From NCBI GenBank assembly GCA_963678675.1, contig OY783196.1:16300138-16364137 (forward strand): 64,000 nucleotides of DNA, written 5' to 3'. This document shows, piece after piece, positions 1-64,000 of the stretch (position 1 is the first letter of the stretch; each line of letters opens with the position of its first letter). The notes beneath the pieces are model-generated. The model was not told the DNA's origin, did no database searches, and saw only the letters and a list, made by a program, of their open reading frames with translations. The stretch comes from Xiphydria camelus (Eukaryota; Arthropoda; Insecta; Hymenoptera; Xiphydriidae). Position numbers and translations under genes: made by a program.

Positions 1-291
1 TAATGAATCTATATATAAATAACAGGCCTAATTATCTGCCTTTCTAATTGACCTATGTTCATTTGCATATTTTTGTATATGAGACTATTCTGACAAACGA
101 TAGTCGAAATTCTGAATACTTGTAATACTTGCATTAACACAGCCTTATCTTTTATGGAACTAGTTCGAACTAAATAATCTATATATAAATGGCAGGCCTA
201 ATTATCTGCTTTTCTAATTGACCTACGTTCATTTGCATATTTTTTCATATGAGACTGTTCTGACAAACGATAGTCGAAATTCTGAATATCG
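1..291. repeat. Direct duplication, about 172-bp spacing
   Basis: Bases 1-120 and 173-290 are near copies (shared landmarks ACAGGCCTAATTATCTG-like stretch, ATTTGCATAT, GACAAACGATAGTCGAAATT). No coding potential seen. The element type is not recognised. Confidence 0.8.
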
Positions 292-394
292 GTTCATACC
301 GCTCAGTACCTACAGTTCTACAAAAAAAGAGGGGTATATGCTTTTGATGCGATATATGTTATCCATAGTAATTTTGCCTCCTGATCACTAATCT

Positions 395-690
395 GAAGTC
401 AAATTTCAAAAATTCGTGATCAGCGACCCAAAAAACCCCCCTATACCAAATTTGGCGTGAATCCGTTGATTTTCGAAAATCTCGTCCGCCATCTTGAATT
501 TTTGAAATCTGACGTCAGATTCGTGATTAGCGACCCAAAAAAAACCCCTATGCCAAATTTGGTATGGATCCGTCGATTTTCGGAAATCTCGTCCGCCATA
601 TTGGATCCGCTATCATGAATTTTTGAAATCTGACTTCAGATTCGTGATCAGCGACCTAAAAGACCCCCCTCTGTACTAAGTTCTACGGTT
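395..690. repeat. Tandem repeat, about 110-120-bp unit
   Basis: The phrase ATTCGTGATCAGCGACC (or close variants) recurs near 412, 519 and 640. Between copies lies a conserved stretch with CTCGTCCGCCAT and GAATTTTTGAAATCTGAC. About 2.5 units are present. Non-coding. Confidence 0.8.
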
Positions 691-1138
691 GTAGTACTAT
701 TATTCTATGCAAAATTCTAAAGTTGGTGCTAAATCTAGCGTTTCGACTAGTGTGGGGCGTGTGCTGGAAGTTGTGCGATAAAGTGTGTAAGAAGTGCGAT
801 CAACAGAGTGTAAGAGTAGTATATGTAATAGGAAGAAAGCTGAGAGCTAGAGTTAAAGGATAGGCTATAGGGGTTTGTTGGAAAAGGGAGGAAACGATAG
901 GAAAATAGGAAAAGCAAGGAAAAATTAGAAGTGAGGTTGTGAGGTGGCGTGGCGAGGAGGAGGGAGATAAGCAAGAGATAAAGGTAGCGCGGAAAGGGCA
1001 GAGTCGGTAAGGTAGGTAGGTTGTAGATCGGCATTGGAGAAAGAAAGGTAACACGTAGAAGACAAATATGATCAAGGAAAAGAGAGGCAGGCCAACCAAT
1101 GCTGAAATGTTAGGGAAGGAAGGTCGTGGGGAGAGGAA

Positions 1139-1809
1139 TTGGACAGCTGCTTAATAAAGGGCGGGAAGACAAGCAATGAGGCAGAGGACAGCCGAGAGGA
1201 CACGAACGCAGAAGCAAAACAAAAGACACAACAGGCGAAGGGGGTTTGGAAGGAAATCTCGGTGCAGATTAAAATGCAGTTTAAGAACATGAAAAGAGAA
1301 TTGGGGGAAGAGATGAGGGAGACATATGTGAAACTGAGAGAAGATCTTGAAATATGGGAGGAGAAATGGGAAATGAAGGTGGAGGTGTTGGAAAGGATGA
1401 TCACGGAGACAGGAAAAACCTGGAAGGTCACGTAGAAAGGAAGTTCGTGAAGTTGGAAAAGGCGTTCACCTTAAAAATCGAGAATAAAGAAGAAGAGAGA
1501 AGGAAAAATGTGGTTATCAAAGGGCTGGAAATCAGGGGACCGGAAAAAGAGAAAGAGGTGGAAGGATTTATAAAGAAAGTGTTGAAGACCGAGGTGAAAG
1601 TAAATTGGGTAAAAATTGTCGGGACCAACGCAAGAAGTATGGTTGTAGCAGAGCTAGGAAATTGGGAAGAAAAGTCGGAGGTCATGAAGAGGAGGAGCCA
1701 ACTGGGAGAGCAGAGGATTTTCATCGACAATTATCTCACGCATGAAAAGAGGGAGATTCAAAGGAAGTTAGCGGAAATAGGGAAAAGAGAGAAACTGAAA
1801 GGAAAATAG
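1139..1809 (+). pseudogene. LINE ORF1-like RNA-binding protein, frameshifted
   Basis: Two overlapping frames (1139-1435 and 1354-1809) make one protein with a shift near 1430. The first half is a charged coiled coil rich in E and K. The second holds an RRM-like core (NVVIKGLEIRG) followed by an interval ending in GEQRIFIDNYLTHEKREIQ, the layout of LINE ORF1 proteins of the transposase-22 type. The C-terminal basic tail KVRYQKLRIEGKWIPW continues past the stop near 1808 in another frame. It would coat LINE RNA. Dead by frameshift. Confidence 0.75.
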
Positions 1810-1847
1810 GTCAAGGTGAGGTACCAAAAGCTACGCATCGAGGGAAA

Positions 1848-2796
1848 ATGGATTCCATGGTCGAGTCTGGAAAAAGACGAAAGAGGCGAGTAGGCTTTTC
1901 GGCAGGAGCGGGAACGCGGAAAGCAAAGCACAGGGCAGTAAAAGCAGGACATGAGGGGCAGTGGCGGGCGCTATTCTGGAACGTGGCAGGTCTAGATAGC
2001 AAGGACAGGGACTTTTGGACGTACGTGAAGTCATTCGATTTTGTAGGGCTAACTGAGACGCGGGTAGATGAAAAAAGATGGAATAAGATCGAGCATTTTT
2101 TACCAAGGAGTCACAAATGGAAATGTCAGAAGGCTACTAAATGGGGGCGAAGGGGAAGAGCGTGTGAGGGAATTATTACAGGGGTTAGGGCAGAGATAGG
2201 AGAGATGGAAGATAGGAACACAAGTTTTAAAGGAGCGGTGAAAAGAACGCTGCAAATAGAAGGTGAAGAATGGACGGTCTGGACGATATACTGCGGGGTG
2301 GGGGTCGGGAATCTCGCCAAAGAGATGGAAGAAAGGATAGAGGAAACGGATGAAGAAACTTGCTCATAGGAGGAGACTTCAATGCGAGAGTGGGGAGCGA
2401 AGAACGAACAGAACTCGATGAGGAGGGAGAAGAAAAGATAGAGAAGAGAGAGAGTCGAAGGATCCGGTACTTAACAGGGAGGATAGAGCGCTGATATAAG
2501 TACTAGAAGAAAGAGGCTGGTTATTGCTAAACGGCAATGCCAAAGGAGACGAAAAAGGTGAGTGGACATACGTAGGACCCAGGGAACCAACGGTAATAGA
2601 TTACGGGATAGCTAACCTGGATGGACTGAGAAGAGTAAGAAAGTTCATGGTGGCAGAGAGAGTAAAATCGGACCATCAACCATTGGAGTACATCGTAAAT
2701 AGCAAGGTGGAAAAAAAGAAACTGAGAGTGGAGGAAGAGAGAGAAATTTCCCTTTGGTCGGAAGAGGCCGCAAGAGCACCTTTAAGGCGCAAATAG
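1848..2796 (+). pseudogene. LINE ORF2 endonuclease (EEP fold), frameshifted
   Basis: The frame 1848-2369 carries the endonuclease start (LFWNVAGLDSKDRDFW, then FVGLTETRV with the catalytic E). Just after its stop, 2360-2400 reads GGDFNARVG, the catalytic D/N motif, in another frame. The frame 2524-2796 carries the end (SDHQPL, the catalytic SDH). All three signature motifs of an apurinic endonuclease are thus present but in different frames. It would nick the target DNA to prime reverse transcription. It lies directly downstream of the ORF1 remnant. Confidence 0.8.
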
Positions 2797-2899
2797 AGCA
2801 GAACGTATTCGCGGAAGAGGGGGTTGAGAAGGGCTGGGCGGAAGTGGTAGAAGCAGTAAATGAAAGCATGACGAGGAAGCGTTTAAAAAGAGAAAGGAG

Positions 2900-3060
2900 G
2901 AAATAGGGAAGCGAACATGGTGGGACAAAGAGTGCAGGGTGATGAAACGGCAGGTAAGAAAGAGATATAGCGATTGGAAAAAAGTCTTGGGAGACAAAGA
3001 AGAGTACACTACGAGCAGAGCGCAACTAAGAGAAATGTGTCGGGAAAAAAGCAAAAGAAA
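2900..3060 (+). pseudogene. LINE ORF2 linker between endonuclease and RT
   Basis: Basic, tryptophan-containing sequence (WWDKECRVMKRQVRKRY) typical of the spacer between EN and RT in LINE ORF2. It runs straight into the foldback at 3061, where the LINE ends. Confidence 0.6.
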
Positions 3061-3264
3061 ACGTGTGGCCGCCACACGCGGAAGAAGTGAAACTTCGATA
3101 TCAGTTTCTCTGAATTTCATTCCGGTTGTATTAGTTTCAATTGGCTCTATACAAGTCTTTTACAATGCTTCTTCGTAGAGCCAATTGAAACTAATACCAC
3201 CGGAATGAAATTCAGAGAAACTGATATCGAAGTTTCACTTCTTCCGCGTGTGGCGGCCACACGT
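3061..3264. mobile_element. 204-bp foldback MITE, copy 1
   Basis: Almost perfect hairpin. Both ends read ACGTGTGGCCGCCACACG or its complement, itself a near-palindrome, and the arms continue through GAAGAAGTGAAAC. The loop (about 3145-3177) contains TACAAGTCTTTTACAATG. A second 204-bp copy lies at 52254-52457 with its loop in the opposite orientation. No protein. The superfamily is unknown. Confidence 0.9.
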
Positions 3265-3582
3265 TTTGTGTTTTTTGTTGAATTCAATATGAATTTTTTT
3301 ATGGGCACAAAATGTAGTGTAAGGAATATCATATTCACTGGATGTATTTTCACCGACATTGGATCCCCCAGGAACTTGAAAATCTGTTACATTCTCCAGG
3401 GTTTGGGACTGGTGTTGATCTGCATTAGCAGATATAGCAATATTTGATTGTGTTAATTTAATTCTCTCTCTCCATTTTCGACTTCGTTCTGCATCAGTTT
3501 TAGGTAGTGTCCTCGTCATTGTTTTCTTTACATGGTGCCTGTCATGAAACTCTTTTGCCCGTTGTTTTCCTGTTTCTGCCAT
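3265..3582 (-). pseudogene. N-terminal fragment of an unrecognised, probably TE-borne protein
   Basis: An ATG at 3582 starts about 105 codons that run into the foldback. The segment PKTDAERSRKWRERIK is a basic helix of a kind often seen at the start of insect mobile-element proteins. The rest is Q/N/S-rich. The foldback truncates the 3' end. No function can be assigned. Confidence 0.35.
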
Positions 3583-3765
3583 AATAATTTTAATATAACA
3601 CACACGCGAAAGAGTGTTCAGTGTTCATTGACGTTAACGAAATTGAAAGTTTATTTTACACGTTGCCTGTCACTGTACTCTTTTGACCGTTCTGTTGTTT
3701 CTTTTTGCAACAATAATTATAAATTAATACACACACATACACACACACGCGCGCGCGCGCGAAAG
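3520..3765. repeat. Diverged tandem duplication ending in a CA/CG microsatellite
   Basis: Bases 3526-3614 and 3649-3764 align (TTTACA, TGCCTGTCA, CTCTTTTG, AATAATTA, then ACACAC and GCGAAAGA). The second copy has an expanded (CA)n(CG)n run at 3731-3762. The next 350 bases (3765-4110) show no recognisable feature. Confidence 0.65.
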
Positions 3766-4113
3766 AATGTACAATAATGCATGGTGGTTACTCGAGAAAG
3801 GTCACGACTCCGATCGCAGACTACACGAGCTCCGTATAGCCGGCCATTCGACGCGGTAAAATCCGGAAAACTGAAAATGTACAAACGAAATACAAACAAC
3901 TCACAAGTAGCTCTGCGCCCTCTAGTCTGGCTTCTCATATCATCTTACGGATATGCCCAAAAAATGGTCCTAAACGCTAGATTTACGGTGAGACTAAACA
4001 GTCTTCTTAGTGGAGGTGCGACACTGCGTCGCCTCATAATACGAACAATAACATTCATCGCCCGAAGAAACCATCACGAGCAACACAAACCAGACCCCTT
4101 CTGCACAGTCTAA

Positions 4114-4860
4114 TGGTACTCGCAGACTTGTACACTTTTTGTATTGCGCAACCTGGAAAATGGCGCCATTTGGGTATTACAGCGTTTGAATAACGTTGCA
4201 AGTTTAAATATTGCACTACACTTGTCAAGTTGCTGACACTTTAAAAATTGCTACCTGTGTTCAAGATACTGGACTCGCGCAATATAAATATGAACCGACA
4301 TGTTGGTGAATAATGTGGCGCAACTTCTGCTATAGTGTACCTTTGTCTGTTGTGTGAGCAGTAGCTATCTAACCGGACTTTACCTTCCTCCGGTTTCCCC
4401 TACAATCTCAATGTTACAGCGAGTCGTTTAGTAGGTGAAATCGCTTTTCTCATAAACGTGTAATTTTTTTTTATTAATGGCGTTTCTTTTTCTAATAAAT
4501 AATCAAAATCGGTGGCGGACAATCGCAAAAGATTTTTGTAGAATGCTTCATCGCCATCTCTTAATTCTTGTAATAAATTATTTATTACTCCATAACGGTC
4601 ATGATTTTTAATCCATTCTTTAACCCAAAGTGTTATTTTTTTACTATTTTGACGTGTACTACGTTGTCGTCTTCGCAGTAATATAAGTGCTAAGCAGGAA
4701 GCGGCTTGTATTTTGTCATCGTCATCACAATACATTTCAATTAAATATTATAAAATCACTATAAAATTTTAGAGTACGGTTACGTTGGAACACGACGCGC
4801 AATTTTATAGTTGCGCTATAAGAACTTGCGCCACAAAAGTGTACAAGTGTGCGAGTACCA
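4114..4860 (-). mobile_element. Internally deleted PIF/Harbinger transposon
   Basis: Terminal inverted repeats of 26 bp with one mismatch (4114-4139 and 4835-4860, beginning TGGTACTCGCA) are flanked by the duplicated target TAA at 4111-4113 and 4861-4863. A 3-bp TWA duplication is the hallmark of PIF/Harbinger. The 747-bp body keeps only the N-terminal part of the transposase (4400-4735). Too short to be autonomous. Confidence 0.92.
4400..4735 (-). pseudogene. HARBI1-like PIF/Harbinger transposase, N-terminal 111 codons
   Basis: The protein has WVKEWIKNHDRYGVINNLL, then LLRLSATDFDYLLEKETPLI and MRKAISPTKRLAVTLRL, the conserved N-terminal region that precedes the DDE nuclease in HARBI1/ALP1-like transposases. 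The catalytic part is deleted, so about a quarter of the usual length of roughly 350-400 residues remains. It lies inside the TIR-bounded element 4114-4860, which agrees with the family call. Confidence 0.88.
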
Positions 4861-4863
4861 TAA

Positions 4864-5621
<758 letters not shown>

Positions 5622-5885
5622 CAATGACCATCACGAATTGTTTCATCACATATAAAGATACCATTTATGACAGTACCCAGGTAACACACTAACGTCGAAA
5701 TGACGTTTTTTGAAGGTCAGTTTTGACGTTAGATGACGAAAAATATGACGTCATTTTAACATCGCAAAGATGGCTTAATTGCACATCCACACGACGTCAG
5801 ACAAATCACGTCATAATGACGTTTTACCGTACGTTTTGATGACGTAAAAAATGACGGTTCTAAAAGGTTAGGTCTGACGTACACC

Positions 5886-6090
5886 CGGCGTCTCGGATTA
5901 TGTCGCTGGTGACTTTTTTAAAATGTTATTTTTAAAAGTACTAACCAATGAACAATTAATTCTCATGCCCTCATTAGCTACGGTAGTGTCTACTCTCGTT
6001 AATAAAAGCATGAGAATTGATTAATCATTGGTTAGTACGTTTAAAAATAACATTTAAAAAAAGTCATCGGCCACAGAATCCGAGACGCCG
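5886..6090. mobile_element. 205-bp hairpin MITE nested in element A
   Basis: Both ends read CGGCGTCTCGGATT on opposite strands and the arms pair for over 80 bp, through GTACTAACCAATGA. The equivalent place in copy B (about 7780-7790) is uninterrupted, so it acts as an empty site. Confidence 0.85.
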
Positions 6091-6104
6091 AGTGTATATC
6101 TTCA

Positions 6105-6172
6105 TCGTGAGCGGTCACCCATCCTATTAGTGTCCGCACTTTTCGCTGCTTAACTTCGTTGATCGGTCGGTG
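6105..6172 (-). other. 5S rRNA-like segment in element A
   Basis: On the minus strand, GATC-ACGAAGTTAAGCAGC is followed about 30 bases later by GGATGGGTGACCGC-like sequence (here GGGATGGGTGACCGC). These match the 5S rRNA region that spans the internal control region (A box to C box). Only about 65 of 120 nt of a 5S gene are present, so it is not a functional rRNA gene. Paralogous segment at 7709-7772. Confidence 0.7.
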
Positions 6173-7051
6173 TCCTTGAGTCCTCATCTGCTGCACGCTT
6201 CTGTGGTTAAGAATATTATTACTATGTATTAGTGTTCATATGAAGTTTGATGAATAAATGTATATTACTTTTCAATAAGAAAGAGCTTGAATAAATAAGA
6301 TTTTATAGTTGTATTATTCTTTTCTCAACATTTTTCTAAATTTATGATTGTATCTTTTGATAAATATTCTTAGATAGACGCAAATTGATACTAATATCAA
6401 TTTGCGTCTATGCAAGAAATAAATAATAAATAAATAAATAAATAATTTTATGAATGTTTAATCATCCTACATTAATTGATTGTCTTTCATTTACTTTAAT
6501 AATCTGTGCTTTTTAATAAATAGTTTAGTTTATTACTTGCTCAACATACTCTGGAGACTAAATGAAATAATTTATTGATTTAATAATTGAACAAATTACA
6601 ATTTTTGTCCATTTATTCACAAATAAATTTTCAAGCCTATATATGCAGGAGACGGAAATTTTTCTAAGTCTTATTCGTCATTAAAAATGACGGAAAAGTT
6701 CCGTCAAAAAGACGTTGAATTTTGACGTCCAAGGTACCTCGTAAATATGATGTCTCTGTGACATTAATATTACGAAAACTGACGTCTGAAACCCTATACT
6801 GACTAAAAAATGACGTCCGAGACGTTATTCTAATGTCAGTGTGCTACCTGGGTATATATCGTCCCCTCCCTACAAAAAGTCACTAACTAACATATTTTGT
6901 AAAATTCACCTAACTGGACCTAGTAGCTTAATTTTATTAAATCTTTAAATGGTAAAACTCACTAAGTGCTAAATGCGTTGGCAGTGAGCATGCGCGCATC
7001 ATAAAAAGTCATTAACCGAAATATAATACCGATATTATAGAGCAGAAACTA

Positions 7052-7990
7052 CCCAGGTAGCACACTGACGTTACAATAACGTCTCAGACGTCATTTTTTG
7101 GTCAGTATAGGGTTTCAGACGTCAGTTGTCGTAATATTAACGTCACAGGGACGTCATATTTACGACGTACCTTGGACGTCAAAATTCAACGTCTTTTGAC
7201 GGAACTCTTCCGTCATTTTTAATGACGAACGAGACTTAGAAAAATTTCGGTCTCCTGCGTATATAGGGACTTGAAAATTTATTTGTGAATAAATGGACAA
7301 AAATTGTAATTTTTTCAATTATTAAATCAATAAATTATTTCATTTCAAGTCTCCAGAGTATATTGAACAAGTTATAAACTATACTGTTTATTAAGAAGCA
7401 CAGATTATTAAAGTAAATGAAAGACAATCGATTAATGTAGAATGAATAAACATTCATATATTTATTTATTTATTATTTATTTCTTGCATAGACAAAAATT
7501 GATATTAATATTTATCAAAAGATACAATCATAAATTTAGAAAAATGTTGAGAAAAGAATAATACAATTATAAAATCTTGTTTATTCAAGCTCTTTCTTAT
7601 TGACAGGAAAAGCAATATACATTTATTCATCAAACTTCAGATGAACACTAATAGTAATAATGTTCTTAGCTACAGAAGCGTGCAGCAGATAAGGACTCGC
7701 GAGGACACCGACCGATCACGAAGTTAAGCAGCAAAAAGTGCGGACACTAGTTGGATGGGTGACCGCTCACGATAAGAAGATATACGTGTCAGACCTAACC
7801 TTTTAGAACCGTCATTTTTTACGTCATCACAACGTGCGGTAGAACGTCATTATGACGTGATTTTTCTGACGTCGTGTGTATGTGCAATTAAGCCGTCTTT
7901 TCGACGTTAAAATGACGTTATATTTATCGTCATCCGACGTCAGAACTGCCGTTCAAAAAACGTCATTTCGACGTTAGTGTGCTACCTGGG
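7052..7990 (-). mobile_element. TA-flanked GACGT-rich element, copy B
   Basis: The ends CCCAGGTAGCACACTGACG are inverted and flanked by TA (7050-7051, 7991-7992). At 939 bp it is collinear with copy A (reverse orientation) over its entire length apart from the nested MITE of A. Numerous GACGT/ACGTC pentamers lie in the outer 200 bp of both ends. The internal 5S-like block is at 7709-7772. Confidence 0.88.
7709..7772 (+). other. 5S rRNA-like segment in element B
   Basis: CGACCGATCACGAAGTTAAG at 7709-7728 and GGATGGGTGACCGC at 7753-7766 reproduce the middle of insect 5S rRNA including the A-box and C-box promoter positions. The region between is shortened. It is a fragment used as part of a transposon, not a gene. 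Confidence 0.72.
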
Positions 7991-8053
7991 TACCTACTAA
8001 GTCAGTTGATGATAAATGTTAGTTAGTGACTTTTTGCAGGAAGGGGACGATAT

Positions 8054-8275
8054 GTTGTTACATATATTAACTCGAGACGTTGGAATAGTTTTAAGAAATC
8101 CTTTTGCATGCAAAGCTGAAATTTCGCCCTTACTCGTAAATAAATTTAATTAAATTATTACTACATCATTTACAGCTTCGATGCTGACTTTACGACTCAT
8201 TTCAGCCCGAGTAGAACATTAATTGCAAATATCATCATAAACATGCCAATGCGAATAAAAATCATCTATTAACTG
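8054..8275. other. Unassigned AT-rich stretch
   Basis: No gene or repeat recognised. Confidence 0.5.
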
Positions 8276-8280
8276 TTGCA

Positions 8281-8461
8281 GATCAAGTATTCCGTTGTGG
8301 TGAGGATCCTGATTGGTCTACTCGCTAAGATCCGTATACGTTTCTTAGCGAGTAGACCAATCAGGACCCCCACCGCAATGGAATACTTGATCCTGATTGG
8401 TCCCTTCGCTGAGTTGCGTGCACGCAAAGAGATACGAGTGACTCGAGAAAGTACCCCCTGA
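8281..8461. mobile_element. Hairpin MITE with GACTCGAGAAAG end
   Basis: Bases 8281-8329 (GATCAAGTATTCC to TCTACTCGCTAAG) pair with 8343-8394. The right end GTGACTCGAGAAAG (8442-8455) matches the ends of a related element at 38145-38311. A further small hairpin (GATCTCCCG/CGGGAGATC) follows at 8460-8490. Confidence 0.7.
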
Positions 8462-8576
8462 TCTCCCGGTAGCTGTCAGTTCGGGAGATCGAAGCATCTA
8501 ACCTCGAAATCAAGTGTACAAGTGATAAAAAATAATTATACGGGTTTCTTCGGTGAGTTTCCCCAAGTGTTTAAAG

Positions 8577-8757
8577 TAGTTACCTACTCCATTATTGTAA
8601 TCCAATTCCATTGTATCCCTTATTTTTCTGCCACGACTTTGATTGTTGATAGTGGATGGATCAGCCAATAAATTTGATTTTTATTCACTATCAACTATCA
8701 AAGTCGTGGCAGAAAAATATGGGATTCAATGGAATTGGATTACAGTAATGTAGTAAC
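8577..8757. mobile_element. 180-bp hairpin MITE, copy 1
   Basis: Self-complementary: AGTAGTTAC-CTACTCCATTATTG and TAATCCAATTCCATTG at one end, complements at the other; centre near 8665. Further copies at 9744-9927 and a diverged half at 15755-15830. Confidence 0.8.
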
Positions 8758-9743
8758 TACTTTATTTTTCTCAAACGTGAAGTGTACATGTACCTCACTT
8801 TTATCTCATGTATTACTGCAGACTCTGACATGTCATCTCGTGCAGGTGCAACCGAAGAGGACCTAGCTCGTGTCCTGTCCGTAAAAAGATGACTCGATGG
8901 ACATCGGAGAATGTCAGACTTGTCACCGAGCGCCTATTACCCACGGTACGTTTATTGTGATATGCGCTTTTCGTTTCAATTATTCCTGCTTTAAATAACT
9001 TTCACTTCTTTCAAAGTATTTACCTTGTACAAACTGTTCATCGTAGGGGGCAGCGATCAATGATTGTGACTAATCGTAGACAAATTATTCCTGCGATGAT
9101 GTTCCAGTTGCAAAGCATACACTAGCAAGTCAGCTTACAGCATCCGATGTTTAGTATTAACTTTACCTCTTTTGGAACACCCATCACCCGAGTATAATCA
9201 CGATTACGTTAATGTTAATCGCAGAATAGACCGTGAGCTCGGGCACATTATCGCAGTAGTAGTTCGGTACACCGAATTGCCTTTTAGTTTTAATAGACGA
9301 ACTTGTCTACGACGAGTCGCTAATATCGATCGCTGCCTCCTACCACGAACAGTTCATAAAAGGTTATTACCTTGAAAGAAGTAAAAGTTATTTAACGCTG
9401 GAATAGTTGAATGAAACGAGAAGCGCGTATTGCAATTAATCTACCGTGGGTAATAGGCGCTCCGTGACAAGCCGGACATTCTCCGATGTCCATCGAGTCA
9501 TCTTTTTACGGACAGGACACGAGCTAGATCCTCTTCGGTTGCACCTGTACGAGATGACATGTGAGAAAATCGTGAGCCTTCATGAAAATCTTCTAACGTA
9601 CTCGTTCTGCAGTAATACTTAATGAAATAAAAGTGAGGTACATGTACACTTCACGTTTGACAGGTCGGTTTATAAATTCGAACTTGTGTGGGATAGTATA
9701 ATACGAAAGAGGAAATATATCGATAAAGAAAAAATAATAATAA

Positions 9744-9927
9744 AGTAGTTACTACATTACTGTAATCCAATTCCATTGTATCCCTTATTTTTCTGCCACG
9801 ACTTTGATAGTTGATAGTGAATAAAAATCAAATTTATTAGCTGATCCATCCACTATCAACAATCAAAGTCGTGGGAGAAAAATAAGGGATACAATGGAAT
9901 TGGATTACAATAATGGAGTAACTACTT
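9744..9927. mobile_element. 180-bp hairpin MITE, copy 2
   Basis: Same hairpin as 8577-8757. Its flanks are also inverted copies of each other: 9636-9743 (GTGAGGTACATGTACACTTC) mirrors 9935-10050, so it sits in the centre of a larger palindrome. Confidence 0.8.
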
Positions 9928-10149
9928 TATTATTATTTTTTTTTATTTATATATTTCCTCTTTCGTATTATACTATCACAAGTTCCAATTTATATACAAA
10001 CCTGTCAAACGTGAAGTGTACATATACCTCACTTTTATTTCATCTCTTCTTCGCCTCTGGTATAATCATTTACACCCCACAAAGCACGTTTTTGCAAGTA
10101 ACTTTTCTGTAACATTCCTGCGATATTTTGCAATATTCGTGAATACTAC

Positions 10150-10324
10150 TGTGATAGTTCCGACAGATATAGGTAATGAATATTTATTATAAAGAAATAG
10201 AACATGTGTCTCTGTTACAATCTGCTGGCTCATGCCGTAATGTCGGCCTCCTAACTGACTCTCCCATGTGTCCGTCTGGTGGTGCCCTCTGTACTCTTAC
10301 ACTCTACTTATACTATCTGTCACA
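10150..10324 (-). repeat. 3' LTR of the Ty3/Gypsy element
   Basis: The 175-bp LTR is bounded by TG and CA. Compared with the partner at 14437-14615 it lacks a few bases near its outer end (TTCCGACAG versus TTCTGTGACAG) and differs at scattered sites. Unusually short for this class. Confidence 0.93.
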
Positions 10325-10334
10325 TCCCCCTTTT
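10325..10334 (-). other. Polypurine tract
   Basis: On the minus strand, AAAAGGGGGA lies immediately upstream of the 3' LTR. This is where plus-strand DNA synthesis would start. Confidence 0.8.
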
Positions 10335-10344
10335 AAATATGCAC

Positions 10345-10740
10345 TCATTTGTAACTAACAAAATCATCAAATCGTCCGGGAGGTTTAATACTAGCTCTCG
10401 ATCGCAATGAAGGTCCACAATAATCTGTCGATGCACCGGATGCTCTGTGGCCGGCCCCGGAATCCTGCTCCCCTTCGATTGCCGTTGTTGATTCAGATGG
10501 TGCCTCCGTATGAGACGGAGACTCGTGTCCCTTAGGTATTGCAGGTTGCTCATCCTGCATGAATGGATCATGAACTGGATCCATATAGAACGTCAGTGAT
10601 TCAGATTTTGGTTTGATCAGTTGACTGCGATTTCGACGGTATTCACCACCATCAGACGTTGTCACGACAAATGGCCTTGGGGTTGGATGCTTTGCAGTTA
10701 CTTCTGCCGGTTCAAGTGTTTTGTCTCGTTTTAACAACAC
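10345..10740 (-). pseudogene. Integrase C-terminal tail
   Basis: The frame reads KRDKTLEPAEVTAKHPTP, then RPFVVTTSDGGEYRRNRSQL, which is the chromodomain-less C-terminal DNA-binding region of Gypsy integrases. It continues the integrase at 10731-11426 after a frameshift near 10740 and ends in an acidic/proline-rich tail. Separate from the core only because of the shift. Confidence 0.75.
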
Positions 10741-11426
10741 TTTATCACCAACCTTGAGTTCTGGGAGATTTCTGGCAGACCGATTGTAGTAATACTTTTG
10801 AACAGCCTGTGTTTACCCTGTAACTCTTTCTTGACACCCGTAGGTAGCTTTGGACTCAAATGACTAGTGAGTACTGGTATCTTGGTACGAAGTCTTCGTC
10901 CAGCGCACAGCTGACTTGGACTTACACTCATACCCTTCACCGGTGTGTATCTATAATCCAGTAACATGGTAAATAAGTCGGCATTACCTGTAGCCGCTCT
11001 GCGAAGCATATTTTTTGCAATTTGTACCGCTCGCTCTGCCATTCCGTTTGACTGAGGATACCGGGGACTGGAGGTCGTTAGCTCGATGTCCCACTCTTTG
11101 GCGAAAGTCTTGAACTGGTAGCTGTTGAATGGCATGTTGTCAGATACCAACTCCTCCGGTACTCCCAGCCTTGAGAAGACTTCTTTCAATTTATAAATAA
11201 CAACATCTGCTGTTTTCCTATTAAGCTTGAGTAACTCCAACCACTTGGAATAATAGTCCACTATTACCAAGTACGATGTACCACCGAAATCCAGAATATC
11301 AGTGGCAACTTTCATCCATGGCCTCATAGGAATCTCATGAGATATCGACGGTTCTTTCCTGTTGCTTCGTCTGAGTTGTTGACAAATTGAACAGCCAGAA
11401 ACCATCGACTCTATCTGACTGGACAT
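10731..11426 (-). pseudogene. Integrase core
   Basis: Zinc-binding CC of the HHCC finger (CSICQQL) is followed by the DDE core: first D in VATDILDF with VDYYSKWLEL, second D in LVSDNMPFNS, and E in QSNGMAERAVQ. The histidines of the finger (LHEGHLG) lie in the neighbouring frame 11335-11859, so a shift near 11430 separates them. It would insert the cDNA into the host genome. Confidence 0.9.
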
Positions 11427-11859
11427 GCCGGGCCAAAAAAGTAAACTTCTTGCATTTTTCTTCTCCCAAGTGACCTTCGTGAAGAATTTTCAACATTTCC
11501 CATCGCATAGACGTAGGGACTACTAAGCGGTCCTCCATAAACACCAAGTCGTCATCGACTGAAATTACCTCCCGGTAATTCCAGTACGGCTCAGCTCCCA
11601 GCGTTACAGTCTGTATGTACTCCGGCCAGCCATTTTGGTCATAGTATATTAGCCTCTGGAGAGTTTTGTCGCTTTTTGTTGCCTCCTGAATAGCCCTACG
11701 CTTCGCTGAGCTGACTGCTAGATGCTTGCTGACTGAGTGTACTGCCGCATTCAGCTCTGCATCCTCACACACTGGTGTTCGTAGGAATGCCCTAGATAGA
11801 GTATCTGCCAAAAACATTTGCTTGCCTGGAACATACTGCACAATTAAATTATATCTCAT
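11335..11859 (-). pseudogene. RNase H end and connection to integrase
   Basis: The start, YNLIVQYVPGKQMFLADTLS, is the conserved end of the RNase H domain in Gypsy polyproteins. The middle is the connection region, and LHEGHLGEEKCKKF carries the integrase finger histidines. Frames change at both borders (near 11860 and 11430), so the polyprotein is broken twice here. Confidence 0.85.
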
Positions 11860-13268
11860 CAGCTTATAAGCATTAATTGCATTCGGCCCGATACTTTATT
11901 GATGTCCTTCTTCACAATTGTTACCAGTGGCTTGTGGTCAGTATGTATTGTGACCTGTACACCGTAAACATATTGATGAAAGTGTTGCATTCCAAACACT
12001 ATCGCTAAGAGCTCTTTCTCAATTGGCGCATACCTTTGTTCAGTTTCAGTGAGCGATCTAGAGGCATACACAATGGGATGTGAATCTTGTAACAGCGCAG
12101 CTCCAAGCCCGTGTTTCGAGGCATCTGTCTGTACGGTGAGAGGCTTCTTTGGATCGTAGAATGCCAGAACTGGAGCTGTTGTCAGCTTTTCTTTCAGGAT
12201 TTTAACTGCATCACTCTGCTCACGACCCCATGTCCATTCAGTGTCCTCTTTCAGCAAAACTCTTAACGGTGCAGTTATGACTGACATGTTTGGAATGAAA
12301 CGTGCTAAGTAATTGACTGTACCTAGAAATCGTCTTAACTCGTCCTTATTTGTTGGCTCATCCATGTTGGTTATTGCTCTAACCTTTTCCGGGTCTGGTT
12401 TCAAACCGTCTTTGGAAAAAATATGACCAACATAAGGTACCTCAGTCAACCGAAGTTTCATTTTCTTCTTGTTAAATTTTACATTATTTTCTTTGGCTCT
12501 TTGAAGCACCCTCCTCACTATTTTGTCGTGTTCCTCTTCATTTTCAGCCGCAATAATTATATCATCAGCGACACATGGCACTCCTTCAATGTCACCGAAC
12601 GTTTGTTCGACTCTCTCTTGAAAAACTTCTGGCGCTGGCGCTAAACCAAACGCTAATCTCAAGAATTTGAATCTTCCAAACGGAGTATTAAACACACATA
12701 AGTCTGTACTGCGCTCTGTTAGCTTTAACTGCCAAAACCCATCCTTCATGTCAAGTACTGTGAAAATTTTTTTTCCGTTCATCCTCGCAGCTACATCTTC
12801 GGTCGTTGACATTTTGTACTGTTCCCTCATTATATATTCATTAAGATCACTCGGATCAAGACACAATCGCAGAGATCCGTCCTTCTTTTCAACAATGACT
12901 AGACTATTAACCCATTCAGTTGGTTTATCAACTTTGGCAATAATACCCAGCTTTACAAGTGCTTCTAGAGTGCTCTTCAACTTGTCATGTATAGCGAATG
13001 GTACCTTCCTGGGCGGGTGAACTACTGGTTTGGCATTCGGCCTTATCTTGATATCGTATTCGAAAGGAAACTCCCCCACGCCAGTAAATACCTCCTTAAA
13101 TTCTTCCTCGATTGACTCCAACAGCTTATCACGCTGCACAATATCTACTCTCCTCACTAAATCCAACGCACGGCAACCTGGAAAGCCTAGCAATGGGGTT
13201 GACGCAACATCTACCACTACAAAATCCAGCCTCTCTCTCTCTCTCTCCTTCCATTGTCCCGTTCGCAC
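11859..13268 (-). pseudogene. Reverse transcriptase and RNase H of the Gypsy element
   Basis: About 460 intact codons. RT motifs: WVNSLVIVEKKDGSLRLCLD, FTVLDMKDGFWQL (first Asp), FKFLRLAFGLAPAPEVFQ, and the active site CVADDIIIAA with the DD pair preceded by A instead of the more common Y-x pattern. RNase H follows with VQTDASKHGLG, the catalytic E in APIEKELLA and IHTDHKPL. The N-terminus carries a short run of Arg-Glu from a small GA repeat (13233-13247) beside the frameshift with the protease. Longest clean frame in the window. Confidence 0.95.
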
Positions 13269-13588
13269 ATCAAATTGACCTCCCCGATCGGTTTGACTGT
13301 GAATTCTCCAAACGACGTTAGCGTGGTCCTTGTTTTACCCACATCAAGGTGAAACTCATCCAAAATTTACTTCGAAATAATATTGACTTCAGCACCCGTG
13401 TCCAACTTGAATTTAACGTTTGTTCCTTTAATCTTTAAATCCACGTACCAAGCTTTTCCATTCTCCTCTGAATTCTTCGAGATTTCATCAATAAAAAAAT
13501 GATCCGCCTCAAACTGTTGGTTATTGTCGGAGCTTCTGTAGTTCTCTGATACTTCATTAACAGCACTTTTTTTTGCATACCTTAGCAA
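13268..13588 (-). pseudogene. Aspartic protease of the Gypsy element
   Basis: WYVDLKIKGTNVKFKLDTGA contains the active-site DTGA of retroviral-type proteases. The frame stops at 13367-13369, and the remaining protease sequence (FHLDVGKTRTTLTSFGEF) continues in another frame down to 13268. The upstream frame change coincides with an eight-T run on the plus strand (13567-13574). Confidence 0.85.
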
Positions 13589-13589
13589 A

Positions 13590-13690
13590 ATGATTCAGTC
13601 CTTTACAATTCCTGCATTGTTGTCCGTAAGCCGGACATTTTCTCGGTTGATGCTTATAACCACAGAACTTGCATTCAAAAGTATTCGATG
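13590..13690 (-). pseudogene. Nucleocapsid zinc knuckles
   Basis: Minus-strand translation gives two CCHC knuckles: CKFCGYKHQPRKC (with one residue fewer than the canonical spacing before His) and CRNCKGLNHFAKVC. They lie between gag and protease, where nucleocapsid is expected, in the frame that follows a stop at 13779. Confidence 0.8.
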
Positions 13691-13778
13691 GCTCTGCTTG
13701 CTCTTCAGTTTTCTTACTGCTCTGATGAGGTGTCTTTTTAACTGCACTAACCTCTACTGTTTCTTGTAAAATTTTAAC

Positions 13779-14327
13779 TTATTTATCACTGATTTCATTT
13801 ACTCTGCACATTTCTATAACTTTTTTCAATGTTACATCTGTCTCTCTCAGTAGTCTACGTTGCAAAGCTCTATCTCTTATTCCACAGATTATCCTGTCTC
13901 GAATTAAACCGTCCTTTTGTTCGCCAAAATCACACGTCATTGCTGCTGTTCTCAATGTAGTCAGGAACGTGTCAAAATTTTCACCTTCTTTTTGTGCCAC
14001 TTGAACAAAATTAAACCTCTCTACAGTTTGATTAACTTTTGGCAAGCAATATTTCTCAAATTTTTGCAGAACATCTTTCAAGACTTCAGGTTTTTCATCT
14101 GCGTATTCAAACGTGTTAAAAATTTCCATTGCATCATCACTCAACAAATTAAGTAAGATGGCGACGCGTCTTTTGTCTGTTACCGTTTTGTCAGTGAGTC
14201 CAGTAGCTTCCAAATAATTTTCAAAACTTTTCTTCCAATTTTTCCACACAATATGCAGATCATTCGATCCTTTCAGATCCAACGGGGGTGGCGGTCTTAA
14301 TGACGCCTCAATTCCAATCTTCTACAT
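13779..14327 (-). pseudogene. gag capsid protein
   Basis: The frame 13779-14282 reads MDLKGSNDLHIVWKNWKKSF, then FLTTLRTAAMTCDF and IRDRIICGIRD, the pattern of the Gypsy retrotransposon gag domain. The likely original start is the ATG at 14325-14327, followed by a TAG at codon 2 and then in-frame GIEASLRPPPPL, typical of gag N-termini. Thus the gene is killed at its second codon. It would form the particle shell. Confidence 0.85.
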
Positions 14328-14416
14328 GTTTCCTCTCTTTTCCTGCTTTTTGTTCCTATAGTCTGATTAATCGTGCTACTTATTCAATTTCAGTCCTCCT
14401 TGTATCGGTGAGACTT

Positions 14417-14436
14417 CAGTTTCACTTCTGACACCA
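14417..14436 (-). other. Primer-binding site
   Basis: On the minus strand TGGTGTCAGAAGTGAAAC lies directly after the 5' LTR. It begins with TGG, the complement of a tRNA CCA end. The tRNA is not assigned. Confidence 0.75.
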
Positions 14437-14615
14437 TGTGATAGTTCTGTGACAGATATAGGTAATGAATATTTATTATAAAGAAAAATAGAACATGTGT
14501 CTCTGTTACAATCTGCTGGCTCATGCCGTAATGTCGGCCTCCTAATTGACTCTCCCATGTGTCCGTCTGGTGGTGCCCTCTATACTCTTACACTCTACTT
14601 ATACTATCTGTCACA
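14437..14615 (-). repeat. 5' LTR of the Ty3/Gypsy element
   Basis: The 179-bp copy is nearly identical to 10150-10324, with TG/CA ends and target ACTAC following at 14616-14620. Confidence 0.93.
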
Positions 14616-14637
14616 ACTACCGTATGTTAGAAATATA

Positions 14638-15203
14638 CAGGGTGTTCGGAAAAAACACCGACACAGAAATAGGGGTGATAGGTTACGTCATAACAAGTAT
14701 TTTGATATAAGGGACCTATACCCGCAAGCGCCCCCTTCTGGAGATATCAACTTTTCAAGTTTATAACGACCGAGGTTGATCAAAGTAGAATAATAAGAAA
14801 CGTATCAAGATGGTAACGAATATTTAATTTTACGAGATACACAAACAATGTACGAGCAAATGCTCAAAATGACGGCCACCCATGTCTATTCAACATCGGA
14901 AACGATTCTGGATAGATGTGCCACTGCGCAAGCTGCTTGCGGAAAGGATAACCGCTTAGCTCAAGTCCTTTTACTTTTCGAAGATGATGCGGATACAAGG
15001 AGTTTTCATTTGTTTTTCAATTGTACAGGTAGACAAAAAACTAAATATTATTCTACTTTGATCAACCTCGGTCGTTATAAACTTGAAAAGTTGATATCTC
15101 CAGAAGGGGGCGCTTGCGGGTATAGGTCCCTTATATCAAAATACTTGTAATGACGTAACCTATCACCCCTATTTCTGTGTCGGTGTTTTTTCCGAACACC
15201 CTG
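14638..15203. mobile_element. 566-bp TA MITE with 155-bp inverted repeats
   Basis: The ends CAGGGTGTTCGGAAAAAAC are inverted, flanked by TA (14636-14637, 15204-15205). Arms 14638-14793 and 15048-15203 match closely. The centre is unique and its frame 14848-15150 is not conserved coding. Ends of the CAGGGTG type with TA targets recur at 42339, 42449 and 47627. Confidence 0.92.
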
Positions 15204-15452
15204 TATATTTCTCGATAAATTCTCGAATGTTGCAAAATATCATAGAAACATTTCGGAATCATTACATCGAAAGATCTCCTCGATAAGATACAGCTCGATA
15301 AGATTGTACTTGTCAGGGCTGAATTATATGAGGTTTTTATAATTATTTTAGGAAGTCTCAGAAAAATACAGGTGCAGCATAATATAGATCTGTGCTAGAA
15401 AGAATAAGGAATAACCTTCGACGAGCATTCGGGCTGTGGCAACAGAGGTTAG

Positions 15453-15677
15453 AATCAGCAAGACCATGGCAGGGAGGATATTGAAGGATGGACGCACGTC
15501 CATGCACTCGAGGCAGCAAATCTAACTCGCGGAATGAACCAATGCAGCTGGTTCTTGGAACAACAAGTGGACGATCCCTCGTTCGAAAGAAACCCCCTCG
15601 GGTTCGCACATGATTTGGAGTCCTTCTGGGTGGAATTGAATAGCAGCACGTTTATTTCTGTAACAGATTATAAATAA
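15453..15677 (+). CDS. Unrecognised 74-codon open frame, possible terminal exon
   Basis: A frame opens right after a possible splice acceptor (AGAGGTTAG, ending at 15452) and ends with TAA at 15675-15677. It includes GWTHVHALEAANLTRGM, then SFERNPLGFAHDLESFWVEL. Codon and residue usage look protein-like (W, F, D/E balance) and no inverted repeat explains it. An alternative upstream frame reads RRAFGLWQQRLESARPWQG. I cannot name a family. It could be a captured host exon or a TE fragment. Confidence 0.3.
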   Translation, partial: NQQDHGREDIEGWTHVHALEAANLTRGMNQCSWFLEQQVDDPSFERNPLGFAHDLESFWVELNSSTFISVTDYK

Positions 15678-15694
15678 CAAAATGTTATCCAGCA

Positions 15695-15835
15695 TTTCAC
15701 TATTTAAAATATAGTATGAAGGAGGAAATATATCAATAGAGAAAAACTAATGTTAAAGTAATTACTTGATTATTGTGATCCAATTCAATTGCATCTGCTA
15801 TTCTTCTGCCACGGCTTTGATGGAGAAGGAACATC
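15695..15835 (+). repeat. Diverged copy of the 9690-9820 repeat
   Basis: GAGGAAATATATC, GATCCAATTCAATTGCATC and TTCTGCCACGGCTTTGATGG align with 9690-9820. The flanks of the LTR element (10113-10145 and 15215-15245) are also inverted relatives, so this was one nested block. Confidence 0.6.
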
Positions 15836-17190
15836 AAATTTATTTGTTAATCTATCGATTCACCCCATGCTCGCATGACGCTGAAAACAAAAAATTGAAT
15901 GAACACAAAGATATTTGTCCTTCCATCGAAAGTGAGGTTAAAGTTATCAGATGGCAATTAAACTTATCTAATGGGAATTCTTCTGAGACCGTCTCCTTTC
16001 CTGCTCTTGATGCACAGGCAACTAGAGAAAAATACCACTGCATCCGTTGATTATCACGATTAAACGAAAAAAATACAAACGATTATTAAACTATACGGAG
16101 CGTCTGTCACATTCACCACTATTGAGATTCATTACACCGATTGCACTGAATTATCACTTTTTATTAACAAGCGCGTCTGAGGATCGAAATAAACGCGAGG
16201 GAAATCGTTACGCGAATGGAAATATTTTATTCACTTTGAAAACCATGACCAAACATTCAAGGAATATATTCTCTCATACACTCTCACATACATTTGATGG
16301 CGTATGCGTGTACCCGCATCTGTGTAGACATTTCGGATCATGGCCGACTATCGCCGAAGATAGACGGAATTAGAGTGACATTTTGACATATATATATTGC
16401 CCGAGAAATCGGATTCTCGACTTTCAGCCGGCAGGGGCGTGGCTTAGCGTCGCTAAGGGCGAATCTCTGTTAATATTTAACTTATAACATTTATTCTGGT
16501 CTCTATCAATAGAGAATAGTCGATTTATATGGCGTAACTAAGCACAGTGTTGGTTATAACCGTACATTTATTGAGAAAATTCGATGTAAAATTTGAGGGG
16601 TGAAGGGGGCAGACATTTTTCCTGTAAAGATACACGGGTGCTCACTCGCTGCGACAGCGCTCTCGGCGTCGTTCTGACGAACTACTTGAATGAACATGCC
16701 GCGAGACACTACCGTGTCTCTTGATAATTATTATACGTAAAATTAATGTAGAAAATAGAGTTAAATGACCGGCTAGTATACGTATACTATACGTTTATTA
16801 GTTGCAGACGTAAAATATAAGTACATTATACGCGCGTATAATATACATTTTAAATTTTCTATAAGTATTGAAATGAAAAATATACGTAAGTAATACGTAG
16901 TGTGTCATGTGGGATTGAATTGTGTGTTACCTACACCTTTTGTTGTACCTGGCCATCCATTTTCGAAATAAATTTTCTATCCGTATATAGCTGTGCTTAT
17001 TTGAAAGAAATAACTTAACCTAACCTAACACTAATTGAACCTACTCCAATGCTCTATAGAACTCGTGATCATGAGAAGTGCGTCGCTGTATGCGTTACCC
17101 ACGCCCGGGTCCTCTCGAATTTTGGCATACTTCCCGCACCTGGTGCTAAGATGGTTATGTTGAAGCTCATGCGCCATGCAGCCGCTACCC
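15836..17190. other. No recognised gene
   Basis: Open frames of 94-108 codons exist but show no known motif. There are AT-rich self-complementary stretches around 16735-16900 (TATACGTATA, CGCGCG). Nothing supportable beyond that. Confidence 0.5.
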
Positions 17191-17194
17191 TATT

Positions 17195-17510
17195 AGCCCA
17201 GTAACTTTAGAGTTTCACTTCTCAAAAAGTCGCAGCACAAGCAGGATTTTTGCATACACCTTCATTGAAGTATTATAAATAACGTGTAAAAAGTCCCCAT
17301 CGATATCGTGAACGCTTCAAAAGTTATACGGGGGTCAAAGGTCAAAAAATTGGTTTTTCGTTATTATTTCGCTTGCTATTGGTTGGATGATAATTTTTCT
17401 GGTTACAAAAGTTGTAGATAAAAAAAATACTCTACAAGAAAGGTTTTTACATTTTCCACGTAGGAGTTACCGTTTCCACATTATACGCCGCATAAAGAGT
17501 CAACGTGATG
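17195..17510 (+). repeat. Dispersed repeat R1, copy 1
   Basis: Matches 40248-40560 in inverse orientation over about 310 bp (AGTCCCCATCGATATCG, GGTCAAAAAATTGGTTTTTC, CACGTAGGAGTTACCGTTTC). Non-coding. Confidence 0.85.
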
Positions 17511-17515
17511 AAATG

Positions 17516-17768
17516 TAGCATGGAAGTAAAATCCGGGCTAAGTGCCAAAAAGCAAGTTTTGAGATATGCAGTTCTGAAAGCTAGCAAGCAAGCAAGCTTT
17601 GCAGCAAGCAAGATTCTTGTGGCAATTAATTGAACTAGATTTTGAAGGATCTAGACATAGCCCATTTTTTACAGCGTATTGGGGTTTTTACATAGTCCAC
17701 TTTTTAGCACTTAACTCAATTTTTCATATTCTGGCACTTAGCCCGGATTTTACTTCCATGCTACAAAT
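17516..17768. mobile_element. 253-bp hairpin-ended MITE
   Basis: TAGCATGGAAGTAAAATCCG followed by GGCTAAGTGCC at 17517-17550 is inverted at 17730-17766. Contains a short AGCAAGC tandem run (17581-17612). Confidence 0.8.
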
Positions 17769-17917
17769 AGTGCTGCAATAGCAGATGAGTCATAAAGCGT
17801 CAAAGTCAACAACCTCGAAGCGCAGTAAGGATCATCTGTCACGTATTATAAAGCAAGTATTCCGTCGCATGATAGATGGAATTCTGAAGGTTGGCTCGTT
17901 CTTTTTAATACCATCGA

Positions 17918-18032
17918 TTATAAATTAATTTAACTTAACTTTCATTAAGTAATAATCAGGCCAAACATCCCCAAGAATAGCTACACGTCTGCTTATTACC
18001 TAATGAAAGGTTAAGTTAAATTAATTTTAAAC
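17918..18032. repeat. Small palindrome
   Basis: Two arms, AAATTAATTTAACTTAAC and its inverse with CATTAAGTAATAA/TTATTACCTAATG, are separated by about 35 bp. Probably a MITE remnant. Confidence 0.65.
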
Positions 18033-18390
18033 TACTACAGGCAACAGAAATGTTATCTTAAGAATCGATTATAAATACCTCGCCGACCTGGAGTTAATCT
18101 CGCCATCGAAAAAGGAGTACAATTTGACGAACGTAGGTTGCGGTCATGGTCCCGCACTTATCCCGGAAAGATTAATTAATTACCTAACGGTGTTCGGAAA
18201 AGTCCGTCTTTTGCAGAACTTCATTAATCGATTCCGTTATAATTCGAACGTTAATTCAGCCTTGTAAGGAGGAGAAATTACGAATTCAATAGATGACTAA
18301 TCGGCTCCTCGATCCTTTTCCAACTTTCGCCAGACTCGCGGGAGAGTATGGGCACCCTTTGCCTCTGTTAACCCCGCCGCACATTGATAG

Positions 18391-19122
18391 TCCAGTAAAA
18401 ATAGCTCTGAACCTAACATTATGAGTCTCCTGGCTGAATTTGAGATTGAAGTTACATGAAGGTGTTTCAAAACTAGCCCCAAAATTCCAATATTCGCAAC
18501 CCCTCGGAAGCCGAGAAAAATAATAAAAACCACCCCCGGAGACCATTTTTTTTTAAATATTTCGCGAAGACTAAAGAAAATGAAAAAATTGTTTAAATAA
18601 AAGTTGTAAAGTAGGTGAAAATACGTAAAAAAGTTCTATGACTTTTTCATTTTTATGCAATATCCTAAGCGCTATGAGGGGATAAGATGTTGGAATAATT
18701 CGAAGACTTTAAAAAATCGTAAGAAATTGAAAAATGCATATTTGTTACTTTCTTTTATATCAATTCACGTAGAAAGGTTGAATCTACATTCTCAGAGAAT
18801 TTTTTTTTATTTTGAGCATTTTGTATTAACAGTATCGTTCTTCAAAATTTTTACATTTCAAAATTTGTACAAGAACATTTTTTTTTTTAATTTTAAAAAT
18901 CACCATTCGATTCCTCGTAAAATCACCTTCAGAAAAGTTCTTGGTGACTTTTTCGAACAGGCTATATTTTTCGAGATACGTTTAATTAAAGTTTCGGGGA
19001 GAGAGTTCTTATTTTACAACCACGGGCCGAAGGACAGAAATATATGTCCGCTCCGTTCCCACCGGTCCGATGGAACGCACATGCGTCAGCACCTAAGCAG
19101 AATGAATGGAAGTGAGAAGAAA
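18391..19122 (+). repeat. Dispersed repeat X, copy 1
   Basis: Starts with TA then GTCCAGTAAAAATAGC. Related copies at 38308-39013 (inverse) and 50995-51570. Shared blocks include CCACCCCCGGAGACCAT, ATCCTAAGCGCTATGAGG and GTTTCGGGGAGAGAGTTC. All copies end near CATGCGTCAGCACC. Frames inside are not conserved proteins. Confidence 0.85.
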
Positions 19123-19350
19123 ATTATAGTGTCGCACCGCTCTCACTCACGTCGCCCTGACGTTTGTGTGCGCTCGCTGCTGCAGTTGCTGCGAGTGTCA
19201 GTGAGACTGAGGGTTGCTCTCGGCCTTCCGGACGTTGCAGGGGTTTCGTAGCATCCCGACCATGAATACCTCGCCAACCTAGTAGCCCAGGCAGTATGCA
19301 TTATCTTATTTCCATTAGCGTCTTTCCAGCGCCTCCTAGATAAACGGTTC
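19122..19350 (+). repeat. Subterminal block shared with the 6-kb palindrome
   Basis: ATAGTGTCGCACC, CGTCGCCCTGACGTTTGTG, GCTGCTGCAGTTGCTGCG and ACCATGAATACCTCG recur at 27003-27245 and, inverted, at 31670-31915. A short piece recurs at 36690-36725. It therefore belongs to a mobile family. Confidence 0.8.
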
Positions 19351-19425
19351 TACTTTTGGTTGATCAACGAAATTGATTCAATTTCATTGAACAGTGCTTT
19401 GAGAAACAAATTTTTGAAAATCGCG

Positions 19426-19790
19426 TCGCGCGCGCGTTCCAAGTGTCTGGAATTGGCGTACATTATATCACCAATAGGCCAGTGCAATTAAGGTCGCTCG
19501 TGGAACAAAATGCCCTAAAGCTGATTTATGCGGGATTATTTTGCTTTTATGGCCCTGATTAACATACTAAAAGTCCCCATCCCTCCGAGGGTGCAAACAA
19601 CCCCAAAACTACCCCTAAAGGTACATTTTTTTAGTTTCTCTCAAATATCTTAAAAACGGTTATTTTTTTTTTAAATGGAAGAGACCAAAATGAAAGCCAA
19701 TAAAATTACCTACAAAATGATATATAGCTGTGCATAATTTGTTCGAAACCAGTGGCGAGCTGGAAGCGTTTAAAATTGCGAAACGTACAT
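19426..19790 (+). repeat. Dispersed repeat shared with 35165-35430 and 60155
   Basis: Begins with GCGTCGCGCGCGCGTTCC, identical to the end of the tRNA-armed element at 60155-60936. It continues into a block (GGAACAAAATGCCCTAAAGC, CCCCATCCCTCCGAGGG) that is inverted at 35165-35430. Confidence 0.75.
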
Positions 19791-19937
19791 TCACCCTCAA
19801 TATTACGTTTTACGGAGTGAAAATACTCCCAATTAGTTTATTCAAGACAATAGAATGTTAGAACATTGTGAAAAAAGTAAAAAACATATATTATAATAAA
19901 TATAAATATACATAGAAAATAAAAAATATATAAAAGT

Positions 19938-19938
19938 A

Positions 19939-20017
<79 letters not shown>

Positions 20018-20018
20018 G
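19938..20018. repeat. (TA)n microsatellite ending in TATG repeats
   Basis: About 65 bp of AT dinucleotides followed by three or four TATG units. Confidence 0.97.
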
Positions 20019-20350
20019 TTAAAATATGTTACGTTCGTGGCGTGCAGCAAGTTTCCGAAGATGATGAAGATTTTTCAATACTCAAAAATGATTAATTGGT
20101 TTGAATTGTTCTGTTTAGAACAATTGAAATTTAAATTATTAATCACTTGGAGAAAATCCAATCAAAATTAGGCCAGTAGCGTGTAGTGAAGTTTTAAAGT
20201 CGATTCAAAAATGGCTATTAATATGGCTAAAGGATCGTATCTATTATACTAAAGGTACCTATATATTAAATATTTATTTTCCTACGCACAAGAAACAATT
20301 TACATTCAATAGTCGTACTTACATTAAAGTATCTGTGTACAATAGAAAAT

Positions 20351-20644
20351 CTAAATAAAATCTTTTTCGTCATCTTCGTTTTCAGTGGGTTCAAATATAT
20401 TGCTACAAGACTGTCCTTGACATTGCCCACACAGATTTGAACAGTTTAGACCAGATTTCTTACACTTACACAGCTTTCCACAATCAGTCTTACAATTACA
20501 GAATATCAATTTTAGGATGAATTCTGGTGCAATTGGTTTGTTGGTCGTTATTGGTAAAAGAAGATCTCCCTGGTTTCTCCATCCCCAAGAGGTAGCTTCC
20601 AACTCATTTTCCAGCCATTCCTGGATTTGATAATATACCCTCAA
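20351..20644 (-). pseudogene. CXC cysteine-rich C-terminus
   Basis: FCNCKTDCGKLCKCKKSGLN followed by CSNLCGQCQGQSC gives the regular Cys spacing of Tesmin/TSO1-like CXC domains, which bind DNA through zinc. Before it is YYQIQEWLENELEATSWGW, conserved in the copies at 28517-30014. The acidic tail (EPTENEDDEKDF) also has a counterpart there. Confidence 0.75.
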
Positions 20645-21060
20645 ACACTGTGCTGAGCGGCTGCGTCTGTTGTCGGTGGTAAAGAAGCTAATGAGAAGTT
20701 TGTACTTAAACTCTGTCTTGATACATTGTTATGAAATTTGAAAAAGCGTAGCTGATTTAGCATTTTTACTGACTTTCCGGCACCATACAAAGCCAATAGA
20801 AACTCTTCTCCAATAGCAACTATAGCCTTCTTATCTGCAGTGGGATTTTTAAAAATGGCTACTTTGGCTTGTAGGTCCTGATGTTTCTCTAAAAGCCTAT
20901 ATGTAGACAACTTTCCTTTTTTATAAATTGCCGAGGTAGTATCACATCCAGAAATGGCATGGGAAAATAAAATCGAAGCACGCATAGTACCTATCTTATT
21001 TTGAAGCGCATTTATGTTCGTTGTTTTATTAGGTTTTGCAGTTTTGCCGGGTCTTAACAT
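20641..21060 (-). pseudogene. Linker block with HAISGCDTTSAIY
   Basis: The region between nuclease and CXC. The block ILFSHAISGCDTTSAIYKKG looks strongly conserved in style (invariant-looking GCDT). LLEKHQDLQAKVAIFKNP matches LEKNPALQKSVSIY at 29240-29300. The start and end overlap the neighbouring frames, showing small indels at 21060 and 20642. Confidence 0.65.
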
Positions 21061-21656
21061 ATAAATATATTGTCCGTTTTTGATTTGAATAACAGTAATA
21101 CCATTAAATCAGTATCTTCGCCAACCAATGTTACCGATTTTTCTAACTTTCTTGCTTCAAGAACTTTCTTCACTATGAGTGTATCTGCATTCCCATTTGC
21201 TTGGAAAACTTTAATACCAGCTGTTTCGAGATGTTGGCTTAGTTGTGAAATAAACAACTTTTTATTGTTTTCATTTGAAAAAAATCGGGGCTGATTAATG
21301 ATTGCCATGTTGTCCTCAGAAAACACAATGTCAGAGCACGTGGTTCTTTCATATCGACGTATTTGTTCTTGCATTTTTGTAGAAAGGTAATTTCCATACC
21401 CATCAAAAACAACAAAACATTTTTTCCCATAATTATAAAAGATGTAATTTACATATTGCTTATATATGACACTGTAAGTTGCCGGAAATTGCCAATTAAT
21501 TTTATGAAGCAAGTATCCGCCATCAATTACGAAAAAAGTATTTTCAGGAATGATATGCGATGGCGTGCATTTCTTATCAAATAATCCAAGCAATGCTGAT
21601 TTTTTTGTTTTTTGGAAAGTTCCATTATCGAATAGCGACAATGGATATGGTGCCAA
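21054..21656 (-). pseudogene. FEN1/XPG-like PIN nuclease domain
   Basis: Acidic motifs appear in the order expected for the XPG/FEN1/asteroid group: FFVIDGGYLLHK, KCFVVFDGYGNYLSTK, then ANGNADTLIVKK and VTLVGEDTDLMVLLL. The last two resemble the metal-binding E/DAD and SEDSD-like signatures. One expected acid may be N (GNAD). Family members cut structured DNA using two metal ions. The match is by motif, not by search. Confidence 0.6.
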
Positions 21657-21733
21657 CTCATAGCATAAACACTCCTTTAAATCTTCTTGGGATTGATAAG
21701 TACATAAAATTCTATTAAAAAGTTGACTTGGGT

Positions 21734-23128
21734 TTACTGGGGGAGAGACTGATTATAAATTTTTACCGTTTTCTGGAGAAATGAAAAATTCTTTACTTTA
21801 CTTGACCTTTTGAGCTTCAATTCATAAAAATTTTTACCAGCAAGGTTTTTTGTGATAGATTCACCCAATTCACGAGCTGAGTCATAGTTAATTTGTTCTT
21901 TGGCCACTATTCCTGACGCTAGTGAAATCAGCTCGGGAGTTTCTCGATGAAAAGGAGAATTATTATTTACCCATTCTAGAAGCTTTGTAACATCATTCCT
22001 ATCTCGCCGCTCTCGAGATTCTCGTAGCTCAATATGTTGTTCCGAATAAATAGCTTTGGTTCCAGAAAACGTTTCTATAGCATCAGAAACTTTTGAATAC
22101 TCGGGCATGGAAGAAACCCATTTGGCTAGAGTACTTTCAGTTAGTCCTCGACCTCGAGTTAACCCGCCTTCTGCTTTTAAAGATCTCATAATTACCTGCT
22201 CTATTGTCATATCAGTCCAAATACCAGAGTAGAATTTATTGTTTGTTCTTCGGATAGTAAAAAAGTTTCGAAAATGTTGATATTCTTGTGGATCCAAGGT
22301 ACCTGATATATTCTTCATCTGCTGGAAATATATATGGGTCGATTTGGCATAGGGTAAATGCCCAGTTGCATGAAAAATTGGTATCATAGAACGAACGCAA
22401 TACAAGTGTAAGTTTAAATCTCCTGACCTCTCTACCCGAATAAACATTTTCGCAAGTTCAACCAACTCCCAATATAGAACCCAGAGTTTAGCAGTCATAC
22501 TCTTCTGACTTTGTGTCAAAAATTGATTTTGAATCTCATTTAAAATATGTTCAACAGATGAATTTTTCAATTCTTCCTCTGTTTTCGAGTACAGTTCTTT
22601 AATTTCATAGCAGATTTCGTCGTCTATATCCCAGTATTTTAACACATTCAAAGAAAGAACTAATTGCGTGAGTAAATGTGCACGTACTGCTCTCGAAAAA
22701 GAATGCCCATTAATCATTGCAGGAATACTGTTTTTTGCGTATATGATATTCCACATTTCTTCAAGCCCACTTCCTGTCATTATATATCCAATTGATCCCA
22801 GAAAAGACATTAACATGTGGAAACCTCCCAAGCGTATGATGAGACATTTAAGGTTGCTATTATCTTCTGCCGCTAACACCATTTCTACAGCCTTGATATA
22901 CAATGGTTGGTCAAAGGTCACGAAGCAAATTTGTTGTCCTTGTTTTTTAGTTTGGCTTGCAGCAAACTGTAATGCCGAATGAATTGTCGTTAAATTGCTG
23001 GGCTCCAAATTTATAAACGGCACGGGTAGTACACAGGTAACTTCGAAGTTACCAGTGACAGCAGCTGACATAAATCCGCTCCAAGATGGCCTACGTTCAA
23101 GTTCACATAAATGGGATGTCATCCACAA
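21734..23128 (-). pseudogene. Middle region of the nuclease/CXC protein (464 codons)
   Basis: A long clean frame. Recognisable conserved-looking stretches: ICFVTFDQPLYIKAVEMV, RLGGFHMLMSFLGSIGYIMT, GSGLEEMWNIIYA and YCVRSMIPIFHATGHLPYAK. I recall similar uncharacterised proteins in many invertebrate genomes but cannot name a domain. Its length without stops suggests inactivation was recent or the region is under constraint. Confidence 0.6.
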
Positions 23129-23146
23129 GCAATTATGTAGTTTTAG

Positions 23147-23380
23147 TTATTTCAGTCTTCCCTCGGGTAAATCAAAAATTACTGATTCGGCATTAATATT
23201 CTTAAGACCCAAAGAATTTTTTCGATAGGGCACAAGTGGAAGGAAGCCGAATTTACTGATATCTCTTGCTTTTGGTATATTCTTTGGCCGAGCTACATTA
23301 CCCGGTAACGAAATTGCACTACTCGGCGATACACACACATGCCGCCCATACAGTGAAATGTGTCGTATCCATCAAGAGTT
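23147..23380 (-). pseudogene. Continuation downstream of the piggyBac insertion
   Basis: Minus frame TLDGYDTFHCMGGMCVSPSS joins exactly to DNADFNI of the 24366-24831 frame when the piggyBac element and one TTAA are removed. This proves the insertion is inside the coding sequence. Confidence 0.75.
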
Positions 23381-23384
23381 TTAA

Positions 23385-24361
23385 CACTAAACATACCGGT
23401 ACTTTACACCTACCTATTCTTACCATGAGGGGTCATTTGACCCCTTATGAAATAAATGTTTATTTTCAGAAAGAAATTCCTAATTTATTAAAGGAAATAA
23501 TTTGCAACATAATTTATGATTTCTAATAAAATAATCAAACACATATTTTTATTTCTGTAAGCAAAATAATCAATTAATTCCTTCTTTTACAGATAGTTGG
23601 TTTCTCCTTCGCACATTTCCCGCAGACAAATCTTTTACACATTATACAAGTTTGAATTGTATTATTGCCTGTGCACAATCTTACTTGACATTTCTTCCAT
23701 GATTGCGAATTATTGTTGGAACTGCTTGGTATTCCTTCTGGTTGGTTTTCTTTTTCTTCTTCGTAAAATTTGTGGTGTTACAGTAAGACAGAAGGCCAAT
23801 TAAATATAACAGAAATTGTCACAATGTAATGGAAACTGTCATGTCACTCCTTGTCGAACTTGATTTATTATACGCTCTGATCTTTGCTCTTTGACTCAAT
23901 ATACGACTGCATTTCTATTTCGTTTAGCTATAGAGAACTAGCAGTATACTGGGAGGGAGCAGTGCTTGTTTCTCCGATAAGAGTCTTGTTTGTTTGTGCG
24001 TTATGTCATATGGACCCGATCCGGCCGTCCAAGTGCTCGCGCCGAAACCAAACACATATATGAGGTTTAGATAAATAGAACCTTCATTTCAGAAGCATAT
24101 TTGAGTTTAGAACTAAGGAGAACTGCCGACAAATACGTAAACTTCGTATGGGGTCAAATGACCCCTCGTGGTACGTAAGGTAGGTAAAGAATTTTTCGCT
24201 ATAAAAAATAAGCTACGAGAAAAAGGGAGAGCGAGAAATTGAATAATCAGATGATATAAGAATTTACAGAAAGTCAAATGAACGAAAGAAATAACAATGA
24301 ATGTACGATTTTAAAGTAAATTTTGAAAGGGGTCATTTGACCCCGCTTGGTACGTTTAGTG
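23385..24361 (-). mobile_element. piggyBac-derived element with TTAA duplication
   Basis: TTAA flanks at 23381-23384 and 24362-24365; ends CACTAAACATACCGG and CACTAAACGTACC inverted. Three copies of the 16-bp palindrome GGGGTCATTTGACCCC (or GGGGTCAAATGACCCC) lie near 23429, 24151 and 24337. The body keeps a transposase C-terminal finger (23574-23780). It interrupts the nuclease/CXC gene. Confidence 0.9.
23574..23780 (-). pseudogene. piggyBac transposase C-terminal cysteine-rich domain
   Basis: Minus translation gives SWKKCQVRLCTGNNTIQTCI, then MCKRFVCGKCAKEKPTIC and a stop at 23574-23576. The C-x-x-x-x-C and CxxC pairs match the ring-like finger ending piggyBac transposases. The catalytic domain is absent. 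Confidence 0.75.
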
Positions 24362-24365
24362 TTAA

Positions 24366-24831
24366 TATTGAAATCGGCGTTATCAAATACGAATTGTTGA
24401 TAGGCATTTTGCGTAAGTTGATACCCACTGCTAGAAACAGCTGAGGCTTCAAATTTGAGAATTTCCTTGTATGATACACAGAATCCCAAAGCCGAAAGAT
24501 AGTCAATTAAGTTTTTCGAACCGTACTTCCGATGCATGTGTACCCCAGTTCCAAACAAAACTGGCGATAGGTAAGATCTTGGCCTTACAGCCGAAATCAA
24601 TGAATTGGCTATTGCTATCTCTTTTTGATTCTTTTCACCAATTAATGTAAATAAAAAGGAAAGCAATGAAGAGGGTATGCCTTGAATTCCGCCTTCTGAA
24701 ATTTCTTCTGCTGTCGGATACTTATCTAGTATGTAATATTTCGACCGGATGTCTTCCTTTAAAATTTTAGCAGCACCCAAGATTATTTTTTCACGTTTTT
24801 CGGAACAGCTTAGTTTTGTGTCAGTAAACAT
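24366..24831 (-). pseudogene. Nuclease/CXC gene segment upstream of the insertion
   Basis: Frame with YLSPVLFGTGVHMHRKYGSK and LSALGFCVSYKEILKFE, ending QFVFDNADFNI at the TTAA. It precedes the block at 23147-23380 in the same protein. Confidence 0.65.
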
Positions 24832-24936
24832 TTCATTAAGAATTTCAGTATTATTACCTTTGAAACAGAAAATTATTGGGTGGAATCGTTTTTCTATGAG
24901 TATTAGTTCTACATCGTAGTGTTCAAGTAACTTTTT

Positions 24937-25634
24937 TTAAATATATTTAGGAGTCCAAAGTTCAATATCATTATCTTCGGCTAGTTCTTGCAGTTTAGAA
25001 AGTATATCAGTCATAGTAAATTGGCATATACTTTCTTTGGCGTCATCAATGTATGCACATAATTTTTTAAATAAATTTATGTTTTTTGTATCCAGCGGGC
25101 GCCCTTTATCTAGCGTACGTTTATGGATAAACGTACCAAAACAATTTTGGTGATAACGAGCCTCTGCGGCAACAAGGTCTATTTCGGTTTCAATTCGATG
25201 GCGCACTTGTTGTCCCCATTCATCATGTCTCTGTATACAGTGCTTTAAAATCGTGTCCTTTTAATGGATAAGGTACTCACAATACAAACTTTTTGCATAC
25301 TCTTTTTTCGGATACTCACATTTGTGGCACAAAACAGACAATCAGTTTTAAAGTTAATTTTTTCAGTTACGGATCGTCTTACCGACGTAGAAGGTAGATT
25401 TGATTCATCCTGGGGATTGCTTTTTGCATTCATACCAGCTTTAATACTTGTAGATCTTGTGTAATCTCGTCTACATTTTTCATGCAATACAATCAAATTT
25501 ATATTTTGGAAAACAGCCCACTTTCCATCATCTCTAACTTGACTTGCTTTTATTAATGTATCGATCCCTTTTTTATAAACGTTTACTGTTTTTGATAGAC
25601 TTAAAGATTGGCCACAAATAGTACACAGATCCAT
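24937..25634 (-). pseudogene. N-terminal zinc-finger region of the nuclease/CXC gene
   Basis: Starts MDLCTICGQSLSLSKTV, then LIVLHEKCRRDYTRS, a C-x2-C...H-x3-C finger, and a second pair TDCLFCATNV. After a shift near 25245 comes RHRIETEIDLVAAEARYHQN. The copy at 39645-40160 has the same order (CFICGKSLSVGDTV, VTIHIDCRKDYTRK, HDLAAAEARYH), which confirms both the start and the family. Confidence 0.75.
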
Positions 25635-25795
25635 TTCGAGCTCTGTAACGTAAAAGAAGATTGCTTTGAATGAGATAATACTTGAAATTTAATATCGGTT
25701 TTAATAGCTCCATTAATTGGCCGATGTAGTTGTATAGTAAGCCACTCAAAACAACATAACCCCAAAAAGCACCGAGCCTCAAAAATTAATATTAA

Positions 25796-25880
25796 CACGT
25801 TAACTGCCACGGATGGTTCACGTGGCTCGAATGAATATGTCACTTGTGAATCACGCATGATTCACATGGCAGTTAACGTG
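25796..25880. mobile_element. 85-bp piggyBac-type MITE
   Basis: TTAA at 25792-25795 and 25881-25884 bracket inverted ends CACGTTAACTGCCA. TTAA targets are typical of piggyBac. Among the shortest elements here. Confidence 0.85.
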
Positions 25881-25884
25881 TTAA

Positions 25885-26355
25885 ATCGTAATACTACTTT
25901 ATAATTAAGTACTTACTTACCAGGATATATCTTTAAAAAAACGATACATCAGCTTCTAGTCGTTGCGGAAACCAAAAACGACACACAAGTAAAAACAAAG
26001 CAAGTAACGGGTAACACCACTCGCCCACAACTTAGTCTCTTGCAGTTCACATGTTATCCATTACTAAAACAATACAGTCTTTTCAAAGGTATAAAGGTGA
26101 ATATTTATGCCGCACTGAGTCCGCTGATTATTAGGGAGATGAGCTCTCATTAAGAAAAATGACGTGATGTGCACTCGTGGATCTCTCGTCCCTCTCTGCC
26201 CCGATATTCGGGCCAAGAGACACTCCCTCTGCCTAGTTCGTTTCCTTATGAGTCGCTCAGTATTATCGCAATGTTTATGTGCCCAACCCTCGGCATCGAT
26301 ATGGCATCAATACGAGAATGCTAAAGGGTGCTCTTGCAACTCGAGCTCGAGTATG
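25885..26355. other. No recognised gene
   Basis: Unique-looking sequence between two TTAA/TA elements; nothing identified. Confidence 0.5.
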
Positions 26356-27244
26356 TAGTCCAGTAAAATTTCCGTTTAAATCGAAAATTGTGACGTAATG
26401 GTGAAAACTTGACAAAAGCTTGACTTGACTTGACTTGATTGATGTTATTAATAGAGGGAACATGTTAAAAGAAGTATCACCCCCGGCGACGGCTGTAAAA
26501 AATTTATTTATTGTTGAAAAATCGGTTCTTCGCTGATATTTTGAAAAATACGTGACTTATTGAAAAATAGTTTGGACAAAAGTTGTAGATCATGAAATTA
26601 TCTATAAAAAAGGTTATTACATTTTTACTCTATCTTCAACCCCTAAGAAACTAGGACCTCCAGATGAGTTGGAATTTTCAAATATTCATTACAAATGCAA
26701 AAGTTAACATTCTTACAATTTTTCTTTCTACAACTTGTCTAGAAAAATGTCATCTTTTTTCCTAGCGAAACCGAATTTTTTTTTTCAGTGCTGTTTAACA
26801 CTAATTGATGTTTAAAGTTGTCAATTTCTCAATTCACATCGAAATGTACAATAAAAAAATTTTTTAATTATACCATCGTTTATTTCGGATTCTTTCTGAA
26901 AGAAAAGATAGATAGCAATTGAACGTATCTTGCCTGGTTTGTAAGATATGCTCAATTGAAAAGGAGGGAGATTTATGCGATGAGCACCACTAGCTTGAGA
27001 CAGACATATAGTGTCGCACCGTTCTCACTCTCGTCGCCCTGACGTTTGTGTGCGCGCGCTGCTGCAGTTGCTGCGAGTGTCAGTGAGACAGAGAGTTGCT
27101 CTAAGCGTTTTGGAGTAACTTATGCTCCCTTGCAGGATAGACGAAAATCGGAAGGCCGTTTTCGTAGCATCGCGACCATGAATACCTCGCAGAGCTAGTA
27201 GCCAAGGCAATATGCATTATCTTATTTCCATTATCTTTTTTCCA

Positions 27245-27965
27245 GTGCCTCCTAGGTAAAATGTAGTTTTATAAAAATTGTAGAGGATACGATTCTCTAC
27301 AAGTTTTGTTTAACATTTTTTTCTCTCAAACAAATAATTTCAGAGTTACGCTTAACTAAACTAGAGCACTTTTCCTACAGTTGCATTACGTACCCTTTTA
27401 AATCCGATTCTTTGGCATTATCTTCTTTCCATCGCCTCCTAGGTAAGAGGTAGTTACATAAAAATTATAGAGGAGACAATTCTCTACAAGTTTTGGTTAA
27501 CATTTTTTTCTTTCAAATAAATAATTTTAGAGTTACGCTTAAGTAAACTAGAGCACTTTTCTTACAGTTGCATTACGTATCCTTTTCAATCCGATTCTTT
27601 GGCATTATCTTTCCATCGCCTTCTAGGTAAGAGGTAGTTACATAAAAATTATAGAGGAGACAATTCTCAACAAGTTTTGTTTAACATTTTTTTCTTTCAA
27701 AAAAATTATTTCAGAGTTACGCTTAAGTAAACTAGAGCACTTTTCTTACAGTTGCATTCACCTACCCTTTTCAATCCGATTCTTTGGTATTATCTTCTTT
27801 TCATCGCCTCCTAAGTAAGAGGTAGTTACATAAAAATTATAGAGCAGACAATTCTCTACAAGTTTGTTTAATATTGTTTTCTCTCAAACAAATAATTTCA
27901 GAGTTACGCTTAAGTAAACCGGAGCACTTTTCTTACAGTTGCATTCACGTACCCTTTTCACTCTC
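27245..27965 (+). repeat. 185-bp tandem repeats, left arm (4 units)
   Basis: CAGTTGCATT recurs at 27378, 27565, 27749 and 27936 (spacing 184-187). Each unit also has TTTCAGAGTTACGCTTAA, CGATTCTTTGG and AAGAGGTAGTTACATAAAAA. Confidence 0.93.
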
Positions 27966-28516
27966 AACTTCGCTAATTACTGATTCATTATGTTTTCATA
28001 ATCAATTGTACTCGTTTCCACACCACCATGAGGTAGAGTAAACGGCGCGTTTTTTTTTTTATCGTAGTTTCCCCAGTAGGCCTATTCCACAACTGTGTCG
28101 TTCTAGTGTGCAGTTTTCGAAACTAGTTCGTATTGTTTTGTTCAGTTTTAATTCTGAATAAAATAATTGCAAAGCGTGAAATTTGAACATTAGACATTTC
28201 AAGCAGAAATTATGTATTTTTATTTAAAGCATAGAGAAATCCATAATTCGACAGCGTGAAATGTTGGAATATTACTGTATTTATGGTAGTTAGGAACAAA
28301 ACAAGAAAAAGAATTTTATATTCGGAAGCAAACCACCAATTTCATTGGTAGTATAACGCTCCAGCTTGTGTTCTGTTATGGAAATATTTAAAATGAAGAA
28401 TAAAAAATTATTTGGACTTCTCCAATCGAAGTGGATCGACATGGATTACTCATCCGACATCGGAATATTTCTGGAAGAACTACTGGAATATTATTTGTTT
28501 TAGATGCATAACATTA

Positions 28517-29247
28517 TTAGTACTCAAAATCGACTTCCATAAAGTGAACATCGTCATCACTTCCATGTCCACCAGTTTCAGCAAACATTTCTACATCTTC
28601 CAAATTTGGTTGCATTTCTTCATCTTCTGAATCTGTGTCTTCAGAATCATCCAGCGTGAAATTTTTACAGGTTTGACCGTTCCAATTCTTACAAACATGA
28701 GTGCAATGGAGGCCACTTCTCTTACAACGACATCTACTTGTGGCACAGTCACCTTTACAACCGTAAAAGATCTGAAAATGAGAAAACATTCAATTAAAAT
28801 TTTCATGAAAAAGGGTGGAAAATTATTGGATAATCTTTGTTGCACTACTTTTCTTTGATAACATGAAGATAAATGTAGGAAGAAAAATTATTTATATCTT
28901 TTTGTAGGAGCCACAAAAATTAATTACCTTTTTGAGCAACTCTTTCGGAGCTAATTCTGCGCGTTGAATCACTGGAAGGAGCATTATGGTGGTTCTCCTC
29001 CATCCCCAATCCTCAGCGTTTAATTCTCGTCCTTGCTATGTTTGAACTTGGTAATACACCCTCTTGGTATGTTCATGAAGTGCAGATGGAGTTGGTGGTA
29101 ATGAGAAGCTAGTGACATTTTCTTCTTGGCGGTGGTAACAAGTGATACAAAAAGCTTATATCGCATTTCATTAATAGGTTCCTTGTCGCGATCACATTTG
29201 TTGAATACAAGTGCTGGATAATAAAAAGGGAAGAGAAGTATGTTCAA
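28517..29247 (-). pseudogene. CXC-domain C-terminal exons, left arm
   Basis: Mirror of 29317-30014. The last exon (28517-28771) encodes GCKGDCATSRCRCKRSGLHC, the acidic tail and the end EVDFEY. A 156-bp intron with GT/AG borders separates it from the exon up to 29247. The two arms differ by a few bases in the exon, e.g. KNWNGQTC here versus KNCNSQTC on the right. An in-frame TAG breaks the upstream exon. Confidence 0.75.
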
Positions 29248-30014
29248 AATACTAGAAAAAAATCCAGCTCTGCAGAAATCTGTATCTATTTATATCCCAT
29301 CGCTGAGGAAGTTATATAGCACTTATATTCAACAAATGATCGCGACAAGGAACCTATTAATGAAATGCGATATAAGCTTTTTGTATCACTTGTTACCACC
29401 GCCAAGAAGAAAATGTCACTGGCTTCTCATTACCACCAACTCCATCTGCACTTCATGAACATACCAAGAGGGTGTTTTACCAAGTTCAAACATAGCAAGG
29501 ACGAGAATTAAACGCTGAGGATTGGGGATGGAGGAGAACCACCATAATGCTCCTTCCAGTGATTCAACGTGCAGAATTAGCTCCGAAAGAGTTGCTCAAA
29601 AAGGTAATTAATTTGTGAGGCTCCTACAAAAAGATATAAATAATTTTTTTCCCTACATTTATCTTCATGTTATCAAAGAAAAGTAGTGCAACAAAGATTA
29701 TCCAATAATTTTCCACCCTTTTTCATGAAAATTTTAATTGAATGTTTTCTCATTTTCAGATCTTGTATGGTTGTAAAGGTGACTGTGCCACAAGTAGATG
29801 TCGTTGTAAGAGAAGTGGCCTCCATTGCACTCATGTTTGTAAGAATTGCAACAGTCAAACCTGTAAAAATTTCACGCTGGATGATTCTGAAGACACAGAT
29901 TCAGAAGATGAAGAAATGCAACCGAATTTGGAAGATGTAGAAATGTTTGCTGAAACTGGTGGACATGGAAGTGATGACGATGTTCACTTTATGGAAGTCG
30001 ATTTTGAGTACTAA
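29240..30014 (+). pseudogene. CXC-domain C-terminal exons, right arm
   Basis: Coding begins in the palindrome centre (LEKNPALQKSVSIY) and reads KKMSLAS, then ALHEHTKRVFYQVQT, a TAG where the relative at 20351 has W, ELNAEDWGWRRTTIMLLPVI and ELAPKELLKK. Donor GT at 29604-29605, acceptor AG at 29758-29759. Splicing restores frame into ILYGCKGDCATSRCRCKRSG, the CXC domain, and an acidic tail to 30014. The homologous region of the 20351-25634 copy has no intron here. Confidence 0.75.
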
Positions 30015-30559
30015 TAATGTTATGCATCTAAAACAAATAATATTCCAGTAGTTCTTCCAGAAATATTCCGATGTCGGATGAGTAATCCATGTCGATCCAC
30101 TTCGATTGGAGAAGTCCAAATAATTTTTTATTCTTCATTTTAAATATTTCCATAACAGAACACAAGCTGGAGCGTTATACTACCAATGAAATTGGTGGTT
30201 TGCTTCCGAATGTAAAATTCTTTTTCTTGTTTTGTTCCTAACTACCATAAATACAGTAATATTCCAACATTTAACGCTGTCGAATTATGGATTTCTCTAT
30301 GCTTTAAATAAAAATACATAATTTCTGCTTGAAATATCTAATGTTCAAATTTCACGCTTTGCAATTATTTCATTCAGAATTAAAACTGAACAAAACAATA
30401 CGAACTAGTTTCGAAAACTGCACACTAGAACGACACAGTTGTGGAATAGGCCTACTGGGGAAACTACGATAAAAAAAAACGTGCCGTTTACTCTACCTCA
30501 TGGTGGTGTGAAAACGAGTACAATTGATTATGAAAACATAATGAATCAGTAATTAGCGA

Positions 30560-31665
30560 AGTTGAGAGTGAAAAGGGTACGTGAATGCAATTGTAAGAAA
30601 AACGCTCTGGTTTACTTAGGCGCAACTCTGAAATTATTTGTTTCAGAAAAAAATTGCCAAACAAAACTTGTAGAGAATTATCTCCTCTATAATTTTTATG
30701 TAACTACCTCTTACCGAGGAGGTGCTGGAAAGAAGATAATGCCAAAGAATCGGATTGAAAAGGGTACGTGAATGCAACTGTAAGAAAAGTGCTCCAGTTG
30801 ACTTAAGCGTAACTCTGAAATTATTTGTTTGAGAGAAAAAAATATTAAATAAACTTGTAGAGAATTGTCTCCTGTATAATTTTTATGTAACTACCTCTTA
30901 CTTAGGAGGCGATGAAAAGAAGATAATGCCAAAGAAGCGGATTGAAAAGGGTACGTGAATGCAACTGTAAGAAAAGCGCTCCAGTTTACTTAAGCGTAAC
31001 TTTGACATTATTTGTTTGAGAGAAAAAATGTTAAACAAAACTTGTAGAGAATTGTCTTCTCTATAATTTTCATGTAACTACCTCTTACCTAGGAGGCAAT
31101 GGAAAGAAGATAATGCCAAAGAATTGGATTGAAAAGGGTACGTAATGCAACTGTAAGAAAAGTGCTCTAGGTTACTTAAGCGTAACTCTGAAATTATTTG
31201 TTTAAGAGAAAAAATTTTAAACAAAACTTGTAGAGAATTGTCTCCTCTATAATGTTTATATAACTACCTCTTACCTAGGAGACGATGGAAAGAAGATAAT
31301 GCCAAAGAATCGGATTGAAAAGGGTACGTGAATGCAACTGTAAGAAAAGTGCTCCAGTTGACTTAAGAGTAACTCTGAAATTATTTGTTTGAGAGAAAAA
31401 AATGTGAAGCAAAACTTGTAGAGAATTGTCTCCTCTATAATTTTTATGTAACTACCTCTTACCTAGGAGGCGATGGAAAGAAGATAATGCCAAAGAATCG
31501 GATTGAAAAGGGTACGTAATGCAACTGTAGGAAAAGTGCTCTAGTTTAGTTAAGCGTAACTCTGAAATTATTTGTTTGAGAGAAAAAAATGTTAAACAAA
31601 ACTTGTAGAGAATCGTATCCTCTATAATTTTTATAAAACTACATTTTACCTAGGAGGCGCTGGAA
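30560..31665 (-). repeat. 185-bp tandem repeats, right arm (6 units)
   Basis: The GCAACTG landmark (or GCAATTG) recurs at 30587, 30774, 30961, 31147, 31334 and 31521 (spacing 186-187). Same unit as 27245-27965, opposite strand. Confidence 0.93.
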
Positions 31666-32654
31666 AGAAGATAATGGAAATAAGATAATGCATATTGCCT
31701 TGGCTACTAGCTCTGCGAGGTATTCATGGTCGCGATGCTACGAAAACGGCCTTCCGATTTTCGTCTATCCTGCAAGGGAGCATAAGTTACTCCAAAACGC
31801 TTAGAGCAACCCTCTGTCTCACTGACACTCGCAGCAACTGCAGCAGCGCGCGCACACAAACGTCAGGGCGACGAGAGTGAGAACGGTGCGACACTATATG
31901 TCTGTCTCAAGCTAGTGGTGCTCATCGCATAAATCTCCCTCCTTTTCAATTGAGCATATCTTACAAACCAGGCAAGATACGTTCAATTGCTATCTATCTT
32001 TTCTTTCAGAAAGAATCCGAAATAAACGATGGTATAATTAAAAAATTTTTTATTGTACATTTCGATGTGAATTGAGAAATTGACAACTTTAAACATCAAT
32101 TAGTGTTAAACAACACTGAAAAAAAAAATTCGGTTTCGCTAGGAAAAAAGATGACATTTTTCTAGGCAAGTTATAGAAAGAAAAATTGTAAAAATTTTAA
32201 CTTTTGCATTTGTTATGAATATTTGAAAATTCCTACTCATCTGGAGGTCCTAGTTTCTTAGTGGTTAAAGATATAGTAAAAATGTAATAATCTTTTTTGT
32301 ACATAATTTCATTATCTACAACTTTTGTCTAAGCTATTTTTCAATAAGTCACGTATTTTTCAAAATATCAGCGAAGAACCGATTTTTCAACAATAAATAA
32401 ATTTTTTACAGCCGTCGCCGGGGGGTGATACTTCTTTTAACATGTTCCCTCTGTTAATAACATCAAAACATAGCTTTTGTCAAGTTTTCACCATTACGTC
32501 ACAATTTTCGATTTAAACGGAAATTTTACTGGACTATATAATGGGACTTATGGTGGGAATGTTTACGTGGCGAACTATCGACATCGACCATGCATCGAAT
32601 ATCGTCCTAATATTTATCCGTCTCCACTTGCATTTAGCCGCCTAGCATACGCCT

Positions 32655-32790
32655 ATTAAGGCGCGGATCCACCAAAGCAACATAGTGCAACTTTTCTGTT
32701 GCACTGTGTTGCTGTATGTTTCTGTATGTTGCAAAATGTAGAAACATACTGCATCATACAGCAACATTTCGTCTCCACCGAGGCAACAGA
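32655..32790. mobile_element. GTTGC-motif element end, fragment
   Basis: Starts GCGCGGATCCACCAAAGC and is crowded with GTTGC/GCAAC pentamers. The same terminus appears at 63679 and, inverted, at 34955. The remainder to about 33180 is GC-richer and unassigned. Confidence 0.7.
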
Positions 32791-33384
32791 AGAGGCGGTT
32801 TGTCCTGGCTTAAGATCCTTTGCGTAGTGTGTGGGAGGTCTACTGCGCCAAACATTCGGTATTCGACCGCTTTTGGCAAAAATGGAATTTTGCTGCCATC
32901 TATTATAATAACGTTTAAATAAACAGTTTTTCTTCTCTCCTGTGCAATTTTTTAAAACGGAGTTAGGCACTTTTCTCATTGGGGCGACGCATAGTTCATT
33001 TCGTTGCTCGTCCCGTGCCCTCCCGCGAGGCTCTCGCAGCCCGAGAAGGGACCCAGGCGCCTTGCACTTATATTGCACTATTAACCCGTCAGCACTCGTG
33101 CTCTCGTCCCACCGTTCTTTACTCGCGTGATGAGAGATTCTTTCACGGCTGCACGCGCAACGTATTTGACGCGTAAATCTCAGTTAGCGTAAATCTCTAA
33201 TTGATCATTTAACATATACACACACGAATCTCGAGTTAGTACGATAAATTATTAGGCTTATCAAATCCAAAAACAAAAACTCTTTATTTTTAATGACAAG
33301 AAATTCATTGAACTCAAAACTGTCGTATGGTTCACATCAATCTTGATATCAGTCATGTAAATAATATTTTTATGGAATGATATT

Positions 33385-33480
33385 AATAATAATAGTAATA
33401 ATAATAATAATAAAGATAAATATTTAAACATATTATTATTAGTACTGAAGTAATAAAAAAGTGATAATAATAATAATATA
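33385..33480. repeat. (TAA)n-like microsatellite
   Basis: Runs of ATA/TAA triplets at 33386-33412 and 33462-33480 in AT-rich sequence. 33480-33790 holds only short inverted GGAGTGAAT/CACTCC words near 33580-33660. Confidence 0.75.
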
Positions 33481-33794
33481 ACTTCATTATTTGTATTATA
33501 ATTTAATATTTTGTGGACGATTCCTATCTGAAATTCATCCGTGGAGTAATTTTTATAAATAATTTAAATAAAATCCTTTTCGGAGTGAATTTCACTCCAA
33601 AAAACGGGATTAAATTAACTAAAAATCATCCATTCCGCATTCACTCCGCAAATCACTACGCATTAACTCCCGATTTTTTACAGTGTACTGGTACATACGC
33701 GTGAATTGAAATATAAATTCGTGAAAAACTGAGAATGGCGAATATTTGTTATCGCGCTGAAAGATAATAGAGAAAATAAAATTGATAATGTATG

Positions 33795-34020
33795 TCACAT
33801 TCTAAGAAACAGCGATTACTTTTTTATCACGATCAAATTTGGAAGTACAATCCATTGATTCCGTTTATGATTTTCGAGAAATTTGTCACTTTAGCGAATA
33901 CTTCGTTCGCTCGATCCAAGTTAGTTCGTATACTGAGAAGAGAGTTTATTTGCCGTTAATAAATGTATACTTGTGATGACGGTGGAGAAAATATTTTGTT
34001 GGGCCAAGTAAATATTAAGG
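33795..34020 (+). repeat. Dispersed repeat R2, copy 1
   Basis: Inverted relative at 52525-52765 (AACAAAATATTTT, AGTATACA, GAAACAGCGATTA). Followed by GGAGGCTAATTACCGG at 34041-34056, which matches the empty target of the MITE at 52880. Confidence 0.8.
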
Positions 34021-34170
34021 TATGTAATTCCATATCCTTCGCGGGAGGCTAATTACCGGATGGATCGGAATAAGTCACCCCCCGCGGCGACTACTCATAA
34101 ATACCGCTCTATACACTCAGTCAGATTTGTAAAGGGGAGAAATGACGAATTCAATAAGTGACCGTTAGTA

Positions 34171-34491
34171 CAGTAGATGGGTTGAGAAAATCGACTTTGT
34201 TGTCACCTTTTCAGAAATATTCATCGTAACAAAATGAGATAAAAACCAATCGTTTCGTCTTGAAATTCTCTAAATTTTTTCCGGAGCATGTCTCGATAAT
34301 TTCTCAACAGTTTTCGAGATATTTAAAAAAACCGTACAAAAAACATTTGTATTAAAAATTATAAACCATACTTTGGCTTTATGTAATATTTGCTCTACAT
34401 ATTTTTCCGAGTATTAAACAAAAAAATTTTAATCGGACACTTGTAAAGAACAGGAGACAACGAAGTCGATTTTCTCAGCCCATCTATACTG
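34171..34491. mobile_element. 321-bp TA MITE
   Basis: Ends CAGTAGATGGGTTGAG and CAGTATAGATGGGCTGAG inverted, continuing through AAAATCGACTT. TA at 34169-34170 and 34492-34493. Non-coding. Confidence 0.85.
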
Positions 34492-34599
34492 TACTACGTT
34501 CCGGTAAACCTAAATATCTAGCTTGTCAGGTATAGAGGGTCGATTCATCATTTCGCGTAGCCTGACCCCTCTTTATGGCCAATCTAAATGTAACTGATG

Positions 34600-34955
34600 A
34601 GGGGTCTCGAACGACGTCGCAACTGCAACATGTTGCAACGAGTTTCCATTCCAATGGAAACACGCAACATACAGCAACTTTTTCATTTTGTTGCAGCAAC
34701 ACAGTGCAACAATGCGCGACACAGTGCAACTTACTGCAACAGTTTCGGAAACATGCAACAGAAACACAAATGTTGCTCTATGTTGCTTTGGTGGATACGC
34801 TGTTGCTGCAACATTTTTTGGAAGCACGCAACAGCAACACAAAAGTTGCACTATGTTGCTTTGGTGGATACGCACGTTTACTGCGACATTTTTGGAAATA
34901 TGCAACAGAAACACAAAAGTTGCACTATGTTGCTTTGGTGGATCCGCACCTTTAC
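34600..34955 (+). mobile_element. GTTGC-motif element with about 73-bp tandem units
   Basis: Dense GTTGC/GCAAC motifs. The right part is a tandem array with TTTGGTGGAT at 34788, 34860 and 34933. Terminus GGTGGATCCGC. Related, inverted copy at 63674-64000. The three overlapping frames here arise from the repeats. Confidence 0.8.
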
Positions 34956-35164
34956 GTAATGAAGGGCCGATTGTAAAATTTCTTACATTTCAGAAACACT
35001 TCGAAATAAAAAAATACCTATCTTTATTGATTTAACACTATTTGTTCTTCATTTTTGAGTACCTTTACATGGGAAAATAATTCGATGGCATTTACGCTGA
35101 GAAAAGTGTTTTTTTTTAGGTCGAAAAATATTTAATGACTTTTGACACTTGCTGTACGCCACTG

Positions 35165-35430
35165 GTTTATTCAAATTATATACATATATACACCAAATTG
35201 TAGGTAATTTTATTGGATTTCATTTTGGTCTCTTGCATTTTTTCAAAAAAAGGAGTAATTTTTTAGATATTTGATAAGAACTAAAAAAATGTACCTTTAG
35301 GGGTAATTTTGGGGTTGTTTAAACCCTCGGAGGGATGGGGACTTTTAGTATGTTAATCAGGGCCAAAATAGCTAAATAATCTCGCATAAATCAGCTTTAG
35401 GGCATTTTGTTCCACGAGCACCATGTTATC
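35165..35430 (-). repeat. Dispersed repeat shared with 19497-19770
   Basis: Inverse copy: TACCTTTAGGGGTAATTTTG, CCTCGGAGGGATGGGGAC, GGGCATTTTGTTCCACGAGC. Confidence 0.85.
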
Positions 35431-35458
35431 AAAAATAACTTCCCTCTCTGGCCTACAA

Positions 35459-35527
35459 TGCTTCGATAGCGCAACGGTCAAGTTGCCGGGCTGGAAGTCT
35501 CGATGTCGTGGGTTCAAATCTTATTGT
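35459..35527 (+). other. tRNA-like module (family B)
   Basis: TAGCGCAACGGTCAAG fits an A box and GGGTTCAAATC a B box, 45 bp apart as in tRNA genes. No convincing cloverleaf anticodon arm, so not called a tRNA gene. Similar modules at 60209-60277 and 60811-60882. Confidence 0.6.
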
Positions 35528-35868
35528 TTTTCTTTTTTTCTTTTTTCTTTATTAACTCTTTTTTTCATTTGATTGCAACCACTTGTTATAAAAAGTGGTT
35601 TACATTACCGAATAAAATAATAGTTGCAATGTTTTTCATAGTTTTACATTATTTTCTTCCTTATTGAGGTGAACCAATATTATTTGTAAGAACAGTTGGA
35701 AACATCGTTGCATTTTTTTACTCTTCCATTTCGTTATTGGAATTTTTGGCTGCCGAAATTTTGTTCATAATTTTGGATGATAATTGTCGAAAAAACATTT
35801 GAAGCACACTGTATTTTGACACCATGAGCATTTATTTTGACGAATGGGACTTTGCCTCACGCACATTT

Positions 35869-36527
35869 GAATCACATATTTCAGAAACCCCGTAAGTGAC
35901 ATTTTTAGGAAAATTGAGATTTTTTAACTGGAACTTCTATTTGAAGTGGTGCTCCATCCATTTTATGCAGAAACCCAGCTATTTCTAGGCATCTTATCGT
36001 ATTATTAAGGTATGTTATGTGACGTGTAGTGCAGAAACTCCGTAAACGTATACCTCTTAATGTTAAAAAAATGAGAGATATTGAGAAGTTAAACCCGTAT
36101 TTGCCAGACAGTAACCATGTTCAGTGCTTTTACAATAAAATCTTTGAATGGCCAGTGGTGAATAAAGATGACCCAGAAGATATCCTTGATTAGTAGTGCA
36201 TATAACAATTGCTTACATTGTACTTGCATATTACACGAATAAAAATGTTAAAACAGCTGATTTTACTTAATATTTACCAGGAAATTTAATGCAATTTACC
36301 ATGTAATTCAGAAACCCCGTAATTACAGCATAAATATCTGTTTATAACATTAGCAATAACTTTTTTTTTTCCTAACAATTAATACAAATCGATGAAAGAA
36401 TATTTTTCCCAAATTAACACATGTTTAGAATTGCAATAAAAATAAAAAATTGGCTATTTATTAGTTTTTTGTCTTTCCTGAAAAGTAAGGTTCTGTGTAC
36501 TTACGGGGTTTCTGAAATATGTGATTC
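35869..36527 (+). mobile_element. 659-bp element with 4-bp ATTT duplication
   Basis: Inverted ends GAATCACATATTTCAGAAAC continuing into CCCCGTAA. ATTT at 35865-35868 and 36528-36531. The undisrupted paralogue near 60596-60605 (CGCACATTTACACTTT) is the empty site, so the borders are exact. Encloses a 56-codon relic (36023-36193). Confidence 0.88.
36023..36193 (+). pseudogene. Relic C-terminus inside the 659-bp element
   Basis: The open frame ends with KKMRDIEKLNPYLPDSNH, then VQCFYNKIFEWPVV and DDPEDILD before TAG at 36191-36193. It looks like the acidic end of a transposase (WPVV...DDPEDILD) but I do not recognise the family. It may be all that remains of the autonomous parent. Confidence 0.4.
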
Positions 36528-36689
36528 ATTTACACTTTAAAAGCGTTCTGGAAAAGCAAATTTCATTGTTTCATTCAGTGTTTCAAATGTTTTTTCGACA
36601 ATTATTATCATCCACAATCGTGAACAAAATCTTCGGCAACCAAAAATTCCCATAAAGAAATGTAAGAGCAAAAAAAATGTCAAATTTCG

Positions 36690-37170
36690 TAGGGGTTTCG
36701 TAGTATCGCGACCATGAATACCTACGTTTGCATTGACTTGTGCATTCAATTCCATGTTCAGTTGCATAGATTGAACGTTATTGATGAATGAATTTGACTA
36801 ATAAGAAGAATCCGGCTTTCAGGTATGTAAGACGAAGTCATTCATAGTATTATGTTTTTTACTTTCTCTTGTACTTTTTTCTAAGTAAATATTAATTAAT
36901 TTTTTGCAATAGTATGTCCAATAAAACTCCGAAATTTCTTGCTATTGTTAGGTGAATTATTCGATTTGATTTAAACATTTCTTCTATTTCCTTGAATCAC
37001 TATTACGTGGATAATTAATAAATTATAAAAAAAAGAAAATCTGCAATTTCTCTTAGTCAATATAAAAAGCAAAAATTTTCCTGAGTAAAATTAAAAAAAA
37101 TGTTTTCTCTCATTTTTATACTTAACCCTCCGTTACTCCCTAGAAACCTACGACCTTAGGTGGTCGTATG
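36690..37170. other. Mostly unassigned
   Basis: A short piece (36690-36725, TCGCGACCATGAATACC) matches the block at 27170. The rest shows no gene. Confidence 0.5.
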
Positions 37171-37184
37171 ACGAGCGCTGAGCC

Positions 37185-37372
37185 GCCGCGCTAAACGGAG
37201 CACGCTGTTGCCACATTACCTTACACATTGTACCTAAGTGCGTCGTGACAACACTGTATCAGCGTTTGTCGGAGAGCTACTCGCACTGGGCGGCTCGGCG
37301 CCGCTTTTCTGTTCGCTCGGACAAGTGGTCGAGCTAAGTGATCTAACAAGGAGAGGCTGCGAGTTTCGGAAC
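37185..37372 (+). repeat. GC-rich flank shared with 62845-63660
   Basis: Inverse matches: GTTTGTCGGAGAGCTACTCG, GCGGCTCGGCGCCGCTTTTC, GATCTAACAAGGAGAGGC appear at 62870-62985, and GGAGCACGCTGTTGC at 63660-63680. Confidence 0.8.
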
Positions 37373-37510
37373 AGGCATTTTTACGTTTTTTTTCTCCCTT
37401 AACAAAACCCCAAAATATTTTGTTTCCGAAAACGCCTTAGAAATAAAGAAAATCGCATCAAAGAATTCCATGATTGGTATGTATAAGTTCCGAAAATCTG
37501 GTCTCACACA

Positions 37511-37583
37511 GGAGCCCTCGCGTGGCTCATCGGGTAGCGTGCGTGACTTCACGCGGCGGGCATGCGTTCGAGTCCCAAGTGTC
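37511..37583 (+). other. tRNA-like module (family A, left arm)
   Basis: A box TGGCTCATCGGGTAGCG (37523-37539), B box GCGTTCGAGTCCC (37564-37576), then TTTTTTTT, a Pol III terminator-like run. The anticodon stem is damaged compared with the copy at 51870. Confidence 0.65.
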
Positions 37584-37878
37584 CTTTTTTTTAACAAAAT
37601 TATTTTTAACGCAATGTCCTTTGACAGTATGCAATAAATTTTCATAATCTTAAAAACGAAATGAAAAGCAATGCTATTGCACATTAAAAAAATATTCAAT
37701 TTTCAATCATTGCTTGTAGCAGAGGGAAATGACAAGCAATGATTGAAAATTGAATATTTTTTTTAAATCTGCAATTGCATTGTTTTTCATTTCGTTTTTA
37801 ATTCGATCCATTTAATTATGAAAATTTATTGCATACTGTCAAAGGACATTGCATTAAAAATAATTTTGTTAAAAAAAA

Positions 37879-37953
37879 GAACACCGAGACTCGAACGCGT
37901 GCCCCACCGCGTGCGAGTCACGCACGCTACACGATGAGCCACGCGACGGTTCT
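37879..37953 (-). other. tRNA-like module (family A, right arm)
   Basis: Minus strand: TGGCTCATCGTGTAGCG, stem GCGTGCG/CGCACGC and B box GCGTTCGAGTCTC, followed by a T run. Mirror of the left module. Confidence 0.65.
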
Positions 37954-38144
37954 TGAGATTGGATTTTTGGAACTTATACATACCAATCCTGGAGTTCTTT
38001 GATGTGGTTTTTTTTATTTCTAAGGCGTTTTCGGAAAAAAATACTTTGGGGCTTTGTTAAGGGCGTCAATCCCTACTGACAGAAAAAAATCGTAAAAATG
38101 CCTGTATGACTGTATAGTACGTAGCGCGCCATTCTTCAGCTTCG

Positions 38145-38311
38145 GTGCTGGGCCCCCTTTCTCGAGTCACTCCCAAGAGAAATTTATACGTTTTTATTAG
38201 CGAGTAGACCAATCAGGACCCCCACTATAACGGAATACTTGATCCTGATTGGTTTATTGGCTAAAATGCGTGTTCGTAACTTTGCGAGTGACTCGAGAAA
38301 GGCCCCCCATG
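38145..38311. mobile_element. MITE with CTCGAGTCACT ends
   Basis: CCCCCTTTCTCGAGTCACT at 38153-38171 is inverted at 38288-38311. The interior GCGAGTAGACCAATCAGGAC recurs at 8348-8367. Confidence 0.75.
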
Positions 38312-39013
38312 ACGCATGCGCGCTCCACCGGAGCGGTGGGAACGGAGCGGACATATATTTCTGTCCTTCGGCTCGTGGTTGTCAAATAAGAACTCTCTCC
38401 CCGAAACTTTAATTAAACGTATCTCGAAAAATATAGCCTGTTCGAAAAAGTCACCCAGAACTTTTCTGAAGGTGATTTTACAAGGAATCGAATGGTGATT
38501 TTTAAAATTTTGTAAAATAATGTTCTTGTACAAATTTTGAAATGTAAACATTTTGAAGAACGATACTGTTAATACAAAATGCTTAAAATAAAAAAAAATT
38601 CTCTGAGAATGTAGATTCAACCTTTCTACGTGAATTGATATAAAAGAAAGTAACAAATATGCATTTTTCAATTTCTTACGACTTTTTAAAGTCTTCGAAT
38701 TATTCCAACATCTTCATCCCCTCATAGCGCTTAGGATATTGCATAAAAATGAAAAAGTCATAGAACTTTTTTATGTATTTTCACCTACTCTACAACTTTT
38801 ATTTAAACCATTTTTTCATTTTCTTTAGTCTTCGCGAAATATTTTAAAACAATGGTGTCCGGGGGTGGTTTTTATTGTTTTTCTCGGCTTCCGAGGGGGT
38901 GTGAATCTTGAGATTTTGGGGGTAGTTTTGAAACACATTCATGTAACTTCAATCTCAAATTCAGCCATGAGACTCAAAATGTTAGGTTCAGAGCTATTTT
39001 TGCTGGACTACAG
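38308..39013 (-). repeat. Dispersed repeat X, copy 2
   Basis: Inverse of 18391-19122, ending at GCTGGAC followed by TA (39014-39015). Frames in it are not conserved proteins. Confidence 0.85.
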
Positions 39014-39084
39014 GACTGAGAACTGCCAGGACTGCTTTCCAATATGCGCTCACACTTCGTAGCATGTGTTTTTTCCTGCCCTGC

Positions 39085-39310
39085 GTCGCCTACGTCGCCT
39101 GCCTCTCAATGTGCGGCGGGGTTTACTGTCCAGGGTCGACCTATCATAAATTCAGCCGTTTTTTATGCACGCCCGCGTGTCCTTGAACCGCGCCACGGAA
39201 CGTTGACACATCTGTGTGTCTCTAGGAAGACTTTCTCACGCCTTTTTTTCCTATTTTCTCGGAACTTTCCTCTCCTTTCGTGGAATGGAAAAAACCACCC
39301 TTGCCGAAAC
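39085..39310 (-). repeat. Dispersed repeat Y, shared with 62200-62500
   Basis: GC-rich stretch with partial inverse similarity to 62200-62440 (e.g. GGTCGACC..ATAAATTCAGCC, CCACGGAACGTTGAC). A related end is at 18300-18400. 39310-39640 is unassigned. Confidence 0.55.
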
Positions 39311-39644
39311 ATACCCCCGCCTTGCGAGCCGCGTCTCTTTATCAGTCTCTTCGAAATTGGCAACTCGTACACATCCTTTTTTTGAGCTCGAGTCTCCGTC
39401 GAGAAGTCTTGACCTGAGATATTCAGCAGTGTAGATCGAATCGGCGATCACTCTCACTTTGCTTCGGATTCTGAATCCGTACTTCCGTGTAATCATTTCG
39501 CTCCTCGAATATATGATTCCTTTGTAACCTCTAACCGGATCGATCCTTCCTTCAGTTACATCCTTCCTTCATATAAGTCACAACAGCAATTTATAGGCGA
39601 CGTCGGACGTTTTGTTTCGGGCGTAGTGTAGAACAATTATTCGA

Positions 39645-40160
39645 ATGGCGAATGATTGCTTTATTTGTGGTAAATCCCTTTCGGTCGGCGATACCGTGAT
39701 TGTTGAGCGTGGTTTAGAAACTGTGAGAAATGCTAGTATCGACAGAAATGAGAGACACTTTGAATATTTAAATAATATGAATTGTGTGACTATCCATATT
39801 GACTGTCGCAAAGACTATACTCGAAAGAGTATCATTGCGGCATTCAAAAGACAGCAAGATGAAGCCAAGGCTAGTACATCACAGAGATCTCTACGGAAAG
39901 TACGTGTAAGTACTTTTAATTTTAAGAAATTATACTTTTTTTGCGGAGAAGAAGCTAATGAACAAATTGAGAAAAGAAAAAGGCAAGAGCTAAGGAGAAA
40001 TATAAAGCAAGTAAGCACAATTTCTATGAAGGACTCAGTTATTAAAATAGCAGAAGATCATGATGACAGTTACGGAAGAACTGTCAAAAATCGAATTCAT
40101 TTGGAACATGATTTAGCTGCCGCTGAGGCTAGATATCACGATATTGGGGAACCCATGTAA
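39645..40160 (+). pseudogene. Second copy of the nuclease/CXC gene, N-terminal 170 codons
   Basis: MANDCFICGKSLSVGDTVIV opens the frame; then VTIHIDCRKDYTRKS (finger), a basic helix KRKRQELRRNIKQVS, and NRIHLEHDLAAAEARYH. It aligns in order with 25634-25100 of the larger copy. The frame departs from homology after RYH (about 40138) and stops at 40158-40160, so the 3' part is lost. The start ATG is supported by the homologous MDLCTICG start. Roughly 13% of the expected full length. Confidence 0.7.
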
Positions 40161-40247
40161 AAAAAACACTCCTTATATTCTACCTCGAAGGTGGTGGGGA
40201 AACGAATGTATGACTATTGAAGCACTACATACATATTCATCACGTTG

Positions 40248-40560
40248 ACTCTTTGTGCGGCATATATGTGGAAACGGTAACTCCTACGTGGAAAATGTAA
40301 AGAACCTTTTTTATAGAGTATTTTTTTATCTACAACTTTTGTAACCATAAAAATTATCGTCCGACCAATCGCAAGCGAGATAATAACGAAAAACCAATTT
40401 TTTGACCTTTGACTCCCGTATAACTTTTGAAGCGTACACGATATCGATGGGGACTTTTTAGACGTTATTTATAATGCTTAAATGAAGGTGTATGCAAAAA
40501 TCCAGCTTGCTGCGAATTTTTGAGAAGTAACCCCCTATTTTCCGCCTTAAGTTACTCGGA
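40248..40560 (-). repeat. Dispersed repeat R1, copy 2
   Basis: Inverse of 17195-17510. It begins close behind the truncated nuclease/CXC copy. Confidence 0.85.
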
Positions 40561-40714
40561 TATATATCTTTCGTCACTAGAGTTCACAACTGCTGCAAAC
40601 CTAACGGCATCGGCTGCAGTAAAATCGGCAAGTTTGGCTATCTAGGTGACGGTGCTTTTAGCGAATCGATTGTAGCTGAAAAATTCGAGTAAACCGAGTA
40701 GCTTGCCACATAGA

Positions 40715-40960
40715 ACACGAAGTTTCAGAGATATTTCAGAAACATTTCACATGAAACATGTAATGTTTCCAAAACGTTTCACACGAAACATGCAAAGTTT
40801 CAGATATGTTTCAGAAACGTCTCTATGTCTGCAAATATAACTATTGCAATGTTACTGAAAAGTTTCGGAAATTTACTCGTAACATATCGGAAACGTTACC
40901 GATATCGCTTTTGTAATATTTCAGATATATTTTGGAGACGTATCTGTATCCACTTTTATT
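40715..40960. mobile_element. GTTTC/GAAAC-motif cluster
   Basis: A 250-bp stretch in which GTTTC or GAAAC recurs every 10-25 bases (e.g. AGTTTCAGA, ACATGAAACATG, AACGTTTC). Resembles the motif-dense ends of the GACGT and GTTGC elements; no borders found. Confidence 0.5.
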
Positions 40961-41065
40961 AATATTACGTTACGAAACCTAAATAAATACTGTTAAATAT
41001 CGACAAGCTATTAGATATTATTATTAAAACCTAAAAACATGAAAAAAGTCAACCTTTTTTCATAC

Positions 41066-41152
41066 CTATCGGGACTCGAACCTGCGACTTTTAGGACGGG
41101 CTGCTTCGAAACTGGGAATGCTCTCGCACTCTACCAATTGAACCATCGATTC
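41066..41152 (-). other. tRNA-like sequence with long insert
   Basis: On the minus strand CGATGGTTCAATTGGTAGAG resembles an A box and GGTTCGAGTCCC is a perfect B box. They are about 60 bp apart, longer than usual, so either a degraded tRNA, an intron-containing one, or a SINE head. No TTTT terminator directly follows. Confidence 0.5.
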
Positions 41153-41335
41153 TTATATTAGTTATTTGCAAATTTAGCATATGAATGAAGAATCTCAATA
41201 TGATATTACTTAAGACATAAGAATTCTAAGTAGTTACTAATACGGTAGAATATAGTGACGAAAATTATGGGAATGGCATATGCTATTAATGTTATTATAA
41301 TATTTTCTCCTGAGTGATTGACGCCTCTGTTTTAG

Positions 41336-41443
41336 AAAGAATATGCGATGCGGCGAGAGTACTTGGTTTCAAATAATATAAATACTGCTTCGAGTGATGA
41401 GGACCGCCAAAACCTAAACAATTCTTCATCTATGAATATGTAA
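41336..41443 (+). CDS. Short open frame after a possible acceptor
   Basis: CCTCTGTTTTAG precedes 35 codons (EYAMRREYLVSNNINTASSD, then NSSSMNM) ending at TAA. Could be a last exon of something; no recognised domain and no support from neighbours. Confidence 0.2.
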   Translation, partial: KEYAMRREYLVSNNINTASSDEDRQNLNNSSSMNM

Positions 41444-42338
41444 TGAACGCTTAAATATTTGTATGTATTTTTAAATGGATAGTAGGCATCTGATATTATT
41501 TAAAAATGTTCAAGTTCACGTTTCGAATCGAGAACTTATCTAATATATATTTAATTAATCTGCTGACTGCACTATTAATTTTTAGATATTGTATGATACA
41601 GTATAACCAGCAGTAGCGGAAATCTCGGGGCCAAAAGAAATAAAAGGAGGGGAAATTAGGGTTCCCTATTTTCTCGATCCGGACCGAGATTTTCGACAAA
41701 ATCGACATCATTTTGTCGAAAAAAAATAAATAAATAAGAAAAAGGCCCCTAGGGCCGAACGCCAGATGATTTCGAGTGTGATCTTTTGGTTCGGTACTTG
41801 GAGACTGCCCTTGAACAGCCCTGAAAAAATCAGTCTACCCTCGTCGATTTTTTTGTAAAATGGATAAGTGCCTTGTACTATATGTGTTGTGTCGGTGTAA
41901 AGACGTCGCTCGCCTCTAAATAACAGAATCTATCAGATCAGCGTGCGCAGATCATTCAACTTGTATGGAAGTCAATAACGAAGACGTCTTTTTTTAATTT
42001 GCTGAATCAATATAAGCTTGTAAAAATAAACCACTGTAGAAATTTTAGTTTTTTTGAGTCATATTTTGTCAAAGAAAAACGCTTAAATATGTGCGAAATC
42101 ACAAACTTTCTGATTCCACTATCTGAAGGTGCTCTGAGAAACTGGCGCGCTCAGACGCACCTTTAAGAGTGGGGGAATCTTCCGTGTTCAGTGAAGCGTG
42201 ACATAGGGGAAATTCTGCTATCTGGGGTTCCGCTATTCGAAGGTTATATTGTATAATATATCAGTAACGTTACAAATGGAATTTAAATTCAAAAGGAAAT
42301 ATTTAAGTTCACATTTCGAATCAAATGTATCCGATATA

Positions 42339-43065
42339 CAGGGTGTCCCTAAATATCATGTACAAATGGAAGGAGGTAATTCTTTGGCTTATTTCATGAC
42401 TAAAAGTTCATATAAACATAGGTCCGTAAAAGCTTCGTTACTGATCTACAGGGTGTTGAAATTTCAAAAAATTTTTAGTTTTTGTTTATAGCTCATGCAG
42501 TTTTTAAGATATTTAGCTCAAATTTAGAATGTAGGTTATGCTGTAGGGCTTATATCATTGGGCATGTCAAATGGTTGTGAGAATCTACAGGGGGTTATTT
42601 TTTAGGGGTCGTGCCCCCTTTTCTCCCCCTGAACTTTTTCGCGGTGCGCCTCTGGTAGATTCTAAAATACAAAATAAATTTTCTGTTTTGCTTACAATCT
42701 TTTTGTTCCCTTGTAGTTTTTTCGTATCTGTCACCGTTATCGAGAAAAAACCGTAAGAAATACTCCGGGAATGTTCCAAAGAGTCCAGGAATCAATGAGA
42801 AGAAGAGTGGAGGCATGTGTAAGGGTTGGAGGTCACTTTCAGCAGTTTTTGTAACGTTGTATTGTTATGTTTATTATTTAGGTTTTTCTTATTGTAATAA
42901 ATCATTGCTACAAAAACCGCGTTATCTAAAAAAATCTTGAAATTTCAACACCCTGTAGATCAGTAACGAAGCTTTTACGGGCCTATGTTTATATGAACTT
43001 GTAGTCATGAAATAAGCCGAAGAATTACCTCCTTCCGTTTGAACATGATATTTAGGGACACCCTG
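42339..43065. mobile_element. TA MITE carrying a second MITE at its centre
   Basis: Ends CAGGGTGTCCCTAAATATCA inverted, TA at 42337-42338 and 43066-43067. Without the inner element it would be a near-perfect hairpin of about 220 bp. Confidence 0.9.
42449..42955. mobile_element. Inner 507-bp TA MITE
   Basis: Ends CAGGGTGTTGAAATTTCAA inverted, flanked by TA (42447-42448, 42956-42957), inserted at the hairpin tip of 42339-43065. Confidence 0.9.
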
Positions 43066-43255
43066 TATTTCAAAAATCTGTTGACTGCAATATTAATTTT
43101 GAAATATTGCATGATGTATCAGTAATATTACAAATGCAATTTAAATTCAAAAGGAAATGTTTAAGTTCATATTATGAACCGAACATATCTGATATATTTC
43201 AGAAATTTGTTGACTGCAATATTAATTGTTTAACAAATTGAATATTGAAGGTACT

Positions 43256-43840
43256 TAAATGGTACGTAATCATGCAGATGAGAGTTCGGCCCTAATTAGG
43301 GAAGGGTAGACTGGGGACGAGTAGCCGCACCCGGAATGCGCCAACCGCGGAATTGCCGAAGTAACACTGTACTGCGCTACTCTCACAATAACTACAAGTT
43401 TGTTTAAAAAGTAACCGTGTTTTTGAATGGATAACCGAAAAGTATATGAGTGTGAATACATGCTCATTGTTTCAATTTTTTTAAAAATTCGAGACAAAAA
43501 AAAGGGATTTAAATATTTATTTGTTTAACAAAAAGTATGAATTATTAATTTTTTAACGTTTTTATAGCGTTTTTAACAGTTTTAAAGTTCAAGCGTATCC
43601 GCGTTAGCGTGCCAAGTTTCATTAGGCCGCGATTTTTACTTTTAGTGCTAGAGCTTTTATATTTTTCAAAATTGTCAAAAACCGTTTGGCATAAGTATTT
43701 GCAATGCAATTGACAAAAAATATTCAAATTTGAAGAAATTTTAAAAATTACTCCAAAAAGTGATGGTTTTGGCATCGAATGTACCTTATACGTATAGTTT
43801 TCGATAGAGCGAAATGTAACACGATTTGACGTCTACTTTC
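43256..43840. other. Unassigned AT-rich sequence
   Basis: No gene or repeat recognised. Confidence 0.5.
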
Positions 43841-43842
<2 letters not shown>

Positions 43843-43910
<68 letters not shown>

Positions 43911-44117
43911 TCTCTNNNNNNNNNNNNNNNNNNNNNNNNNNNNNNNNNNNNNNNNNNNNNNNNNNNNNNNNNNNNNNNNNNNNNNNNNNNNNNNNNNNNN
44001 NNNNNNNNNNNNNNNNNNNNNNNNNNNNNNNNNNNNNNNNNNNNNNNNNNNNNNNNNNNNNNNNNNNNNNNNNNNNNNNNNNNNNNNNNNNNNNNNNNNN
44101 NNNNNNNNNNNNNNNTC

Positions 44118-44150
<33 letters not shown>

Positions 44151-44152
44151 TC
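43843..44152. repeat. (CT)n microsatellite containing an assembly gap
   Basis: CT repeats on both sides of 200 N (43916-44115). True length unknown. Confidence 0.97.
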
Positions 44153-44189
44153 GAATTGATTGGTTGGTTCGTGCATATAGAATGACTTA

Positions 44190-44822
44190 CAGCCCGTTCA
44201 CACGATACGGATTCGGTAAATCATACGGCAATTTCACCGTTTCGGTCGCGACTGACATTCGGTCTTGTCACCGAAAACCGAATGGCCCGATCCGGGAAAA
44301 TAATCAAATCGGTTGCTAGTGGCAATGTTTATACATCGAAGTGTTCAGACAGGATAGTTTTCGTACTGAGGGCTCGTGCATGGCCGGGTAATGGCGCGAC
44401 AATAAACAACGATTTTAACCCTTTTATAGTGCCGAACGACGAAATATGTATCGTCGTCCTCTGCACTTGCGAAAAGTGCCAGCGACGATATATCGTTGCG
44501 TATGCGATGACGCCATGTTCTTCGCATTGCGAGAAAGCTCCATCTCAAAATAAATTTATAAAACGTTATATAAACGGTCTAATAACATTGCAAAGGAATG
44601 TAAAAAAAATTGTTTTTGAGTATCCTTTGCATTCGCTCGAGCGGCACTGTTTCGACGCCCGGGCGATTAGTGGACACGTCCACTCGACATGTGCGAAACA
44701 CTTGCCAGAGCCATAGCCGAGATAGGTATAGTGTCAGGGGGCTGACCGATTCGGTAAAATTACCGAAACGGTGAAAAAACCGCATCGTGTGAACGAAAAA
44801 ACCGTATCGTGTGAACGGGCTG
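44190..44822. mobile_element. 633-bp TIR element with TTA duplication
   Basis: Ends CAGCCCGTTCACACGATACG inverted, TTA at 44187-44189 and 44823-44825. Internal words TTCGGTAAA and CGAAACGGTG repeat near both ends. The 144-codon frame inside (44282-44716) has no recognisable motif. A 3-bp TTA target would fit PIF/Harbinger (inference). Confidence 0.8.
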
Positions 44823-44859
44823 TTATAGTATGACTGTACAAATAAACAGGTATATTGCC

Positions 44860-46970
44860 CAGCTATATATGCACATACATTTGTCCACTCATAGCTTTGC
44901 TCGAACGTTCATTGCGCAGCATCGAGTTCTTTCTGTTTCACGACACTCTTACAGCGAGGTTCATGCATAATTGGCGATATACGCGTATCGCGGAGTCAAT
45001 TTGGAAAAGGGACGAAGGAGTGGCGGAGAAGAAGGAAGAGAAGTGGTTCCAGGTAGGAAAGTACTCGCAAGATTCGACGGCGGAGCGAGGTATGTCGTTC
45101 GTGCCCACCTTGAGACCGCCTGCGGTGCGCTCGTGTGCGTTCGTGCTCTACACTTGGAAGCCGGGCGCGCGAGCGTGCAAGGGACCTCGAGGGCCGACCT
45201 CTATCCGCAGTCTCGCCAACTAATCGACCGGCCAGGCAGGCAAACCTGTGTCGGCACTCGCGCGTACGGACCCAGTCTCTCTGGGACTGTAAGAAATCTC
45301 TCCGGTACTACCGCGACGGTCGAGTAAGTCGCTCGAACGAACCAACTCCAAGTCGACCCCGACGGCTTGCGCGCTTGGGAATTTCGGTTTATTGCAAAGG
45401 CCTCATGGCTTGAGGAAAGCCGTTGCAGGTGTCGAGTGGTGGTCGAGTACTATGCGCAGCGAGCACATAACAGTGGGTTTTCGTGACGAAAGGGTGGCTT
45501 AGTGCACGAGTCGCGTGGGTGTAACCTGTACGCGAAATCGTCATCACGCGTTCGTTGCGTGCGCGATAAAGGAATCGGCGAGGAAAAACGGAATATCAAG
45601 TGAAATATTTATAAATATTACGCGAGTGGCGTGGCGACGGTGATTGTTCAAGGGCCTTGCTTGCTGCGGCGACTACAATCTAATTCGCGAGAAGTATTTC
45701 TAGAGGTGGTCTGTCGAATTTCAACGCAGGCGTCGAGGCTGCTCGAAAACTTCGACGACCGCGTAGAATCTGTGCGGGCCTCTCTCTCGCGCGCACAGTC
45801 TTGGCGACCGTCCGTGTCACGGCGAGACAGGCCCGAAGGTGGATTCCGCGTCTTTCGAACGGGCCGGAAAAATTCCTGTGCGAAGTGGTTCCTTCCTTCT
45901 TTCCTTAAGGTGTTTCAAAAGGCATACAAGTTCGAGGAATCCTATAGTATCGAAGAAGCAAATAGAACATAATATGAACGTATCGAGTGGTAGGTATACG
46001 ATTGACTATACAAGACGAAACTTCGAGTAGCGCTGCTGCTGTGTCATCTTTACTTCATTCGACGAGTCTTACGGGAGTCCCACGACCCCCCTCCTTTCTA
46101 CTTTCAAGTCAGCGCGATGTCGCGGTTTACGACCCAGTTGACGCGTGTAGTACGCGAGTGTAGTCGCGGGTGATTCGGAAAGTGAACGAGGACGAGTAGA
46201 GGCCTGCCGTTCGTTCAAGGAAAGCGAGAGTGGGATTGTCGGTGTAACGGACGCAGAGAACGCGTCGCGCGACCACGCGTGAGCGAAAAAGCGCACGGGG
46301 AAGTGTACGGTTGCCTCATCGGAGCTACGCACAGCAAACTCCTAGTTGACTCGAGTTCGGTGTGCTTGATCCGAGGACGAAAACAGTCGTGATTGTTGTG
46401 ACCACGTGGTCGTTACAGGATCGGTTCTTCGTACGCGCGACGTTGCCTTGCGTAGCTTTTTTCTCGGTGTATAGTAGTTGCTCTTCGATTTTTCCTTCGA
46501 GGAACTTTGGTTTCATTCACCAGTTATATATTTATAGTGCAGTGTCTATATCACGATAGGGTGGTGAAAAACCGAAAAGGTACCGCAGCGCCGCGAGACC
46601 CGCAAAACACAGTACGAAGTATTTATGTATATACATACATATGTAGTATGCCGATAACCGTACATTTTCAACTACGGGGACGCGACTGAAGGTACATATA
46701 CGCGTATCGTTTTGCCGCGGGCACGACTCGCCGAAGAAAACGGCCGTGGAGGTTCTTCGCATTTGCTTTCATGAAATATTTGGAGCCACGCAAAGATGCC
46801 TGCGTGCTGAAAGAGACGGTGGGTTTATCGCCGACGAAGGGGAGAGGCAAGGGAGGGAGCACGGACTGTGTAAAGTGTCGGATAGCCGCGGTGCGCATTG
46901 TGAGAGAATTTTGGAAATCCTTGCCTGTATACAGAGTGGGTGGTGGCAGCGGAGACGTCGAAGCGGGAGG
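44860..46970 (+). other. GC-rich, CpG-rich low-repeat tract, probable host 5' region
   Basis: Unlike the rest of the window this 2-kb tract is rich in CG dinucleotides and contains no inverted repeat or copy found elsewhere. Several overlapping open frames reflect base composition. A strong donor GTAAGT at 45326-45331 (after GGTCGA) could end a 5' untranslated exon. It leads into the candidate coding exon at 46971. Confidence 0.45.
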
Positions 46971-47081
46971 ATGGATCGAAACGAGGTTGGACTGGGAGGG
47001 GGTGGAGGCAACGCGAGCTCACTCCTCACCTCCTCTACACACGCCTTGCACAATAACACTGCAAGTGTTTTCGATAGTCAG
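46971..47081 (+). CDS. Candidate first coding exon of a host gene (37 codons)
   Basis: ATG in a good context (GGGAGGATGG) opens MDRNEVGLGGGGGNASSLLT, then SSTHALHNNTASVFDSQ, ending exactly at a donor CAG/GTACTT (GT at 47082-47083), phase 0. Low-complexity Gly and Ser/Thr/Asn-rich N-termini are common in insect regulatory proteins. It sits at the end of the CpG-rich tract, as a first coding exon would. No following exon was found in the window, so the gene would need a long intron. Identity unknown. Confidence 0.4.
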
Positions 47082-47171
47082 GTACTTATATGTTTATCAA
47101 CGGCGAATGATCACTGTTATTACATTTCTGTGGAAATTGAAAGACGTTTTTGTGGGTGGTGATGAAAATTA

Positions 47172-47620
47172 GATAAATGTATCCGAAGTTCGAAACGTCG
47201 GAACTGTAAATCATCAATAAACCTTCTTAGAATTCGTTAGAAATATTAATATTATGAATATTATAATACTACTCTTGGTTTCCAAGTAGTACCTAGCCAA
47301 GTGGTAGCTATAACGTGTTAATGGCATGCCAACATTTTGCAAACGTTGCAGTTCGTGAAATCGCAGTGCCAAAATCGATTTCGAACACTTCTAAATGTTG
47401 CAGTTTGCAAAATATTATCACTTCAAATAAAGTGGAGGTGACTGTCACTTGCAGGAGACCGAGAATAATAATATTTATAATATTGATCGTAATGATTAAG
47501 AGGACCTAAAATTGCTTATTTATTCAAAATATTCCAAATTTTACATATTCAAATATCAGAAATTGATCTCGCCTGTCTGAACTACCTGGTGAAATGTTAT
47601 GTACAGTATAGAGGCAGTGC
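47172..47620. other. Unassigned AT-rich sequence
   Basis: Possible intron of the gene starting at 46971. GTTGCAGTT-like words near 47340-47400 only. Confidence 0.4.
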
Positions 47621-47626
47621 AATATA

Positions 47627-48717
47627 CAGGGTGTCCGTAAAGTATGGAAACGGTTGAATATCTCGAAAAGTACACTTCAGAACGGGAAACGAAAAAATAC
47701 GTATCCGATATTTTTTTTAGAAACTATCAAATGATACCAAGATTGTTCCCACACCCCAACCCCTGTGGGTGGGGCAGGGGGAAGCTTCAAAATCTTAAAT
47801 AGGAACTCCCACTTTTGATTGCATATTCGCATTCTACATTAAAAACTACATAACTTTTATTTGAAACATTTTTTTCGATTCGTGGCAGATGGCGCTATAA
47901 TCGACGAAATTCAATTTTTTCGGGTTTTGCAATTGAGAGTCGATTTATTCGATTCTGCAATACAATTGCGATAGAAATTTACATTTTTTATTCTCATACT
48001 TGATATTTTTGTTAAAAATTTAATTTAGTTTTGCAAATTTGAAGTGCACATGCGTTCTGTACCTGGAATTCCCCCGGCGGACGGTATATTCCGGGAATCG
48101 TAGCTATTCTTTCACTAGTAGTCCGTTTTAATGATATCCGTTAACCTGAGTACACGTAAACAGGTACCGCTAAGTGCCGGGCCTTCCGGACCCTTGAACC
48201 TCGATGTATTCCGAAAGGGATTATCCTTGAGTAAAATTAGCTTATTTCCTCTAACGGAACTTAGTGCGTCACGGGGAATTCCAGGTACAGAACGCATGTG
48301 CACTTCAAATTTGCAAAACTAAATTAAATTTTTAACAAAAATATCAAGTATGAGAATAAAAAATGTAAATTTCTATCGCAATTGTATTGCAGAATCGAAT
48401 AAATCGACTCTCAATTGCAAAAACCGAAAAAATTGAATTTCGTCGATTATAGCGCCATCTGCCATGAATCGAAAAAAATGTTTCAAATAAAAGTTATGTA
48501 GTTTTTAATGTAGAATGCGAATATGCAATCAAAAGTGGGGGTTCCTATTTAAGATTTTGAAGCTTCCCCCTGCCCCACCCACAGGGGTTGGTGTGTGGGA
48601 TCAATCTTGGTATCATTTGAGTTTTTAAAAAAATATCGGATACGTATTTTTTCGTTTCCCGTTCTGAAGCGTACTTTTCGAGATATTCAACCATTTCCAT
48701 ATTTTACGGACACCCTG
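47627..48717. mobile_element. 1.09-kb TA element with 430-bp inverted arms
   Basis: Ends CAGGGTGTCCGTAAAGTATG inverted, TA at 47625-47626 and 48718-48719. The arms run to about 48080 and from 48275, through CCACCCACAGGGG and TGCACATGCGTTCTGTACC. The centre is unique. Directly adjoins the mariner remnant on its right. Confidence 0.9.
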
Positions 48718-48770
48718 TATAATATTAGTTGTATTGAAAGCCACTGTTTTTTTTTCTTGTTTTTAAAACA

Positions 48771-49791
48771 TTACTTATGTCGTAATAAAATGTGTGATAC
48801 CTCAATCGAAATATTTGCCTTTTCGGAAGCTATAACTTTTTCCCACTTTTCTGGCACAAGTTGAATTCCTCGACGAAAGAATTGTCTACTTTTTGAGCTA
48901 ATCCACTCAACAACCCAATTTTTGACTTCTTGGTAATTATGGAAGGGTGTATCTTCCAAGACGTGTTGCATCGATCTAAATAAATGACAATCACTCAGGG
49001 CCAGGTCTGACGAATGTGCTAGGTGCGGGAAAACTTCTCATTCAAGCTTCATCAATGTTCCTTTCACGGCTTTAGCAACATGAGGCCACGCGTTGTGAAA
49101 AAGAATCACTTTTCGGCGATTTCATGCAATTGATGGTCGTTTTTGCATCAAATTATCACTTAAACGCTCCAATTGTTGATAACTTTCGGCGGTAATTGTT
49201 TCATTCGGTTTTAACAGCTTATAATAAATGATACCTTCCACATATCCCACCAAATTGAAAACATTGTTTTGTGACCGTGGATGTTTTGTTTTGGTATCGA
49301 CGTTGATGGTTAGCCAGGATCAACCCATGATTTTTTGCGTTTCGGGTTGTCGAAATAGATCAATTTCTCATCACCGGTTACGATACGCCATAAAAAAACT
49401 TTTCTTTTTATGCTTTGTAAGCAAAGATATCGAAATATTTAGCTACTTTCCTTCTTTTGCAATCTTTCCCATGACATGTAAATGTCGTGAAATTGTAGAT
49501 TTATCGACTTCAAGCTGTTGAGCCAATTCTTTGAACGTTTGAGTAGGGTTTTCTTCCAATAGAGCTTGCAGTTGTTCATCTTCAAACTTCTTTGTTTGAC
49601 TTGGCCATTGTATGTCGTGAATATCACAGTTTCCACTTTTAAAGCGACGAAACCAGTCTCTACATACTGTTTCTGATGGAGCAGATTCAGCATAAGTTTG
49701 TACAAGTAATTGATGAGCTGCAGCAACACTTTTTAAAACAATCAAAGTTGTGTAGAAGTACACATTGAAAAAACACCTTGTCGCGTTCCAT
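48771..49791 (-). pseudogene. mariner transposase, full length but inactive
   Basis: Starts MERDKVFFQCVL (ATG at 49789-49791). The HTH region reads AAAAHQLLVQTYAESAPSET, then CRDWFRRFKSGNCDIHD and LAQQLEVDKSTISRHLHVMG. Frames then change repeatedly. First catalytic Asp present (IVTGDEKLIYF, near 49370). The second site reads ILFHNAWPHVAK near 49080, with the expected D of HDNA missing. Third present (SSDLALSDCHLF). End YQEVKNWVVEWISSK to 48771. Length about 1020 bp matches mariner transposases of about 345 residues. TIRs not identified. Confidence 0.88.
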
Positions 49792-49799
49792 TTTCTTTG

Positions 49800-50990
49800 G
49801 TTATAGACATAAACTTATATTAACAAAAAATGGCAGTTTAATGACTGCATCTTAATGTAGTATGGTCACTCTCCAAAGTGATCGTTGAGTGTTCGTAAAT
49901 GAAATATAAAAAAAGTCATCAAAAAACTATGATTTATAATTGAAAATTTTCTTTGTGAATTATAAAATTGATGACCATAAGAATTAGTCGATTATTTTGA
50001 TTATTTTTCACTTATTATTCAATTATTCAATAATGTGCTTCCTTTGACTAGCGTCTTTTTATGTGTGGGAACGGTGGCAACGCATATCATCAACAGATCT
50101 TAGCCCTAGTAGGGAAAACGAGATTTGAAATGCACACTTGAACCCACTCCACTGACGCGACGATGCCGCATCTACTCGACACGCTATTTCCGAACACCGA
50201 GAAGGAGAAATTAGTTATAACTAAAGTATCAAACAGTCAATAATTTTCATCAATGGTTTAAAACTTTTGTTTTTCCCCCGTTTTTTGGTATTTTTTAAAT
50301 ATTTTAATCTTGGATTTTACCTACAAACACCCCGCGAGAAATGTGTCTTGCCCATAAGACTCTGGGTTATTTTCTACTCGGTAATTAATTTTTATCAGAC
50401 ATACTAAACGGTCAATCTACCCCAAATTGCACCAGAAGGTTTTTTATTGATATTAGCTTGCATACATAATTATTTCATATTTAAATCTTGGAAATCGATT
50501 CGTGGCCATACTACCTTAATGAGAAATGTCCATAATTTTGAGTGATACAAGAAGTATTAGTCGCTGCGCACGACATAAGTAGATAGACCCATCTACAGGA
50601 GAATAGCGGCTTTCAATGCAATCTCCTAATATAACAGTTATTATCTACATTGTGTCTCATTTTCAACAAAGTCGTCAAAGATTTCGAAAACTAAGCAATA
50701 TGCACAAAAGCATTTCAAACTAAACTTTTATGGCTTTAAATGGACTACACTATAAGTTAAATGTAATTAATTTTTATTGTATTCCATAATTCTTAACACA
50801 ATATCAAGGCTGTCTCGAACTTGAATTTTTGTTTCCATAAAAGTTTTAGAGTTCTTCAAGAACAACATAAACGTTATAGGTGAAATGCTCCTCTAATCTA
50901 TCGTTATCACTGTTTGAAAGTCTTCCTACACGTGTTTTATTCAGCATCGATTAATTGAAAATCTGATAGATGCGTTGCAACATAACGAAT
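49800..50990. other. No recognised gene
   Basis: AT-rich, unique in the window. Nothing supportable. Confidence 0.5.
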
Positions 50991-50994
50991 ATAA

Positions 50995-51570
50995 GCCGAG
51001 AAAAACAATAAAAACCACCCCGGACACCATTGTTTAAAAATATTTCGCGAAGACTAAGAAAATGAATAAATTGTTTAAATAAAAGTTGTAGGGTAGGTGA
51101 AAATACGTAAAAAAGGTTCTATGATTTTTTCATTTTTATGCAATATCCTAAGCGCTATGAGGGAATGAAGATGTTGGAATAATGCGAAGACTAAAAAACC
51201 GTAAGAAATTGAAAAATGCATATTTGTTACTTTCTTTTTTATCAATTCACGTAAAAAGGTTGAATCAACATTCTTGGGGATTTTTTTTTATTTTAAGCAT
51301 TTTGTACTAACAGTATCGTTCTTCAAAATTTTTACATTTCAAAATTTATACATTATTTTTAAAAATTAAAAAAAACACCATTCGATTCCTCGTAAAATCA
51401 CCTTCAGAAAAGTTCTCGGTAACTTTTTCGAACAGACTATATTATTCGAGATACGTTTAATTAAAGTTTCGGGGAGAGTTCTTATAGGGGCCGAAAGGAC
51501 AGAAATATATGTCCGCTCTCCGTTCCCACCGGTCCGGTGGAGCGCGCATGCGTCAGCACCTACGCTGAAT
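50995..51570 (+). repeat. Dispersed repeat X, copy 3 (partial)
   Basis: Direct relative of 18500-19100 (AAAACCACCCCGGACACCAT, AAGCGCTATGAGGGAATG, CATGCGTCAGCACC), lacking the GTCCAG end. Confidence 0.85.
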
Positions 51571-51703
51571 GAAAGGAAGTGAGAAGAAAGGAATGCAAGT
51601 GAGAAGAAAGATCTTGACCTCTCTCTGGCTTCGTGAAAACCGAGAGATTCCTTCAATTTCGTCTTTCGGGACGAATTGGCATGGCGCGCTAGGTACTATG
51701 CGG

Positions 51704-52253
51704 TCATACAGGCATTTTTATGATTTTTTTCTTTCAGTAGGGATTGACGCATTTAACAAAACCCGAAAGTATTTTTTTTCCGAAAACGCTTTAGAAATAA
51801 AAAAAATCACATAAAAGATTTCCACACACACATGATTGGTATATATAAGTTCCGAAAATCTAATCTCAGGAACCCTCGTGTGGCTCATCGGGTAGCGTGC
51901 GTGTCTCGCACGCGGCGGGCACGCGTTCAAGTCCCGGTGTTCTTTTTTTTTAACATAATTATTTTTGATGCAATGTCCTTCAATAGTATGCAATAAATTT
52001 TCATAATTAAATGGATTTAATTAAAAACGAAATGAAAAGCAATACAATTGCACATTAAAAAAAATATTCAATTTTCAATCATTGCTTGTCATTTCCCTCT
52101 GCTACAAGCAATGATTGAAAATTGAATATTTTTTAAAATGTGCAATTGCATTGCTTTTTATTTCGTTTTTAATTCAATCCATTTAATTATGAAAATGTAT
52201 TGCATACTGTCAAAGGACATTGCATTAAAAATAATTTTGTTAAAAAAAACAAA
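51704..52253 (+). mobile_element. tRNA-armed element family A, copy cut by a foldback
   Basis: Left arm with tRNA-like module (51870-51942), centre hairpin (AAGCAATGATTGAAAATTG, centre near 52095), and the inner half of the right arm up to TTTTGTTAAAAAAAA. The 204-bp foldback then begins; the right tRNA-like module is missing. Confidence 0.8.
51870..51942 (+). other. tRNA-like module, best preserved (family A)
   Basis: GAACCCT pairs with GGTGTTC as an acceptor stem (one mismatch, one wobble), A box TGGCTCATCGGGTAGCG, anticodon-like hairpin GCGTGCG/CGCACGC, B box GCGTTCAAGTCCC, then TTTTTTTT. Isotype uncertain; the loop is atypical. Confidence 0.65.
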
Positions 52254-52457
52254 ACGTGTGGCCGCCACACGCGGAAGAAGTGAAACATCGATACCAGTTT
52301 CTCTGAATTTGATTCCGGTGGTATTAGTTTCAATTGGCTCTACGAAGAAGCATTGTAAAAGACTTGTATAGAGCCAATTGAAACTAATACCACCGGAATC
52401 AAATTCAGAGAAACTGGTATCGATGTTTCACTTCTTCCGCGTGTGGCGGTCACACGT
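52254..52457. mobile_element. 204-bp foldback MITE, copy 2
   Basis: Same length and ends as 3061-3264; loop reversed (ACGAAGAAGCATTGTAAAAG). It lies exactly at the break of the tRNA-armed copy. Confidence 0.9.
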
Positions 52458-52524
52458 TTTGTTTTTTTTCTTATTTCCATCCAAGGAACCCATCCTTGAA
52501 ATTTGTGGCAATATTAAAGAATCA

Positions 52525-52765
52525 CCCAGTATATTTACTTACTTGGTCCAACAAAATATTTTTTCCGCCATAATCAAGTATACACTTATTTTAATTGCAA
52601 ATAAACTCTTTTCTCAGTACCTATACGAAATAACTTTGATCGAACGAACGAAGTATTCACTAAACTGACAAATTTCTAGAAAATCATAAACGGAATCAAG
52701 GAATTTTACTTCCAAATTTGACAGTGATAAAACATTAATCGCTGTTTCTCAGAATTTCACATACA
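52525..52765 (-). repeat. Dispersed repeat R2, copy 2
   Basis: Inverse of 33795-34020. Confidence 0.8.
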
Positions 52766-52879
52766 AATTCAAATTCTATTATAGTGCACATTATAGTGCA
52801 CGCAGTTCGGGTGGTACATTTCGGCAAACGAGGACTGCTTATGTATTCGCAGTCTTGCACCTTTCCCGGAAGGCTAATT

Positions 52880-53135
52880 GAGGGGGTCAGAAGCCAAGGG
52901 GTCCAAGTAGACATACAAGTTTTCCGAGATGCTTCACATTAAAGTATTTTCTTGTTCTTTAAAAATACCCGCAATTCCTTTGTCTCAAGTGTATAAGGTG
53001 TATAAATAATTCATACAGCTTATACACTCGAGGCAAAGGAATTGCAGGTACTTTTAAAGAACAATGAATACTTTAATGCGGAGCATCTCGGGAAACTTGT
53101 ATTTCTACTTGGACCCCTTGGCTTCTGACACCCTC
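52880..53135. mobile_element. 256-bp hairpin MITE with AATT duplication
   Basis: Ends GAGGGGGTCAGAAGCCAAGG and GAGGGTGTCAGAAGCCAAGG inverted, pairing over 110 bp. AATT at 52876-52879 and 53136-53139. The uninterrupted paralogue GGCTAATTACCGG at 34044 is the empty site. Confidence 0.9.
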
Positions 53136-53412
53136 AATTACCGAACGAATTGTAATGAACCACTTCTCGCAGATACCGCTATATTTCGAATGCATTCGAA
53201 ATGCATTCAGCTTTGTAAAGGAGTGAAATGACGATTTCAATAGATAACCGAATATTTCGGCAAATGTGCATTCCGATTCGTCCAGTAATTAACCCTTTCA
53301 GGAAAGGTGCGGGACTGCGAACTCATTGGTAGCCTGGATTCGTCGAAATGTACTGCCTCGCTGACGGCGAGATGAACCCTAGTTTGACGAAGTATTTATG
53401 ATCGCGATGCTA

Positions 53413-53887
53413 TTGGGTTGGAAAATAAGCTCGTAGCGTTTTCTTTTATTTTCTTTTATTTTACAACGATTTGTTTGCTGTTCCGCAAAGTGTTTATATT
53501 CATTCAAAAGAGCTCTTTCTGTTCTACAAAACTGTTATAATTGTTTATTCGAATAACAATTTTTTATTATTTTTCAGGCTTAGAAATGGAATATCCAGGA
53601 GGAAAAAATCAGAATTTTCAACATCTTTTTTATCAAAGACTCGCCTATAACACCTCCGTATACGGCAGTTTTTTGACCTCGATGAAAGGCGAAGAAAAGC
53701 AGATGTCAAAAATGCTGATTTTTGCCCCCTGGATATTCCATTTATAAGCCAGAAAAATAATAAAAAATTTAATTATTCGAAATAACAATTATAACAATTT
53801 TGTAGAGCAGAAAGAGCTCTTTCGAGTACATGTAAACATATTGCCAAACAACAAAATAGATCGTTGTAAAATAAAAGAAAACATAAT
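53413..53887. mobile_element. mariner-like hairpin MITE
   Basis: Left end TTGGGTTGGAAAATAAGC resembles mariner TIRs. Arms (53450-53585, 53750-53885) carry AGAGCTCTTTCTG and ATTATTCGAATAAC-like words, and the centre pairs too (GAATATCCAGGAGG/CCCCCTGGATATTCC). The right terminal 35 bp are missing. Confidence 0.7.
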
Positions 53888-54560
53888 TGTGCGACGGAAC
53901 AGTCTCGGCGACGCGAGTATCGGCCACTTGAGCATGCCGGTCGCGGGAGTTAGGTAATATATAGCATCACCGACGAAAGTCGTGTCGCGTGGTGTGTGTA
54001 CACTCGTCGAGTATCGGATTCCTGCGTAGCGTTGTGTGCGAAGGGCATAACAAGGAAACGTTTCGAGGCCGCCGCTTCCGATCTTGATGAAACTTCGTAA
54101 ATTTAAAGTTTATCGAAAAATAAGAGACCCCTATTTTTTTATAGCGGCCCAATTTTGGTTTAAGGGGGTGAAATGGACCCCTGAATTTTCACCCCCTTCG
54201 AGCTATCTCCGAAACGAAGCGAGATAGATGAAAACTTTCAATGTACGTTTTGTTTGATTTTTTTAGTATAATAAAATCCCCTAAACAGATTTTTAAAAAA
54301 AGCATTATTTTTCAAAAAAAAAATTTTTTTTATCTAATTTTTCGAAATTTCGGTTTAGTCATGTGGACAAAAATTTAGGAAATTTTATTACAAATTCAAC
54401 CATGTATGACATGATATATTTCCCTCCTACAGTTTTGCAAATTTCTAACTTTTATGTCTGATAATGAGCGGGCTACCAATGGCAGTGACGGGATAGGTCG
54501 GGGGTTATTACTTCTATGTATTTTAATGCCATTTTTCTTTTATTTAATAAAGTTCAACTT

Positions 54561-56154
54561 CTATGGCTCATAATTATGACAATAATGGTATTCCGTGAAA
54601 AAATGTTTCATACAAAGTTGTTTCTTACACCAAGCACACGTAATAACGGCAATATCGTCACATATGTGGCATCGTGGTTCCGAGTCCTGTGCAAAACAAA
54701 ATTCTACAGGATGTTCAAATTCAGGAGGTCTCCTGAATATATATCCACTCTTGAACCACGAATATTTAATAAAGTTAGTAAACCGTGGTGAAGAAAACTG
54801 ATTATGAGTAAGAGATTGAAGTTTTAAAATATTATCTCTCGAATGAAGGTTAATATCGTAATTGAAAAGAGTTACAATATCTGAAAACCTCCTTACAAAA
54901 TTCTTCCACATTCGAAATCCGTATACGTCTAGCGGTTGAATCAGTCCGGTGGTGCCTTGTGGAATCGTCATTAATATTATTGTCTTGTCTTCTGGTGTAG
55001 CTTCTCGAATACTTCGCTCACATTGTCCACTCCAAGAGTCCAGCAGTAAGACGCTTGTAGATCCAGTGTTAGGGAAGTAAACTTCTTGCAGCCATGTTTT
55101 CATGAGATCGGTTGTAAGTTTCCCAGATTTGGAAGCCATGAAGTATACATTTGGCGGCCTAAACACGGTTTGTTGCACTCGTTCTCCCAATTGCCCACTA
55201 GCCTCTTTTAATACCACATAAAGAGGCGACAGTAGTTTTCCATCAGCAGATATGGTGGGTTGTAGAAGATATTGATTGTACCACAGCTTCAATTTTGTTT
55301 TGCCCCGATGTAGCTAAAGTTCGGCCAGAATGTATTTCTAAATTAAATCCACTCTGATCAGAGTTAAATACATTTTGTGGTCCATATTGTGTAATGAGTG
55401 GCTTCACTTGTTCTACGAAGGCATGGCTTCGTACTTTCAAACTTTCCTCACCCTCAATGTTTTTTCTCGTTACAAACTTTGTGATCTTTCGAGAGACAAT
55501 TCTATATGCTTTCTTGAATGACCTCAACCATGTTTGACTTGCTTTGAAGGTTGGAAGATTCTCTACTTCTTTTGCTTGTAAAGCCCATCGTTTAAGGTCT
55601 ACATCATGTACTATTATTTTCGATCTACTAGCTTCTACAAATTTATCAAAAGTATATTTCGCTATGCGTATTAATTTATCATTTTGAGTACCCCCCTGTC
55701 CTACTTGCGCAGCCCATCTTCGTAATTGTCTATCAGATTTCACTTTTTTAAACTGATGTTGAACTGCTGCTACGGTTCGACGTCTTTTCTTCCCACTGTT
55801 CCAGTAATCTATGGCACTTTGTTTATATTCAAAGCTAACCGCTTCTTCATCGGGTGTACAGGGATATGGTTCTGGAGGTATAGAGGTTTCTACGTGAGGA
55901 ACATCCTCGACATCCGATTCCAGCCAGTTAGTATTAACAGCGTGCATTTCACTATCCTCGATTGAATCTTCCAATTCCAATTTATTTTCATGTTCGACTC
56001 GAAATGATGAATCCTCCATGCTACGTATAATAATATTTTGTAATAAATCTTTCAATTGCACTTCTGCACTATTCATTGGAGTTTCTCTTCCATTTGGTAC
56101 ACTGAAAACGGCCACCAATAAAGTTAACACATTGATCGGATTTATAATTGCCAT
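54561..56154 (-). pseudogene. pogo-like DDE transposase, one frameshift
   Basis: About 530 codons from MAIINPINVL (ATG 56152-56154). DNA-binding region: KQSAIDYWNSGKKRRRTVAA and SDRQLRRWAAQV, then a CENP-B-type second helix block ending TFKASQTWLRSFKKAYRI. Catalytic D1 in VFNSDQSGFNLE, D2 in VLLLDSWSGQ, D3 in GLIQPLDVYGF: spacing DD36D. C-terminal zinc cluster CHICDDIAVITCAWC and HFFTEYHYCH. A single-base loss near 55253 joins STTH to TISADG. Otherwise intact, so a young element. Confidence 0.88.
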
Positions 56155-56224
56155 AATAATAATATGAACTGCTGTGCACCATAGAAACTGAATATTCAGA
56201 CTAAAAAGCTTTCTCTTTCGCTTC

Positions 56225-56234
56225 CTTATATATA
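56225..56234 (-). promoter_or_regulatory. TATA box for the transposase
   Basis: Minus strand TATATATAAG, followed about 30-40 bp downstream by TTAGTCT and TCAGTTTC (initiator-like) and by the ATG at 56154. Confidence 0.6.
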
Positions 56235-56480
56235 ATGAAGTCGCCTCACAAGAACGAAACAGACTGGAGAGGGTGGGAGGTCCGACTTCCCAAAAAGGGG
56301 CCATCATCCTCGGAGTCCGCGTACGAAACTCGAGAGCGCGTACGAAAATATTTTTACATGGGCACAGAGCCAACTAATAATAAAGCTTGTCCAAAGAACT
56401 AAACTCCCTCTTTCGCATCACCGGGGCCATATAAGGCAACCCTACAAATAACAGGAATGTTGTTTACGGCATTTTCGAGG

Positions 56481-56520
56481 AGTATATATACAGGGCCGAG
56501 AAGCAAAGAGCTTCAGTTTC
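56481..56520 (+). promoter_or_regulatory. TATA-initiator core promoter for the small gene
   Basis: AGTATATATACAGG, then TCAGTTTC at 56513-56520, about 30 bp from TATA to the initiator A: canonical arthropod spacing. It points away from the transposase promoter across 250 bp. Confidence 0.7.
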
Positions 56521-56545
56521 ATTGGCTGCGTCTATCATTCAAGTG

Positions 56546-56770
56546 ATGGGTTCAAACGAGTTACCGACTTTTGAGAAGATCGTGGAGGATCTTAAAAATG
56601 GGCACATACCATTGCCGTCTCCCGGGAAATCGCTGGATCTGACATTCCGCACAACAGGACCATCCATGGCCGAAGTAGAACGAGAGCTGCAAGAATGTGA
56701 GGAGTACTGGAGGAAACAGTACGCGAAGAAGAAAAGTAAAGAAAAAAATGATTCCAACAAAAAACTATAA
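56546..56770 (+). CDS. Small 74-aa protein divergent from the transposase
   Basis: ATG 30 bp downstream of the initiator starts MGSNELPTFEKIVEDLKNGH, then IPLPSPGKSLDLTFRT and a charged helix AEVERELQECEEYWRKQYAK with a lysine-rich tail. It ends at 56768-56770. The frame is open further upstream but without ATG. The tail could bind nucleic acid or form a coiled coil; I do not recognise the family. Position inside the transposon, own promoter and intact frame suggest an accessory factor (inference). An AATATAAATAAATT-like stretch at 56835 could supply polyadenylation. Confidence 0.55.
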   Translation: MGSNELPTFEKIVEDLKNGHIPLPSPGKSLDLTFRTTGPSMAEVERELQECEEYWRKQYAKKKSKEKNDSNKKL

Positions 56771-56921
56771 AAATTCAGACAATTTTATCTAACCTGTGAG
56801 TGAATTATTAGTTACTTACACACAAACAGAAAATAATATAAATAAATTAACGGTCGGATTTATTAATAAGATTTCTGAACAATTTTTGTCCATTTTATTT
56901 TGATAATATTCCGCTAGACGT

Positions 56922-57285
56922 ATACGGCTTTCGAATGTGGAAGAATTTTGTAAGGAGGTTTTCAGATATTGTAACTCTTTTCAATTACGATATTAACCTT
57001 CATTCGAGAGATAATATTTTAAAACTTCAATCTCTTACTCATAATCAGTTTTCTTCACCACGGTTTACTAACTTTATTAAATATTCGTGGTTCAAGAGTG
57101 GATATATATTCAGGAGACCTCCTGAATTTGAACATCCTGTAGAATTTTGTTTTGCACAGGACTCGGAACCACGATGCCACATATGTGGCGATATTGCCGT
57201 TATTACGTGTGCTTGGTGTAAGAAACAACTTTGTATAAAACATTTTTTCACGGAATACCATTATTGTCATAATTATGAGCCATAG
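56922..57285 (+). pseudogene. Duplicate transposase C-terminus in the right arm
   Basis: PLDVYGFRMWKNFVRRFSDI through CHICGDIAVITCAWC to the same stop as the minus-strand gene; differs at a few residues (GD for DD, I for M). No promoter or start of its own. Confidence 0.85.
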
Positions 57286-57881
57286 AAGTTGAACTTTATT
57301 AAATAAAAGAAAAGTGGCATTAAAATACATAGAAGTAATAACCCCCGACCTATCCCGTCACTGCCATTGGTAGCCCGCTCATTATCAGACATAAAAGTTA
57401 GAAATTTGCAAAACTGTAGGAGGGAAATATATCATGTCATACATGGTTGAATTTGTAATACAATTTCCTAAATTTTTGTCCACATGACTAAACCGAAATT
57501 TCGAAAAATTAGATAAAAAATTTTTTTTTTTTGAAAAATAATGCTTTTTTTCAAAATCTGTTTAGGGGATTTTATTATACTAAAAAAACCAAACAAAACG
57601 TACATTGAAAGTTTTCATCTATCTCGCTTCGTTTCGGAGATAGCTCGAAGGGGGTGAAAATTCAGGGGTCCATTTCACCCCCTTAAACCAAAATTGGGCC
57701 GCTATAAAAAAATGGGGGTCTCTTATTTTTCGATAAACTTTAAATTTACGAAGTTTCATCAAGATCGGAAGCGGCGGCCTCGAAACGTTTCCTTGTAAGT
57801 GGAATGGGGCAGGGTCGAGATCGGTGTGTGGGTTTCGTTACGGTTTCGTCGTTGTATTGGGATCTGACATGTCTCGATATA

Positions 57882-59878
57882 GTCGGGGAGGCAGCGACAC
57901 TTTTACCGTGGTCATTTTACCAAGGCTGGTTTTCATTCACATGATAGATTCCATACTGTGTATGAGCGAAATGCTTGTCAGCTGCCGCACCGGCGGTGGG
58001 GGTGAGTACAGTAGAGCCTCAAACGCGTAAAAAAACTAGAGAAATAAAGTGATATCACCAAAGTTCAATTCTTGTTTATGGTTTATTTACATTATGTAAT
58101 TATAAAAAATCGTAGTCAGCCGGACATATTTCGGGGGGAAATGTGTCAGCTGGGACAATAAACATGTAGCGCGCCGGCTAAAGAGGCTCCGACTTTATCG
58201 ACTTTTCCCCCGCAATTCGGCTAGCTGATTTTTATTTATATTTAATACAAGTAATACTGATTCGTGCGATCAAATTTCAACTTCATTAGTATAAAGAGAC
58301 ATTATATTTTTTGCCACAAAAGATTCGATGGTTTATTTACATTATGTAATTATAAAAATTCGTAGCAGCTGTTGACGTATACTTGCGCAATACAGACGCC
58401 ACGCAAACTAATACCACCATACTTTAAATTAAGTTATGTGATTGCTAATTCATTATATTTTATGAAAAACATCATCAGCTAGGTGTATGGTGACATCAGT
58501 CCGTCAGCTGGGACAAAAAACATGCAGCGCACCGGCTAAAGAGGCTGCGCATTTATAATTTCAGCTGACGACTTTTCCCTCGCAATTCAGCCAGCCGACT
58601 TTTATTTATATCTAGTACGAATAATAATGGTTCGTGTAATCAAACTTCAGGTCTGGTAGTATAAAGAAACATGAAATTTATTGTCTAAAAAGAGTCTATC
58701 TTGCTTGCAATTTTAATGGCGATAATAATTATTATTGTAGTTAATTATTTTATTTATTATTATCTAACTATTTAATAATATTTGTTAGAAATAAATAAGT
58801 TATAGAAATCAATAGAAGATTTATTGTATAGAAGGCGATATTCATAAATGTAAGAGTAAATATCTAAAAGCCATGCGGTACAGCTGAAGTGCGGATCTCT
58901 GGTAGATCTTTTGTAGCAATAAATTTCATATTTCTTTATACTACCGCAGCTGAAATTTAATTACACGAACTATTATTATTCGTACTAGATATAAATAAAA
59001 GTCGGCTGGCTGAATTGCGGGGGAAAAGTCGTCAGTTGAAATTATAAATGCGCAGCCTCTTTAGCCGGTGCGCTGCATGTTTTTTGTCCCAGCTGATGGA
59101 CTGACCCCCACTATACACCTATCTGACGATGTTTTTCATACAATATAATGAATTAGCAATCACATACCTTAATTTAAAGCATGGTGGTATTAGTTTACGT
59201 GGCGTCTGTATTGCGCAAGTATACATCAACAGCTGACACATTTCCCCCCGAAATATGTTCAGCTGACTACGATTTTTTATAATTACATAATATAAATAAA
59301 CCATCGAATCTTTTGTTGCAAAAAATATAATGTCTCTTTATACTACTAAGGGCCGGTTTTACCAACAGGTATAAACGCGGTATAGCACTATACTGAGAAT
59401 AACCATAAGGCTTATTGCTGGTTATTCTCAGTATAGCGCTATACCGCGTTTATACCGTGTTGGTAAAACCGGCCCTAAAGTTGAAATTTGACCGCACGAA
59501 CCAGTATTACTTGTATTAAATATAAATAAAAGTCAGCTAGCCGAATTGCGGGGGAAAAGTTGATAAAGTCGCAGCCTCTTTAACCGGCGTGCTTCATGTT
59601 TATTGTCCCAGCTGACATATTTCCCCCCGAAATATGTCCAGCTGACTACGATTTTTTATAATTACATAATGTAAATAAACCATAAACAAAAATTGAACTT
59701 TGGTGATATCACTTTATTTCTCTAGTTTTTTTACGCGTTTGAGGCTCTACTGTACACACCCCCACCGCCGGTGCGGCAGCTGACAAGCATTTCGCTCACA
59801 CACAGTATGGAATCTATCATGTGAATGAAAACCAGCCTTGGTGAAATGACCACGGTAAAAATGTCGCTGCCTCCCGGA
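57882..59878. mobile_element. 2-kb palindrome rich in CAGCTG motifs
   Basis: Arms 57882-58685 and 58916-59878 are inverted (GGGAGGCAGCGAC, CGCACCGGCGGTGGGGG, GTAGCGCGCCGGCTAAAGAG). Each arm holds two diverged subunits beginning TGGTTTATTTACATTATG. TCAGCTG/CAGCTGA and CAGCCG words recur throughout. The centre (58686-58915) is AT-rich. Target duplication not resolved. Confidence 0.8.
59350..59475. mobile_element. 126-bp MITE with TAA duplication
   Basis: Ends GGGCCGGTTTTACCAACA inverted, TAA at 59347-59349 and 59476-59478. Absent from the mirror arm near 58290, giving an empty site. A 3-bp TAA fits PIF/Harbinger. Confidence 0.88.
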
Positions 59879-60208
59879 CAAATACGCAGTCTGGTTGCGA
59901 GAAGTAAAACTATTCCTAGTATACCGTTTAGTGGGTTAGCGAGTGACTGGCATTGGATTAAGAGGCCGACATACTAGGCCCACTAGTTTCTCCTGCGGGG
60001 CAGCGGTGAGACGAGGTAATGTCAAAACGCTAGAAGGGGGTGGAGCTACGCGAGGTTAGCGATGTTGCCAAATGCATGCAGTGTGGACACGGTCCGGTCT
60101 TACGCCGGCCTCAGTGGCGAGAGCATGGCTCGCTCCCGTTTAGACCGGGATACCGCGTCGCGCGTGCGTTCCAAGTGTCTCCGGGATTGGCGTACGTCAT
60201 GTCACCAA

Positions 60209-60277
60209 TGCTTCGATAGCGCAACGGTTAAGTTGCCGGGCTGGGGCTCTCGATGTCGCGGGTTCAATTCTTGTTGG
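60209..60277 (+). other. tRNA-like module (family B, left arm)
   Basis: A box TAGCGCAACGGTTAAG, B box GGGTTCAATTC, then a T-rich run. Confidence 0.6.
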
Positions 60278-60459
60278 GATTTTTTTTTATTAACTTTTTT
60301 CATTCGATTACAACCTTTTCTTGTTATAGAAAGTGGTTTACATTATCGAATAAAATAAGAGTCAATTTTTTTCATAGTTTTACGTTATTTTCTTCCTCGT
60401 TGAGGTGAACCAATATTATTAGAAAGAACAGTTGGAAGCATCGTTGCATTTGTTTATTC

Positions 60460-60666
60460 TTACATTTCGTCATGGGAATTTTTGGCTGCCGAAGATTTTA
60501 TACATGATTTTGGATAATAATTGTCGAAAAAACATTTGAAGCACACCGTATTTTGACACCATGAACATTTGACGAATGGAACTTTGCTACACGCACATTT
60601 ACACTTTAAAAGCGTTATGGGAAAGCAAATTTCATTGACATTTTCGAAAAACGGCCTGGTTGGCAA
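60460..60666 (-). pseudogene. Cysteine-rich C-terminus of a transposase
   Basis: CKCACSKVPFVKCSWCQNTV, then CFKCFFDNYYPKSC. The Cys/Trp pattern (C-x-WC...C-x2-C/H) parallels the end of the pogo-like transposase at 54561 (CAWCKKQLC). The catalytic part is missing. Likely the remnant of the parent transposase of family B (inference). Confidence 0.6.
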
Positions 60667-60810
60667 TATTATTGGTTCACCTCAACGAGGAAGAAAAAAT
60701 AACGTAAAACTATAAAAACAATTGAAACTTTTATTTTATTCGATAATGTAAACCACTTTCTATAACAAGAAGGGATTGTATAATCGAATGAAAAAAGTTA
60801 ATAAAAAAAA

Positions 60811-60882
60811 ACCCCGACAAGACTTGAACCCGCGACATCGAGACTCCCAGCCCGGCAACTTAACCGTTGCGCTATCGAAGCA
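60811..60882 (-). other. tRNA-like module (family B, right arm)
   Basis: Minus strand: TAGCGCAACGGTTAAG and GGGTTCAAGTC, mirror of 60209-60277. Confidence 0.6.
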
Positions 60883-60939
60883 TTGGTAACATTATGCACG
60901 CCAATCCCGAAGACACTTGGAACGCGCGCGCGACGCTAT

Positions 60940-62195
60940 TCCAAGAAGTTTTCAAGACAAAATCGATTTGACATCTGCCGGGGTCCCCTTGTGAGATACG
61001 CCCTTACGTGATAAGACCGACGATATTCTGCTATTCGTGGCGGAGACAAATCTGACAACCCCGCAGTCCGTACGTAGTGAAGACGCTAGATGGAAGCATT
61101 ACTCGGCTGATAAAAGTAGACGAGTAATAGAGGTTTGAAATAAAGGTTTTCTGCAATGGGCTTTCAGAAATCTTTCGTGCAAAAGGTGGTAGTACCTTGT
61201 ACAAGGTTTATTTTAGGGTCCCATAGAAGAATTCATTTCAATACTTTGATTGTTTCCGCGTTTACAACTTGCAAAATATAGGTATATTTGTGAGGTCGCC
61301 GATGGATTACAACAAAGACATTTATTTATTTTTTTCTATAGGGCCCTAGATTTATGTTTTTTAAGTGTGGTGGTGAAAAGTACAAAAGGTTCTTATGCAC
61401 CATGTTGGAATTATCGCTTTACAGCCGCGACAACTTTTCGGGCGTTTCCAGACGGGGTGTGTCGGCCTCTTAATGTATGTATGTCGCGTACTCGCCCAAA
61501 TGCTTCTCCCATTTGGGCCCTAGACCGGTGCGAGGGAAAAATTCGACACTCCTTAGGACCCTTTGAGTCATAAATTAGATCCGGGAAAGTTCCTCAATGC
61601 CACAGGGTCCCGTGTACGTGTACGTCGGCCGGGACATAGGAACCGAGCACTGGAGTTTCCTCGGGATTTACAATACTTAATCCTGCCTTTCGCATTTCCC
61701 TGGAAATTTCTTCGCGTTGCATAGTTAGCACTCCCACCCCCGGTCGTAAGAGAAAACTAAAAAAGTCATACAACAAGCTCCTGGTCGAAGAGCATCCAGT
61801 ACGTTCAAAAACCTCGGAGCGAACAGAACATTATTATATTATTAAAAATTATACCTTATTCATATGTTGAATTAATAGAAAAATGGAAGGTGTAAAATAC
61901 CTGCCCAAGAGCAAATCGCATTCATAGTTAAAGCCATTCGTAAATGTTGCGAAGACCAAACATACAATAGTTTGAGGAGAGAAAGGGAATAGAATCGGAA
62001 TCCAGGAAAGAACGCTGTTGCGACGAAGGAGTAGACAGAAGCGAAGAAACTGGAGAGAGAGGGTTGTTGTATGGTAAATACGTAGATTTTATTTTCGGGT
62101 TAACAAGGAATGTCCGGGAACACTTAGAATGAGTGCGATGCTTGCGTAAGTGAGGAGCAGGAGGAGATACGGACACGATAACGAATTTTTCACGA
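60940..62195. other. No recognised gene
   Basis: Frames at 61250-61573 and 61928-62284 show no motif. Sequence appears unique in the window. Confidence 0.5.
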
Positions 62196-62199
62196 CTGC

Positions 62200-62500
62200 C
62201 GGGAAACGGCTCGCAAGGAAGGGGTATGCTTCGGCATAAGAAAGCGGGTTTTTTCCATTTCACGATATGAGAAGAAAGTTTCAAGAAAGTGGAAGAGTAA
62301 AAACGTGAAAAAACTCCGGGGTTGCGCGCAGATACGTCGACGTTCCGTGATGCGCCGTCCAGAGACAGGCATATGCGCGTCTCGAAGGCTGAATTTATAT
62401 TTATGGGAGGTCAACCCTGGACGATAACGGAGGGCAAAGGGTGCTCATGTCCTCCCGCGAGTCTAGTGAAAGTTGGGAAGGATTCGCGGAGCCCTGCGCG
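62200..62500 (+). repeat. Dispersed repeat Y, copy 2
   Basis: GGCAAAGGGTGCTCATGTCC with CCCGCGAGTCTAGTGAAAG is an inverse relative of 18300-18370; 62200-62440 relates to 39085-39310. Confidence 0.6.
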
Positions 62501-62669
62501 TGCCAAAACAATAAATAATGACTTCACTCCCATAAGACTCTGTATCGGTAGTATACTCATTTCGGCCATATTGGATTTTTCGAACTAAGCTCCTTCCCCA
62601 TATCAGATCCCAATAGAGCGCGCTTTTAGTCCCCTCAGCAAAGAAGTTTCACTTCAAAAGAGAGAGAGA

Positions 62670-62990
62670 GGAGCACCGAGACTCGAACGCGTGCCCGCCG
62701 CGTTCCCTGACGCGGGGACCCTGAGATCGGATTTTCGGAACTTATACATACCAATTACAGAATTCTTTGATGTGATTTTTTTATTTCTAAGGCGTTTTCG
62801 GAAAAAATACTTTGGGGTTTTGTTAAGGGAGAAAAAACCGTAAAAATGCCTATTCCGAAGCTCGCGGCCTCTCCTTGTTAGATCACTTAGCTCGACTTAG
62901 CTCGACTACTTGTCCAGGCGAATAGAAAAGCGGCGCCGAGCTGCCCAGTGCGAGTAGCTCTCCGACAAACGCTCGAGATACAGTTAGTAG
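62670..62990 (-). mobile_element. tRNA-armed element family A, right-arm fragment
   Basis: B-box half of the tRNA-like module (62673-62724, minus strand), then the outer arm to AAAATGCC (62848), then the GC-rich flank shared with 37255-37372. Confidence 0.75.
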
Positions 62991-63613
62991 GAGAGCTAGC
63001 GATAAAATCGAGTGAGGTGTTTTAAGATTGCTAGAAATGTGTAAATAGATGTTTAAATAGTAGTAAATGGGAACGGTAATGACCTGTCAAGCCATACCGA
63101 GTTGCGTCATTGAAAAATTAATTTTCAAAATTCAAAAAAAAAAAATTATGTATCTTCTACAAAGCTATAATTTATAGAGGATGTTCATTCATCTATTTTA
63201 AGGAAATATGTAAAAGGACAGGTGATTCTGCTGGTTGCAAGTGACTGCCAGGCGAGCATATTAGTGCGAGGTCAGGCGCTTCGATCTCCCAAACTGACAC
63301 CAACTCTAATTATCGACTCGACTTCTACCGGTAAAAGTGGCTCGAATACCGACCAAGCCTGCAACCAGCAGAATCACCTGTCCTTTTACATAGTTCCTTA
63401 AAATAGATGAATGAACATCCCCTATAAATTATAGCTTTGTAGAAGCAACATAATTTTTCGTTTTTTTTGAACTTTGAAAAACTAATTTTTCAATGACGTA
63501 ACCCGGTATGGCTTGACAGGTCATTACCGTTCCCATTAACTACTATTTAAACATCTATTTACAAATTTCTAGCAATCTTAAAACACCTCACTCGATTTTG
63601 TCGCTAGCTCTTG
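62990..63613. mobile_element. Palindromic element, about 620 bp
   Basis: Outer arms GAGCTAGCGA-AAATCGAGTGAGGTG and inner arms AAAAGGACAGGTGATTCTGC pair around a GC-richer centre near 63290. Non-coding. Confidence 0.85.
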
Positions 63614-63673
63614 GACTAAGTGTTGCCACGACGCACTTACAATGTGTAAGGTAATGTTGCAACAGCGTGCTCC

Positions 63674-64000
63674 GTTTAGGCGCGGATCCACCAAAGCAAC
63701 ATAGTGCAACTTTTGTGTTTCTGTTGCATATTTCCAAAAATGTTGCAGTAAACGTGCGTATCCACCAAAGCAACATAGTGCAACTTTTGTGTTGCTGTTG
63801 CGTGTTTCCAAAAAATGTTGCAGCAACAGCGTATCCACCAAAGTAACATAGAGCAACATTTGTGTTTATGTTGCGTGTTTCCGAAATTGTTGCAGTAAGT
63901 TGCACTGTGTCGCGCATTGTTGCTGCAACAAAATGAAAAAGTTGCTGTATGTTGCGTGTTTCCATTCGAATGGAAACTTGTTGCAACATGTTGCAGTTGC
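63674..64000 (-). mobile_element. GTTGC-motif element, cut by window end
   Basis: Inverse of 34600-34955: terminus GCGCGGATCCACCAAAGC, about 73-bp tandem units at 63689, 63761 and 63834, and dense GTTGC/GCAAC. Confidence 0.82.

What the first reader, a model, noticed from the sequence alone, without database searches (positions are those of the whole stretch)
20351..25634. Repeated gene family: zinc finger + FEN1/XPG-like nuclease + CXC domain, possibly an undescribed mobile element
The sequence shows one almost complete decayed copy here, C-terminal pieces twice at 28517-30014 and an N-terminal piece at 39645-40160, all with the same motif order. Four pieces at three loci in 64 kb is mobile-element behaviour. 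The motifs VVFDGYGN, GNADTLIV and GEDTDLMVLL place a structure-specific nuclease fold where a transposase would be, and the CXC end could bind element DNA. No standard transposon superfamily known to me uses such an enzyme.
Basis: partly seen in the sequence, partly recalled or inferred. Interest (0 to 1): 0.9.

Follow-up and report, generated by a model that had tools for sequence, protein, structure and literature searches.

The report
Decayed jumping gene carrying two nucleases
The repeated gene is the broken remains of a DNA transposon whose protein joins a cut-and-paste transposase to a second, repair-type DNA-cutting enzyme; this fits a kind of transposon already described (AcademX), so the find is real but mostly not new.

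The parts
18388..19122 (+). Terminal repeat on the 3' side of copy 1; outer end TAGTCCAGTAAAA at 18388
   Evidence: Exact terminus at 4 places, 0 in 100 shuffles (pattern chosen after seeing the alignment); 95% identical over 702 columns to 39010-38310 inverted
20363..25634 (-). Decayed transposase gene (copy 1): N-terminal zinc-finger-like region, DDE-like core, XPG/FEN1-type nuclease, CXC end
   Evidence: Nine segments to profile 4-1446 of 1456
24967..25634 (-). N-terminal Cys/His-rich region
   Evidence: Profile 4-225; N-terminal Cys pair present in 55 of 55 relatives with a letter there
22196..24387 (-). DDE-like transposase core, interrupted by an insertion: D in FDNAD 24373-24387, D in TFDQP 22904-22918, E in IEQ 22196-22204
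   Evidence: Motif positions; conservation; fold of relative P0001
23381..24365 (.). 981-bp insertion flanked by TTAA with CACTAAAC..TACC inverted ends (piggyBac-like) inside the DDE-like core
   Evidence: Sequence and coordinates; the family name is recalled from the TTAA/end pattern
20932..21740 (-). XPG/FEN1-type nuclease region: IDGG, FDGY, GNADT, GEDTD, GCDTTS
   Evidence: Motif positions; fold of relative P0123
20405..20500 (-). Nine-cysteine CXC end
   Evidence: nine Cys invariant in the 29 rows of A1, all nine in 105 of 117 long relatives
26356..32536 (.). Palindromic derivative (6,181 bp) bounded on both sides by TAGTCCAGTAAAA, flanks TATG / TATA
26356..29194 (.). Left arm of the palindrome
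   Evidence: Inner 1,143 nt 99% complementary to the right arm; outer part about 95%
29337..32536 (.). Right arm of the palindrome
   Evidence: As left arm
27229..27960 (.). 187-bp tandem repeats, 3.9 units, left arm
30569..31676 (.). 187-bp tandem repeats, 5.9 units, right arm
28613..29187 (-). C-terminal coding piece of a lineage other than copy 1 (profile 1314-1450; outermost segment weak), split by a GT..AG intron-like gap
29320..29918 (+). Mirror copy of that C-terminal piece in the right arm
38310..39010 (-). Inverted partner of the 18388 terminal repeat; outer end at 39010; best candidate for the other end of copy 1's element
   Evidence: no matching target duplication (TTGA / CAGG)
39651..40142 (+). 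N-terminal piece (profile 5-165) of a lineage other than copy 1
40142..40224 (+). Sequence like the 3' non-coding part of the palindrome arm, directly after the N-terminal piece: probably an internally deleted copy
   Evidence: 71% to 28078-27991 over 89 columns, E 1e-7 in a local comparison; read
50993..51589 (+). Third copy of the terminal repeat, lacking its outermost part
   Evidence: 89% to 18508-19122

Best explanation
These are decayed remains of AcademX-type DNA transposons. The element codes for one protein of about 1,450 residues: N-terminal zinc-binding region, RNase H-like DDE transposase with a helical insertion, XPG/FEN1-type nuclease, and a CXC end. Most likely the DDE core cuts and joins the element ends, the nuclease trims or resolves branched or flapped intermediates made during excision or integration, and the zinc-finger-like and CXC parts bind element DNA. 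Shown here: the domain order, the folds predicted on relatives, the conservation of all three sites, the shared ends. Inferred: the division of labour and the DNA binding. Copy 1 is dead (frameshifts, stops, nested insertion, one conserved nuclease aspartate read as Asn). The palindrome is best read as a fold-back derivative in which the 3' end of a related element, with its CXC exon, was duplicated head to head; the 39.6-kb piece as an internally deleted copy.
Confidence: 0.82

Rival explanations
1. A new DDE superfamily distinct from Academ that also acquired an XPG nuclease and a CXC end.
For: A TSD of 3-4 bp is not shown; TA is constant at all four ends; the passage seen on AcademX says only 'nuclease' and does not mention CXC.
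Against: DDE plus nuclease is what separates AcademX in print; the family is so widespread in insects, and present in an annelid and a bivalve, that surveys listing Academ in bivalves, Capitella, whitefly and aphid probably include it (inference).
Confidence: 0.12
2. One reading: an element that moves by the XPG/FEN1 enzyme alone, with no transposase.
For: The nuclease fold is convincing, with all seven acidic positions kept in 111 of 117 long relatives.
Against: A DDE-like domain with an almost invariant D, D, E triad lies in the same protein.
Confidence: 0.02
3. A duplicated host gene family (asteroid-like XPG protein) and its pseudogenes.
For: The protein is long, and in one lineage has an intron-like gap.
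Against: Fused DDE-like domain, shared termini, palindromic and apparently deleted derivatives, occurrence in distant phyla.
Confidence: 0.03

Closest known systems
AcademX lineage of the Academ DNA transposon superfamily
   Same: DNA transposon of a DDE superfamily that also encodes a nuclease (PMC10045372, passage; PMC10294476, passages); mean Academ length of 5,565 bp in bivalves suits a 1,450-aa gene
   Different: Target duplication of 3-4 bp not demonstrated here; no reference sequence compared; CXC end not mentioned in what I could read
AcademH lineage of Academ
   Same: Same superfamily, if the assignment holds
   Different: Encodes a helicase and makes 9-10-bp duplications; no helicase model was hit in 29 relatives
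hAT (Hermes) / Transib / RAG1 transposases
   Same: RNase H-like core with helical insertion; leading structural matches
   Different: Only 7-11% identity in the first 15 alignments; no hAT Pfam model hit; XPG and CXC parts are extra
FEN1/EXO1/XPG/XRN nucleases
   Same: Fold and order of acidic motifs (motif order in FEN1 recalled)
   Different: 11-19% identity in the 50 rows shown; here part of a transposon protein
Fold-back elements such as Tetris and Galileo of Drosophila
   Same: Long inverted arms with internal tandem repeats: 187 bp here, about 220 bp in Tetris (PMC4079207, abstract); Galileo TIRs internally repetitive (PMC3573991, search listing)
   Different: Here the arms also carry the CXC coding end of a gene of the DDE-XPG-CXC family

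Membership tests
AcademX (Academ superfamily) | DDE/D transposase core | tested here: met
   Triad in 116 of 117 long relatives; first 15 of 50 VIA rows all DDE enzymes; caveat: Foldseek alone not significant
AcademX (Academ superfamily) | Nuclease encoded by the element | tested here: met
   FEN1/EXO1 fold; seven acidic sites in 111 of 117. That the AcademX nuclease is XPG-type is recalled, not read
AcademX (Academ superfamily) | Terminal inverted repeats | tested here: met
   Palindrome: the same ends on both sides; copy 1: 702-column inverted pair at 95%, although that the two belong to one insertion is not proven
AcademX (Academ superfamily) | 3-4-bp target site duplication | tested here: inconclusive
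   Palindrome TATG/TATA (3 of 4), copy 1 TTGA/CAGG (no match), TA constant
AcademX (Academ superfamily) | Sequence relationship to reference Academ transposases | not testable with these tools
   No Repbase collection among the tools; the AcademH paper was not held
AcademH | Helicase domain in the transposase | tested here: not met
   No helicase Pfam family among matches of 29 relatives at E <= 0.01
hAT superfamily | hAT sequence models / 8-bp duplication | tested here: not met
   No hAT Pfam match in 29 relatives at E <= 0.01; 8-bp flanks of the palindrome CGAGTATG / TATAATGG differ
FEN1/XPG nuclease superfamily | FEN fold with ordered acidic metal sites | tested here: met
   motif equivalence to FEN1 D34/D86/E158-E160/D179-D181/D233 is recalled
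Fold-back element (palindrome only) | Long TIRs with internal tandem repeats making most of the element | tested here: met

The most novel reading that the evidence does not exclude
The DDE + XPG + CXC proteins form a two-nuclease transposase in which the flap-type nuclease is an obligatory step of transposition and sets the length of the target duplication, in a lineage distinct from described Academ elements; and fold-back derivatives that duplicate the CXC exon and grow 187-bp, satellite-like arrays are a regular by-product of it.
Probability: 0.15. Interest if true: 0.6.

Novelty: new member of a known kind. Interest (0 to 1): 0.3.

Why it matters
It shows that a striking domain mix read from raw sequence most likely belongs to a described but little-studied kind of transposon, and it gives a well-conserved protein family (99 of 117 long relatives with every checked catalytic and cysteine residue) on which the question of what the extra nuclease does in transposition could be tested. 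The palindrome is a clear example of a fold-back structure with satellite-like repeats derived from this kind of element.

Tried and rejected
Pfam on ten window pieces gave nothing above a curated cut-off; PDB sequence searches with one piece and with the profile gave nothing useful. Foldseek of the DDE model alone was not significant; scattered RNase H-fold nucleases (RNase T, NurA, RuvC) appear in its list at E 0.7 or worse. Relatives in viral contigs (92 stretches matched a pattern, none confirmed) and in prokaryote genome contigs (90, none confirmed): none found. A generic inverted-repeat scan around copy 1 was swamped by an AT run; only the 25 longest of 110 pairs were shown. Reading 18388-39010 as one 20.6-kb element with the palindrome nested in it is attractive (95% inverted ends) but has no target duplication; I leave it open. 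A strict regular expression of all motifs matched 56 of 117 long relatives; the profile-based count, 99 of 117, replaces it because the expression fixed residues and spacings tightly; the profile was built from 29 of the same proteins. The last protein search, meant to reach helicase-bearing Academ relatives, listed the best 120 of 205, and none of those listed showed a helicase model. Literature searches; no held paper had both 'Academ' and 'XPG' as whole words, and none held DUF6589. A passage search of PMC3985635 for Academ found none.

Full report
What was checked. The finding claimed a repeated gene family with zinc finger, FEN1/XPG-like nuclease and CXC domain. A profile from 29 long relatives of 1,371-1,524 aa (alignment A1) finds the main copy in nine segments from 25634 down to 20363, profile positions 4 to 1446 of 1456. 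It is broken by frameshifts and in-frame stops and by a 981-bp TTAA-flanked insertion at 23381-24365 with piggyBac-like ends (the family name is recalled).

The protein family. A search with the 470-aa middle piece found 464 proteins at E <= 1e-3, 120 listed. A search with a read-through of the broken protein, scored on its last third, found 84 among the 7,982 candidates scored, many of them single uninterrupted frames of 1,400-1,500 aa. A third search found 205, 120 listed. The named ones include flies, ants, wasps, moths and butterflies, beetles, thrips, aphids, mayfly, stick insect, a spider, an annelid, a bivalve and an octocoral. One rust fungus record also appears.

Element ends. The sequence TAGTCCAGYAAAA, chosen from the alignment of ends, occurs exactly four times in the window, at three loci, and in none of 100 shuffles; with two mismatches allowed there are nine, against 4.5 expected, and 5 of 100 shuffles reach nine. 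The four are the outer end of a repeat on the 3' side of copy 1 (18388), the two ends of the palindrome (26356, 32536), and the outer end of a repeat at 39010. The repeats at 18388 and 39010 are inverted, 95% identical over 702 columns, and a third copy at 50993-51589 lacks the outermost part. The palindrome's outer arm is distantly related to the same repeat (59% over 497 columns and 77% over 267). Flanks: palindrome TATG and TATA; 18388 and 39010 TTGA and CAGG. So borders are shared, but a target duplication is not established.

The other pieces. The two CXC pieces sit in the two arms of one 6,181-bp palindrome: inner 1,143 nt 99% complementary, 142 nt between the arms, 187-bp tandem repeats in each arm, and about the last 140 profile positions of a transposase gene in each arm, split by a GT..AG intron-like gap. 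It resembles fold-back elements such as Tetris, whose TIRs hold about 220-bp tandem repeats (PMC4079207, abstract). The piece at 39651-40142 holds profile 5-165 and then runs directly into sequence like the 3' non-coding part of the palindrome arm, as an internally deleted copy would. Copy 1 is a different lineage from each of the other two (61/153 and 37/80 identical); those two share no coding region and cannot be told apart by it.

What is known. A 2023 paper (PMC10045372, passages) states that within Academ the AcademH lineage makes 9-10-bp and AcademX 3-4-bp duplications and relates this to the helicase and nuclease they encode, citing Kojima 2020, which is not held. Academ is among the DDE/D superfamilies used in a bivalve survey, with a mean curated length of 5,565 bp (PMC10294476, passages), and is reported in whitefly and aphid (PMC9143410 and PMC9783078, passages). 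That the AcademX nuclease is XPG-like is my recollection; no held paper had both words. On these grounds the element is most likely AcademX, hence a known kind.

Mechanism. Shown: architecture, folds predicted on relatives, conservation, borders, decay. Inferred: the DDE core cleaves and joins ends; the nuclease processes branched intermediates; zinc-finger-like and CXC parts bind DNA. Not tested: any activity.

Limits. The whole-genome search did not complete, in 17 identical requests listed in Tried and rejected; hence no genome-wide copy count, no consensus of ends, no duplication statistics.

Noticed in passing
window 54050-57796: A Tc5/pogo-like transposon (DDE_1 and Transp_Tc5_C) with 886-bp inverted arms 98.9% identical; the left arm contains the C-terminal coding part, so here too an inverted repeat includes transposase coding sequence.
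   Followed up: partly
window 10731-14321: Gypsy-like retrotransposon: reverse transcriptase, RNase H, integrase, minus strand.
   Followed up: partly
window 1746-2369: ORF that reads like a LINE endonuclease (by eye; no Pfam match at E 0.001).
   Followed up: no
window 25792-25884: Short TTAA-bounded inverted-repeat element just upstream of copy 1.
   Followed up: no
window 37371-38132 and 51681-52255: Palindromic repeat lying just inside two of the three copies of the terminal repeat; may be part of the 5' end of that family.
   Followed up: no
window 17217-17517 and 40230-40528: A repeat 93% identical in inverted order, one copy beside the apparently deleted copy at 39.6-40.2 kb, with weak similarity to the palindrome's outer arm; possible end of that copy's lineage.
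   Followed up: partly
window 47623-48721, 57882-59879, 5673-7993: Further long inverted repeats (about 87-97%): this stretch is rich in fold-back structures.
   Followed up: no
protein P0224: A relative 44% identical to P0150, recorded from the rust fungus Austropuccinia psidii; contamination or horizontal transfer.
   Followed up: no
Pfam PF20231 (DUF6589): Matches part of the DDE-like region in 6 of 29 long relatives at E <= 0.01; among the 5 of 6 proteins with a match, 2 pass the curated cut-off. Suggests that this family of unknown function is a transposase core.
   Followed up: partly
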